Part shown: positions 1 through 43,738 of the stretch, piece by piece
Numbering within the stretch: position 1 is the stretch's first letter
Layout: each line of letters starts with the position of its first letter
Origin: Bacteroides sp.
GTDB taxonomy: Bacteria; Bacteroidota; Bacteroidia; Bacteroidales; Bacteroidaceae
Length of the DNA stretch: 43,738 nucleotides
Reading direction: 5' to 3'
Assembly: GCA_015060735.1 (NCBI GenBank)
Contig: SUXX01000012.1
Span: 1-43,738 of the forward strand
Notes under the pieces: generated by a model
The model's input: only the letters and a program-made list of their open reading frames with translations
What the model was told of the DNA's origin: nothing
The model's database searches: none
Translations under genes and position numbers: made by a program

Positions 1-2
1 CA

Positions 3-239
3 GCATTCGAAGCAGGAAGCGTGCGTCTTCGTCCGATTCTGATGACATCGTTCACCTTCGTGTTGGGGGTCATGCCGTTGCTCTTTGCCACGGGTGCCGG
101 TGCGGGAAGTCGGGTGGCATTGGGTGCGGCGGTAGTCTTCGGTATGTTGGTCAATACGGTGGTGGCTACGCTCTATATTCCGAATTGGTATGAGGTGATG
201 CAGACTTTGGAAGAACGGTGGTTTAAACGGGGAAAATAA
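3..239 (+). CDS. RND-family efflux permease, C-terminal fragment
   Basis: The open frame runs in from the left edge and stops at 237-239, so only about 78 C-terminal residues are visible. The stretch LRPILMTSFTFVLGVMPLL followed by a Gly/Ala-rich turn (ATGAGAGSR) and a last hydrophobic helix is the hallmark of the final transmembrane segments of HAE1/AcrB-type inner-membrane proton-drug antiporters. The charged tail EERWFKRGK is a normal cytoplasmic end. By family knowledge this would be the pump of a tripartite efflux system, with partner genes lying to the left, outside the window. A GTG at 21 is an internal codon, not a start: the frame stays open upstream and conserved family sequence begins before it. 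Confidence 0.85.
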   Translation, partial: AFEAGSVRLRPILMTSFTFVLGVMPLLFATGAGAGSRVALGAAVVFGMLVNTVVATLYIPNWYEVMQTLEERWFKRGK

Positions 240-247
240 AAACATAT

Positions 248-278
248 GTGTCATCCTGAACGTAGTGAAGGATGACAC
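248..278. repeat. REP-like palindrome, likely bidirectional terminator
   Basis: A perfect 10-bp stem (GTGTCATCCT / AGGATGACAC) encloses an 11-base loop. It sits in the 52-base gap between two convergent genes and is followed by TT. The GTCATYCTGA core recurs at 6373, 38148 (partly), 40530 and 43099, so it belongs to a dispersed palindromic family and probably also ends transcription from both sides. Confidence 0.65.
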
Positions 279-291
279 TTTGATAGGAAAC

Positions 292-1689
292 TTACGACCG
301 CAATTCCAACACGAATCGGGTACCTTTCTTGTATTCATCGTCCAAGCGAAGGGTACCATTGAGCTTGTAAGCGATGAGGCTACAAGTCGGTAGACCAAGT
401 CCGTCACCTTTGGTTAAGTCTTGCACTTCGGCGAAAGGCTTAAAGAGGTTGGCACGCTTTTCTTCAGGGATGCCGATGCCGGTGTCGGTCACGATGAATT
501 GTCCAGAATGGGCACTTCTTTTCTTAAATTCCAAGGTTATCTTACCCGTTTCGGTATGTTGGGCGGCATTTGCCAAGAGGTAGAGCAATACGCTCTCTAA
601 AGCTTCGGCATTGGTACGGACATTCACGCGAGGCACATTTAGCGTAGGCACCACGTCGGGCTTGAAAGATTCCTTAGCCTTGTTCATGATGCTTTCGCAT
701 AAAGCGTTGATGTTTAAATCTTTCATTTCGTAATGTTCCTCACGGGTACTTTCTAGTTCCATGTAAGTTTGGATATGCGACATCAATGCCTTCAATCCCT
801 TGACATGTGGTTTTACATTTCCTGCTTCGATAGCATCGAGGGATGGAGTGATTTGTTCGCCAATGTTATTGATGAACTTGCTTTTTGAGGTGTTGTTGTC
901 ATTAGCGATGGAAAGGCTGGTCTTTAGCTTCTTGATTTGGAGAATATTTTTCATCATCAAACCTATGAAGAATAACAATGCTCCGCCCAATGCAGCCACA
1001 AGGATGCAGAGGAAGATGATGACTCCTTGCTGGGTACTGATTTTGCTTTCTTTTTCCTGAAGTGTGTTTTGTGAGGCGGTGTACTCGTCTTTCAGAGACT
1101 TCAATTCAAGAGCTGCTTTAACTCCCTTGATGGAATCTTTCCAATTTGTATATAGGCGTTCAAGGGCTTGGGTGAGCGATGCATTGTTGTTGCCTTTGGC
1201 CTGTGCCAGCATGTTTTGGAAACATTTATCTACGCCTTGTTCGTCTTGCCCTTTCGAACGGCGTTGCACTAATTCCTTGTAGCATTGCAGGCTCTTGTCG
1301 TTCATGCCAAATCTTTGATAATAACCAGCTTTGGTCATCAGTAGGTCTTCAGTGACGGCATCTTGTTTGGCTTGAGCCGACCATTCTTCCAAGCGATCTA
1401 TCTGAAGCTTGCTTTGTTCAGCATTGTTCAGTCGCATGTACATGCGGAGGCGTTCCTTGCTCACCAAATAATGCAATTCGGGAGCCGGTTTTCGAGTTTT
1501 CTGTTCTTCTACGGCAATCATTCCGTCCAGGGCACGACAAGTAGCGAAGGCTTCCTTCCACTCGCGATTTTCGGTTTGTTGGATACTGGTCTTGATGCCG
1601 TCTTCCACTGATTTTTTTAAGTTCGCATTTTGAGCTTGTGCGGTCATGAGTCCGCATGCCAGAGTCAATATGAGGATAGATTTTTTCAT
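292..1689 (-). CDS. Sensor histidine kinase-like protein with degenerate H-box
   Basis: The chosen start (ATG at 1689) gives 465 residues beginning with a signal peptide (MKKSILILTLACGLMTAQAQ); the frame could begin 17 codons upstream, but that would bury the signal. Residues 25-220 are helical and TPR-like, as in periplasmic sensor regions of Bacteroidetes kinases, and residues 221-246 form one transmembrane helix. The C-terminus is a full HATPase_c domain: N-box LLANAAQHT (371-379), G1 DTGIGIP (402-408), F-box LFKPF (415-419), G2 GDGLGLP (428-434). The dimerisation region reads SKSKFINNIGEQITP (268-282), where active kinases have NxSHExRTP, so no phospho-acceptor histidine is present. No response regulator is adjacent. 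It may be a signalling scaffold, a phosphatase or an ATP-binding pseudokinase; autophosphorylation seems unlikely. Confidence 0.78.
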   Translation of the reverse strand: MKKSILILTLACGLMTAQAQNANLKKSVEDGIKTSIQQTENREWKEAFATCRALDGMIAVEEQKTRKPAPELHYLVSKERLRMYMRLNNAEQSKLQIDRLEEWSAQAKQDAVTEDLLMTKAGYYQRFGMNDKSLQCYKELVQRRSKGQDEQGVDKCFQNMLAQAKGNNNASLTQALERLYTNWKDSIKGVKAALELKSLKDEYTASQNTLQEKESKISTQQGVIIFLCILVAALGGALLFFIGLMMKNILQIKKLKTSLSIANDNNTSKSKFINNIGEQITPSLDAIEAGNVKPHVKGLKALMSHIQTYMELESTREEHYEMKDLNINALCESIMNKAKESFKPDVVPTLNVPRVNVRTNAEALESVLLYLLANAAQHTETGKITLEFKKRSAHSGQFIVTDTGIGIPEEKRANLFKPFAEVQDLTKGDGLGLPTCSLIAYKLNGTLRLDDEYKKGTRFVLELRS

Positions 1690-1751
1690 GTTCTTGTTCG
1701 TTTTTCTTGCAAATAAAAGGAATTTATGATTATCTACCAAGAAAAAACGTA

Positions 1752-1759
1752 TAACTTTG
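1752..1759 (+). promoter_or_regulatory. Bacteroidetes -7 box (TAACTTTG)
   Basis: TAACTTTG fits the TAnnTTTG consensus and lies 15 bases before the ATG of the thioesterase gene. No good -33 TTTG is seen, so this rests on the -7 box and its position only. Confidence 0.4.
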
Positions 1760-1774
1760 TTGCTTTAATAACGT

Positions 1775-2149
1775 ATGATTATGGAAACAGGATTGACTTA
1801 TACTTCGACTTTGGTCGTTTCTACCGACCATGTAGCTGCGGTGATGGGTAGTGGAGACTTGCATGTGTTTGCTACTCCGGCGATGGTGGCATTGATGGAA
1901 AATGCGGCGATGATGGCTGTAGCCAAACATTTGCCCGAAGGTTCGACCACGGTGGGTGCGATGATGAATACTTCGCATGTGAAACCTTCGCCAGTGGAGG
2001 AGTCGATAAAGGCTACGGCGGTACTCACGGGGGTGGAAGGACGCAAACTTACTTTCGAAATCAAGGCTGAGGATAGTAAGGGGATTATTGGTGAGGCTAC
2101 GCATATACGCTACATCGTGGATAGGGAACTGTTTATGAGTAAGCTTTGA
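1775..2149 (+). CDS. Hotdog-fold thioesterase, fluoroacetyl-CoA thioesterase (FlK)-like
   Basis: A 124-residue single-domain protein. The pattern FATPAMVALMENAA places Thr34 and Glu42, and NTSHVKPSP places His68. The spacings (8 and 26 residues) equal those of the Thr42/Glu50/His76 catalytic residues of FlK, the fluoroacetyl-CoA hydrolase, and the typical hotdog length is met. By family it should hydrolyse a small acyl-CoA in the cytoplasm. The real substrate in gut bacteria is not known, and fluoroacetyl-CoA is not implied. The gene stands alone, divergent from the kinase-like gene. The start could be Met1 (1775) or Met3 (1781); the difference does not affect the fold. Confidence 0.75.
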   Translation: MIMETGLTYTSTLVVSTDHVAAVMGSGDLHVFATPAMVALMENAAMMAVAKHLPEGSTTVGAMMNTSHVKPSPVEESIKATAVLTGVEGRKLTFEIKAEDSKGIIGEATHIRYIVDRELFMSKL

Positions 2150-2186
2150 GTGTTCTTTCATTTTCTTTTGCTTTCCTTTCCTTTCA

Positions 2187-2214
2187 TTTTTCTTTTGCCC
2201 GAACAAAAGAAAAA
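2187..2214. terminator. Hairpin after thioesterase gene
   Basis: TTTTTCTTTTG and CAAAAGAAAAA form a perfect 11-bp stem around a CCCGAA loop, 38 bases after the thioesterase stop. The stem is AT-rich but has T-runs on both strands, as in a bidirectional terminator. Confidence 0.4.
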
Positions 2215-2711
2215 CGAAACAAAAAGAAAATTCGCCGGCTCCCGTTCCGAAGCTAAAATTTTCACTCTTTCCCTAAAGAAAAAGAACTCGCTTCGCTCAA
2301 ACAGCTTTTTCTTCTTCACGGGAAAGAGCAAAAATTTCTTCACGCTTCTTCACTAAATGCCGGAGTCCAATCAAGTGGATGGGGGATTAACATCGCTTCG
2401 CTCGTTTTGGGTTGGTTTGCTTTGGAGTACGTGTTCGAATAGTGAAAAGGAAAGATATATGGATTGAAAAACATCCACCTTAACGAGCGAAGCGATGTTG
2501 CGTCAAGAATGTCCGGCCTCACTTTTTGAGCGTGAAGCGTAGGTGCTTTTCGGAGCGTTAAAAACAAAAAGCTGTTTGACCATACCACTATCTAAAAATC
2601 AAAAGAGAGTTTCGATGAGCGTAGCGAATAGCAGTAGCGAGTTCTTTTTGTTTAGTGGAGAAAAGTGCCGGAGTAGCTCAAAAAGTGCAGACGGCAGTCT
2701 TTTCTTTTTTG

Positions 2712-2749
2712 TTACCTTTTTCTTTCTGCTGTCAGAAAGAAAAAAGTAA
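2712..2749. terminator. Bidirectional terminator-like hairpin after helicase gene
   Basis: A 17-bp stem with one mismatch (2712-2728 with 2733-2749, loop CTGT) ends 6 bases beyond the stop codon of the minus-strand helicase gene. T-runs flank it on both strands. Position and structure fit a rho-independent terminator for that gene. Confidence 0.55.
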
Positions 2750-2755
2750 GTGCAA

Positions 2756-4642
2756 TCACACTTCACCAATATACTCGAATAACTTCTTATAAAACGGATG
2801 CTTGGTAAGCGTCGAAGCATCCCCCAAGATGATGAGCTTCATCCGGGCACGGGTAATCGCCACATTCATCCGTCGCAAGTCGTTCAAGAAACCGATTTGT
2901 CCGTCCTCGTTGGCACGCACCAAGCTGATGAGGATGACGTCACGCTCCTGACCTTGGAAACCATCCACCGTATTGATGGTTATCAGTCCGCGGAAGGGCT
3001 TGAAGAAGGCATCTCGCTTGATGAGCTGACGGAGGTATTGCACTTGTGCCTTGTAGGGCGAAATGAGGCCGAAGTCGATGCGTTCTTCCAACAGGCGTTC
3101 CTTGCCTATCTTGTCGATGTATCGTTTTAATTCTTCGATGCTGAGGGCAGCCTCGGCTTTGTTGATGCGTCCGAAACTCTCGCCCACGAACTCCTCGTTG
3201 CAATCCATTCCCTCGGTGTTCACCCACACGATGGGCGTGTCGAAGTCGAGGATGCTACGGTACTTCACTTCGGGTGCCGATTTCAGTTCGCCATGATAGA
3301 ACCAGTCGGACGAGAACTTCATGATTTCGTCATTCATCCGGTACTGGATTTTCAAGAGCGATACCGCCTCGGGCTTGTTCTGCACGATGTGTTGCATCAG
3401 TGTCTTGTCCAGTCCGCCACGCATGGCCTCGATGCACTTGATGGTGGGAGGGAGCTGCTGATGGTCGCCTGCCAACACCACGCGGTCGGCCTTACGGATG
3501 GCTATCCAGCAGGCGGCTTCCAGGGCCTGGGCGGCTTCGTCGATGAACAGGGTGCCGAACTTCATCCCCATTAGTACACGATGGGCGGAACTTGCCAAGG
3601 TGCAAGCAATGACCCTTGCTTCGCTGAACAATGCCTCGTTGATGCGAATTTCAAGCTCCGTAGCACGGTCTTTCAACGAATTGATTTTCTGACGGATGCT
3701 CTCTCGGTTGGCTCCCTTGCGGTTCTGTCCGTGGAGGTCGCGGATGGCTTTGCGGATGCTCCACAGCTGCGGATAGTCGGGATGGCTCTCGAAGCGTCGT
3801 TCGTAGGTGAAGGATAGCATCTTGTCGTTCACCCGGGTGGGGTTGCCAATGCGGAGGACGGGCACGCCTCTGTCTACCAACTTTTCGCTAATCCAGTCTA
3901 CCGCCATATTGCTTTGGGTACACACCAGCACTTGGTTTTCACGGTGAAGTGTCTCGTAGATGGCCTCTACTAATGTGGTGGTTTTTCCGGTGCCCGGAGG
4001 GCCGTGTACGATGGCTACATCCTTGGCGTGAAGCACCTTGTTTACGGCCTCCTCCTGTGTGGGGTTGAGCCACGGGAATCGGGTCGGGGCGAAGGTGAAG
4101 GTCGAGGTCTTCTGTATGCCGTGGAAGATGTCACGCAGTTCGGCCAAGCGATTTCCTTTCGCCTTGATGACTTGCGAGAGGGCTTCGAACATCAGCCGGT
4201 AGGTGCTCTCGTCGAAGTAAAGCTGTACGCCCAGGCGGTCAGCATTTTGTATGTCCATCAGTGCCGATGCCCCCGGCAAGATGACTACCATGCGGTCCTC
4301 GTCCACATAGTTCACCGTGGCGGTGAAGTTGAAGTAATGCAACCTGTCCGATGCGTCTTGGGTGAAGAAGCACACGGGCCGTCCGAACTCGAACACGTGC
4401 TCGATGTCCTTGTCTTCGCGTCGTTCTACTTCGATGACCAGCTGGTTGAGCGAGTTGTAGTAGCTCCGTCCCAGGCTGAGGGGAAACCAACACATTCCAC
4501 GCTTGATTTTCCGTCCGATTCCCATCGTCTCGGTCTGCTGGCGGAAGGTTTCCTTTTCGTATTCATACTCCATACGGAGAAGTAGTTCTTGCCTCTGTAA
4601 CAAGGAGATGGGCGAGGTTGTGTGTATGGAGTGTTGGCTCAT
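2756..4642 (-). CDS. Superfamily 1 helicase, Upf1/IGHMBP2-like
   Basis: The start at 4642 (MSQHSIHTTS) gives 628 residues. The 21 codons further upstream are AT-rich and contain a promoter-like box, so the longer reading is rejected. Motifs run in SF1B order: LNPTQEEAV Q-motif (about 192), Walker A GPPGTGKT (214-221), TQSNMAVD motif Ia, FIDEAAQ motif II, GDHQQLPPT motif III, QYRM motif IV, TVDGFQGQERDVI motif V and VAITRAR motif VI. An N-terminal 190-residue region with predicted beta structure precedes the motor, as in IGHMBP2-like bacterial helicases. It should be an ATP-driven 5'-3' nucleic-acid unwinding enzyme in the cytoplasm. Its substrate (DNA or RNA) cannot be read from sequence. It is monocistronic, with a -7 box at 4675-4682. 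Confidence 0.9.
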   Translation of the reverse strand: MSQHSIHTTSPISLLQRQELLLRMEYEYEKETFRQQTETMGIGRKIKRGMCWFPLSLGRSYYNSLNQLVIEVERREDKDIEHVFEFGRPVCFFTQDASDRLHYFNFTATVNYVDEDRMVVILPGASALMDIQNADRLGVQLYFDESTYRLMFEALSQVIKAKGNRLAELRDIFHGIQKTSTFTFAPTRFPWLNPTQEEAVNKVLHAKDVAIVHGPPGTGKTTTLVEAIYETLHRENQVLVCTQSNMAVDWISEKLVDRGVPVLRIGNPTRVNDKMLSFTYERRFESHPDYPQLWSIRKAIRDLHGQNRKGANRESIRQKINSLKDRATELEIRINEALFSEARVIACTLASSAHRVLMGMKFGTLFIDEAAQALEAACWIAIRKADRVVLAGDHQQLPPTIKCIEAMRGGLDKTLMQHIVQNKPEAVSLLKIQYRMNDEIMKFSSDWFYHGELKSAPEVKYRSILDFDTPIVWVNTEGMDCNEEFVGESFGRINKAEAALSIEELKRYIDKIGKERLLEERIDFGLISPYKAQVQYLRQLIKRDAFFKPFRGLITINTVDGFQGQERDVILISLVRANEDGQIGFLNDLRRMNVAITRARMKLIILGDASTLTKHPFYKKLFEYIGEV

Positions 4643-4674
4643 TGGGGTTTCTGTTTTGTTTTCGTTTCTGATTA

Positions 4675-4682
4675 CAAATATA
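4675..4682 (-). promoter_or_regulatory. -7 box for the helicase gene
   Basis: The minus strand reads TATATTTG, matching TAnnTTTG, 32 bases upstream of the chosen ATG at 4642. It supports that start over the longer reading. Confidence 0.45.
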
Positions 4683-4751
4683 CAACATTTTAATGTGAAA
4701 ATCAAGAAGTTGAAAGGATTTCTTTGTGTCTTGTGGTGATAATATTTTGTG

Positions 4752-4913
4752 GGTAGTCGGGTAGTCAGGTAGTCAGTTTGTTTTCATTCGAAGCAAAATC
4801 TTAATATCAAATTTACTACTATATATATAATTATAATTATATATATAGTAGTAAAAATTCGTTCGTTTGTACTCAGTTGTATTTTAAACTGACTACCCGA
4901 CTACCTGACTACC
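4752..4913. repeat. Concentric palindrome: 28-bp inverted repeats around a 44-bp perfect palindrome
   Basis: The outer arms 4752-4779 and 4886-4913 match as inverted repeats at 26 of 28 positions. Each is built of three 8-bp GGTAGTC[A/G] units. Centred between them, 4812-4855 is a perfect loop-less 44-bp palindrome (22-bp arms, mostly AT). The two centres (4832.5 and 4833.5) nearly coincide, so the whole 162-base element could fold as a cruciform. It lies between the helicase promoter and the acyltransferase promoter (divergent genes). No transposase is near. It may be a non-autonomous mobile element or a chromosome-structure site; its function is unknown. Confidence 0.8.
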
Positions 4914-5015
4914 TTTTCGTTTTCTGTCTGTTTTGAAGCATCAGTTCGCCTTTTGTTGAACGTCTTCGCGTTTCAAAAAAAATATCTTCGCATTTTGAAA
5001 ATAATTGTTCAGGAA

Positions 5016-5047
5016 TTTGAATTTTACGTTTAAATTTTGTATTTTTG
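5016..5047 (+). promoter_or_regulatory. Full Bacteroidetes promoter (-33 TTTG, -7 TATTTTTG)
   Basis: TTTG at 5016-5019 and TATTTTTG at 5040-5047 are 20 bases apart, matching the Bacteroides sigma-ABfr consensus in both boxes and spacing. It would drive the acyltransferase gene with a leader of about 105 bases. Confidence 0.6.
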
Positions 5048-5161
5048 TAGTGCTCTCGTTTCTCGGTTTCTTTTCGTTTTTTTGTCTTAAGGCAAAAGAG
5101 GTGTGGCGGATATTGGTATCCTTGCACGCTGTTGGAGATTAATAAATTTATTGCAATTGTA

Positions 5162-6346
5162 ATGTTGGACAAACGATTTTCGTCGGCTTCGTATGCCGAC
5201 ACCAAGCCTCACTATAACATCCTCGACGGGCTTCGTGGGGCGGCTGCACTGATGGTGGTGTGGTATCACGTGTTCGAGGGGTATGCCTTTGCCAAAGGTA
5301 TGAATGGGGTGGAAGGTGGTGGACTCATCAATGTGTTCAATCATGGGTACATGGCTGTGGATTTCTTCTTCATGCTTTCGGGGTTCGTTATCAGTTATGC
5401 GTATGATGACCGTTGGGGCCGAATGTCGCTTGGTGACTTCTTTAAGCGTCGGTTGGTGCGTCTGCATCCGATGATTGTGATGGGTGCCATCATCGGATTG
5501 ACTACATTCTTGCTGGGTGGAGGCATGATGTGGGACGGTACGGTGACTCCAATGTCGGGGGTGGCGTTGGCGTTCTTCCTGACTTGCTTGTTTATCCCTG
5601 CTTGGCCGGGAGCTGCTCACGAGGTGCGTGGTAATGGCGAAATGTTCCCATTGAATGGTCCTTCGTGGTCGCTGTTCTTCGAGTATGTCGGCAACATCTG
5701 CTATGCGTTGTTTATTCGTCGGTTGAGTACTAGAGCGTTGTCGTGGCTGGTGGCTGTCCTCGGGGTGGTTTACATCTGGTTCTCCGTGGGCAATGTGTCG
5801 GGTTATGAAAGTGTGGGTGTAGGTTGGACGATAGGCGATTCGGTGAATGTTTGGGGTGGATTCTTGCGTATGATGTTCCCCTTCTCGCTCGGTATGTTGT
5901 TGGCTCGTAACTTTAAGCCGGTGCGTGTTCGTGGCATCTTTTGGATAGCTATCGTCCTGCTGTTCGCCTTGTTCAGTGTACCTTTCTTCCCTAGTGTGGG
6001 TGGTATATGCATGAATAGTGTGTACGAGATGTGTTGCATTATGGTTGCTTTTCCGGTGCTGGTATGGCTCGGTGCATCGGGGGTAACAACGGACAAGGCT
6101 TCGACCGGTGTGTGCAAGTTTTTGGGCGACTTGTCTTATCCGCTCTACATCGTGCATTATCCGGTGATGTACCTCTTCTATGCTTGGCTCATCAAGAATC
6201 AACTTTATACCGTGGCTGATACCTGGCAGGTGGTACTCCTGGTGTTTGTGGTGAACATAGCCTTGGCCGTCATTGCTCTCAAGTTCTATGATGAGCCGGT
6301 TCGTAAATGGTTGGTCGGTAAGCTGAAGATTGGGGTGAAGAAATAA
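5162..6346 (+). CDS. Acyltransferase-3 family integral membrane protein
   Basis: The ATG at 5162 gives 394 residues; an upstream in-frame TTG at 5132 is less likely. The protein opens with ILDGLRGAAALMVVWYHVFEG, the Acyl_transf_3 signature: the conserved Arg precedes the first membrane helix and the catalytic-type His is in WYH. It continues with about ten hydrophobic helices, including FFFMLSGFVISY and a C-terminal FYDEPVRKW, which closely matches the family's Y-x-E-x-P end motif. Members (OafA, NolL, YrhL types) move acetyl or other acyl groups onto sugars of lipopolysaccharide, capsule or exported glycans at the inner membrane. No glycan-synthesis genes adjoin, so the acceptor is unknown. 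A long antisense ORF of 371 codons overlaps it and is a shadow. Confidence 0.88.
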   Translation: MLDKRFSSASYADTKPHYNILDGLRGAAALMVVWYHVFEGYAFAKGMNGVEGGGLINVFNHGYMAVDFFFMLSGFVISYAYDDRWGRMSLGDFFKRRLVRLHPMIVMGAIIGLTTFLLGGGMMWDGTVTPMSGVALAFFLTCLFIPAWPGAAHEVRGNGEMFPLNGPSWSLFFEYVGNICYALFIRRLSTRALSWLVAVLGVVYIWFSVGNVSGYESVGVGWTIGDSVNVWGGFLRMMFPFSLGMLLARNFKPVRVRGIFWIAIVLLFALFSVPFFPSVGGICMNSVYEMCCIMVAFPVLVWLGASGVTTDKASTGVCKFLGDLSYPLYIVHYPVMYLFYAWLIKNQLYTVADTWQVVLLVFVVNIALAVIALKFYDEPVRKWLVGKLKIGVKK

Positions 6347-6372
6347 GGCTCTTTTCTGTTTTTATCGCATTT

Positions 6373-6437
6373 CGTGTCATTCTGAGCAACGCGAAGAATC
6401 TTTAGATAGAGGTATGGTCAGGATGACACGTTTTTTT
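6373..6437 (+). terminator. REP-like palindrome serving as terminator of the acyltransferase gene
   Basis: CGTGTCATTCTGA (6373-6385) pairs with TCAGGATGACACG (6418-6430) at 12 of 13 positions and is followed directly by seven T. An inner GCGAAGAATCT typical of the REP family is present. Confidence 0.6.
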
Positions 6438-6470
6438 AGCTTCTTTCAATCAAATCTGATATAATTTCCT

Positions 6471-6478
6471 TATCTTTG
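6471..6478 (+). promoter_or_regulatory. -7 box (TATCTTTG) of the ATPase/DUF4435 cassette
   Basis: TATCTTTG lies 21 bases before the ATG at 6500, so the leader would be only a dozen bases long. The -33 element is unclear. Confidence 0.5.
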
Positions 6479-6499
6479 TAAGCATAAGCAAGAATCACT

Positions 6500-7312
6500 A
6501 TGAAGAAACAGGCTGATTACATCAAACGCATCGAGATTCGCGGACTTTGGGGACGCAAGAATATCTCGTGGGAGCTTCAGCCCGACGTGAACATCCTAAG
6601 CGGTGTGAACGGGGGAGGCAAGAGTACCATCCTAAATAAGTCGGTAAACACCCTCGACATGTTGGAGGGAGGGTCATTGAGTAATGACGAGGTGCAAGGG
6701 GTGAAGTTCGTCTTTTCTCCCGAAGATGCCACTTATATTCATTACGATGTAATCCGTAGCTTCGATCGCCCGTTGCTTCATGGCGACCTGATGGAGAAGA
6801 TGGCCGATAAAAATGTGAAGTCCGAATTGGATTGGCAACTCTACCAGTTACAACGTCGTTATCTGGATTATCAGGTGAACGTGGGCAACCGTATCATCGA
6901 GTGTCTCACCTCGGGAAATCCCGAAGAAGCAGCTCTTATATCCCGTCCGAAAACCAAGTTTCAGGATTTGGTAGATGAACTTTTCAGCGAAACGGGCAAG
7001 ACCATTCTTCGTAAAAGTAACGAAATCTTGTTCGAACAAGATGGCGATACGCTCTATCCCTATCAGCTTTCGTCGGGTGAAAAACAGATGCTTGTTATTC
7101 TGCTCACCGTGTTGGTGCAAGATAATCGCACGGGGGTACTTTTCATGGACGAACCCGAAGTGTCCCTTCACGTCGAGTGGCAACAACGTCTCATCAGCTT
7201 GATACGCGAATTAAATCCCAACGTGCAGATTGTGCTTACTACCCATTCTCCGGCCATGATTATGGACGGATGGATGGATGCCGTGACCGAAGTGAGTGAT
7301 ATAACCGTGTAA
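6500..7312 (+). CDS. AAA/ABC-type ATPase, AriA-like partner of a TOPRIM protein
   Basis: 270 residues with a complete ABC-ATPase core: Walker A GVNGGGKST (35-43), signature LSSGEKQ (190-196), Walker B VLFMDEPE with Asp217/Glu218, and the H-loop THSP (His249). This is the RecF/SMC-like AAA_15/AAA_21 group found in OLD nucleases and in AriA of the PARIS anti-phage system. It is shorter than AriA proteins I know of; the insert between Walker A and signature is only about 145 residues, so a long coiled coil is absent. The next gene starts 12 bases downstream and encodes a DUF4435 protein, the same pairing as AriA-AriB. The inferred role is as ATP-driven sensor or scaffold controlling the neighbour. 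A DNA-repair role is an alternative. Confidence 0.8.
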   Translation: MKKQADYIKRIEIRGLWGRKNISWELQPDVNILSGVNGGGKSTILNKSVNTLDMLEGGSLSNDEVQGVKFVFSPEDATYIHYDVIRSFDRPLLHGDLMEKMADKNVKSELDWQLYQLQRRYLDYQVNVGNRIIECLTSGNPEEAALISRPKTKFQDLVDELFSETGKTILRKSNEILFEQDGDTLYPYQLSSGEKQMLVILLTVLVQDNRTGVLFMDEPEVSLHVEWQQRLISLIRELNPNVQIVLTTHSPAMIMDGWMDAVTEVSDITV

Positions 7313-7324
7313 AAGAGACACACC

Positions 7325-8323
7325 ATGGGAAAGCGTCTGTCGGATAATCTGTCGTCCTTATACATCGGAGCAGCCAATCGCCTCAAGCCCAAGAAGGCAA
7401 GGCATCGCATCGTAGCCTATGTAGAGAGCTACGATGACGTGTCCTTTTGGCGTTCGGTATTTGCCGATTTTGAGGATGAAACATGCTATTTCGAAGTCAT
7501 GCTCCCTTCCAATAAGTCGCTTTGCAAGGGCAAGAAATCCGTACTGATGAACCAACTTGGCTCTCGCCTCGGGCAGAATATGGTGGCGTGTGTGGATAGC
7601 GATTACGATTACCTGCTTCAGGGTGTAACCTCCACCTCCCGACAAATCAATAATAGTCGTTATGTTTTCCAAACCTACGCATATGCCATCGAAAATTTTC
7701 AATGCTATGCTGGAAGTCTGCACGAAGCCTGTGTGTTGGCAACGATGAACGACCATCCGCTAGTCGATTTGGAGGCTTTCATGACTCTTTATTCGCAGAT
7801 AGCCTATCCGCTCTTTGTGTGGTCGGTATGGTTTTATCGCAAACGGAACTTGAGTGAATTCTCGATGACGGATTTCAACTCGTATGTCCGCCTCGACCAT
7901 GTCAGTGTCCGCCATCCGGAGGAGGCCTTGATGGCCATGGATAAGCGGGTGAAGAAAAAACTTTATGATCTGGAAAAAAGATATCCCCGGGCTTTGGACG
8001 AAATCGAGGCCATGAAGGCAGAATTCACCTATTTGGGCGTCACTCCCGAAACGACCTATATGTTTATTCAGGGACATCACATCATGGAGAGCGTGACGAT
8101 GAAGATTCTCATGCCCGTCTGCAATGCCCTCCGTAGAGAAAGAGAAGAAGAAATCAAACGACTGGCCGGCCATCACGTTCAGTTTCGCAACGAGTTGACC
8201 AGCTACGAGCGTCGTTTGCTCAATATTGATGTCGTGCTCCGCAAACAAACAGGTTTCAAAGATGCTCCTGTCTATAAGAAATTAGAGAAGGATATTCGAG
8301 AGTTTTTGAAGCGGATAAAGTAA
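7325..8323 (+). CDS. DUF4435 / TOPRIM-like putative nuclease, AriB-like
   Basis: 332 residues. The N-terminal part shows a TOPRIM pattern: a first strand ending in Glu (IVAYVESYDD, Glu34) and a later DxD strand (ACVDSDYD, Asp91 and Asp93). In between is a basic stretch SNKSLCKGKKSV, as in DUF4435 proteins. The C-terminal half is helical with no recognised domain. In the PARIS defence system the DUF4435 protein AriB is the toxic effector nuclease, released from the ATPase when a phage trigger is sensed; its TOPRIM Glu is needed. This gene is cotranscribed with the ATPase (12-base gap). It could instead be a housekeeping pair conserved in Bacteroidales; the window lacks other defence genes. The gene ends 14 bases from the convergent phosphatase gene. 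Confidence 0.78.
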   Translation: MGKRLSDNLSSLYIGAANRLKPKKARHRIVAYVESYDDVSFWRSVFADFEDETCYFEVMLPSNKSLCKGKKSVLMNQLGSRLGQNMVACVDSDYDYLLQGVTSTSRQINNSRYVFQTYAYAIENFQCYAGSLHEACVLATMNDHPLVDLEAFMTLYSQIAYPLFVWSVWFYRKRNLSEFSMTDFNSYVRLDHVSVRHPEEALMAMDKRVKKKLYDLEKRYPRALDEIEAMKAEFTYLGVTPETTYMFIQGHHIMESVTMKILMPVCNALRREREEEIKRLAGHHVQFRNELTSYERRLLNIDVVLRKQTGFKDAPVYKKLEKDIREFLKRIK

Positions 8324-8337
8324 AAGGTGTCTTTGCC

Positions 8338-8985
8338 TTACACAAACATCAAAAGCTCCTCTGCCTTATCGATTATCCCTTTCGGACAAAACCCTTCCAG
8401 CTCCGCACGAGTTCGGAATCCCCATGTCACCCCAATGCTATCCACGCCGGCGTTGATGGCTGTTTGCATGTCTACCCCCGAATCGCCTACATACAAAACA
8501 TCTTCCGGAGAGACGTTTGCTTTTCGGAGAATGTCGAAAACAATGGTCGGGTCAGGCTTCACATTGACTCCCTCGCGTTGGCCTAACACTTCTACAAACT
8601 GAATTTGGGGGAAATAATGCCTGATAAGTTTTTCAGTAGCTGCCTGATATTTGTTCGATGCTACCGCCATCATCACCCCTTTGGTTTGCAGAGCCTCCAA
8701 TAAGGAAACAATCCCCGGATAAGGTTGACTTAAATCCGCGTTATGTAGGTCATAATAAGGAACGAAATGCGAACGCATCCGCATGACGTTTATTTCAGTT
8801 TGTTCGCATTCGGGCAACGCACGCTCAAGCAATTTGTTGATGCCGTTACCCACAAAAGTGCGGATAGTTTCTGTTGGGTGTATGGGATAGTCCAACGATT
8901 TCAAAGCATAATTCGCGGCACCTGCCAAGTCGGCAATTGTATCAATCAAAGTACCGTCCAAATCAAAAATTATAAGTTTCTTCAT
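8338..8985 (-). CDS. gph: HAD hydrolase, phosphoglycolate phosphatase-like
   Basis: 215 residues with all HAD motifs: DLDGT near the N-terminus (IIFDLDGTLID, nucleophile Asp and acid Asp), Ser in the AVASNK motif II, Lys in NVKPDP motif III and GDSGVD motif IV. A helical cap lies between motifs I and II. The sequence pattern (FVGNGINKLLERALP in the cap, YVGDSGVDMQTAINAG) is that of Gph-type phosphatases, which remove phosphate from 2-phosphoglycolate made during DNA repair. Related HAD enzymes act on other small phosphoesters, so the exact substrate is inferred. It is a single gene with its own -7 box at 9007-9014. Confidence 0.85.
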   Translation of the reverse strand: MKKLIIFDLDGTLIDTIADLAGAANYALKSLDYPIHPTETIRTFVGNGINKLLERALPECEQTEINVMRMRSHFVPYYDLHNADLSQPYPGIVSLLEALQTKGVMMAVASNKYQAATEKLIRHYFPQIQFVEVLGQREGVNVKPDPTIVFDILRKANVSPEDVLYVGDSGVDMQTAINAGVDSIGVTWGFRTRAELEGFCPKGIIDKAEELLMFV

Positions 8986-9006
8986 GATGATTTATTTTCC
9001 TGGGAA

Positions 9007-9014
9007 CAAAGATA
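9007..9014 (-). promoter_or_regulatory. -7 box for the HAD phosphatase gene
   Basis: The minus strand reads TATCTTTG, 21 bases upstream of the gph start codon. Confidence 0.45.
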
Positions 9015-9107
9015 ATGCATTATTTTATAGTATTGCATATCCATACAAATAATAACGATTTAATATATTTTTAGTGTTTTTACTAATGAACTTATATAAA
9101 AAGTTTG

Positions 9108-9115
9108 TAATTTTG
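9108..9115 (+). promoter_or_regulatory. -7 box (TAATTTTG) of the decarboxylase operon
   Basis: TAATTTTG fits TAnnTTTG and lies 58 bases before oadG. The region upstream is strongly AT-rich. No clear -33 box was found. Confidence 0.4.
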
Positions 9116-9173
9116 GAAGCAATTTTGCTTTTTGCAAAGAGTTGGTAAAAAAAGTATAATTAATAAATATTTT

Positions 9174-9428
9174 ATGGAGAACATAGAATTTGCATTGATG
9201 CTAATGGCGGTCGGAATGACCTCTGTTTTTGTCATTCTCCTCATTGTTATCTATTTGAGCCGAGGAATGATTTGGGTGGTAAATAAGATTGCTCCCGAAG
9301 AAGCTCCTAAGAAGCAGAGTCCTGCTTCAACTCCGACGGTTGATACCGGTACAATGGATGCCATTAAGGCAGCTGTTGAAATCCTGACGGCCGGCAAGGG
9401 ACAAGTAGTAAAAATTGAGAAGTTGTAA
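9174..9428 (+). CDS. oadG: Oxaloacetate decarboxylase gamma-type subunit (OadG family)
   Basis: The ATG at 9174 gives 84 residues; the longer reading begins in the leader. One N-terminal membrane helix (ALMLMAVGMTSVFVILLIVIY) is followed by a Pro/Ala/Thr-rich linker and a short C-terminal helix (MDAIKAAVEIL). This is the build of the small OadG subunit, which anchors the biotin-bearing alpha subunit to the membrane beta subunit of Na+-pumping decarboxylases. It sits 27 bases before the alpha-type gene, in the order gamma-alpha-beta. Confidence 0.85.
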   Translation: MENIEFALMLMAVGMTSVFVILLIVIYLSRGMIWVVNKIAPEEAPKKQSPASTPTVDTGTMDAIKAAVEILTAGKGQVVKIEKL

Positions 9429-9455
9429 TCCAAAAAGAAACACATTGAACTAAAA

Positions 9456-11312
9456 ATGGAAAGAGAAGTAAAATTTAGTCTGGTTTTTCGCGACATGTGG
9501 CAAAGTGCCGGCAAATATGTGCCTCGCGTTGACCAGTTGGTTAAAGTAGCCCCGGCCATCATCGAAATGGGTTGTTTTGCTCGCGTAGAAACCAATGGTG
9601 GTGGTTTTGAACAAGTTAATTTATTATTCGGAGAGAATCCCAATAAAGCTGTCCGCGAATGGACAAAACCTTTTCACGAAGCCGGAATCCAAACACACAT
9701 GCTCGACCGTGCTTTGAATGGTCTTCGTATGAGCCCGGTGCCGGCCGATGTACGTAAATTGTTCTATAAAGTAAAGAAGGTGCAAGGAACAGACATTACT
9801 CGTACCTTCTGTGGCTTGAACGATGTACGTAATATCATCCCCTCTATCGGATATGCTCACGAGGCAGGCATGATTTCACAATGTGCCTTGTCTATTACTT
9901 ATTCACCGGTACATACCGTGGAATATTATCTCGATATGGCCAAGCAACTTATCGAAGCAGGTGCCGATGAAATCTGTATCAAGGATATGGCAGGTATCGG
10001 ACGCCCGGCGTTCTTGGGTAAGATTGTAGCAGGCATTAAGAAAATCAAGAATATTCCTATCCAGTATCACTCACATGCAGGCCCGGGCTTCAACATGGCT
10101 TCTATCCTCGAAGTTTGTAAGGCCGGTTGTGACTATGTGGACGTGGGCATGGAACCGCTCTCTTGGGGTACAGGACACGCCGATGTCATCAGTGTACAGG
10201 CCATGTTGAAGGATGCAGGCTTCAAGGTGCCTGAAATCAATATGGAAGCCTACATGAAGGTACGTTCGTTGGTACAGGAATTCATGGACGACTTCTTGGG
10301 ATTGTACATCAGCCCGAAGAACCGTTTGATGAACTCGTTGCTCATTGCACCGGGACTTCCTGGCGGTATGATGGGAAGTTTGATGGCCGACCTCGAAACC
10401 AACCTCGAATCCATCAACAAGTACAAGGCAAAACGTAACTTGCCGTTCATGACACAAGATGAGCTCCTCATCAAGTTGTTCGACGAAGTGGCATACGTAT
10501 GGCCACGTGTAGGTTATCCTCCATTGGTAACTCCATTCAGCCAATACGTGAAGAATCTTGCCATGATGAATGTGATGGCACTCGAAAAAGGAAAGGCTCG
10601 TTGGGGTATGATTGCCGATGATATATGGGATATGATTCTAGGTAAGGCAGGTAAATTGCCGGGCGAATTGGCTCCTGAAATCATTGAAAAGGCCATCCGC
10701 GAAGGTCGTAAGTTCTATGAAGGAAACCCACAGGATAACTATCCGGATCAGCTTGAAAAATACAAGAAGATGATGCTCGAAAAGCAATGGGATAGAGGTC
10801 AGGACGATGAAGAGCTCTTCGAATATGCCATGCATCCGGCTCAGTACGAGGCTTATAAGAGTGGCAAGGCTAAGGAAGACTTCTTGGCCGATGTAAAGAA
10901 GCGTCGCGATGACTTGGCCAATGCTTCGGCTCCGGTAGATGCTGCTGAAAGCAAACCAAAGGTACTAACCGTTGATGTGAACGGCCAGGCATATCGTGTA
11001 ACCGTAGCCTATGGTGCCGTAGACCCAACCGAATTGGGCGGAAGTGCACCGGCTTCATCAGCTCCGGTTCCAACAGGTGAAGGCAATGATGTCCTTTCTC
11101 CGTTGGAAGGTAAGTTCTTCTTGGTTAAGAATGCACAAGAAACTCCAAAGAAGGTGGGCGACAAGGTTGCTGAAGGGGACGTAATCTGCTACGTGGAAGC
11201 AATGAAGACATACAATGCCATCCGTGCTGAGTTTGCAGGAACCATCACCGCCATTTGTGTCAACTCGGGAGATTCTGTATCTGAAGACGATGTATTAATG
11301 AAGATTTTATAA
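9456..11312 (+). CDS. oadA: Biotin-dependent decarboxylase/carboxyltransferase alpha subunit (OadA-like)
   Basis: 618 residues. An N-terminal HMGL-like TIM barrel carries the metal site (FRDMWQS near residue 12 and HSHAGPG near residue 205), and the PYC_OADA domain follows (about 300-480). An Ala/Pro linker (SAPASSAPVP) leads to a biotinyl domain with the biotinylation motif VEAMKT; Lys584 lies 34 residues from the end, the usual distance. It transfers the carboxyl group of oxaloacetate (or a related acid) to biotin, and the beta subunit then decarboxylates carboxybiotin while exporting Na+. The usual RDGxQS of OadA reads RDMWQS here, so substrate identity is less certain than the fold. The stop overlaps the next start (TAATG). 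Confidence 0.88.
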   Translation: MEREVKFSLVFRDMWQSAGKYVPRVDQLVKVAPAIIEMGCFARVETNGGGFEQVNLLFGENPNKAVREWTKPFHEAGIQTHMLDRALNGLRMSPVPADVRKLFYKVKKVQGTDITRTFCGLNDVRNIIPSIGYAHEAGMISQCALSITYSPVHTVEYYLDMAKQLIEAGADEICIKDMAGIGRPAFLGKIVAGIKKIKNIPIQYHSHAGPGFNMASILEVCKAGCDYVDVGMEPLSWGTGHADVISVQAMLKDAGFKVPEINMEAYMKVRSLVQEFMDDFLGLYISPKNRLMNSLLIAPGLPGGMMGSLMADLETNLESINKYKAKRNLPFMTQDELLIKLFDEVAYVWPRVGYPPLVTPFSQYVKNLAMMNVMALEKGKARWGMIADDIWDMILGKAGKLPGELAPEIIEKAIREGRKFYEGNPQDNYPDQLEKYKKMMLEKQWDRGQDDEELFEYAMHPAQYEAYKSGKAKEDFLADVKKRRDDLANASAPVDAAESKPKVLTVDVNGQAYRVTVAYGAVDPTELGGSAPASSAPVPTGEGNDVLSPLEGKFFLVKNAQETPKKVGDKVAEGDVICYVEAMKTYNAIRAEFAGTITAICVNSGDSVSEDDVLMKIL

Positions 11313-12547
11313 TGGAAGATATATTTGTAAAATTGTATGAGATGACGGCTATTAGCAATATCATTGCTAACCCGTCGTTCCTCATCATGTATGCCATTGC
11401 ATTCGTATTGCTTTATTTGGGTATCCGTAAGCACTACGAACCGCTCTTGTTGGTACCCATTGCCTTCGGTGTATTGTTGGCTAACTTTCCAGGAGGAGAA
11501 ATGGGGGTTATCCAAGCCGACTCGAACGGGATGGTTGAAGTGAATGGCGTGATGAAGAACATTTGGGAAATGTCATTGCCCGAGATTGCACACGACTTGG
11601 GGATTATGAACTTCCTTTATTATATGTTGATTAAGACCGGCTTTTTACCTCCTATCATTTTCATGGGTGTAGGTGCATTGACCGACTTCGGCCCGATGCT
11701 TCGCAATTTGCGTCTTTCAATTTTTGGTGCTGCTGCTCAGATGGGTATCTTTACCGTACTCTTGGTAGCTATTCTGATGGGATTCACTCCGCAAGAAGCC
11801 GCTTCTTTGGGCATCATTGGTGGAGCCGATGGTCCTACGGCAATCTTTACAACCATCAAGTTGGCACCGCATTTGTTGGGTCCTATCGCTATTGCAGCTT
11901 ATTCCTACATGGCACTTGTACCGGTTATCATTCCTTTGGTAGTAAAATTGCTCTGCACCAAGAAGGAGTTGATGATTAACATGAAGGAGCAGGAAAAACT
12001 ATACCCGTCAAAGACTGAAATCAAGAACTTGCGAGTATTGAAGATTGTATTCCCAATTGCCGTTACTACGGTAGTAGCCATCTTCGTTCCTACAGCTGTA
12101 TCGTTGGTGGGTATGTTGATGTTTGGTAACTTGATTAAGGAAATTGGTAGCGATACAAGTCGTTTGTTCGATGCTGCTTCGAACAGCATCATGAATGCTG
12201 CTACGATATTCTTGGGCCTTTGTGTGGGTGCTACCATGACCGTAGATGCGTTCTTGAACTGGAATACCATCGGTATCGTGATTGGTGGCTTCCTGGCGTT
12301 TGCCTTGTCCATTGCCAGTGGTATTTTTATGGTGAAGATTTATAATCTCTTCAGTAAGAAGAAGATTAATCCATTGGTAGGTGCTACCGGTTTGAGTGCC
12401 GTGCCTATGGCCAGTCGTGTAGCTAATGACATTGCTATTAAGTATGACCCGAAGAATCACGTGTTGAACTATTGCATGTCAAGTAATATCTCAGGCGTGA
12501 TTGGCTCAGCTGTAGCTGCCGGTGTATTGATTTCGTTCTTGGGATAA
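11312..12547 (+). CDS. oadB: Na+-translocating decarboxylase beta subunit
   Basis: 411 residues, highly hydrophobic, with roughly ten membrane helices. The family signature GIIGGADGPTAIFTT (near residue 168) contains the conserved Asp of the Na+/H+ path, and the C-terminal YCMSSNISGVIGSAVAAGV is also typical. The protein decarboxylates carboxybiotin on the alpha subunit and uses the energy to export sodium ions. The start codon overlaps the stop of oadA by one base, implying translational coupling. The operon ends at a strong hairpin at 12567-12604. Confidence 0.93.
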   Translation: MEDIFVKLYEMTAISNIIANPSFLIMYAIAFVLLYLGIRKHYEPLLLVPIAFGVLLANFPGGEMGVIQADSNGMVEVNGVMKNIWEMSLPEIAHDLGIMNFLYYMLIKTGFLPPIIFMGVGALTDFGPMLRNLRLSIFGAAAQMGIFTVLLVAILMGFTPQEAASLGIIGGADGPTAIFTTIKLAPHLLGPIAIAAYSYMALVPVIIPLVVKLLCTKKELMINMKEQEKLYPSKTEIKNLRVLKIVFPIAVTTVVAIFVPTAVSLVGMLMFGNLIKEIGSDTSRLFDAASNSIMNAATIFLGLCVGATMTVDAFLNWNTIGIVIGGFLAFALSIASGIFMVKIYNLFSKKKINPLVGATGLSAVPMASRVANDIAIKYDPKNHVLNYCMSSNISGVIGSAVAAGVLISFLG

Positions 12548-12566
12548 AGTAAATGAAGTGAGTAAT

Positions 12567-12604
12567 AATCAAAAAAGGCCGTTGAAAAACGGCCTTTTTT
12601 GATT
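12567..12604. terminator. Strong bidirectional rho-independent terminator
   Basis: A perfect 17-bp stem (12567-12583 with 12588-12604) has a GAAA tetraloop, a GC core (GGCCGTT/AACGGCC) and A/T tracts on both sides. It sits between convergent genes and serves both oadB and the methyltransferase gene, whose stop is 2 bases away. Confidence 0.92.
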
Positions 12605-12605
12605 G

Positions 12606-13310
12606 CTATTTGTAAATAAGGAAGATGCAGGGAATTTTGTTAATGTCGGGCAATTTCCCTTGCCATTCTTTGACGGTTTTAGTCTTGATGAATTCGCCTT
12701 CGCATGTGATATTTGCGGCAACGCATAATTTGGTTTGGGGACGGCAATTCTTGAGGATGTCTTCCATCATCTTTAGATTACGGTAAGGGGTTTCGATAAA
12801 TAATTGCGTCTGATTTTCTGAGTAAACCCGTTGTTCCAATGCTTTAATACGTTTGATTCGTTCATTCGGCTCAATGGGTAAATAACCATGGAAGGCAAAA
12901 CTTTGTCCATTGAAGCCCGAGCCCATGACGGAAAGGATGATGGAGGAAGGGCCTACTAACGGAATGACTTTCAAATTTTTGCGTTGGGCAATAGCCACGA
13001 CATCGGCTCCCGGATCGGCCACGGCTGGGCATCCAGCCTCGGAGATGACGCCCATTGGATGTCCTTCTATCAATGGTTTCAAATACCCGGAGATAGCTTC
13101 TGGTGATGTATGCTTATTTAAAGGGTAAAAAGTCAGTTCGTCAATGTTGATGCTTCGCTCGACCTTCTTCAGAAAACGCCGTGCCGAGCGTACATCTTCT
13201 ACGATAAAATGTTTGATGCCAAGAATAATCTCTTTGTTATAAGAGGGTAACACCTGTTCAATGGGGGTTTCGCCCAGCGTGACGGGCAACAAATACAATG
13301 CTACTTCCAT
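12606..13310 (-). CDS. SAM-dependent methyltransferase, RsmI (tetrapyrrole methylase) family
   Basis: The start at 13310 (MEVALYLLPVTLGE) gives 234 residues; an upstream in-frame start at 13346 overlaps the promoter. The motifs ISEAGCPAVADPGADVV (near 97) and VPLVGPSSIILSVMGSGFNGQSFAFHGYLP match RsmI, which 2'-O-methylates C1402 of 16S rRNA: the first is the SAM-binding glycine-rich loop and the second is the RsmI substrate region. It has an early VEDVRSARRFL where classical RsmI has AEDTR. It lacks RsmI's C-terminal extension, so it may be a shorter paralog common in Bacteroidetes; the rRNA target is therefore inferred. Confidence 0.82.
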   Translation of the reverse strand: MEVALYLLPVTLGETPIEQVLPSYNKEIILGIKHFIVEDVRSARRFLKKVERSINIDELTFYPLNKHTSPEAISGYLKPLIEGHPMGVISEAGCPAVADPGADVVAIAQRKNLKVIPLVGPSSIILSVMGSGFNGQSFAFHGYLPIEPNERIKRIKALEQRVYSENQTQLFIETPYRNLKMMEDILKNCRPQTKLCVAANITCEGEFIKTKTVKEWQGKLPDINKIPCIFLIYK

Positions 13311-13343
13311 GCTTTGCTCTTTTAATGGTACATTCGAGAGCGA

Positions 13344-13351
13344 CAAAGATA
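13344..13351 (-). promoter_or_regulatory. -7 box for the RsmI-family gene
   Basis: The minus strand reads TATCTTTG, 33 bases before the chosen start at 13310. It supports that start over 13346, which would fall inside the box. Confidence 0.45.
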
Positions 13352-13461
13352 CTCAAAAAAAATGCTCGAGTCCTAAAACCTTTCTTCTTCTTTTTTGTTA
13401 AACAAAGAAAAGAAAGGTAGAGAACATGCAAAAAACATTAAATTTATCCACATATAATAAC

Positions 13462-13890
13462 ATGAATATCATCCGTATAGCCCCTGTCTGTAACGGGAAA
13501 ATCTACGTGGTTCCCCATGAGGTTTCCCTATCCGAGAACTCTTTGCTCGATATCCCCATGCAAGAGACGGTGCATTCCGCACCGTCTCCTAACGGGAAGG
13601 CTGCTCTGAAACTGAAAGAACGATACCGCTCGCATATACACACTACCGAGCAGCCACGTTTCAGTGTGAAATATCGTTTAAAATCGTCCGGTCAAGAAAC
13701 ACTTTATCTGTATATCCTACCTTTGCGAAGAGAGGAAGACATCCATTTCAGCCAGGGGCGTTTTATTACACCTGAAGAAATTCAAGAGGAAAACCATGCT
13801 TATGCTCCTTATTTACAGGAAGAATCTGAGCTGTTGGGTATGGCCGCCGAGTTGTGGCAAGACTTTTATGCAGATACAGACGGGATATAA
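13462..13890 (+). CDS. Small uncharacterised protein, possibly Nudix-fold-like
   Basis: 142 residues from ATG 13462 (MNIIRIAPVCNGKIYVVP); an alternative start 12 codons upstream is possible. I do not recognise a defined family with confidence. The layout (an opening strand IIRIAPVCNGKIYVV, a central TLYLYILPL strand, an acidic stretch ITPEEIQEENHAY, a C-terminal helix LLGMAAELWQDFY) resembles small Nudix-like proteins. The canonical Nudix box (GX5EX7REUXEEXGU) is not visible, so hydrolase activity should not be assumed. No signal peptide or membrane segment. It is cytoplasmic, monocistronic, and followed by a clear terminator. The coding reading is supported by the terminator and by well-formed hydrophobic periodicity. 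Confidence 0.7.
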   Translation: MNIIRIAPVCNGKIYVVPHEVSLSENSLLDIPMQETVHSAPSPNGKAALKLKERYRSHIHTTEQPRFSVKYRLKSSGQETLYLYILPLRREEDIHFSQGRFITPEEIQEENHAYAPYLQEESELLGMAAELWQDFYADTDGI

Positions 13891-13927
13891 GCCGAATGTA
13901 GTAGTTACCCTGGTATTTGTTCTATTA

Positions 13928-13961
13928 CCCGAGATTTGGTATATATACCCTAAATCTCGGG
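13928..13961 (+). terminator. Rho-independent terminator of the small hypothetical gene
   Basis: CCCGAGATTT and AAATCTCGGG form a perfect 10-bp stem. The interior is itself a palindrome (GGTATATATACC), so the stem can extend almost to the centre. A T-rich tail follows. Confidence 0.8.
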
Positions 13962-14021
13962 ATTTTATTTTGTCATTTTTTAAAAAGTATTCTTTTTATA
14001 TACAACTTATTGATTTATTCC

Positions 14022-14046
14022 TATATTTGCAGAATAAAGATTCTGC
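14022..14046 (+). promoter_or_regulatory. -7 box with a 7-bp inverted repeat at the start site (AraC gene)
   Basis: TATATTTG at 14022-14029 fits the -7 consensus. Directly after it GCAGAAT (14029-14035) and ATTCTGC (14040-14046) form a perfect inverted repeat that covers the expected transcription start and ends 3 bases before the ATG. It could be an operator for self-regulation, or a short hairpin hindering translation. Confidence 0.45.
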
Positions 14047-14049
14047 ACT

Positions 14050-14916
14050 ATGAAACACCCCGTTCTTCCTGAACAGCCAACCAATACAAAAATCTTTAAA
14101 CTTTCAGATTTTTGTACGGACAACGAAGTCTTCCACATAGGGCGTGCCAATATCTCGACACGGAAAGACTTGTCCTATCATTCGCACAATTATGCAGAGT
14201 TGTTGTGGATAGAAGAAGGGGAAGGCATACACTATATCAATGGGCACAAGATAAGCATACAGAAGAACGAAATGGTTATGATACGTCCGCAAGACAAGCA
14301 TACGTTCACGTCTACTGGGAAAGGACTGGTTATTCTGAATATTGCTTTCTCCAAACAAACGCTCGACTATCTGAAAAGCCGGTATTTCATCCAATCTAAT
14401 CTGTATTTTTGGACATCTAGTCAGTTACCCTTTCACATAACCATATCCGACAAATTAACCAAACGCTTCTCTGCTCGTGCCGAAGAAGCCATGAAGTACA
14501 AACGAAACAATATCCAGTTGGATAGTCTGCTTCTTTTTATATTTAGGAATTTACAAGAATATGAAGCTGAAAAGCAGGATTCCAAAACTCCTTCTTGGCT
14601 ATTAGATGCTATCCGTAAGTTCAATCAAGGCAATAACTTACGGGAGGGGAATGCCGCATTCGTGGCTTTGTGCGATAGGAATGCCGACTACGTAAACCGA
14701 ATCGTTCGAGACTGTTATCACCAGACATTAACAGACCTTGTTAATGATATTCGAATCAAACATGCAGCCAATCAATTGGCTATAACCAATATGCCTATCA
14801 AATCCATTGCTCATGCCTGCGGATTTTCAAGTTTGGCCGCCTTCTACAAACAATTCAATATCAGGTACAAACAACCTCCTTTGGAATATCGGAAAATGCA
14901 CCAAACCATAGTTTAA
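14050..14916 (+). CDS. AraC-family transcriptional regulator with N-terminal cupin
   Basis: 288 residues. Residues 25-105 look like a sugar-sensing cupin (SYHSHNYAELLWIEEGEGIHYINGH with His/Glu pattern, then MIRPQDKHTF). The C-terminal third holds two helix-turn-helix units, with the second signature IKSIAHACGFSSLAAFYKQF preceding PPLEYRK. It lies 150 bases upstream of, and in the same direction as, the first operon of the polysaccharide locus, so control of that operon by a released sugar is the natural inference. No kinase or sigma factor is near. The gene has its own promoter and is separated from the GH92 gene by a second -7 box, so it is probably not simply part of the operon. Confidence 0.88.
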   Translation: MKHPVLPEQPTNTKIFKLSDFCTDNEVFHIGRANISTRKDLSYHSHNYAELLWIEEGEGIHYINGHKISIQKNEMVMIRPQDKHTFTSTGKGLVILNIAFSKQTLDYLKSRYFIQSNLYFWTSSQLPFHITISDKLTKRFSARAEEAMKYKRNNIQLDSLLLFIFRNLQEYEAEKQDSKTPSWLLDAIRKFNQGNNLREGNAAFVALCDRNADYVNRIVRDCYHQTLTDLVNDIRIKHAANQLAITNMPIKSIAHACGFSSLAAFYKQFNIRYKQPPLEYRKMHQTIV

Positions 14917-15027
14917 CCTTTCTTTTGAAATGTGTTGTAAAACATATTTTCATATAAATGTCGGATTTGAGTAATACTTCCCTTTTTTCAGGTAAACGAA
15001 CACGATGCGAGAACACATATAATCCTT

Positions 15028-15035
15028 TATCTTTG
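15028..15035 (+). promoter_or_regulatory. -7 box (TATCTTTG) of the GH92/glycyl radical operon
   Basis: TATCTTTG lies 31 bases upstream of the first GH92 start. There is no good -33 TTTG, as expected for an activator-dependent promoter. The AT-rich stretch at 14930-14960 just upstream is a candidate activator site. Confidence 0.45.
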
Positions 15036-15066
15036 CAACATCCAATTCATTGACAAAAAAATATTT

Positions 15067-17367
15067 ATGAAGAACTTTTTATTTCTTTTGTTTTTCACTG
15101 GAAGTCTCTTGAGTTGTAACATGCAACCCACTCCTTCCAAATTACAATACGTAGATACTCGAGTTGGCACGGATGCCAGTCACATGCTTACCGCCGGACG
15201 TTTCGGCAAGGGAAGTGAAGAATATGGCCAAACACTACCGGCTGTATTGGAGCCTAATGGCATGAACTTCTGGACACCACAAACTCGCGATACCGAAAAA
15301 AAGTGTATTACCCCATATTATTATCAGGATTCCTTGTTCATGGGATTCCGAAATTCGCATTGGATTGTAGGAGGATGTACCCAGGACTACGGAAGCATGA
15401 CCTTGATGCCAGCCACCGATATTAAAGATTGCCGTCCGATGAAACGAGGACTTTCCTTCAAGCATGACACAGAAATTGCTACACCAGCTTATTACTCCGT
15501 AATGTTGGATCAGGCAAATATGCAGGCCGAAATGACCGGTCGCTCGCGTAGTGCCATTTTTCGTTTGACTTACCCGGCCGATGGCCCTGCCTACCTCATC
15601 GTAAATCCTAATAGCGACGAGGGAGAAGGATATATCGAACTTGATACGCTAAAAAAGGAAATCAGAGGTTACAATCCTATACACCGCATTTATCAAGGTT
15701 GGGGAAAACCGGCAGGGTATAGCGGACACTTCATTATCCGATATAATGATGAGTTGAAAGGATTCGGTACTTATTGTCAAGATACCATTTTTGAAGGACA
15801 AACTCAAATAGGTAAGGCCAAAGGTATTGGTTTATACATTGCCTTTGAAAGACAGAATCCGGAGAAACCAATCATAGTGAAGGCTGCAAGTTCGTTTACT
15901 GGCCAAGAGGGTGCTCGTAAAAATTTGGATGCTGAAATTCCACATTGGGACTTTGAACAGACACGAAACGAGTTGACTGAAATTTGGGAAAAACATTTGG
16001 GACGTGTAGAAGCCACCAGTGTGAATGACACACTTTCTCGCAAACTCTATGGAGCCATTTACAGAGCTTCTTGTTTACCCCGTGTTATCAGTGATGTAGA
16101 TGGACGCTATCCGGCTTTCTCAAAGGGAACTCCTATCATGCAAGCTCCTGAGGGTACCCAGCACTACGATGACTTCTCCATGTGGGATACTTATAGAGCT
16201 TTACATCCGTTGCTCACCTTGCTGACTCCGACTAAGAGTGGTGAAATGATGCAATCACTGGTAGACAAGTACAAACAAGGCGGATGGTTGCCTATCTTCC
16301 CATGTTGGAATAGCTACACCGCAGCCATGATTGGCGATCATTGTACCGCAGCTATCGGCGATGCTTATATCAAGGGAGTACACAATTTCGATATTGAAAC
16401 CGCTTACGAAGGTATGCGGAAGAATGCCTTTGAAACCCCGGAGAACTATGAAGATTATGCCAATGGTATGGGACGACGTGCCTTGAAAAGCTATATGGAA
16501 TATGGATATATTCCTTTGGAAGACCCAGTGAAAGAAGCTTTCCATTCACGCGAACAATCTTCACGTACATTAGAATATGCTTTCGACGACTTCGTTTTGT
16601 CGCAAATAGCAAAAGAATTGCAAAAGACAGAAGATTATAAATTATTGGCTGCCCGTAGCCGTAATTTCAAGAATGTGATCGACCCTCAAACAGGATATGC
16701 CAATGGTAGATACCAAGATGGACGTTTTTATGAAGAAAACAAGACCGACTTCTTTGCTTTCTACATCACCGAAGGAGCACCTTGTCATTACACTTGGTAT
16801 GCTCCACAAGACCCATACGGATTGATGGAAGCCATGAACGGTAAAGATAATTATATTGCCAAACTGGATACATTATTTGAGCAACGCCTCTACTGGCATG
16901 GAAACGAGCCTTGTCATCAAGTAGCTTACATGTATAATTATGTAGGACAACCTTGGAAGACGCAGAAGTATACCCGTCACATCATGGATACAGAATATGG
17001 TGATATCCCAGGTGGATTAGCCGGGAACGACGATGCCGGGCAAATGTCAGCTTGGTACATCTTTAGTAGTCTTGGATTCTATCCAGTATGCCCGGGAAGT
17101 CCTTATTATATTATTGGTAGCCCGCGTATGGAAAAGGTTGTGCTAAACTTGGAAAACGGAAAGAAGTTTGCCATTGAAACAGAGCAAACCGGAACGGATA
17201 ACCGCTACATCCAACAAGCAACTTTGAACGGAAAGCTTTACACAAAGAACTACCTGCATCATAACGATCTAATGCAAGGTGGAACATTGCATTTAATAAT
17301 GGGTGACCAGCCGAACAAGGAATGGGGTAGTAAACCAGAAGATTGTCCACCGGCACTACTTCCCTAA
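15067..17367 (+). CDS. GH92 family glycoside hydrolase, lipoprotein
   Basis: 766 residues beginning with a lipoprotein signal (FTGSLLSC, Cys at about residue 18), so it is probably surface- or periplasm-anchored. The N-terminal beta-sandwich starts YVDTRVGTDASHM. The (alpha/alpha)6 domain holds DDFSMWDTYRALHPL (near 370) and AGNDDAGQMSAWYIFSSLGFYPVCPG (two blocks, near 655-680), both diagnostic of GH92. Known members are Ca2+-dependent exo-alpha-mannosidases cutting alpha-1,2/1,3/1,4/1,6 or phosphate-linked mannose, so an exo-acting inverting enzyme is expected. Mannose specificity is not certain: the locus otherwise points to rhamnose and uronates. First gene of a run whose gaps are 22, -4, 18, 22 and 22 bases. 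Confidence 0.92.
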   Translation: MKNFLFLLFFTGSLLSCNMQPTPSKLQYVDTRVGTDASHMLTAGRFGKGSEEYGQTLPAVLEPNGMNFWTPQTRDTEKKCITPYYYQDSLFMGFRNSHWIVGGCTQDYGSMTLMPATDIKDCRPMKRGLSFKHDTEIATPAYYSVMLDQANMQAEMTGRSRSAIFRLTYPADGPAYLIVNPNSDEGEGYIELDTLKKEIRGYNPIHRIYQGWGKPAGYSGHFIIRYNDELKGFGTYCQDTIFEGQTQIGKAKGIGLYIAFERQNPEKPIIVKAASSFTGQEGARKNLDAEIPHWDFEQTRNELTEIWEKHLGRVEATSVNDTLSRKLYGAIYRASCLPRVISDVDGRYPAFSKGTPIMQAPEGTQHYDDFSMWDTYRALHPLLTLLTPTKSGEMMQSLVDKYKQGGWLPIFPCWNSYTAAMIGDHCTAAIGDAYIKGVHNFDIETAYEGMRKNAFETPENYEDYANGMGRRALKSYMEYGYIPLEDPVKEAFHSREQSSRTLEYAFDDFVLSQIAKELQKTEDYKLLAARSRNFKNVIDPQTGYANGRYQDGRFYEENKTDFFAFYITEGAPCHYTWYAPQDPYGLMEAMNGKDNYIAKLDTLFEQRLYWHGNEPCHQVAYMYNYVGQPWKTQKYTRHIMDTEYGDIPGGLAGNDDAGQMSAWYIFSSLGFYPVCPGSPYYIIGSPRMEKVVLNLENGKKFAIETEQTGTDNRYIQQATLNGKLYTKNYLHHNDLMQGGTLHLIMGDQPNKEWGSKPEDCPPALLP

Positions 17368-17389
17368 ATATCTTTAGCCAACAAGAAAG

Positions 17390-18280
17390 ATGAAAGGTCG
17401 TATCACTTCGCTACAAAGGATGTCTATGCATGATGGTCCCGGCATAAGAACGGTTGTTTTTATGAAAGGATGCAACATGCGTTGCAAATGGTGTCATAAC
17501 CCTGAAACATGGTTGGCTAAGTCCCAAATGCAATACATCGAAGAAAAGTGCATCCATTGCCAAACTTGCTTGATAAGTTGCTCTAAGCAGGCTATCGAAG
17601 TGGTGGACGGACGTATTTCTATTGACTATAGCCGGTGTAGTGCATGCGGAACGTGTGCTGAGAACTGCCCTACGAAAGCGTTATCTATGGTAGGTGAAAC
17701 AATCAGTACAAACGAGCTTTTAGGCAGGATAGAAAAGGATATTCCTTATTTCCGTACCTCGGAAGGTGGCATAACACTTTCAGGAGGAGAGCCACTTCAA
17801 CAAAAAGAGTTTGTCAAAGAATTTATGAAGCTTTGTCGGGAAAAGGAAATCCATATAGCTATCGAAACAAATCTGTCGGCTTCGTGGGAGACCATCGAAG
17901 AACTGCTCCCTTTGGTAAATCTATGGATGTGTGATCTCAAACTATACGATACAGACAAGCATCAGCATTGGACTGGAATTGGGAATGAATCCATTCTTCA
18001 AAATATCAGGAAAATGGGAGAAAGGAAGATTCCTATGATCGTTCGTACACCTGTCATTCCACGAGTGAACGATACCGAAGAAGAAATAGAAAAGATTTGC
18101 CGGTTTTTGGCTCCTTTTGCCGATTCCATTTCTTACGAACTGTTGGGCTTTCATACTTTAGGTTTTCAGAAATACGAATCATTGGGCATGCCTAACGAGT
18201 TGAAGGAAGAAGAAGGCTTGTCTAAAGAACGATTAAATGCATTAAAACAAATTCTCATTAAATACCATTTTATATCATGA
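17390..18280 (+). CDS. Glycyl-radical-enzyme activating protein (radical SAM)
   Basis: 296 residues. The radical SAM motif CNMRCKWC (Cys28, Cys32, Cys35) binds the [4Fe-4S] cluster that cleaves S-adenosylmethionine. A ferredoxin-like insert follows with two CxxCxxCxxxC sets (Cys54/57/60/64 and Cys83/86/89/93) for two extra clusters, as in activases of glycerol dehydratase and choline lyase rather than of pyruvate formate-lyase. TLSGGEPL (about 126) is the GGE motif. It installs the glycyl radical on its partner under anaerobic conditions. The stop overlaps the start of the partner gene (ATGA), implying coupled translation. Cytoplasmic. Confidence 0.93.
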   Translation: MKGRITSLQRMSMHDGPGIRTVVFMKGCNMRCKWCHNPETWLAKSQMQYIEEKCIHCQTCLISCSKQAIEVVDGRISIDYSRCSACGTCAENCPTKALSMVGETISTNELLGRIEKDIPYFRTSEGGITLSGGEPLQQKEFVKEFMKLCREKEIHIAIETNLSASWETIEELLPLVNLWMCDLKLYDTDKHQHWTGIGNESILQNIRKMGERKIPMIVRTPVIPRVNDTEEEIEKICRFLAPFADSISYELLGFHTLGFQKYESLGMPNELKEEEGLSKERLNALKQILIKYHFIS

Positions 18281-20415
18281 ACCAATTATTGGAAGACAAA
18301 ATCAAAGCCCTACGTTCTAAAAAGATAGAACAAACCAAAGAAAAAATTAGGGTAGAAGGCATTCTGGATGAAGATGACTATGGACGTGTAGTTCCTCCTG
18401 CCAACTCTTGGAATATTATCCCGAACCACGAAGACGGCTCGTTCTATGGCTTTGATGCATGGACAGAAAACTTCTGTAACCTGATGGAAGTACATCCGGT
18501 CTATGTAGACACCAACGATGCTTTTGCCGGACGATGGATGTATTTTATGTCGAAGATGAAGAAGAACAAATGGAATCCTGCATACCCTTATGATGATTTG
18601 AAACCAAACATCGAAAAGTACAACATCATCTGTGGTATCGGTGAAGATGCTCACTTCGCCCCTGACTTCCAAATTGGTTTGACATTGGGATGGGATGGCT
18701 TGATTCAGAAGATAGAAAGATACAAGCAAATCAATAACACCCCGGAGCAGTTACATTTCTATGACCTGCACATTCGAGGCATTCAGGCCGTTCAAGGTTG
18801 GATACAAAGACACATCGACAAGATGGAAGAAATGCACGCATCCGAAGAAGATGAAGCTACCAGACAACATCTGAAAGAAATGATCGAAACCAACCTGTGG
18901 GTAAAGAATCATCCTCCAAGAACCTTACGCGAAGCTTGTCAATGGATTATCTGGTATCATTTGGCATCACGCACCTACAATAGAGATGGAGCAGGTGGAC
19001 AGATTGATGCTTTGCTTCAACCCTACTATGAAAAAGACATGGCTGAAGGAAGAATTACTGACGAAATTGCCGTTTACTACTTGGCTTGTTTCCTCATCAA
19101 CGACCCAATTTATTGGCAATTGGGAGGACCTGATAAAGATGGGAACGACCAAACTTCACGCATTTCTTTCTTGATTCTCGAAGCAGCAGACAAAATCAAT
19201 ACTTCTTTAAACCTAACCGTCAGAGTATACGATGGGTTGAATAAGGATTTACTTCGCAAGTCGGTGGAATATTTGATCAAGAACAAGAACGGCTGGCCAC
19301 GTTTCTCTGGCGACAAGGCTTTGGTTAGTGGATTTATGAAGAACGGTTATAGTGCCGAACTAGCCCGTCAACGTATAGCTGTAGGATGTAACTGGATGTC
19401 CTTACCGGGATTGGAATATACCCTGAACGACTTGGTCAAGGTAAACATTGCCAAAGTGTTCGAAGTGGCTTATCAAGAAATGCTTCAGCAAGAGACCTAT
19501 TCCACAAGCTTGTTGTGGGAAATCTTTAACAAGCACTTGGCTATTGCCGTACAAACAGCAGGCGATGGTATAAGACATCATCTGAAATACCAAAAATACA
19601 ACGAGCCGGAACTCATTCTGAACTTGTTAAGCCATGGCCCGATAGAAAAAGGTTGCGACGTATCCGATGGTGGTGCCACTTACTACAACTTGTCCATCGA
19701 TGGTGCCGGTCTTGCCATTGCTGCCGATTCATTTGCGGCATTGGAGCAACGTATCGAGAAGGAAAAGAAATTATCTTGGGAAACAGTAATCGATGCGGTC
19801 GCATCCAACTATACATGCGAAGGCGGAGAAATCGTTCGCCATGTCTTAAAGAACAGTGAGCACTATGGAACCGAAGGCTCAATTGGAGAAAAATGGGCCA
19901 TGCAGATTCGCGATTTGTTCGTTGATCTCGTCAAGGGACAATCAGCAGGTAATTACCTGTTCATCCCCGGATTCTTCTCATGGGCCAACACCATTGAATT
20001 CGGTGAAAAGGTACAGGCTACCCCGAATGGTAGAAAAGCAGGCGAACCTATCGCACACGGAGCCAATCCGGTTCCCGGATTTGCAACAGATGGTGCCTCG
20101 CTTGCATTGGCTTCCTCCATTGCCAAAATTCAACCAGGATATGGCAATACAGCTCCGATGCAGTGGGAACTCGACCCGACCTTTGCCAAGGAAAACCATA
20201 TCGAAATTATCGAAGCCATAATCAAGACTCACGTCGAATTGGGAGGAACCTTGATTAATGTAAACATCATGGACAAGGAGACCGTACTGGCCGCTCATAA
20301 GAACCCGGCAGCCTATCCCGAACTTGTGGTCAGAGTAACCGGTTTTACCGCTTATTTCTCGATGTTGTCTCCTAAATTCAGACAATTGGTAGTAGACAGA
20401 CTTTTGGAAAACTAA
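18277..20415 (+). CDS. Glycyl radical enzyme of unassigned substrate
   Basis: 712 residues, shorter than pyruvate formate-lyase (about 760) and glycerol dehydratase (about 790). The C-terminal radical loop VRVTGFTAYFSMLSP is intact, with the radical glycine at residue 689. The thiyl cysteine is Cys371 in IAVGCNWMSLPG. Most dehydratase/lyase relatives read GCVEP here, with Glu as the acid-base residue; this enzyme has Trp at the Glu position. In the next segment ..YTLNDLVKVN.. the Asp of the relatives' WHDAAFFN is kept and the His is Asn. So it is not a standard propanediol, glycerol, choline or hydroxyproline enzyme, and lacks the Cys-Cys of pyruvate formate-lyase. No microcompartment genes are present. 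Its place between GH92 genes suggests a sugar-derived substrate; the reaction is unknown. Confidence 0.9.
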   Translation: MNQLLEDKIKALRSKKIEQTKEKIRVEGILDEDDYGRVVPPANSWNIIPNHEDGSFYGFDAWTENFCNLMEVHPVYVDTNDAFAGRWMYFMSKMKKNKWNPAYPYDDLKPNIEKYNIICGIGEDAHFAPDFQIGLTLGWDGLIQKIERYKQINNTPEQLHFYDLHIRGIQAVQGWIQRHIDKMEEMHASEEDEATRQHLKEMIETNLWVKNHPPRTLREACQWIIWYHLASRTYNRDGAGGQIDALLQPYYEKDMAEGRITDEIAVYYLACFLINDPIYWQLGGPDKDGNDQTSRISFLILEAADKINTSLNLTVRVYDGLNKDLLRKSVEYLIKNKNGWPRFSGDKALVSGFMKNGYSAELARQRIAVGCNWMSLPGLEYTLNDLVKVNIAKVFEVAYQEMLQQETYSTSLLWEIFNKHLAIAVQTAGDGIRHHLKYQKYNEPELILNLLSHGPIEKGCDVSDGGATYYNLSIDGAGLAIAADSFAALEQRIEKEKKLSWETVIDAVASNYTCEGGEIVRHVLKNSEHYGTEGSIGEKWAMQIRDLFVDLVKGQSAGNYLFIPGFFSWANTIEFGEKVQATPNGRKAGEPIAHGANPVPGFATDGASLALASSIAKIQPGYGNTAPMQWELDPTFAKENHIEIIEAIIKTHVELGGTLINVNIMDKETVLAAHKNPAAYPELVVRVTGFTAYFSMLSPKFRQLVVDRLLEN

Positions 20416-20433
20416 TAATACCTATCTGTAAAT

Positions 20434-20853
20434 ATGAATCTTATCGAAATATACAAGCACGAAAAAGAAGGCTACGATCCTTCTTTCATCAGCGACGGAT
20501 GGCAAGTAGCTTTCCTGAATTATGCCGAAGCCGAAACCTTGGAGTGTATCGAGAAGTTAGACATACACTATCTGACCGACGAGGTTTTTGTACTCTTGAA
20601 TGGCACTGCCGTATTGATTGCAGCCGACATTCAAGACAACCAAATCAGTTACGATCTAATCAACATGCAACCGGGTATTATCTACAACATCCCGAAAAAC
20701 ACTTGGCATAAGATAGCCATGTACGAAGGAAGCAAGGTGTGTATTGTGGAGAAAACAAACACTCACCTCGGCGATTTCGAATTCTACAATTTGTCAGAAG
20801 AGCAAAAAGCAGACCTACGTCGTGCTGTTAACCAACTAATCACAGAAAAATAA
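20434..20853 (+). CDS. Small cupin protein linked to the glycyl radical enzyme
   Basis: 139 residues forming one cupin barrel. The first cupin motif is DIHYLTDEVFVLLNG (His45, Glu50, then six residues to Gly57) and the second is IPKNTWHKI (His92). Metal ligands are therefore probably His45, Glu50 and His92, with Asp43 in the place of the other usual His. There is no signal peptide, so it is cytoplasmic, in the same compartment as the radical enzyme 18 bases upstream. Likely roles by family are sugar isomerase/epimerase, dehydratase or small-molecule binding. A direct metabolic link with the radical enzyme is inferred from gene order. Confidence 0.8.
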   Translation: MNLIEIYKHEKEGYDPSFISDGWQVAFLNYAEAETLECIEKLDIHYLTDEVFVLLNGTAVLIAADIQDNQISYDLINMQPGIIYNIPKNTWHKIAMYEGSKVCIVEKTNTHLGDFEFYNLSEEQKADLRRAVNQLITEK

Positions 20854-20875
20854 TCACTTACAAATATCCCAACCT

Positions 20876-23563
20876 ATGAAGAAATTATTCCAATCAAGTC
20901 TTTTGATTCTATCGGTACTTTGCTTCATCTCCTGTTCTGAGAAAGGAACACAGAATGCTGATGGACAGCGAGCATTTGCCGATTACGTAGACACCCGTTA
21001 CGGAGCCGAAGCCTGGAAGGGTAAATCAACCCTCAGTACTCCCGAAGAGCCCAAAGGCTTTGTATATCCGGGGGTAGGGCATACCAATCCGATGATGCAA
21101 CTCACTCCTCAGACGGTAAAGACCGACAGACCCTATTATTCTTCGGACCCTTTGCTTCAAGGTTTCCGCGCCAGCCACTACCCTAACGGTACCGCCATGT
21201 CCGAATATGGAGCCATTACCATCATGCCTTTGGTAGGTGAGCTGAATGCCCGTCCGCACGAACGTGCCTCCGACTATTCGCACGACAAGGAAATAGCTAA
21301 GCCTTATTATTATTCGGTGATGTTGGAAGACTACAACATCCAGACCGAATTGACAGGTGTATCGAAAGCCGGCATCTTGCGATTTACTTTCCCGGCTTCC
21401 GAGCAAGCACATATCGTAATTGACAATCCTCGTAGTGAATTCGAGAACTTCTTCCGTGTAATTCCGGAAAGAAACGAAATCGAAGGTTATATTACAAACG
21501 CCGGACGTGTGGGTAATCAAGGATACACCGGACGTGAATTTGCCAGCTACTTCGTGGCTCGTTTCGACAAGCCATTCGAAGTGTATGGTGTGACTCCCGA
21601 ACCAGAATATGGTCCTAACCCTATTCTGTTTCCTGAAGGCTTGAAAGGCGAATATTTTGCTAACAATCGCTGGGAAGGTACTCCAGTGGTTACTCGAGTG
21701 GACGAAGATGTGAACTTCTATTGGGAAGGAGAACCGGCCAAGGGTGTTCCTGCCGACCGATTCTCGGTGAGATACACCGGTAAATTTAAAGCTAGAGCTA
21801 CCGGCAAACACATCTTCTATGCTATTACTGATGATTATGTCCGTCTGCACATCAACGGGAAGACCGTTATCGATTCGAAGAAGACTCGCAGAGTGATGCC
21901 TGACCTCTACTCTATTCAGCTAAAAGCCGGTGATGAACTCGATGTCCAAATGGAGTATGCAGAGAACACTCGCGACGCTACCATGCACCTAGGTGTACTT
22001 GAACCCGAGACACGTACCGCTGAAAAATTGGCTAAGATGGCTCAGAAAGGCTCCGAAGCCTCAGGTGTGTACATCTCGTTCAAGACCAAGGAGAACGAAC
22101 AAGTTAACATGAAGGTCGGTACCTCATTTATCCACTTCAACCAAGCACGAGCCAATCTGGATGCAGAAATCGGTTCAAAGAACTTTGATCAGATCGCTGC
22201 ACTTGGCAAAGAAACTTGGAATAAGGCCATCGGTAAAATCCAAATAGAAAGTACCGAACGTAACAAGGAAATTTTCTACACCGCCATGCAACGTGTGCAA
22301 CTCACACCGCGTCAGTTTACCGAAGACGGTTACCATTATAGTGCCTTCAACGGGAGAGTGATGCCGGGTATCATGTACACCGATTTCTCGCTTTGGGATA
22401 CTTTCCGTGCCTTGCACCCATTGCTTATCTTCCTCGATCCAGATAAGGTGAACGACATGATTGAAGCTTTGCTCAATTCCTACGACGAAGGTGGCTGGAT
22501 TCCCAAATGGCCTAGTCCGGGCTATTCTAACATCATGCACGGTACCCATGGTGACGCCGTGATTGCCGATGCATACGTCAAAGGTGTCCGTGGTTACGAT
22601 CACGAAAAGGCTCTCGAAGCCATGATGAAGAACGCCACTCAACCGGGAACCGGACACTACATTGCTCGTCTGGGTATTCAGGATTTCATCAAGTTGGGAT
22701 ATGTTCCAACCGACAAATGGGGTGAATCTGTTATCCGTACTTTGGAGTTCTCATACGATGACTTCTGTATTGCTCAGATGGCCAAATTAATGGGCAAGGA
22801 AGACATTTATAACGATCTGATGAAGCGTTCAATGAACTACATCAACGTGCTCGATCCTGAAACCAAGTTTATCCGCGGACGCAACAGCGATGGTACTTGG
22901 CGAGACAAGAAAGACCAAGCCATTAGCTCATGGGCACGCGGTACAGAAAGAGACCGTGATACTTATTATCGTAACATCACTTATTTCGTACCTCACGATG
23001 TACAAGGTTTGGCCAACTTCATGGGAGGCAATAAACAATTGGAAGAACATTTGGACTATTTCTTTGCTAACGAGTACTACTATGTAGGCGATGAATTCTC
23101 CATGCATTCACCTTATTTGTACAACTACATCGGTGCTGCCTGGAAAACTCAAAAGCTCATCCGCGAACTGCTTACCGACAACTTCACCAACGAATTCGGC
23201 GGTTTGCCGGGTAACGAAGACTGTGGTCAGCTTTCAGCTTGGTACATCTTTGGTGCCATGGGATTCTATCCTACCTGTCCAAGTGTGCCTACTTATCAGA
23301 TTGGTAGTCCGATGTTCGATAAGGTGACAATGTCTTTGCCTAATGGTAAAACATTCCAGGTAATCGCTAATAACAACAAACCTGAAAATGTATACATCCA
23401 GTCGGCTACTTTGAACGGAAAACCATACACCAAGTCATGGATTCACCACGACGACATCATGAATGGCGGTAACATTACATTCGAAATGGGCCCTAAGCCT
23501 AATAAAGAATGGGGATGCAAACCGGAAGATATCCATCCTTCCATTAGCAAACCAATCAACTAA
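20876..23563 (+). CDS. GH92 family glycoside hydrolase with inserted PA14 domain, lipoprotein
   Basis: 895 residues, lipoprotein signal SVLCFISC. GH92 landmarks: YVDTRYGAEAW at the mature N-terminus, TDFSLWDTFRALHPL (near 505) and GNEDCGQLSAWYIFGAMGFYP (near 785). Residues about 254-374 form a PA14 domain (LKGEYFANNRWEGTP, ARATGKHIFYAITDDYVRLHINGKTV, then LKAGDELDVQMEY). PA14 is a beta-barrel often used for carbohydrate binding. It is inserted inside the GH92 N-terminal beta-sandwich, at a point where the paralog at 15067 has only a short loop. The two GH92 genes flank the glycyl radical module and may cut successive or different linkages of one glycan. Confidence 0.92.
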   Translation: MKKLFQSSLLILSVLCFISCSEKGTQNADGQRAFADYVDTRYGAEAWKGKSTLSTPEEPKGFVYPGVGHTNPMMQLTPQTVKTDRPYYSSDPLLQGFRASHYPNGTAMSEYGAITIMPLVGELNARPHERASDYSHDKEIAKPYYYSVMLEDYNIQTELTGVSKAGILRFTFPASEQAHIVIDNPRSEFENFFRVIPERNEIEGYITNAGRVGNQGYTGREFASYFVARFDKPFEVYGVTPEPEYGPNPILFPEGLKGEYFANNRWEGTPVVTRVDEDVNFYWEGEPAKGVPADRFSVRYTGKFKARATGKHIFYAITDDYVRLHINGKTVIDSKKTRRVMPDLYSIQLKAGDELDVQMEYAENTRDATMHLGVLEPETRTAEKLAKMAQKGSEASGVYISFKTKENEQVNMKVGTSFIHFNQARANLDAEIGSKNFDQIAALGKETWNKAIGKIQIESTERNKEIFYTAMQRVQLTPRQFTEDGYHYSAFNGRVMPGIMYTDFSLWDTFRALHPLLIFLDPDKVNDMIEALLNSYDEGGWIPKWPSPGYSNIMHGTHGDAVIADAYVKGVRGYDHEKALEAMMKNATQPGTGHYIARLGIQDFIKLGYVPTDKWGESVIRTLEFSYDDFCIAQMAKLMGKEDIYNDLMKRSMNYINVLDPETKFIRGRNSDGTWRDKKDQAISSWARGTERDRDTYYRNITYFVPHDVQGLANFMGGNKQLEEHLDYFFANEYYYVGDEFSMHSPYLYNYIGAAWKTQKLIRELLTDNFTNEFGGLPGNEDCGQLSAWYIFGAMGFYPTCPSVPTYQIGSPMFDKVTMSLPNGKTFQVIANNNKPENVYIQSATLNGKPYTKSWIHHDDIMNGGNITFEMGPKPNKEWGCKPEDIHPSISKPIN

Positions 23564-23585
23564 TCATTTTATATATTAAATAATT

Positions 23586-25022
23586 ATGATACGAAATATT
23601 GCAAAAATTTTATTTGTAAGCTTATTACTATTGACTGCTACAGTCGTTAAAGCCGAAAAAATAATTACTGTTACCGACATGAATGTTGTCGGTGACGGTA
23701 CTACCCTAAATACAAAAGCCATTCAAAAGGCCATCGATTTTGCCCATGCACAAAAAGGTGGTGGTTGCGTAGTTTTTCCAAAAGGAAAATACCTAACTGG
23801 TACTTTGGTCATGAAGTCAAATGTTACACTTAAGATTGAAAAGGATGCGGTCATTCTGGGTAGCACCAATCCATACGACTATTATGCACTCGAAGAAACC
23901 AAAGGTAAGGATAACTCGGCTTTGGCACTGATTGTTGCCGATAAGGTTCAAAACATCAAGATCATTGGCGAAGGCCTGATTGATGGTAACGGACGTGAGT
24001 TGGCTTTGAACATCGATAGCTTGCATCACATTGGCGAACGCGTAGACCCTAACTATACCACTCGTCTGAATCGTCCGAACGAGACCATGCGTCCCAAACT
24101 GTTCTTCATGTCGAATAGCGAAAATATCCTTGTCGAAGGGCTTCAACTCAAGAACAGTGCCTGCTGGGGGTTGTCGTTTGACCGTTGCAACAACCTTACC
24201 TTGAAATATCTTTATTTTGAAAACCGTGCTTATTGGAACAACGATGGCATCGATGTGACCGATGGCAAGCATGTACGCATCTCGCATTGTTACATAAACT
24301 CGGCCGACGATGGTATTTGCTTGAAGTCCTATCACGTAGGTGAGTATTGTGATGACATCGAGATTTCTGATTGTGAAATCATCAGTAGTGCCAGTGCCGT
24401 GAAGTTTGGTACAGCTTCATGGGGGGGCTTCAAGAACATCATCGTTCGTAATATCAAGGTGAAAGATACTTATCGTTCAGCCATCGCCATCGAATGTGTA
24501 GATGGTGGACATATCGACAATGTTTTGGTGGACAACATCCATGCCGAAAATACCGGCAATGCCATCTTCATTCGCTTGGGACATCGATATAACGAAAAGC
24601 CGGGCACATTGAAGAATGTGACTATCCGCAACCTTTATGTAGACATCCCATTCGGGCGTCCGGACGAAGGATACGACATGTATGGCCCTGCCCTTAGTTT
24701 CTTCCACAATCCTATTCCTAGTTCCATTACCGGTATCCCAGGACATTGTGTGGAAAATGTCACACTCGAGAACATCGAAGTTCTCTGTCCGGGTAAAGCA
24801 AGCAAGGGTATGGCCTATGTCCCACTGAGTCGCATTGATAAAATACCTGAAAACATCAACAAGTATCCGGAGTTCTCTATGTTTGGCGAGTTGCCGGCCT
24901 ATGGTATTTTTGTGCGTCACGTCCGTGGCTTAAAAATGAAGAATGTACAATACAAATTAAAAGCACATGATTTCCGCCCACCGTATGTTTTTGACGATGT
25001 GGAAGGATTGGAACAACTTTAA
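23586..25022 (+). CDS. GH28-like right-handed beta-helix glycosidase
   Basis: 478 residues with a signal peptide (ILFVSLLLLTATVVKA), hence exported. Residues 28-60 carry the pectin-lyase-fold opening MNVVGDGTTLNTKAIQKAID. The GH28 (polygalacturonase) triad of Asp is present: Asp220 in NNDGID and Asp241/Asp242 in SADDGICLKS, spaced 21 residues as in canonical enzymes. Where polygalacturonases have the catalytic GHG, this protein has SASAVKFG (268-275), and the substrate-binding RIK is replaced by YRSAIAI. It is therefore a divergent member, perhaps acting on a rhamnose/uronate linkage rather than plain homogalacturonan. Last gene of the operon that starts at 15067. Confidence 0.87.
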   Translation: MIRNIAKILFVSLLLLTATVVKAEKIITVTDMNVVGDGTTLNTKAIQKAIDFAHAQKGGGCVVFPKGKYLTGTLVMKSNVTLKIEKDAVILGSTNPYDYYALEETKGKDNSALALIVADKVQNIKIIGEGLIDGNGRELALNIDSLHHIGERVDPNYTTRLNRPNETMRPKLFFMSNSENILVEGLQLKNSACWGLSFDRCNNLTLKYLYFENRAYWNNDGIDVTDGKHVRISHCYINSADDGICLKSYHVGEYCDDIEISDCEIISSASAVKFGTASWGGFKNIIVRNIKVKDTYRSAIAIECVDGGHIDNVLVDNIHAENTGNAIFIRLGHRYNEKPGTLKNVTIRNLYVDIPFGRPDEGYDMYGPALSFFHNPIPSSITGIPGHCVENVTLENIEVLCPGKASKGMAYVPLSRIDKIPENINKYPEFSMFGELPAYGIFVRHVRGLKMKNVQYKLKAHDFRPPYVFDDVEGLEQL

Positions 25023-25329
25023 TCTATTTTACATAATTTAAGGGTTCCCGAAGACAAAAGGTGCAGCTTTTGAGGAGGTAGAGCGTTCCGTAAAACGCTG
25101 TACCTAAGTCTTCTTATACTTTTTAACAAAAATATTAAGACATATTTTACATAGTTTTGAGAGTGTGATAAATTAAATGAGTACGAATCTCCAATACCTA
25201 TTTGCCTATGGAACAAGCCGGATAAATGATAAAATTTAAATGATGAGTCAATAAGATTCATAAATAATTGAGATTCAATGAATAGTGAATGCACACTGTT
25301 TATAAACCTATATAATCTTACAAAAAGAT
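25023..25329. promoter_or_regulatory. Leader/intergenic region before susC with hairpin and candidate promoter
   Basis: 307 bases without a gene. A hairpin at 25076-25105 (12-bp stem, one mismatch, loop CCGTAA) followed by a T-rich stretch may end the upstream operon. TAGTTTTG at 25152-25159 matches the -7 consensus and would give a leader of about 165 bases, but no -33 TTTG is seen. The rest is AT-rich with no small ORF I would support. Confidence 0.45.
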
Positions 25330-28300
25330 ATGAAATTAAATTATTTTAACTTAACAAGGGGAGGGGGTAAACCTGCCATAAAGACAATCTCCTCAAGTGG
25401 AAAGATGATGGCTACATGTATGTTAGTCTCTTCTCTCTCACTTTCAGCAGCTGCATCAGTGAATCCTGCTGAATTATCTACTGAAACAACAAACGCTGTT
25501 TTACAAGCAGATAAAATTACAGTTACCGGTGCCGTATTTGATGAAAATAACGAACCTGTAATTGGTGCAAACGTAACTGAAGTTGGTACCACTAACGGTA
25601 TCATTACTGATTTCGACGGTAACTTTACTTTGAATGTAGCTAAGGGTAGCTCTATTCAAATTTCATACATCGGTTATCAAACTCAAACGATCAAGGTGAC
25701 AAGTAATCAAAAACTTGTTATTAACTTGGAAGTTGACAGACAATCATTGGACGAAGTAGTTGTAGTAGGTTATGGTAGTGTTAAGAAACAAAACTTGACT
25801 GGTTCTGTATCTAAGATTACAGATGAATCGATGACAGACCGCCCTATCGCTACTTTGGGTGAAGCTTTCCAAGGTCAATTAGCCGGCGTTAGCTCTGCAT
25901 CCAGTGGTGGTGGTCTTCCGGGTGAAGAACTTTCTATCCGTATCCGTGGTATCAACACCATTAACGGTACCAGCAATCCACTTTACGTAATCGATGGTGT
26001 ACCTCGCGACAATATGAGTGATCTTAACCCATCGGACATTGCGTCTATCCAAGTATTGAAAGATGCTTCTTCTACAGCTATCTACGGTTCCCGTGGTGCT
26101 AGCGGTGTTATCTTGATTGAAACCAAACAAGGTAAGGGTAAGCCATCTGTTACATTTGATGCATACTATGGTTTCCAGAATGCAGAAAGAACTATGGATT
26201 TGTTGGAAGCAGAAGAATACGTAGCTTTCAATATGTATCGTAGGAACTTGGCTCACTTGCGTGAAGGTGGTTCGATGAAGGATCCAATGTCTGCAAGAAA
26301 GTCAGCAAATCGCATTCCAGACTGGTGGGCTACTACTACAGAATTTACCAACTGGCAACAAGAAATGCTTCAATCAGCTCCTATCCAGAACTACCAAGCT
26401 TCTGCTTCTGCTAAGGCTGATATGGGTAGCATCTTTTTCTCTGTAGGTTACTTGGATCAAGAAGGTATCATTGTTGGTTCTGATTTCAACAAGGTAAACG
26501 CTCGTTTGAATGCTTCTTTGAACATCAGTAAGAACTTCCGCATTGGTTTGAACATGGGTGCTTCTCGTTCAGTACAAAACACCGGTGGCGGTGGTGCCAA
26601 GGAATCTCCTATTCACCATGCATTGATGGAATCACCATTGATTGGTTTGGACGAAGCAACTCGTGATCAAGGAATTCCATCTGCAGACGAAGTCGGTGAA
26701 GCATACATTAACCCTTATTTGCGTGCAAAGAATACTTTGAACCAAAACGAATACACACGTATCAATGCCTCTATCTGGGCTGAGTACGATATCATGGAAG
26801 GTTTGAAGTTCAAGACTCAGTACAGCAATACTTACGATGGCTTTAAGAACGAGTATTTCGTTCCTGGAAAGTACAACTACAACTCAGCTAAGACAGAAGG
26901 TAGCAGCAGCTCTTCTAGAACTGACAGTTGGACTCTCCAAAACACATTGACTTACGACAAGACTATCGCAGAAAAGCACGTATTCAACTTCTTATTAGGT
27001 CAAAGTGCAGAAAAGCAAAGCTATTACGACATCAGTGCCAAAGCAACAGACTGGCCATACGATAACTTGAACACATTGAATTTGGCTGCAACTCCAACTG
27101 CTGCTTCTACATCAAAAACTGCATACACTAATGCTTCTTTCTTCGGCCGTGTTAGCTATAACTTCGACGAAAAGTATTTGATTACTGCCAGCATTCGTCG
27201 TGACGGTTCTTCACGTTTCGGTCGCAACAGTAAGTGGGGTACTTTCCCTGCAGTATCTGCTGGTTGGAAGATCAATGAAGAAGCTTTCTTGAAGGATGTA
27301 GACTGGATTTCATTGTTGAAACTTCGTGCATCATGGGGTAAGGCAGGTAACGATAACATCGGTGGTAACTATCCATCAGTAGCAGCTTTGGGTACATACA
27401 CTACATCATGGAACAATGCATTGGTTTCAGGTGCTGCTCCATCTAACATGCCTAACGAAGATTTGCAATGGGAAGCAACCAAGTCTTTGAACTTCGGTTT
27501 CGACTTCTCTGCATTCCAAAACCGTTTGCAAGTGAATGTTGACTACTATATCAACAACACTGACAACTTGTTGTTCTCTATGCCTATTCCTCAAACAACA
27601 GGTTTCGGTTCATACACTACTAACATCGGTAATGTACGCAATACAGGTATCGAATTGGACATCACTTCTCATAACATCAACAAGGGTGACTTCAAGTGGA
27701 CTACTAACTTGAACTTGTCTCACAACAAGAACGAAGTTACTGACATGGGTGGCCAAAAAGAATTGATCGTTTCTTCATGGAGCCAACGCTATAAGACAGA
27801 AATCGGTAAGCCTCTCAGCCAATACTTGGCATACAAGAGTGACGGTTTCTTGACACCAGACTGCTTTGACGCTAACGGTAAGGCTATCGTTCCTATCTTG
27901 GCTGGTCAAGAAGAAGGTAACCCAAGATATGTAGACCAAAACGGCGACGGTAAGATTACTACTGACGACCAAGTAGTTTGCGGTAACAACTTGCCAGACG
28001 TAACATTCGGTTTCACTAACAAGTTCTCTTACAAGAACTTCGAATTGAGCGTATTGTTGCAAGGCCAATTGGGTGGCGAAGTTATGTACATCGGTGCTCG
28101 TCACAACGACATCGCTTCTAACCGTAACACTTACAAGCACTGGTTGACTAGCTACAAGCCTGATTTTGAAGCTTTGTATGGTCCTGGTGAAAACCCAATT
28201 CCAGAAGAATACATCAAGAAGCACGGTATCGACATGAGTTGGGACGGTAAGACAGGTTATGCTTACGGTCAAGCTGGTGGTGGTGTTGCTGATGACCGTC

Positions 28301-28557
28301 GTATCTACGATGCAACATACTTGCGTATCAAGAACATTACCCTTAGCTACACATTGCCAAAGAACCTTCTTAACAAGACTTTGTTGAGCAGTGCACGTAT
28401 CTATGGTTCTGTTGACAACGTATATACATTTACAGATTATCCAGGTTTCACTCCTGAATCTAATACAAACGGTAGCGGTGCAACAAGAATGGGTGTAGAC
28501 TATAGTACTTATCCATTGAGCCGTCGTTTCATCATGGGTGTTAACTTAGTATTCTAA
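25330..28557 (+). CDS. susC: SusC/RagA-type TonB-dependent outer-membrane transporter
   Basis: 1075 residues. After a signal region (hydrophobic 27-44, preceded by an unusually long basic stretch) come a CarboxypepD_reg-like domain (VTGAVFDENNEPVIGANV, about 65-145) and the SusC hallmark DEVVVVGYG before the plug domain (SVSKITDE..., IRIRGINTINGTSNPLYVIDG). The rest is a large beta-barrel ending in an aromatic-rich strand (RRFIMGVNLVF). It imports oligosaccharides using TonB energy and works with SusD, 21 bases downstream. There is no N-terminal STN domain, so it does not signal to an anti-sigma factor. Codon use (GGT, GCT, AAC, TTG) is more biased than in the neighbours, suggesting strong expression. 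Confidence 0.97.
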   Translation: MKLNYFNLTRGGGKPAIKTISSSGKMMATCMLVSSLSLSAAASVNPAELSTETTNAVLQADKITVTGAVFDENNEPVIGANVTEVGTTNGIITDFDGNFTLNVAKGSSIQISYIGYQTQTIKVTSNQKLVINLEVDRQSLDEVVVVGYGSVKKQNLTGSVSKITDESMTDRPIATLGEAFQGQLAGVSSASSGGGLPGEELSIRIRGINTINGTSNPLYVIDGVPRDNMSDLNPSDIASIQVLKDASSTAIYGSRGASGVILIETKQGKGKPSVTFDAYYGFQNAERTMDLLEAEEYVAFNMYRRNLAHLREGGSMKDPMSARKSANRIPDWWATTTEFTNWQQEMLQSAPIQNYQASASAKADMGSIFFSVGYLDQEGIIVGSDFNKVNARLNASLNISKNFRIGLNMGASRSVQNTGGGGAKESPIHHALMESPLIGLDEATRDQGIPSADEVGEAYINPYLRAKNTLNQNEYTRINASIWAEYDIMEGLKFKTQYSNTYDGFKNEYFVPGKYNYNSAKTEGSSSSSRTDSWTLQNTLTYDKTIAEKHVFNFLLGQSAEKQSYYDISAKATDWPYDNLNTLNLAATPTAASTSKTAYTNASFFGRVSYNFDEKYLITASIRRDGSSRFGRNSKWGTFPAVSAGWKINEEAFLKDVDWISLLKLRASWGKAGNDNIGGNYPSVAALGTYTTSWNNALVSGAAPSNMPNEDLQWEATKSLNFGFDFSAFQNRLQVNVDYYINNTDNLLFSMPIPQTTGFGSYTTNIGNVRNTGIELDITSHNINKGDFKWTTNLNLSHNKNEVTDMGGQKELIVSSWSQRYKTEIGKPLSQYLAYKSDGFLTPDCFDANGKAIVPILAGQEEGNPRYVDQNGDGKITTDDQVVCGNNLPDVTFGFTNKFSYKNFELSVLLQGQLGGEVMYIGARHNDIASNRNTYKHWLTSYKPDFEALYGPGENPIPEEYIKKHGIDMSWDGKTGYAYGQAGGGVADDRRIYDATYLRIKNITLSYTLPKNLLNKTLLSSARIYGSVDNVYTFTDYPGFTPESNTNGSGATRMGVDYSTYPLSRRFIMGVNLVF

Positions 28558-28578
28558 TAAAAAAAGTATTTTAAAGAT

Positions 28579-30057
28579 ATGAAAAATTATATTAAATCAA
28601 TTGCACTTTCAGCTTTCTGCTTGACTTCGGTAGCGTTTACTGGTTGTGAAGATTTCTTGACAGAAGATCCACAATCACAGTATTCTGCTGACACTTTCTA
28701 CAAGCAAGACTCTGACTTTGAATTTGCTATTGCAGGTGTATATGCACAGCAACAAGGTATGTTCGCTTATAGCGGTGGTGCCATCCGTCTTCCAATCACT
28801 CGTGCTGACGAATTAGTAGTTGGTGCAGGCTATTGCGACGAAAATGATACATTTACAGACAATGGTTCTGGCTCGGTAATCCCTGGATATTGGAATTCAC
28901 TTTATTCAATGATCTACAGATGTAATGCCATTTTGGAAAAGATTGATGACGTAGAATTTAAGGATGCTAAAAAGAAGAGTAATATCAAGGGTGAAGCTTT
29001 GGTACTTCGTGCTTGGGCATACTACAATTTGGGTATCAACTTCGGTGGTGTTCCATTGATTGACAAGACTCTTTCTACTCCAGAAACTAAGAAAATTGCT
29101 CGTTCTACACAAACAGAAACTTTAGCCTTCGCAGCAAACGACTTCAATGCTGCTGTTGATTTGCTTCCTACTGAATGGACAGGCAATAATTTGGGTCGTG
29201 TAACTAAATATGCTGCTATGGCTGGTTTGGCACGTTTGTACATGTTCCAATCAGACTTCAGCAAGGCTGCTCCTCTTTTGAAGAGCATTATCGACTCTGG
29301 CAAATATGCAATGGCTGACAATTACGTAGATTGCTTTGACGATGCATTCGACAACACAGAAGAACGCGTATGGGAAGTTCAATTCATGACCGGTGGTTTG
29401 GGCGAAGGTAACACATTCTGTGCTTCTTGGTTGCCAGCTGGTTATGTCGGTGATTTCGGTCCTTGGCCAGGTTCATCTGCATCACAACCTGTATCAACAG
29501 ACTTCGTAAATGCTTACGAAGAAGGTGACTTGCGTAAGGATGCATCAATTGTAACAAACCTTGTTGTAGGTTCTGAACCTAAAGACGACTGGTACGTTAA
29601 AAAGTTCTTGAAATATACAGCTACTCCTGTTAACCACGACGACTTTGGCTATAACATGCCAATCGTACGTTATACAGACGTTATCATGATGTATGCTGAA
29701 TGTTTGAACGAAGCTGGTTACACTGCTGATGGTGAAGCATTTACTTTGATCAACAAGGTACGTGAACGTGCAGGTTTGGCTCCTTTGACAGCTGCTACAA
29801 CTCCTGACCAAGCTGCATTCCGCAAGGCTATCATGCAAGAACGCCGTGTAGAATTCGCATTCGAAGGCTTGCGTTGGTGGGACCTTGTACGTTGGGATAC
29901 AGCTTTGGAAGTAATGAATAACTTCTTGAAGCAAAGCGAAAACAAGAATGGTACTTACCAAATGGGTAGTAACGATCGCAAGATCTATGCAATCCCAACT
30001 ACTGAAATTGACCGTTATGGTGATACTTCAGTCATGTGGCAAAACCCTGGCTATTAA
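28579..30057 (+). CDS. susD: SusD/RagB-type surface glycan-binding lipoprotein
   Basis: 492 residues. The lipoprotein signal SVAFTGC places the lipidated Cys at about residue 23, followed by EDFLTEDPQSQYSADTFY, the typical SusD start. A helical TPR-like core has ALVLRAWAYYNLGINFGGVPL, and the C-terminus has the conserved MQERRVEFAFEGLRWWDLVRW. It forms the lid of the SusC transporter and captures oligosaccharides at the cell surface. It follows susC by 21 bases and shares its strong codon bias. A hairpin follows at 30074-30115. Confidence 0.97.
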   Translation: MKNYIKSIALSAFCLTSVAFTGCEDFLTEDPQSQYSADTFYKQDSDFEFAIAGVYAQQQGMFAYSGGAIRLPITRADELVVGAGYCDENDTFTDNGSGSVIPGYWNSLYSMIYRCNAILEKIDDVEFKDAKKKSNIKGEALVLRAWAYYNLGINFGGVPLIDKTLSTPETKKIARSTQTETLAFAANDFNAAVDLLPTEWTGNNLGRVTKYAAMAGLARLYMFQSDFSKAAPLLKSIIDSGKYAMADNYVDCFDDAFDNTEERVWEVQFMTGGLGEGNTFCASWLPAGYVGDFGPWPGSSASQPVSTDFVNAYEEGDLRKDASIVTNLVVGSEPKDDWYVKKFLKYTATPVNHDDFGYNMPIVRYTDVIMMYAECLNEAGYTADGEAFTLINKVRERAGLAPLTAATTPDQAAFRKAIMQERRVEFAFEGLRWWDLVRWDTALEVMNNFLKQSENKNGTYQMGSNDRKIYAIPTTEIDRYGDTSVMWQNPGY

Positions 30058-30073
30058 TTAGTCTTTTCATAAC

Positions 30074-30115
30074 AACCTCAGAGGGGAAAACCGTAAAGGA
30101 ATCTCTTCTGAGGTT
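30074..30115 (+). terminator. Hairpin after susD (partial terminator)
   Basis: AACCTCAGA (30074-30082) pairs perfectly with TCTGAGGTT (30107-30115), followed by a short pyrimidine run. It lies in the 96-base gap before the GH78 gene and may lower expression of the downstream genes or protect the susCD mRNA 3' end. Confidence 0.5.
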
Positions 30116-30153
30116 TCCTTGTATACTAGAGCTAACCTTAAAAACATAGAATT

Positions 30154-32787
30154 ATGCACAAATACCAACGAATTATCCTCCTTTTTTTTATCCAATCGTT
30201 AGCATTGATTATCCATGCAGCAGAAATTCATGAGTTACGTTGTAATAAACTAACCAATCCAATGGGAATAGATACGACTAGTCCTGTGTTTGGCTGGAAA
30301 GTAAAATCCACGATACAATCAGATGTACAAACACATTTCCAGATTTTGGCTGCTAGTTCCATTGAAAAGTTAAATGAGGATTTTGGTGATTGGTGGGATT
30401 CTGGAAAAGTAAAATCATCAGAACAGGTAGCAGTTCCTTATAATGGTAAAACCTTAAAGTCGGGTGATGTTGTATACTGGAAAGTTAAAATATGGACTCA
30501 AAGGGAGGGAGAACAAAAATGGAGTGATGCTGCTCATTTCAGCATCGGACTTCTAAACGAATCAGACTGGACTGGAAAATTTATCAGTTTCACTCCGATA
30601 GGTGTTCGAGATGTTCAGTCGCCATTATTTTGGAAACGATTCGACATCAACAAACAAAATAAGAAATACATGCTTCACGTGAATTCTTTAGGATTTCACG
30701 AAGTATACCTAAACGGAAAAAGAATAGGCGATGCAGTCCTTCAACCGGCTGTTTCGCAAACAGACAAACGATCATTGATATGCACATATGATTTAACCGA
30801 ATACATTCAAACAGGAAATAATGACCTGGTTCTTTGGTTGGCTGAAGGATGGGCACGTACCGATGGTGTTAATAGATTGTGTCCAACCTCTACATTAAGA
30901 GCACAATTGCAAGAAATAAACCAAATAGGAAAAGCTACCGATATATTGTCTACAGATGAAACATGGTTTGCACGCGAAAGTGGGTACACATCCCCTGGAA
31001 GTTGGAGACCTTTTGAGTTCGATGGAGAAGTTGTTGATGCGAATGTGATGCTTGATGATTTTTCGAAATCTCACCTTGAACGAGCCATATGGGGGAAAGC
31101 TTCATTGGCTAATGTGTCCCCTCATGTAGCAAGTCCGCAAATGGTCGAGCCGGTACGCATTACAAATACCCTTCAGCCGGTATCCATCCAACGCTATGGA
31201 GATAGTAGTTGGTTGATTGATTTCGGCAAATGTTTGACAGGATTTGTAGAAATAGATTTTTCTCCTTTGCAAGCCAATCAAAAGATTTCGATTGAATATG
31301 CTGACTGTCTTGATAAAGATAATAAATTCCCTGATAACAGACGTGGAGATTTCAGAGATGTCTATCTGGCATCGGGCAAGAAGAACGAAAAATTCATCAA
31401 TCGATTCAATTTTCACGGATTCAGATATATCAAACTAAGTGGTCTGAGAAGAAGTCCCAAGATAGAAAGTATAAAAGCTCATTTGATACATACCGATTAT
31501 AGCGGGAATGCTAGTTTTGAGAGTTCGGATGCTGACCTCAATGCTATCCACGATATGATTCAATATACCATTCGATGCCTTACACCGGGGGGATATATGA
31601 TTGATTGTCCACACATCGAACGTTTGGGCTATGGTGGTGATGGTAATGCTTCTACACCCACCCTTCAGACCATGTACAATGTTTCACCTTTAATTTATAA
31701 CTGGGTTCAAGCTTGGGCTGACGTACAACGTCCAGACGGGGGGATGCCTCATACCGCACCTGCACCACCATACGGTGCTGGAGGAGGACCTTATTGGTGT
31801 GGTTTCTTTATCATTGCCTCTTGGCAAAACTACATACATTATAAGGATGATCGCTTAATGATTCGTTTCTATCCAGAAATGAAGAAGTGGATTTCGTATG
31901 TCGAAAAATTTAGTAAAGATTACTTGTTAAGGAAATGGGAAAATGACCCTCTTCGAAGAAATTATTTCTTGGGTGACTGGGCTGCTCCAGACAATGTTAA
32001 GGTTCAAGATAGTGCCTCGGTAGAAACGGTAAACAATTGCTTTGTTTCCATTTGCTATGAGACAATGAGCAAGATTGCGAATTATCATCGTCATAAAAAA
32101 GATACCCAATATTTTGCTTCTAAGGCAAGGAAGATTCGAAAAACGATTCATGAGAAACATTACGATATAACTAAAGAAAGTTATGCATCTGGTTCACAGA
32201 TTGACCTTTGCTACCCAATGCTTGCTCAAGTTACTCCTGCTCATCTTACAGAAAAGGTTACCCGTACATTGAAGCAAAATACTCAGAATATCTATAATGG
32301 ACATCTGACAACCGGATTGGTAGGTGTACCCATCGTAACCCAATGGGCTACCATAACCGGTGAAGCAGATTTTATGTACAGCATGTTGAAAAAACGTGAT
32401 TTCCCAAGCTATCTATACATGATAGATAATGGAGCTACCACTACCTGGGAATATTGGAATGGTTATCGGAGTCGTATACATAATTGCTACAATGGTATAG
32501 GCTCCTGGTTTTATGAAGCATTGGGAGGTATCATGCCAGACGAAAAGTACCCGGGATATGAACATGTATTCATAAAGCCACAATTAGTGCAAGGGTTAAC
32601 ACATGTCAAGGTTTCCAAGCCAACGCCTTATGGAGACATCCGTTCGGAATGGAAGGTAGAAGGTAAAATATTTAGATTATCAGTATCTGTACCATTTGGA
32701 GCATCTGCGACTATAACTTTGCCAGAAAGCCAACGGAAACAAACGATAAAAAGTGGTGACTACACTTTTGAAACAATCATTGAATAA
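30154..32787 (+). CDS. GH78 alpha-L-rhamnosidase, exported
   Basis: 877 residues with a signal peptide (IILLFFIQSLALIIHA). The order of regions is that of bacterial rhamnosidases: an N-terminal Fn3-like module (ELRCNKLTNPMGID..FGWKV), a beta-sandwich with HVNSLGFHEVYLNGKRIGD, the (alpha/alpha)6 catalytic barrel beginning DCPHIERLGYGGDG (catalytic-acid region), and GATTTWEYWNGYRS with the Glu that acts as general base. A C-terminal beta domain follows (KVSKPTPYGDIRSEW). It should release terminal alpha-L-rhamnose by inversion in the periplasm or at the surface. It lies downstream of susCD and 17 bases before an AraC gene. Confidence 0.92.
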   Translation: MHKYQRIILLFFIQSLALIIHAAEIHELRCNKLTNPMGIDTTSPVFGWKVKSTIQSDVQTHFQILAASSIEKLNEDFGDWWDSGKVKSSEQVAVPYNGKTLKSGDVVYWKVKIWTQREGEQKWSDAAHFSIGLLNESDWTGKFISFTPIGVRDVQSPLFWKRFDINKQNKKYMLHVNSLGFHEVYLNGKRIGDAVLQPAVSQTDKRSLICTYDLTEYIQTGNNDLVLWLAEGWARTDGVNRLCPTSTLRAQLQEINQIGKATDILSTDETWFARESGYTSPGSWRPFEFDGEVVDANVMLDDFSKSHLERAIWGKASLANVSPHVASPQMVEPVRITNTLQPVSIQRYGDSSWLIDFGKCLTGFVEIDFSPLQANQKISIEYADCLDKDNKFPDNRRGDFRDVYLASGKKNEKFINRFNFHGFRYIKLSGLRRSPKIESIKAHLIHTDYSGNASFESSDADLNAIHDMIQYTIRCLTPGGYMIDCPHIERLGYGGDGNASTPTLQTMYNVSPLIYNWVQAWADVQRPDGGMPHTAPAPPYGAGGGPYWCGFFIIASWQNYIHYKDDRLMIRFYPEMKKWISYVEKFSKDYLLRKWENDPLRRNYFLGDWAAPDNVKVQDSASVETVNNCFVSICYETMSKIANYHRHKKDTQYFASKARKIRKTIHEKHYDITKESYASGSQIDLCYPMLAQVTPAHLTEKVTRTLKQNTQNIYNGHLTTGLVGVPIVTQWATITGEADFMYSMLKKRDFPSYLYMIDNGATTTWEYWNGYRSRIHNCYNGIGSWFYEALGGIMPDEKYPGYEHVFIKPQLVQGLTHVKVSKPTPYGDIRSEWKVEGKIFRLSVSVPFGASATITLPESQRKQTIKSGDYTFETIIE

Positions 32788-32804
32788 TAAGTAAGAACCT
32801 GATC

Positions 32805-33674
32805 ATGAAATCGGTTAAATATATCGTAGAAAACCCCAAAGATGCTCTTTGGGGACTTTCTATTACTACTGTAGGTTATGAGTGTTATGAAGTGGGCGAT
32901 CCATACCCGTCGAAGGAACACAACTCCGGATATTATTTTAATCCCGAAAAAGGACGTACGCTACAAGAGTATCAGTTATGTTATATAACCGAAGGGACTG
33001 GTATATTCAAAAGTGTCTCTTGTCCTTCATGTGAAATCAGGAGTGGAATGATGTTCTTACTTTTCCCTAATGAATGGCATACCTATACTCCTTACAAAAA
33101 CAGCACATGGAAACAATACTGGATAGGATTTAAAGGGATAAACATTGATGTGCGGACTGAAAATGGGTTTCTAAAAAAAGAAAGTCCGTTGTTCAATGTT
33201 GGAATTAATGACAGCATTGTCAGTGCTTTCAAGCAAGCCATCGATGCAGCCTTGAATGAAAGTCCTCACTTCCAGATACTATTGGCAGGCATCACTAACT
33301 ATCTGTTAGGCTTGATGTTCTGCTTGGACCAAAACGAAAGATTAAAAGGAAGCAAAAGTCTCATTGATAAAATGAATCTGGCACGTGGATGGATGCATGA
33401 AGATTTGGAAAAACCTGTTTCCGTTCGGGATATTGCTTCTCGCTTGGGTATGAGTTATTCTTCCTTCCGAAAATACTTCAAGGATTACTCGGGTGTTTCG
33501 CCCTCACGTTACTTGTTGGATATTCGCCTGCAACATGCCAAAGCCCTACTTCGTACCACCGAATTGCCCATCAAGGAAATTGCATACAGGCTTCATTTTG
33601 AAACGTCCGATTACTTTTCGTCGCTTTTCCACAAGAAGACTGGCTTAAGTCCAAGTGAGTTCAGAAATCTATAA
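32805..33674 (+). CDS. AraC-family transcriptional regulator
   Basis: 289 residues. The N-terminal half is an AraC-type ligand-binding beta-domain (LQEYQLCYITEGTGIFKS, MMFLLFPNEWHTYTP). The C-terminal 100 residues contain two helix-turn-helix units: VRDIASRLGMSYSSFRKYF and the signature IKEIAYRLHFETSDYFSSLF with GLSPSEFR at the end. It is probably cotranscribed with the rhamnosidase gene (17-base gap), so its level would rise with the locus, giving feedback. It may respond to a rhamnose-type sugar and act on susC or on the convergent isomerase operon. The inverted GTTTCAC array just downstream is not at a promoter and is not obviously its target. Confidence 0.9.
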   Translation: MKSVKYIVENPKDALWGLSITTVGYECYEVGDPYPSKEHNSGYYFNPEKGRTLQEYQLCYITEGTGIFKSVSCPSCEIRSGMMFLLFPNEWHTYTPYKNSTWKQYWIGFKGINIDVRTENGFLKKESPLFNVGINDSIVSAFKQAIDAALNESPHFQILLAGITNYLLGLMFCLDQNERLKGSKSLIDKMNLARGWMHEDLEKPVSVRDIASRLGMSYSSFRKYFKDYSGVSPSRYLLDIRLQHAKALLRTTELPIKEIAYRLHFETSDYFSSLFHKKTGLSPSEFRNL

Positions 33675-33702
33675 TGATAAAAGAATTTAAGTTAGAGAAC
33701 AG

Positions 33703-33896
33703 GTTTCACAAGTTTCACGGTATTATAAACTTCTGAATTTCAGCGTCTACAAGTGAAACTTTATGCTTTCATAGAAGTTCACCAAGTTTCACTCTAAAAA
33801 TGCAGTGTGAAACCAGTAAAACTAGGTGAAAGCACCGAAGTTTCACGTTTACGCTTTCTGTATCAATATGTTGTGGATGTGTGAAACTTGTGAAGG
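33703..33896. repeat. Mirror-symmetric array of GTTTCAC/GTGAAAC heptamers
   Basis: Six exact heptamers alternate in orientation: GTTTCAC at 33712, 33786 and 33840, and GTGAAAC at 33753, 33807 and 33881. Start spacings are 41, 33, 21, 33, 41, so every pair shares the centre 33799.5. The outermost pair extends to 10 bp (CAAGTTTCAC/GTGAAACTTG) with a seventh copy at 33703. Degenerate copies lie at 33765, 33826 and 33890. The 193-base element forms an imperfect giant palindrome in the gap between two convergent genes. No ORF of note. Confidence 0.8.
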
Positions 33897-33942
33897 CAGT
33901 TTTTATACCTATATGAATATGACCAACCCCAATAGAAGAAGT

Positions 33943-33979
33943 AAACACCAAGGCATTTTTTCTAAATCCCTTGGTGTTT
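33943..33979. terminator. Bidirectional terminator between convergent AraC and GH78 genes
   Basis: AAACACCAAGG (33943-33953) pairs perfectly with CCTTGGTGTTT (33969-33979) around a 15-base T-rich loop, 24 bases beyond the stop of the minus-strand GH78 gene. An eighth GTTTCAC heptamer overlaps its right arm. Confidence 0.6.
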
Positions 33980-34003
33980 CACATCATTCATCAAGAACAG
34001 ATC

Positions 34004-36577
34004 TTAACTATACTTAAGTTTCAATTTTAGTTTCTTTGTGTTTTCCAACAAATAAACCTTGATGCCATTCTTTTCTGTTCGTAACAAAGGCAATTTTATT
34101 TTTTCGCGTTCGTCCAACCATATCTCTGCAGAAACATTTTCTGGCATGTCGATGGTAACGATACGATTGCCCTGCTTACCTTTAGAGAAGAAGTGGACGA
34201 ATCCTCTTTGCGTATAAACATCGAATTCAACCAATTCTAAATCGGCTACTTGTGGTTCTATTTTAATCAAACTTCCGTCTGCCTTCAGCGGAGAGATACC
34301 AGCAACTCCCTGACTTAATGCAATCAAAGGTGCTACGGCACAATGGCTCCATTGTGATGTATTGTCTGGTTTCGCATCGAAGAACTCTTGCAACGTATTG
34401 TTTTCCCATACCGAACGCATTTGCCCCCATTGGGTTCTTAAATGTTCGATTACCTTATCCATTCTGCGATATTTAGCTAGTGCCCAAACTGGCCAAACGA
34501 TGTTACAAGGGTATGAAGAGCCCAAATTAGACGGACAATTTACTAGAATATCCAAACTCTTTTCGGTTTCACCATTCGGACACAAATTGTACATCAAGGC
34601 AACAGACAACGAACGGTCGCAATAACGGTCTTCGCCTTCTTCGGCACGCCATGGCATATTGGCTACAAAGACTTTCTGTTCCTTATCCCAAAATTTGCGG
34701 ATACAATTTTCTTCAAGCATCTTTCCATAAGCCAACACATCCTGTTCCAAATCTGGGCGTTCGAACAATACGCAGAGAGGAGCCAATGCATTCTTACACA
34801 TCGCAGCTACATATAAATTGAGTGCCAACTCTTTGTGCTTGTTCTGCTTATAAGACAAATGATCGATATAAACCGAACAGATACCAATATCCTCTGCCGG
34901 AATCAGTTTTTCGGTAGGATGTGTCAACGTCTTCATGTATTGATAGAACTTTATCAAACGTGGAAAAACTTCGGTGAGATAATCCTTATTGCCTGTATAC
35001 ATGTAATAATGATAGGTATCGAAACAGAATCCTACGCTATGGTCCAAAATTGGGCCCCAAGCGGTCATCTGCACTTGTCTTTCGAACACACGTACCAATC
35101 TATCCCAGCCTGGCCAGCTATCCATGAAATAGCCTTCCAAAGAACTACCCTGGCTGAATGTATTGATGTATCTGCCCACAAGGCTATCGCTCTTCAGGAA
35201 TTGATAAACGGCATGTAACTGATGGCTACCATCGCCACTATATTGTTGGCGTTCGCGAGCCATTCCGTCGACAAGCGTTTCCTGAGCACAATTGTTCAGC
35301 GTATTGATTGAAGCATTCAACACATGTTGAAGAGTATCATCCTTAACGACAATATTCGGAGTGACGCTCCATGGATACACTCTTCTTCGCATACCGATAT
35401 TCGAAATCTTGACCGGACGATCGAAGTTACGAACCAACAATTGCACCCAACGATAACTTTCAAAATCGAAGGTCTCGAACGTATTGATACCTTCCTTACA
35501 AATCAATCTGGACCAAGAATGAAAATGAGAGTTGATGATAGCCGGGCCACCTTGTTCGTGAGCTTCGTGTACCAACATTTCCACGATGGTTCCTTCAGGA
35601 GCATCGATAGTAAAGAAGGGGAAACCTACTCCTTGCTCGTCGTAAGCAAAAATATAGGAAACTGTTTTATCGCCTTGCGGTTCAATGATAAAGACACTAT
35701 CATTTACATTCTCTTTATACAACACTCTATCTTGAACTTCATATGCCTTGTCGTCCATCGCCATATCGAAGAAATTTTCGGCAGGCACTTTCCAATCAAT
35801 AACCATGGACTCTTTCAAGGACGGATTCTTCACGAATGTTTCTTTCATCATCGGAACCGTTCTTTCACGTATTTCTACGGTTCTATTCCCATTACGGGCC
35901 TCCCAAATATAATCACGATATCCGTTAGCCATAGAAGGTCTGTTACCTGGTCCCAATATTTTTGCAGGCAACCAATCCTCGCCCATCACATAGTCTGCCT
36001 TGTCCCAACCGTATGGATACAATCGGGCATCGAAGCATTCTTGCAAAGAACGCAAGAACCATCTTTTAAATTTCCCCGGTTCCCAACTTCTAGCCAAAGA
36101 GCACTTCCAAGAAGCATCAGACACAATGTTCATGCCATCAATATCTAAGTTCACCAACAAACCCGGTTTACCAAACGGTGTTGTTCCATCGCCACTACCA
36201 AAGAAACATACCTCTACCGCAATAGTATTCGTTCCTTTCTTTAAATACTTTTTAATATCCAAAGGATCAGCTTCCTGCCATCTCGGATCGGAAGGTGCAG
36301 GTCCCCATTGAACCCGTTCGCCATTCACGAAAATCTTATAACGACTATCTGCAATAATCCAACCTTTCGCTTGCTGCGGAAGTTCGTTTAAAACAATATC
36401 CTTTCGGAAAAGCACAAACGTATTTTGCAAAGTTCTGGTAGATGGATACCAGATCCACTTGGCTGGATTCAAGTCCAATCGCTTACCGTATTCGTTACGG
36501 GAAGATGCATTCACACCTACAAACGAGCATAGCAAATAAGCAACCAAACAAATAAAGATTCTAAACTTATTTTTCAT
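34004..36577 (-). CDS. GH78-like alpha-L-rhamnosidase family protein, exported
   Basis: 857 residues with a signal peptide (IFICLVAYLLCSFVGVNA). An N-terminal beta-sandwich (AKWIWYPSTRTLQNTFVLFRKD, about 38-60; WIIADSRYKIFVNGERV) resembles rhamnosidase accessory domains. The catalytic barrel opens with ETLVDGMARERQQYSGDG, the GH78 equivalent of DCPxRxERxGWTGD. A later SVWENNTLQEFFDA supplies a candidate catalytic Glu, and WSHCAVAPL matches the family end of the barrel. It differs from the rhamnosidase at 30154 and likely handles another linkage or a modified rhamnose. It is transcribed with the isomerase gene 35 bases upstream. Confidence 0.85.
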   Translation of the reverse strand: MKNKFRIFICLVAYLLCSFVGVNASSRNEYGKRLDLNPAKWIWYPSTRTLQNTFVLFRKDIVLNELPQQAKGWIIADSRYKIFVNGERVQWGPAPSDPRWQEADPLDIKKYLKKGTNTIAVEVCFFGSGDGTTPFGKPGLLVNLDIDGMNIVSDASWKCSLARSWEPGKFKRWFLRSLQECFDARLYPYGWDKADYVMGEDWLPAKILGPGNRPSMANGYRDYIWEARNGNRTVEIRERTVPMMKETFVKNPSLKESMVIDWKVPAENFFDMAMDDKAYEVQDRVLYKENVNDSVFIIEPQGDKTVSYIFAYDEQGVGFPFFTIDAPEGTIVEMLVHEAHEQGGPAIINSHFHSWSRLICKEGINTFETFDFESYRWVQLLVRNFDRPVKISNIGMRRRVYPWSVTPNIVVKDDTLQHVLNASINTLNNCAQETLVDGMARERQQYSGDGSHQLHAVYQFLKSDSLVGRYINTFSQGSSLEGYFMDSWPGWDRLVRVFERQVQMTAWGPILDHSVGFCFDTYHYYMYTGNKDYLTEVFPRLIKFYQYMKTLTHPTEKLIPAEDIGICSVYIDHLSYKQNKHKELALNLYVAAMCKNALAPLCVLFERPDLEQDVLAYGKMLEENCIRKFWDKEQKVFVANMPWRAEEGEDRYCDRSLSVALMYNLCPNGETEKSLDILVNCPSNLGSSYPCNIVWPVWALAKYRRMDKVIEHLRTQWGQMRSVWENNTLQEFFDAKPDNTSQWSHCAVAPLIALSQGVAGISPLKADGSLIKIEPQVADLELVEFDVYTQRGFVHFFSKGKQGNRIVTIDMPENVSAEIWLDEREKIKLPLLRTEKNGIKVYLLENTKKLKLKLKYS

Positions 36578-36612
36578 GTATCAATTGTTTTTTCTATTAC
36601 TTATGCAATAAC

Positions 36613-38040
36613 TTAGCATACCTTTACAATAGGTATATTCAACAAACTAGCCACCTTTTCAAGTTTATGTGCCACGTGTCCTCTACCGATGGCACAATGG
36701 TGAGAAGGACCCGCCTTACTCCATGCATTGATGAAAGCACGAGCACCACATGAAAAACGATAACGGCTATTTGTATTACCAATATTCAGTACAGGACCTT
36801 CAACCGCTTCGGCCTCAGCAACTAATAAGAACACTCCATCACGGCCTTCACACACTGAAAGTAAAGTTACATCACCCGACTTAACAGTCATTTGGATAGA
36901 TAGTCCCTTACCCGGTTTACCATGATAAACCGGAAGCGGTACCAATTGTACTGCATCATCCGACATTGCAAAATGTGCAGGACCGTCGTGTCCCCAAAGC
37001 ACAACGTCGTCGTTAAAATCAGCAGTATACAGTTCTGAGAAACTTCCACCGGCTCCCAAAAGCGACATAATTTTCATCGCTTGCACATTCTTCACTTCAC
37101 ATTCACCAGCTACCGGTACACCTTTACCTGTCAAAAGTGTATTACCTACAATTACCGATGTAATCAAGTTTTCATAAGTACTACCATTTCTTCCTTCATA
37201 GTAGTATGCCATCGAACCCAAATCATGCGATTCAACCAAACGGTCTAAAGCAACCGAAGTACGTGCCGCTCTATCTAATTCGTATTCTTCACAGTCTTCT
37301 GAGACATGGAACGTTTCTTCGAATTCTTTTCTCTTCTTAGCCAAATCCTCGGCGGTTACATTGTCATAGAAATGCGACAATTCACACATTTCTAGTTGTT
37401 CGATATGTGTACCAAAGGTTATCGATTGCAAAGTCGTATCGGTATAAACATCCAACATACCATCGTAGTAATGTCCTAAAATACCCATACGATTTTCACG
37501 CATTCCTTTCTTTACGCGAGCAGCATCAATCCAAGCCTCAATTTCATTCCAAACAATACTATCGTCCAAATAACCTGTAACGATATCATACATAACATCA
37601 GTACGATTCAAAACGGCAGCAAATTCGGGTGCAGAACATGCCTGGCAGTGTGCCAACCATTCGCCTGTCATTTCTTTTCTACTAGGCAAACTATTGAAAT
37701 ACTTGTAATCGATAGCAGCAACAGGTTGTACATTTAGAAAAATGACAGGAACCTTACACTGTTGGGCTAAAGGGAGTATCAACGATGACAATGCGTAAGT
37801 TGATATGTAGACAAATAAAATTTCGATATGCTTATTCGTCATTTCATTTGCCGCATTTTGAACTTTTTGCGGTGAGTCAAGCAAACCTCCATCAATCACA
37901 TTAACCGAATACATCTCCATTCTTTGGCGAATCGTTTGTTGATATCCTAACAAACGGCTTTGTAAGTCTTCGAATTGTGCCCAATATGTATTTAGTCCAA
38001 CACCAATGAGACCTACATTTAAATTAATACGTTTATCCAT
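36613..38040 (-). CDS. L-fucose/L-arabinose isomerase superfamily sugar isomerase
   Basis: 475 residues, no signal, cytoplasmic. The N-terminal region (LNVGLIGVGLNTYW, then FVYISTYALSSLILPLAQ) is the Rossmann-like start of FucI/AraA proteins. Metal and catalytic positions can be matched to the FucI pattern: Glu in AGECEVKN, Asp in YTADFNDDVVLWGHDGPAH and His in the C-terminal SHHCAIGRGH. These enzymes interconvert aldoses and ketoses with Mn2+. The true substrate is unknown; the family is distinct from RhaA, so a rhamnose isomerase role is not implied. First gene of the minus-strand operon with the secreted GH78, suggesting it handles the sugar released by that enzyme. Confidence 0.82.
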   Translation of the reverse strand: MDKRINLNVGLIGVGLNTYWAQFEDLQSRLLGYQQTIRQRMEMYSVNVIDGGLLDSPQKVQNAANEMTNKHIEILFVYISTYALSSLILPLAQQCKVPVIFLNVQPVAAIDYKYFNSLPSRKEMTGEWLAHCQACSAPEFAAVLNRTDVMYDIVTGYLDDSIVWNEIEAWIDAARVKKGMRENRMGILGHYYDGMLDVYTDTTLQSITFGTHIEQLEMCELSHFYDNVTAEDLAKKRKEFEETFHVSEDCEEYELDRAARTSVALDRLVESHDLGSMAYYYEGRNGSTYENLITSVIVGNTLLTGKGVPVAGECEVKNVQAMKIMSLLGAGGSFSELYTADFNDDVVLWGHDGPAHFAMSDDAVQLVPLPVYHGKPGKGLSIQMTVKSGDVTLLSVCEGRDGVFLLVAEAEAVEGPVLNIGNTNSRYRFSCGARAFINAWSKAGPSHHCAIGRGHVAHKLEKVASLLNIPIVKVC

Positions 38041-38066
38041 CGCTTAATATACATCTATATAATAGG

Positions 38067-38074
38067 CAAAGATA
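38067..38074 (-). promoter_or_regulatory. -7 box for the isomerase-GH78 operon
   Basis: The minus strand reads TATCTTTG, 26 bases before the isomerase start. No -33 TTTG is found at the right distance, which suits an activator-dependent promoter. Confidence 0.45.
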
Positions 38075-38147
38075 GAGTTTCATAAAGTGTTCGGAATGTG
38101 ATATTTGATATATGAACCTTGTTTTTTGATTACTGAATGAAATAAAC

Positions 38148-38199
38148 GTAGCGAAGAATCTTTGGATACACAAACGGTGCTGTTAAGATTCTTCGCTAC
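38148..38199. repeat. REP-like palindrome, 14-bp perfect stem
   Basis: GTAGCGAAGAATCT (38148-38161) pairs with AGATTCTTCGCTAC (38186-38199) around a 24-base loop; GAATGACATTC follows on the right. Same family as the elements at 248, 6373, 40530 and 43099. It lies between the DPP-IV gene end and the isomerase promoter. Confidence 0.7.
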
Positions 38200-38227
38200 A
38201 CTCTGAATGACATTCTTTTCTACAGAA

Positions 38228-40429
38228 TTACTTCAAGTGTTCAATGAAGAAATTCGTAACGCGAGTCAATAAATGGTTGGTGGTGTTTCCACCTCGGATA
38301 CCATGGTTACGGTTGGTGTAAATATGCATGTCGAATTGCTTGTTGGCTTGTACCAAAGCTTCACTATATTCAGAGGCATTGCGGAGGTGTACATTGTCGT
38401 CTGCTGTACCGTGAATCAAAAGTAAATTTCCACTTAACTTGTGGGCACGGGTAATGGCTGATGAAGCTTGGTATCCTTCCATGTTTTCCTTGGGAGTACG
38501 CATGAATCGTTCGGTGTATACGGTGTCATAATAACGCCAATCCGAAGGTGCGGCAACGGCTACACCTGCTTTGAAAACGGGCGTACCTTCGCTCATTGAC
38601 ATCAAGGTGTTGTATCCACCGTAGCTCCATCCCCAAATACCGATGTTGTTGGCATCTACATATGGTAGTGTGCCCAAATAAAGAGCTGCTTCTACTTGGT
38701 CGCGAGCTTCTTTCACACCGAGATTTAGGTAAGTGCACTTTTCGAAGGCAGCTCCACGTCCACCTGTGCCACGTCCGTCTACGCTGACAGAGATGAATCC
38801 ATGGTCAGCCATGTAAGCTTCGAACATTCCACCATCGCCACGTGAACCGATGTTCCATCGGTCGGTGACTTGTTGCGAGCCTGGCCCACTATATTGGTGC
38901 ATGATAACCGGATATTTTTTGTTCGGGTCGAAGTTGGCAGGCTTCATTATCCATCCGTTCAATTCTACTCCGTCACTGGTCTTGAAGGTAAAGAATTCCT
39001 TGCTAGGCATGTTTAGAGATGCAATGCGTTGAACTAGCTTTTGGTTGTTTACCAATGTGGTCAATTGCTTGCCGGTGTTATCGTTGATGGTGATGACCGG
39101 TGGGGTACTCAAATTAGAGAATGTATTGATGTAATACTTCATGCTCTTACTGAAGATGGCACGGTTTGTTCCTTCCTTGGCTGAGAGCTTGGTTTTACGT
39201 CCCTTGGCATCAATTTTGTAAACAGCAGTGCGAAGCGGGCTTCCTTCATTGCTGGTATAATAATAGGTGTTGGCTTTTTCATCCCAACCCAAAAAGTCTT
39301 TTACCTCAAAGTTCCCTTTGGTGATTTGCTTGATTAGATTGCCTCCTGCTGAGTATAGATAAAGGTGATTGAAACCGTCCTTTTCGCTCATCATGACGAA
39401 GTTGTTTGGGTAAAATTTAATGTTGCCATAAGCTTCTTCTTTGATGTATTGTTCGGCTTCGTCGCGTACCACGAGTTTGCATAAAGTGCTTCGTGGATTG
39501 GCGAAATACAAATCAAAACGATTTTGGTGACGGTTGAGGGTCATGATGGCCAATGTGTTTTCATCATTGGTGAATTGGATACGAGGAATGTAACCGTCTA
39601 CATCCAGTGGAAGATCCATCTTGCGTGTCACCTTCGACTTGATGTCGAAAGTATGAACACTTACCTGTGAGTTGTCAACACCCGGAATCGGGTATTTATA
39701 ATTGTATGCACCGGGGTATACGGCATATTCATTTAAAGCAGGATTCATTCCTTGGTAGAGTGGGAAAGAATACATAGGAACTTTGCTTTCATCAAAGCGG
39801 ATGTAAGCAATCATCTTACTGTCGGCACTGAAGTCGAAAGCACGATTGAAACCAAATTCCTCTTCATATACCCAGTCAGGAATACCGTTTAATATTTCGT
39901 TGTATTTCCCGTCTTCGGTGATTTGCGATTCGCTATTGCCAAACAGAAGTTTGACCAGATAGATGTTGTTGTTTCGGACAAAGGCTATTTGTGTACCATC
40001 CGGCGAGAACAAAGGAACTTGTTGAGGCCCACCATCAGACAATGTTTCAAGGGTGTTGTTGCGTACATTGAAGATGTAATATACGGCGGTAAACGAACGA
40101 CGATAAATGGGCTTGGTCTCTGTTTGAATCAAAATGCGGCTTTCGTCCGGTGACATGATATAGTCATCAAAAGACCTCAGCGTGCAATCGCGGGCGGTTG
40201 AAACGTCAAAGATGGTAGCCACTTCCTGTCCGGTCTTGAAAGAATACTTGACAATTTTCTTTCTGTCCCGGCTAATTTGGGTGTAATGTTCACCATCTAA
40301 CATCGGCTTGATGCCGGAAATACCTTCTGTGCGGTAGGCTCCGTTTGCTACTTCTTGTAAAGTTACCTGTTGGGCGTTGCCGAATAATACGGACAAGCAT
40401 AAGTACAATAATATGCTTAACTTTTTCAT
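38228..40429 (-). CDS. Dipeptidyl peptidase IV (S9B family), exported
   Basis: 733 residues with a signal peptide (LLYLCLSVLFGNAQ). Residues about 40-470 form the eight-bladed propeller of S9 peptidases, with the substrate-binding Glu pair in DWVYEEEFGFNRAF. The alpha/beta-hydrolase domain has GWSYGG (Ser602), HGTADDNVH (Asp near 678) and NRNHGI (His709). It removes Xaa-Pro dipeptides from peptides in the periplasm; related Bacteroides enzymes act on host and dietary peptides. Single gene, divergent from the radical SAM gene. Confidence 0.93.
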   Translation of the reverse strand: MKKLSILLYLCLSVLFGNAQQVTLQEVANGAYRTEGISGIKPMLDGEHYTQISRDRKKIVKYSFKTGQEVATIFDVSTARDCTLRSFDDYIMSPDESRILIQTETKPIYRRSFTAVYYIFNVRNNTLETLSDGGPQQVPLFSPDGTQIAFVRNNNIYLVKLLFGNSESQITEDGKYNEILNGIPDWVYEEEFGFNRAFDFSADSKMIAYIRFDESKVPMYSFPLYQGMNPALNEYAVYPGAYNYKYPIPGVDNSQVSVHTFDIKSKVTRKMDLPLDVDGYIPRIQFTNDENTLAIMTLNRHQNRFDLYFANPRSTLCKLVVRDEAEQYIKEEAYGNIKFYPNNFVMMSEKDGFNHLYLYSAGGNLIKQITKGNFEVKDFLGWDEKANTYYYTSNEGSPLRTAVYKIDAKGRKTKLSAKEGTNRAIFSKSMKYYINTFSNLSTPPVITINDNTGKQLTTLVNNQKLVQRIASLNMPSKEFFTFKTSDGVELNGWIMKPANFDPNKKYPVIMHQYSGPGSQQVTDRWNIGSRGDGGMFEAYMADHGFISVSVDGRGTGGRGAAFEKCTYLNLGVKEARDQVEAALYLGTLPYVDANNIGIWGWSYGGYNTLMSMSEGTPVFKAGVAVAAPSDWRYYDTVYTERFMRTPKENMEGYQASSAITRAHKLSGNLLLIHGTADDNVHLRNASEYSEALVQANKQFDMHIYTNRNHGIRGGNTTNHLLTRVTNFFIEHLK

Positions 40430-40460
40430 GTGATAATGTTTCTTTATATTTAACTGTTGG

Positions 40461-40498
40461 CAAAGATAGGAGTTTTGTTTGGATTTTGCTTATCTTTG
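40461..40498. promoter_or_regulatory. Facing -7 boxes of divergent promoters
   Basis: The plus strand has TATCTTTG at 40491-40498 (for the radical SAM gene); the minus strand has TATCTTTG at 40461-40468 (for the DPP-IV gene). The two boxes form an 8-bp inverted repeat 22 bases apart, so the two promoters overlap and may compete. Confidence 0.5.
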
Positions 40499-40529
40499 TG
40501 GGACTATAATCTTCATTCTTTCTTCTTTT

Positions 40530-40613
40530 GTCATTCGGACGACCGAAGGGAATGCGAATCTTGGAAGTATAAAGTGGATGTTACTGAGATTCTTCGCTTC
40601 GCTCTACATGGCA
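40530..40613. repeat. Degenerate REP-like element in a 5' leader
   Basis: GTCATTCGG...GCGAATCT at the left and AGATTCTTCGCTTCGCTC at the right repeat the REP-family words in inverted order, with an extra small hairpin CATTCGG-ACGA-CCGAAGGGAATG. It lies between the -7 box and the radical SAM start codon, so it would be in the mRNA leader. Confidence 0.55.
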
Positions 40614-40640
40614 AGTGGAGAAGCTATTTAAAACAGAATA

Positions 40641-41579
40641 ATGAATAACGAGTCTCGATACAACGATCTTTCGGCTTACTTCTCCGCACACTTTCCTTAT
40701 AAGGTGCAGAAGATTTCTTTGAATGCCGGCTTTACTTGTCCCAATCGGGATGGGACGGTTGGCTTTGGCGGATGCACGTATTGCAATAATCAGACTTTCA
40801 ACCCGGCTTATTGTAAGACCGAAAAGAGTGTGGCCGAACAATTAGAGGAAGGCAAGCAATTCTTTGCTCGCAAATATCCTAATATGAAGTTTTTGGCTTA
40901 CTTCCAAGCCTATACCAATACGTATGCCGGATTGGAAGAACTGAAACGGAAGTACGAGGAAGCTTTAGCTGTTCCCGATGTGGTGGGATTGGTTATTGGA
41001 ACTCGTCCCGATTGTATGCCGGATGCTTTGCTTGATTATTTGGAAGAACTGAATCGACATACCTTCCTCATTGTGGAATATGGTATTGAAAGTACGGATA
41101 ATGCAATCTTGAAGCGAATCAACCGAGGACATACCTTTGAAGCGGCCGTAGAAGCGGTGAAAAGAACTTCTGCTCGCGGAATTAGGGTGGGAGCACATAT
41201 CATCCTCGGTCTGCCGGGTGAGTCGCGTGAAAAACTCGTAGAACAAGCGGGGATATTGTCTGAATTGCCTCTGACGACGTTGAAACTTCATCAGTTGCAA
41301 TTAATCAAAGGCACACGCATGGCGGCTGAATATGAAACGCAACCGAATGATTTCCATCTTTACAAGGCTGATGAATACATTGATTTAGTGATTGATTATG
41401 TAGAACATCTTCGCCCGGATATTGTATTGGAACGTTTTGTGTCTCAATCACCCAAAGAGTTATTGATAGCTCCCGACTGGGGTTTGAAGAATCATGAATT
41501 TACAGACAAGGTGAAGAAGCGGATGCGAGAACGGGATGCTTGGCAGGGAAAACAATATAAGCATAAAGAGGAGCAATAA
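40641..41579 (+). CDS. Radical SAM protein, TIGR01212/YhcC family
   Basis: 312 residues. The cluster motif is in SLNAGFTCPNRDG and GGCTYCNN: Cys28 in CPNRDG plus Cys40 and Cys43 in CTYC give the spaced triad of this family, which has an unusually long gap between the first and second Cys. Other landmarks are FLAYFQAYTNTYA, VIGTRPDC, VEYGIES and HIILGLPGE. Family members are widespread conserved proteins thought to modify RNA or a cofactor, with function not settled. Single gene; the stop codon lies in the loop of a terminator hairpin. Confidence 0.92.
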   Translation: MNNESRYNDLSAYFSAHFPYKVQKISLNAGFTCPNRDGTVGFGGCTYCNNQTFNPAYCKTEKSVAEQLEEGKQFFARKYPNMKFLAYFQAYTNTYAGLEELKRKYEEALAVPDVVGLVIGTRPDCMPDALLDYLEELNRHTFLIVEYGIESTDNAILKRINRGHTFEAAVEAVKRTSARGIRVGAHIILGLPGESREKLVEQAGILSELPLTTLKLHQLQLIKGTRMAAEYETQPNDFHLYKADEYIDLVIDYVEHLRPDIVLERFVSQSPKELLIAPDWGLKNHEFTDKVKKRMRERDAWQGKQYKHKEEQ

Positions 41580-41596
41580 TGCTCCTCCTTATGCTT
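41559..41596. terminator. Bidirectional terminator overlapping the radical SAM gene end
   Basis: AAGCATAA-A-GAGGAGCA (41559-41575) pairs with TGCTCCTC-C-TTATGCTT (41580-41596): 16 of 17 positions with an ATAA loop. The TAA stop (41577-41579) sits in the loop. The right arm ends one base before the stop of the convergent MscS gene, so both genes share it. Confidence 0.75.
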
Positions 41597-41597
41597 A

Positions 41598-42428
41598 TTA
41601 TGCTTGATGTACAGTGAGTTGTGGGAATGGGAATGAAATGCCACGTTCGTTGAAGGTTGCATATACATTCTTGTTCATATCAAAGTTCACATCCCAATAA
41701 TCAGAAGCTTTTACCCATACACGGACGGTAATGTTTACACTGCTTTCTGCCAAGTTGCCCACTTCGACAAATGGAGCCGGTTCTTTCAGAATTCGTGTGT
41801 CTTTGTTGATGATTTCCATTAAGATGGTTTGTGCTTGTTTGAAGTCGGTGCCGTATTCAACGCCGAACGAGAAGTCTACACGGCGGATGTCTTTGCGGCT
41901 ATAGTTGGTTACAACTGCACCGCTCATAGCACCATTCGGGGCAAAAACAACTCGGTTATCCGGAGTTGTGAGCACGGTATGGAAAATCTGGATATCGGTA
42001 ACAGTACCCGATGCACCGGTTGAAGCTTCGATGTAATCGCCGACTTTATATGGACGGAATACAAGGATGATGACGCCACCGGCAAAGTTGGATAGATTAC
42101 CCGAGAGAGCCATACCTACGGCTACACCGGCAGAGGCTAGAAGGGCTGCGAAACTGGTTAGCTCAATGCCTAATTGTCCGATGACTGCCAAGAACAACAA
42201 AACTAAAAGCGTAATGTTAATGATGCTTTTCAAGAAACTTTGGATGCTTGGCTCTACTTTACGCTTGTTGAGCATCTTGGCAAATAACTTGTTGGCCCAA
42301 TTAACGATGAATTTACCAATAATGTAGATGATGATGGCACCAAGGATTCTTCCTCCTAAATCAATGCTTCCGTCAATCAGCTTGTTGATAACTTCGTTGA
42401 TCTGTTCGTTTGTAATAGCTAAAAACAT
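41598..42428 (-). CDS. Small mechanosensitive channel, MscS family
   Basis: 276 residues with three membrane helices. The pore-lining helix reads LASAGVAVGMALSGNLSNFAGG, shown in two blocks here as LASAGVAVGMA and LSGNLSNFAGG, with the alternating Ala/Gly packing of MscS TM3. The beta-domain follows with FRPYKVGDYIE and VFAPNGAMSGAVVTNYSRKD. The channel opens under membrane tension and releases solutes during osmotic downshock. The protein is close to E. coli MscS in length (286). Single gene. Confidence 0.94.
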   Translation of the reverse strand: MFLAITNEQINEVINKLIDGSIDLGGRILGAIIIYIIGKFIVNWANKLFAKMLNKRKVEPSIQSFLKSIINITLLVLLFLAVIGQLGIELTSFAALLASAGVAVGMALSGNLSNFAGGVIILVFRPYKVGDYIEASTGASGTVTDIQIFHTVLTTPDNRVVFAPNGAMSGAVVTNYSRKDIRRVDFSFGVEYGTDFKQAQTILMEIINKDTRILKEPAPFVEVGNLAESSVNITVRVWVKASDYWDVNFDMNKNVYATFNERGISFPFPQLTVHQA

Positions 42429-42473
42429 AATACCTAATTTAAATGGTTAATAATATAGTTTTTGTTTGTTTAT

Positions 42474-43085
42474 TTATTCTTCCAGCCAACCTTTCCCTTG
42501 TCGCATAATTTCAACTTCGCCTTCCGTGCAATTCACAATGGTTGATGGTTCAGTTCCTCCGATGCCTCCGTCGATGATGATGTCTGCCTCGTTTCCAAAC
42601 TTTTCGGCTATCAGTTCGGGAGTGGTGATGTATTCAATGTCTTCACCTTCTTCTAGTGGTAGAGTCGTGGTGAGAATCGGGGCATCGAGTAGTTGACAGA
42701 TTTCACGGATTACGGCGTGGGCGGGTACTCGGATTCCTACTTCTTTGCGGTTTTTGAATATCTTTGGAAGTCGGCTTCCGGTATTTAATATAAAGGTAAA
42801 TGCTCCCGGTAGGTTACGCTTCATTAGTTTGAAGGTGTTGTTATCTACTTTGGCATATTCGCTGATGTTGCTTAAATCGTAGCAGATAATCGAGAGATTG
42901 TGCTTACGAGGGTCTATGCCTTTGAAACGGCAAATACGTTCCACGGCTCTTTCTTTTAGGGCGTGACACCCGATGGCGTACATCGTATCAGTGGGATAGA
43001 TGATGATGCCGCCTTCTTCCAATACTTCGACAATGCGTGCGAGGTCTTTGGGATTGTTGTTCTTTTCGTATAATTTAATAAGCAT
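42474..43085 (-). CDS. L-threonylcarbamoyladenylate synthase (TsaC/Sua5/YciO family)
   Basis: 203 residues forming one YrdC domain: IIIYPTDTMYAIGCHA near the N-terminus, then RFKGIDPRKHNLSIIC (basic KxR-type nucleotide site), PGAFTFIL and STIVNC near the end. TsaC/Sua5 enzymes make the threonylcarbamoyl-AMP used for t6A37 of ANN-decoding tRNAs. YciO paralogs share the fold; the RKHNLSII segment resembles the YciO branch, so this could be the paralog rather than the essential enzyme. Lies downstream of the TPR gene, separated by a REP-like element. Confidence 0.85.
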   Translation of the reverse strand: MLIKLYEKNNNPKDLARIVEVLEEGGIIIYPTDTMYAIGCHALKERAVERICRFKGIDPRKHNLSIICYDLSNISEYAKVDNNTFKLMKRNLPGAFTFILNTGSRLPKIFKNRKEVGIRVPAHAVIREICQLLDAPILTTTLPLEEGEDIEYITTPELIAEKFGNEADIIIDGGIGGTEPSTIVNCTEGEVEIMRQGKGWLEE

Positions 43086-43098
43086 AATTCTAATAGTT

Positions 43099-43186
43099 TT
43101 GTCATTCAGAGGAATGTAGTGACGAAGAATCTCGAAAGCATAAACGTGGGTGTAAACGAGAACCTTCGCTACGCTCTGGATGACAA
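43099..43186. repeat. REP-like palindrome between TPR and TsaC-like genes
   Basis: TTGTCATTCAGAG (43099-43111) pairs with CTCTGGATGACAA (43174-43186) at 12 of 13 positions, with the family words GACGAAGAATCTCG and CTTCGCTACGCTC inside. It lies between two genes of the same direction. Confidence 0.7.
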
Positions 43187-43193
43187 TTAAATA

Positions 43194-43738
43194 TTATTCT
43201 TTTTTCTTCTCTCTCAATCGTTCGGCTAAGGCCCAGTGGATGGTTGCATCTTCTTCTTTGCCGGCCTTCATCAATGCGTCGCCAAAAAGCTCGTGAGCTT
43301 TGGGATGCTCTGGTTTCAAGGAAATGGCTCGGTCAAGGTCTCCCAATGCTCCTTCTATATTGTTCAACGCGAGGCGAATTTTGCCCCGGTTGTAGATGGC
43401 CTTGAAGGAACCCGAACTGAGGCGTACGGCCTCGTTCAGGCAGACTTCTGCTTCATAGTAATCACCTTCGTGATATAATGTAATGCCCTTTCGTACCCAA
43501 GCGTCAAGGTATTTGGGATAAAACGCGATGGCCTTTTCATAATTCGCGATGGCGGAGCGGGCATCATGTGCTTGCGTAATGCAATCGTTGCCCATTTGAT
43601 AATATTCTTTGGCGTATTTCTCCATCATTTTTTGTTGCTCATGCATCTTGTTCTTCAGTTGGAGGTTCTCATCTTTCAGTTGGTTGATGATGCCCAACTT
43701 CCGTCGAATGAATCGTTTGACGATGGGGCGTTCGATGT
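43194..43738 (-). CDS. Tetratricopeptide-repeat protein, N-terminus cut by window edge
   Basis: The frame stays open to the right edge (about 180 residues visible), so the gene begins outside the window; a TTG at 43697 is an internal codon. A basic stretch (RPIVKRFIRRK) and a coiled-coil-like segment (LKDENLQLKNKMHEQQKMM) lead into three or more TPR units: AIANYEKAIAFYPKYLDAW, AEVCLNEAVRLSSGSFKAI and ALGDLDRAISLKPEHPKAH. The C-terminus is Lys/Arg/Glu-rich. TPRs bind proteins; no enzymatic domain is seen. The missing N-terminus could carry a J-domain or another module, so function is open. Confidence 0.82.
   Translation of the reverse strand, partial: IERPIVKRFIRRKLGIINQLKDENLQLKNKMHEQQKMMEKYAKEYYQMGNDCITQAHDARSAIANYEKAIAFYPKYLDAWVRKGITLYHEGDYYEAEVCLNEAVRLSSGSFKAIYNRGKIRLALNNIEGALGDLDRAISLKPEHPKAHELFGDALMKAGKEEDATIHWALAERLREKKKE

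Follow-up and report, generated by a model that had tools for sequence, protein, structure and literature searches.

The stretch of DNA analysed here, called the window, comprises 43,738 nucleotides of contig SUXX01000012.1 from a Bacteroides sp. (assembly GCA_015060735.1). A glycyl radical enzyme (GRE) is encoded in it between genes for an activase and a cupin, in the following setting:

14050-14916, + strand: AraC-family regulator, upstream of the operon (Pfam HTH_18 and AraC_binding)
15067-17367, + strand: GH92 lipoprotein, subclade GH92a (Pfam GH92, 554.7 bits; called a lipoprotein from its signal sequence by eye)
17390-18280, + strand: radical-SAM glycyl radical enzyme activase, 296 aa (ORF; NCBIfam TIGR02494)
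18277-20415, + strand: GRE, 712 aa (Pfam PFL-like and Gly_radical; Cys371 in GCNW, Gly689 in RVTGF)
20434-20853, + strand: cupin, 139 aa (candidate metal site D43, H45, E50, H92)
20876-23563, + strand: GH92 with PA14 insert, subclade GH92b (Pfam)
23586-25022, + strand: GH28 (Pfam GH28, 79.6 bits)
25330-28557, + strand: SusC-like TonB-dependent transporter (ORF, recognised from sequence without family search)
28579-30057, + strand: SusD-like lipoprotein (ORF, recognised from sequence without family search)
30154-32787, + strand: GH78 alpha-L-rhamnosidase (Pfam Bac_rhamnosid6H, 290.7 bits)

The ORF coordinates confirm the compact run described in the initial annotation: activase and GRE genes overlap by 4 bases, and gaps of 18 and 22 bases follow before the cupin and the next GH92 gene. 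The GH92 genes on either side, and GH28, SusC/SusD and GH78 downstream, are likewise present as claimed. In other genera, too, the GRE loci contain homologues of the activase and cupin genes, so the arrangement is not due to chance. The SusC-like ORF clusters with SusC-like ORFs from 7 other loci, and the SusD-like ORF belongs to a cluster (c8) spanning 4 loci. A viral scan of the contig found nothing.

By its domains, its motifs and the adjoining activase, the 712-aa protein is judged to be a glycyl radical enzyme. Pfam scores of 324.8 bits (PFL-like) and 53.3 bits (Gly_radical) place it in the GRE superfamily, while all 12 NCBIfam matches, that is, every family it was scored against, fall below the curated cut-off (for subfamily TIGR01774, 258 bits against 678). 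In the tree its family forms a deep separate clade, with 18 rows monophyletic at a support of 100/100 and a stem of 4.8. Judged from the sequences, the enzyme is thus in a clade apart from the characterised subgroups and has no NCBIfam assignment, which bears out the earlier expectation that it would fall in an unassigned cluster. Cys371 and Gly689 are invariant across the 23 rows of alignment A1, which omits three loci cut by contig ends (L015, L020 and L026). The active-site motif GCNW is found in 18/18 family rows, and the glycine loop reads R-V/I/C-T-G-F, compared with RV(A/S)GY in most references. The best match, both in sequence and in fold, is PflD; the structure model has a pLDDT of 78.8, and of <50 in the active-site loop.

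In the B12-independent glycerol and propanediol dehydratases the fold and the catalytic Cys are the same, and in the alignment C371, D385 and H126 of the GRE stand opposite C433, D447 and H164 of GDH. However, Glu435 of GDH is replaced by Trp373, and no microcompartment genes were recognised by eye. This glutamate belongs to the C-x-E motif, which 16 of the 17 non-PFL GREs used for comparison possess; in the family studied here the second residue after the thiyl Cys is not Glu. In pyruvate formate-lyase two active-site cysteines are adjacent, whereas Cys371 is followed by N372 and such a pair is absent. PflD and YbiW, lyases of 1,5-anhydromannitol-6-P and 1,5-anhydroglucitol-6-P, have in common with the GRE the PFL-like fold, a radical-SAM activase and, presumably in the case of the GRE, action on sugar derivatives, but they carry C-x-E and lie on another branch of the tree. 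According to PMC12441222, these two sugar-acting GREs work on anhydro-hexitol phosphates, PflD cleaving 1,5-anhydromannitol-6-phosphate, and their substrates are 6-phosphates produced by the PTS. E. coli pflD is located among the frw PTS genes, whereas non-PTS permeases and mannosidases surround the GRE and no PTS gene was recognised by eye among its neighbours. In the GRE literature covered, which was largely open-access, no description of the GRE family was found, as judged from titles and abstract openings among the matches listed.

The family was found at 30 loci, with L028 (a 31% partial match) left out and G1124 dropped since it lies on the same contig as L007. Its distribution is patchy (1 of 201 genomes of the taxonomic family, 4 of 393 of the order). 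In 28/28 uncut loci an activase is encoded no further than 1.2 kb from the GRE; that of the window has Radical_SAM and ferredoxin domains and scores 350 bits against a cut-off of 174 for TIGR02494. In L019 the activase is on the opposite strand, beyond AraC. Homologues of the AraC regulator occur in 18/30 loci and the cupin in 25/30. The cupin has no Pfam match, and its fold rests on 3d0j (a sequence match and a fold match, TM 0.91), a protein of unknown function and the only near match in the fold search. Residues D43, H45, E50 and H92 are invariant in the 21 rows of cupin alignment A2 and may form a metal site.

It had been proposed that an oxygen-sensitive step acts on a sugar freed from the glycan. 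This remains the best reading, for the neighbourhoods of the clade repeatedly hold glycosidases and sugar permeases. As to which glycosidases recur, the earlier expectation holds for the alpha-mannosidases, a GH92 or GH47 being present within about 2 kb of the GRE in 20/30 loci, but not for GH28 and GH78. GH28 lies beside the GRE in 4/30 loci (4/23 of those with at least 4.5 kb downstream), and GH78 is near it only in the window and the near-identical L025, hence in 2 of the 19 loci whose flank extends 9.5 kb or more, which is a weak test because GH78 sits at the edge of the flank. Proximity of a GH92 alone says little here, since the Bacteroides sp. genome has 17 GH92 genes. GH47 was found in 24/247 genomes of the phylum; in 9 GRE genomes searched, all 6 with a strong GH47 match have their sole GH47 adjoining the GRE, through at least two recruitments, and in the Flammeovirga and Persicobacter clusters it is the glycosidase that adjoins the GRE operon. 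Family membership of the neighbouring GH47 gene is clear (387.9 bits against a gathering score of 22.9), and the cupin is absent from all 14 GH47 loci read out of those 24 genomes. GRE-linked and free GH47s differ, with no catalytic change that could be named.

The GH92 tree, which lacks the fragmentary GH92 of L020, contains two relevant clades. GH92a (7 rows, support 97/89) consists of GRE-locus rows only. GH92b (10 rows, 100/100) unites 6 GRE-locus rows with 4 from a second kind of cluster, here called type B, and takes in 0 of 37 other rows. Both subclades deviate at positions otherwise conserved in GH92, GH92b having Lys/Arg where other GH92s have Trp, and the sugar on which they act is therefore only putative.

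Type B clusters combine the cupin (8/8 loci) with GH38, a sugar porter, a sugar-1-dehydrogenase-like SDR, a lactonase and a UxuA-like protein, and 2/8 also have KDG-kinase-like and KDPG aldolase genes; none of the 8 loci has a GRE. They resemble non-phosphorylating oxidation of a sugar to KDG by dehydrogenase, lactonase and dehydratase. The cupin, the alpha-mannosidase context and GH92b are common to type B and GRE loci, but type B is NAD-linked, as judged by its enzyme families. Among titles and abstract openings of the matches listed for its components, no description of the cluster was recognised. Three genomes contain both clusters, and apparently the two serve one and the same sugar; both are present in Labilibaculum filiforme. 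Since alpha-mannosidases recur beside the GRE, and the cupin and a GH92 subclade are shared with a cluster that drains to KDG, this sugar is most likely D-mannose itself or D-mannose with a substituent at C2/C3. KDG takes up its phosphate at O6 and is split between C3 and C4, so the C4-OH and C6-OH of the sugar should be free. For the same reason 6-deoxy- and 6-O-methyl-mannose are disfavoured, as the two type B clusters with KDG-kinase-like and KDPG aldolase genes need a free O6. Mannosylglycerate was dropped because it leaves the lactonase and UxuA-like genes unexplained.

A mannose-type sugar is thus fairly well supported as the substrate class. We give about an even chance to the reading that the GRE carries out the committed step in the catabolism of a D-mannose-configured aldose, either D-mannose or a C2/C3-substituted, e.g. 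O-methylated, form. Plain D-mannose would hardly need it, because 13 of 16 GRE genomes have mannose-6-phosphate isomerase-like genes. From the gene content we infer the following route, including the position of elimination, the exact sugar, the cargo of the permease and the role of the cupin. Secreted alpha-mannosidases (GH92, elsewhere GH47) would release the sugar, and a monosaccharide permease (RhaT-like, XylE-type or other MFS) would import it unphosphorylated. Ahead of the GRE step the cupin may work on it, for instance by mutarotation or by opening the ring. The activase would install the radical on Gly689, giving a thiyl radical at Cys371 that would abstract hydrogen from a carbon of the ring or chain, preferably C2 or C1; the neighbouring C-O bond would then break to yield a deoxy-keto sugar or deoxy-lactone without NAD. 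The GRE would in effect correspond, as an anaerobic version by radical chemistry, to the type B dehydrogenase-lactonase-dehydratase route. In its most specific form we put this forward only tentatively, as one possible reading: a class of GRE lacking the C-x-E Glu removes the C2/C3 O-substituent (water, or methanol from O-methyl-mannose) from the free, unphosphorylated aldose, as an NAD-free anaerobic entry parallel to dehydrogenase, lactonase and mannonate dehydratase.

Several observations weigh against the mannose-type elimination. The catalytic Glu is replaced by Trp; neither GH92 nor GH47 is present in 9/30 loci, and this is not merely due to short contigs, as five of them (L007, L009, L010, L016 and L019) are flanked by 10 kb on either side; GH92a and GH92b leave out 6 of the 19 GH92 rows from GRE loci and 1 of the 5 from type B; neither the UxuA-like nor the kinase-like proteins in type B reach their curated cut-offs. 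Moreover, the usual cargo of RhaT is L-rhamnose. On the supporting side stand the best match to PflD, the alignment with the GDH residues, and the permeases that adjoin the GRE in some lineages, RhaT-like in 10/30 loci and XylE-type in 2/30. The RhaT-like permeases are the sole RhaT copy in 5 of 12 genomes searched, and in two GRE lineages they fall in the same frame as GH92 and GH28. They resemble the RhaT L-rhamnose/H+ symporters in belonging to PF06379 and in matching NF010022 best, but the 4/4 tested, at 333-350 bits, fall short of the equivalog cut-off of 369 bits, unlike the RhaT of the Bacteroides sp. rhamnose operon, which passes it (373). A further point against the model is that no enzyme acting downstream of the GRE step was recognised in the clusters.

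The GRE might instead act on a partner sugar uncovered by the mannosidase, such as a uronic acid, a 6-deoxy sugar or another aglycone. The RhaT-like permeases, GH28 and GH78 in the window, and the Lys/Arg of GH92b, which could bind a charged neighbour, are in line with this, but the GH47 linkage in Flammeovirga and Persicobacter and the passage of type B to KDG through a UxuA-like enzyme make it rather unlikely. The genome speaks against it too. In the locus no rhamnose or uronate enzyme was seen, as noted earlier; core enzymes for both sit elsewhere. On contig C82, RhaI, RhaD and RhaT pass their cut-offs and a RhaK-like kinase narrowly misses its own; on contig C21, glucuronate isomerase and mannonate dehydratase pass theirs. 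With GH28 not conserved either, rhamnose or uronate was rejected as first choice, and the suggested link to these sugars is not supported, GH28 and GH78 being rare beside the GRE. Were the sugar mannose-type but the reaction another, such as epimerisation at C2, an isomerisation or C-C cleavage, the exchange of Glu for Trp and the lack of a dehydrogenase would suit such non-canonical chemistry, and a single-step product entering glycolysis would explain why the cupin is the only companion. Nevertheless, the GRE lacks PFL-like adjacent cysteines, it keeps the D385 and H126 of eliminating enzymes, and to our knowledge no GRE epimerase or isomerase has been described, so that we regard this as unlikely.

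Cleavage of an unphosphorylated 1,5-anhydromannitol-type compound in the manner of PflD/YbiW would agree with the top match and with the manno configuration. It seems quite improbable, as the family is far removed from the PflD/YbiW branch and has no C-x-E, and inspection of the neighbours by eye brought up no gene for a PTS, a glucan lyase or an anhydrofructose reductase. Finally, the loci without alpha-mannosidase and the patchy taxonomy would be expected if the operon were a passenger that sits in glycan loci by accident, its enzyme serving, for instance, anaerobic fermentation in general. This is highly improbable in view of the sole-copy GH47 linkage with its repeated recruitment, the RhaT-GH92-GH28 frame next door, and the cupin and GH92b common with a second sugar pathway.

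If the GRE acts on a sugar released by alpha-mannosidases, glycan catabolism in gut, rumen and marine bacteria would have radical chemistry at its entry point, and there would be a second way of building a GRE for eliminations, one that dispenses with the usual glutamate. The three genomes with both the radical and the NAD-type cluster offer a testable two-pathway system.

The initial annotation had placed an activase, a glycyl radical enzyme (GRE) and a cupin at 17390-20853, and these positions were confirmed exactly. The genes concerned and the two GH92 genes beside them are as follows.

15067..17367: GH92 gene of subclade GH92a
17390..18280: activase gene
18277..20415 (+): GRE gene, 712 aa
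20434..20853: cupin gene
20876..23563: GH92 gene of subclade GH92b

The 712-aa protein carries PFL-like and Gly_radical domains (Pfam), and none of its 12 NCBIfam matches reached the curated cut-off (best TIGR01774, 258 vs 678 bits). The nearest solved protein is E. coli PflD, both by sequence (E 1.4e-49) and by fold (Foldseek E 3.2e-33, TM 0.82 on the query, 21% identity). According to PMC12441222, which cites Ma et al. 2024, PTS import is followed by cleavage of anhydro-hexitol phosphates to 1-deoxyfructose-6-phosphate by PflD and YbiW, and the same ligands are named in structure titles among the Foldseek matches. Like these enzymes, the present family probably works on a sugar; unlike them, it forms another clade and lacks C-x-E. 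Judged by sequence, it is not a member of the PflD/YbiW group. In a tree that sets 18 rows of the family against 19 further GREs, the 18 lie on one side of a 100/100 branch of 4.8 changes per site; only monophyly and distance were taken from this tree, because branches this long may be misplaced, as the tool itself warned. Cys371 lies within GCNW in 18/18 family rows, and C371, N372 and W373 are invariant across the 23-row alignment. C-x-E occupies the thiyl-Cys site in 16 of 17 non-PFL reference GREs (the sole exception, L100, has GCVV), and both PFL rows lack the GC motif. The glycyl loop of the family reads RVTGF, RITGF or RCTGF. In alignment with glycerol dehydratase, C371, H126, D385 and W373 pair with C433, H164, D447 and E435, which have roles in that enzyme. 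Around the active site the predicted structure is not certain enough to be used for docking. Another GRE, highly divergent (737 aa, motif GCGE), was seen on Persicobacter plasmid pPP4 (L103:1536-4662), with an activase on one side and a phytanoyl-CoA dioxygenase-like gene on the other; a malectin-domain protein adjoins.

The GRE was found in 1/201 genomes of the family and, at full length, in 1/395 of the phylum, in both cases the window's own; eight other phylum genomes gave at most 154 bits over the C-terminal part. It occurs in 4/393 genomes of the order, one being L007 again. Scanning of genome contigs gave 26 loci, 25 of them at 60-99% identity (L028 was dropped); L010 is labelled Chlorobiota and the remaining 24 carry labels of Bacteroidota lineages. 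Plasmid records of Flammeovirga kamogawensis and Persicobacter psychrovividus contributed a further two loci and genomes G800 and G1096 another two, making 30 with the window (L003-L027, L058, L059, L061, L062). These are not independent, as five are Flammeovirga and the GRE of L025, from a goat-colon relative, is nearly identical to the window's. Over 13999-29998, identity with L025 is 64-81% across AraC, GH92a and the activase, rises to 95-100% near 18500, and is then mostly 94-100% across the cupin, GH92b and SusC, except that it falls near 24500-25500 and again from 29000 onward. A recombination boundary thus lies inside the GRE gene, near 18500.

Neighbour genes over the 30 GRE loci
Activase: 28/30, within 1.2 kb of the GRE in all 28; in the remaining two the sequence breaks off at the GRE
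Cupin: 25/30; of the five loci without it, two are cut
AraC: 18/30
GH92: 13/30, 11 within about 2 kb
GH47: 9/30
GH92 or GH47 within about 2 kb: 20/30
RhaT-like permease: 10/30
XylE-type porter: 2/30
MtaA/CmuA-like methyltransferase: 2/30 (L016:12593-13624, L024:8916-9944), in both on the downstream side of the cluster and scoring under the family cut-off
GH28: 4/30; 4/23 among loci where 4.5 kb or more lies downstream
GH78: 2 loci; 2/19 among those where 9.5 kb or more lies downstream, which makes for a weak test

The L019 activase lies on the opposite strand, past the AraC gene, and the L062 cupin 2 kb from the GRE. Six of nine GRE genomes searched have a single strong GH47 match, GRE-adjacent in 6/6; of the rest, one has a weak fragment match and two have no GH47. 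With random placement of single GH47 genes, six coincidences within 10 kb have p near 2e-17, or about 1e-8 counting three lineages only, both rough values that ignore the choice of the nine genomes. GH47 occurs in 24/247 phylum genomes, and the cupin was at none of the 14 loci read out of these 24. A 100/100 clade holds 8/9 GRE-linked GH47s (Flammeovirga, Persicobacter, Bacteroidales); that of Labilibaculum falls outside, and therefore GH47 entered the cluster two or more times. GH92 carries less weight in the window's own genome because this 2.4 Mb assembly has 17 copies, a heavy alpha-mannosidase load. Nevertheless, GH92a comprises 7 rows, all from GRE loci (support 97/89), and GH92b 10 rows, six from GRE loci and four from type B, the NAD-type cluster described below (100/100); none of 37 other GH92 rows falls inside either, while 6/19 GRE-locus and 1/5 type B rows fall outside both. 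Each subclade deviates from the remaining GH92s at positions that are conserved elsewhere, and may therefore have an unusual substrate.

The cupin was found in 2/296 phylum genomes (the window's own and G334) and in 4/149 genomes of family f6, where no GRE was present at the cupin loci read. It belongs there to type B, a sugar cluster without GRE at the locus, which also occurs apart from the GRE in 3/12 GRE genomes searched. Families were named at some of the eight loci (L041, L051-L054, L105-L107) and transferred to the remainder by BLAST.

Gene families at the eight type B loci
Cupin, GH38, sugar porter, RraA-like, SDR: 8/8
UxuA-like: 7/8
Lactonase: 6/8
SBP-like and enoyl-CoA hydratase: 5/8
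CaiB-like: 4/8
GH92: 4/8
GH76-like: 2/8
KDG-kinase-like and KDPG aldolase: 2/8

The KDPG aldolases score 374 and 354 bits, above the 275-bit cut-off, and the KDG-kinase-like and UxuA-like proteins fall short of theirs. The simplest reading of type B is oxidation of a manno aldose to the aldonate, dehydration to KDG, and splitting. KDG kinase phosphorylates O6, and the C3-C4 bond is the one that the aldolase breaks; therefore the C4-OH and C6-OH should be free, and the sugar should be D-mannose or a C2/C3-substituted D-mannose. L051, L054 and L105-L107 encode an SBP_bac_1-like protein together with enoyl-CoA hydratase, and 4/5 of them add a CoA-transferase family III gene; these are odd company for sugar genes.

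As the cupin is common to both kinds of cluster, it most likely acts on the sugar, ahead of their divergence. The GRE would then stand in for the SDR and lactonase, perhaps the dehydratase too. Its substrate is probably a D-manno sugar, freed by the alpha-mannosidases, and C-O elimination is the somewhat favoured reaction. If H were taken from C2 and the C3 substituent expelled, the product would be a 3-deoxy-2-keto sugar, which corresponds to KDG at the aldehyde level; if H were taken from C1 and the axial C2 substituent expelled, it would be a 2-deoxy-lactone. Of 16 GRE genomes, 13 have mannose-6-phosphate isomerase-like genes, a point in favour of substituted over plain mannose; O-substitution at C2 or C3 of the GRE substrate is itself doubtful. 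The MtaA/CmuA-like genes would fit an O-methyl sugar, which is only a hint. Several results count against this reading. The catalytic glutamate of C-x-E is absent, no enzyme for a step beyond the GRE was recognised among the clustered genes, and 9/30 loci (L007-L012, L016, L019, L061), five of them with 10 kb of flank on either side, have neither GH92 nor GH47. RhaT, moreover, is a rhamnose symporter family. A single open frame beside the GRE joins RhaT-like permease, GH92 and GH28 into a permease-glycosidase fusion at L004 and L006 (1645-1651 aa; L004:12576-17501, L006:12556-17511; Pfam on L004), and at L003:12566-13624 RhaT runs into GH92 at the contig end. Two GH92 modules share a single ORF of roughly 1750 aa at L004:2907-8156 and likewise at L006:2897-8161; in L004 a PL4-type CBM-like domain links them. 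In the window, an arabinose/fucose isomerase-like protein, below NCBIfam cut-offs, is encoded at 36613-38040 (-), and a divergent GH78-like protein adjoins it at 34004-36577 (-).
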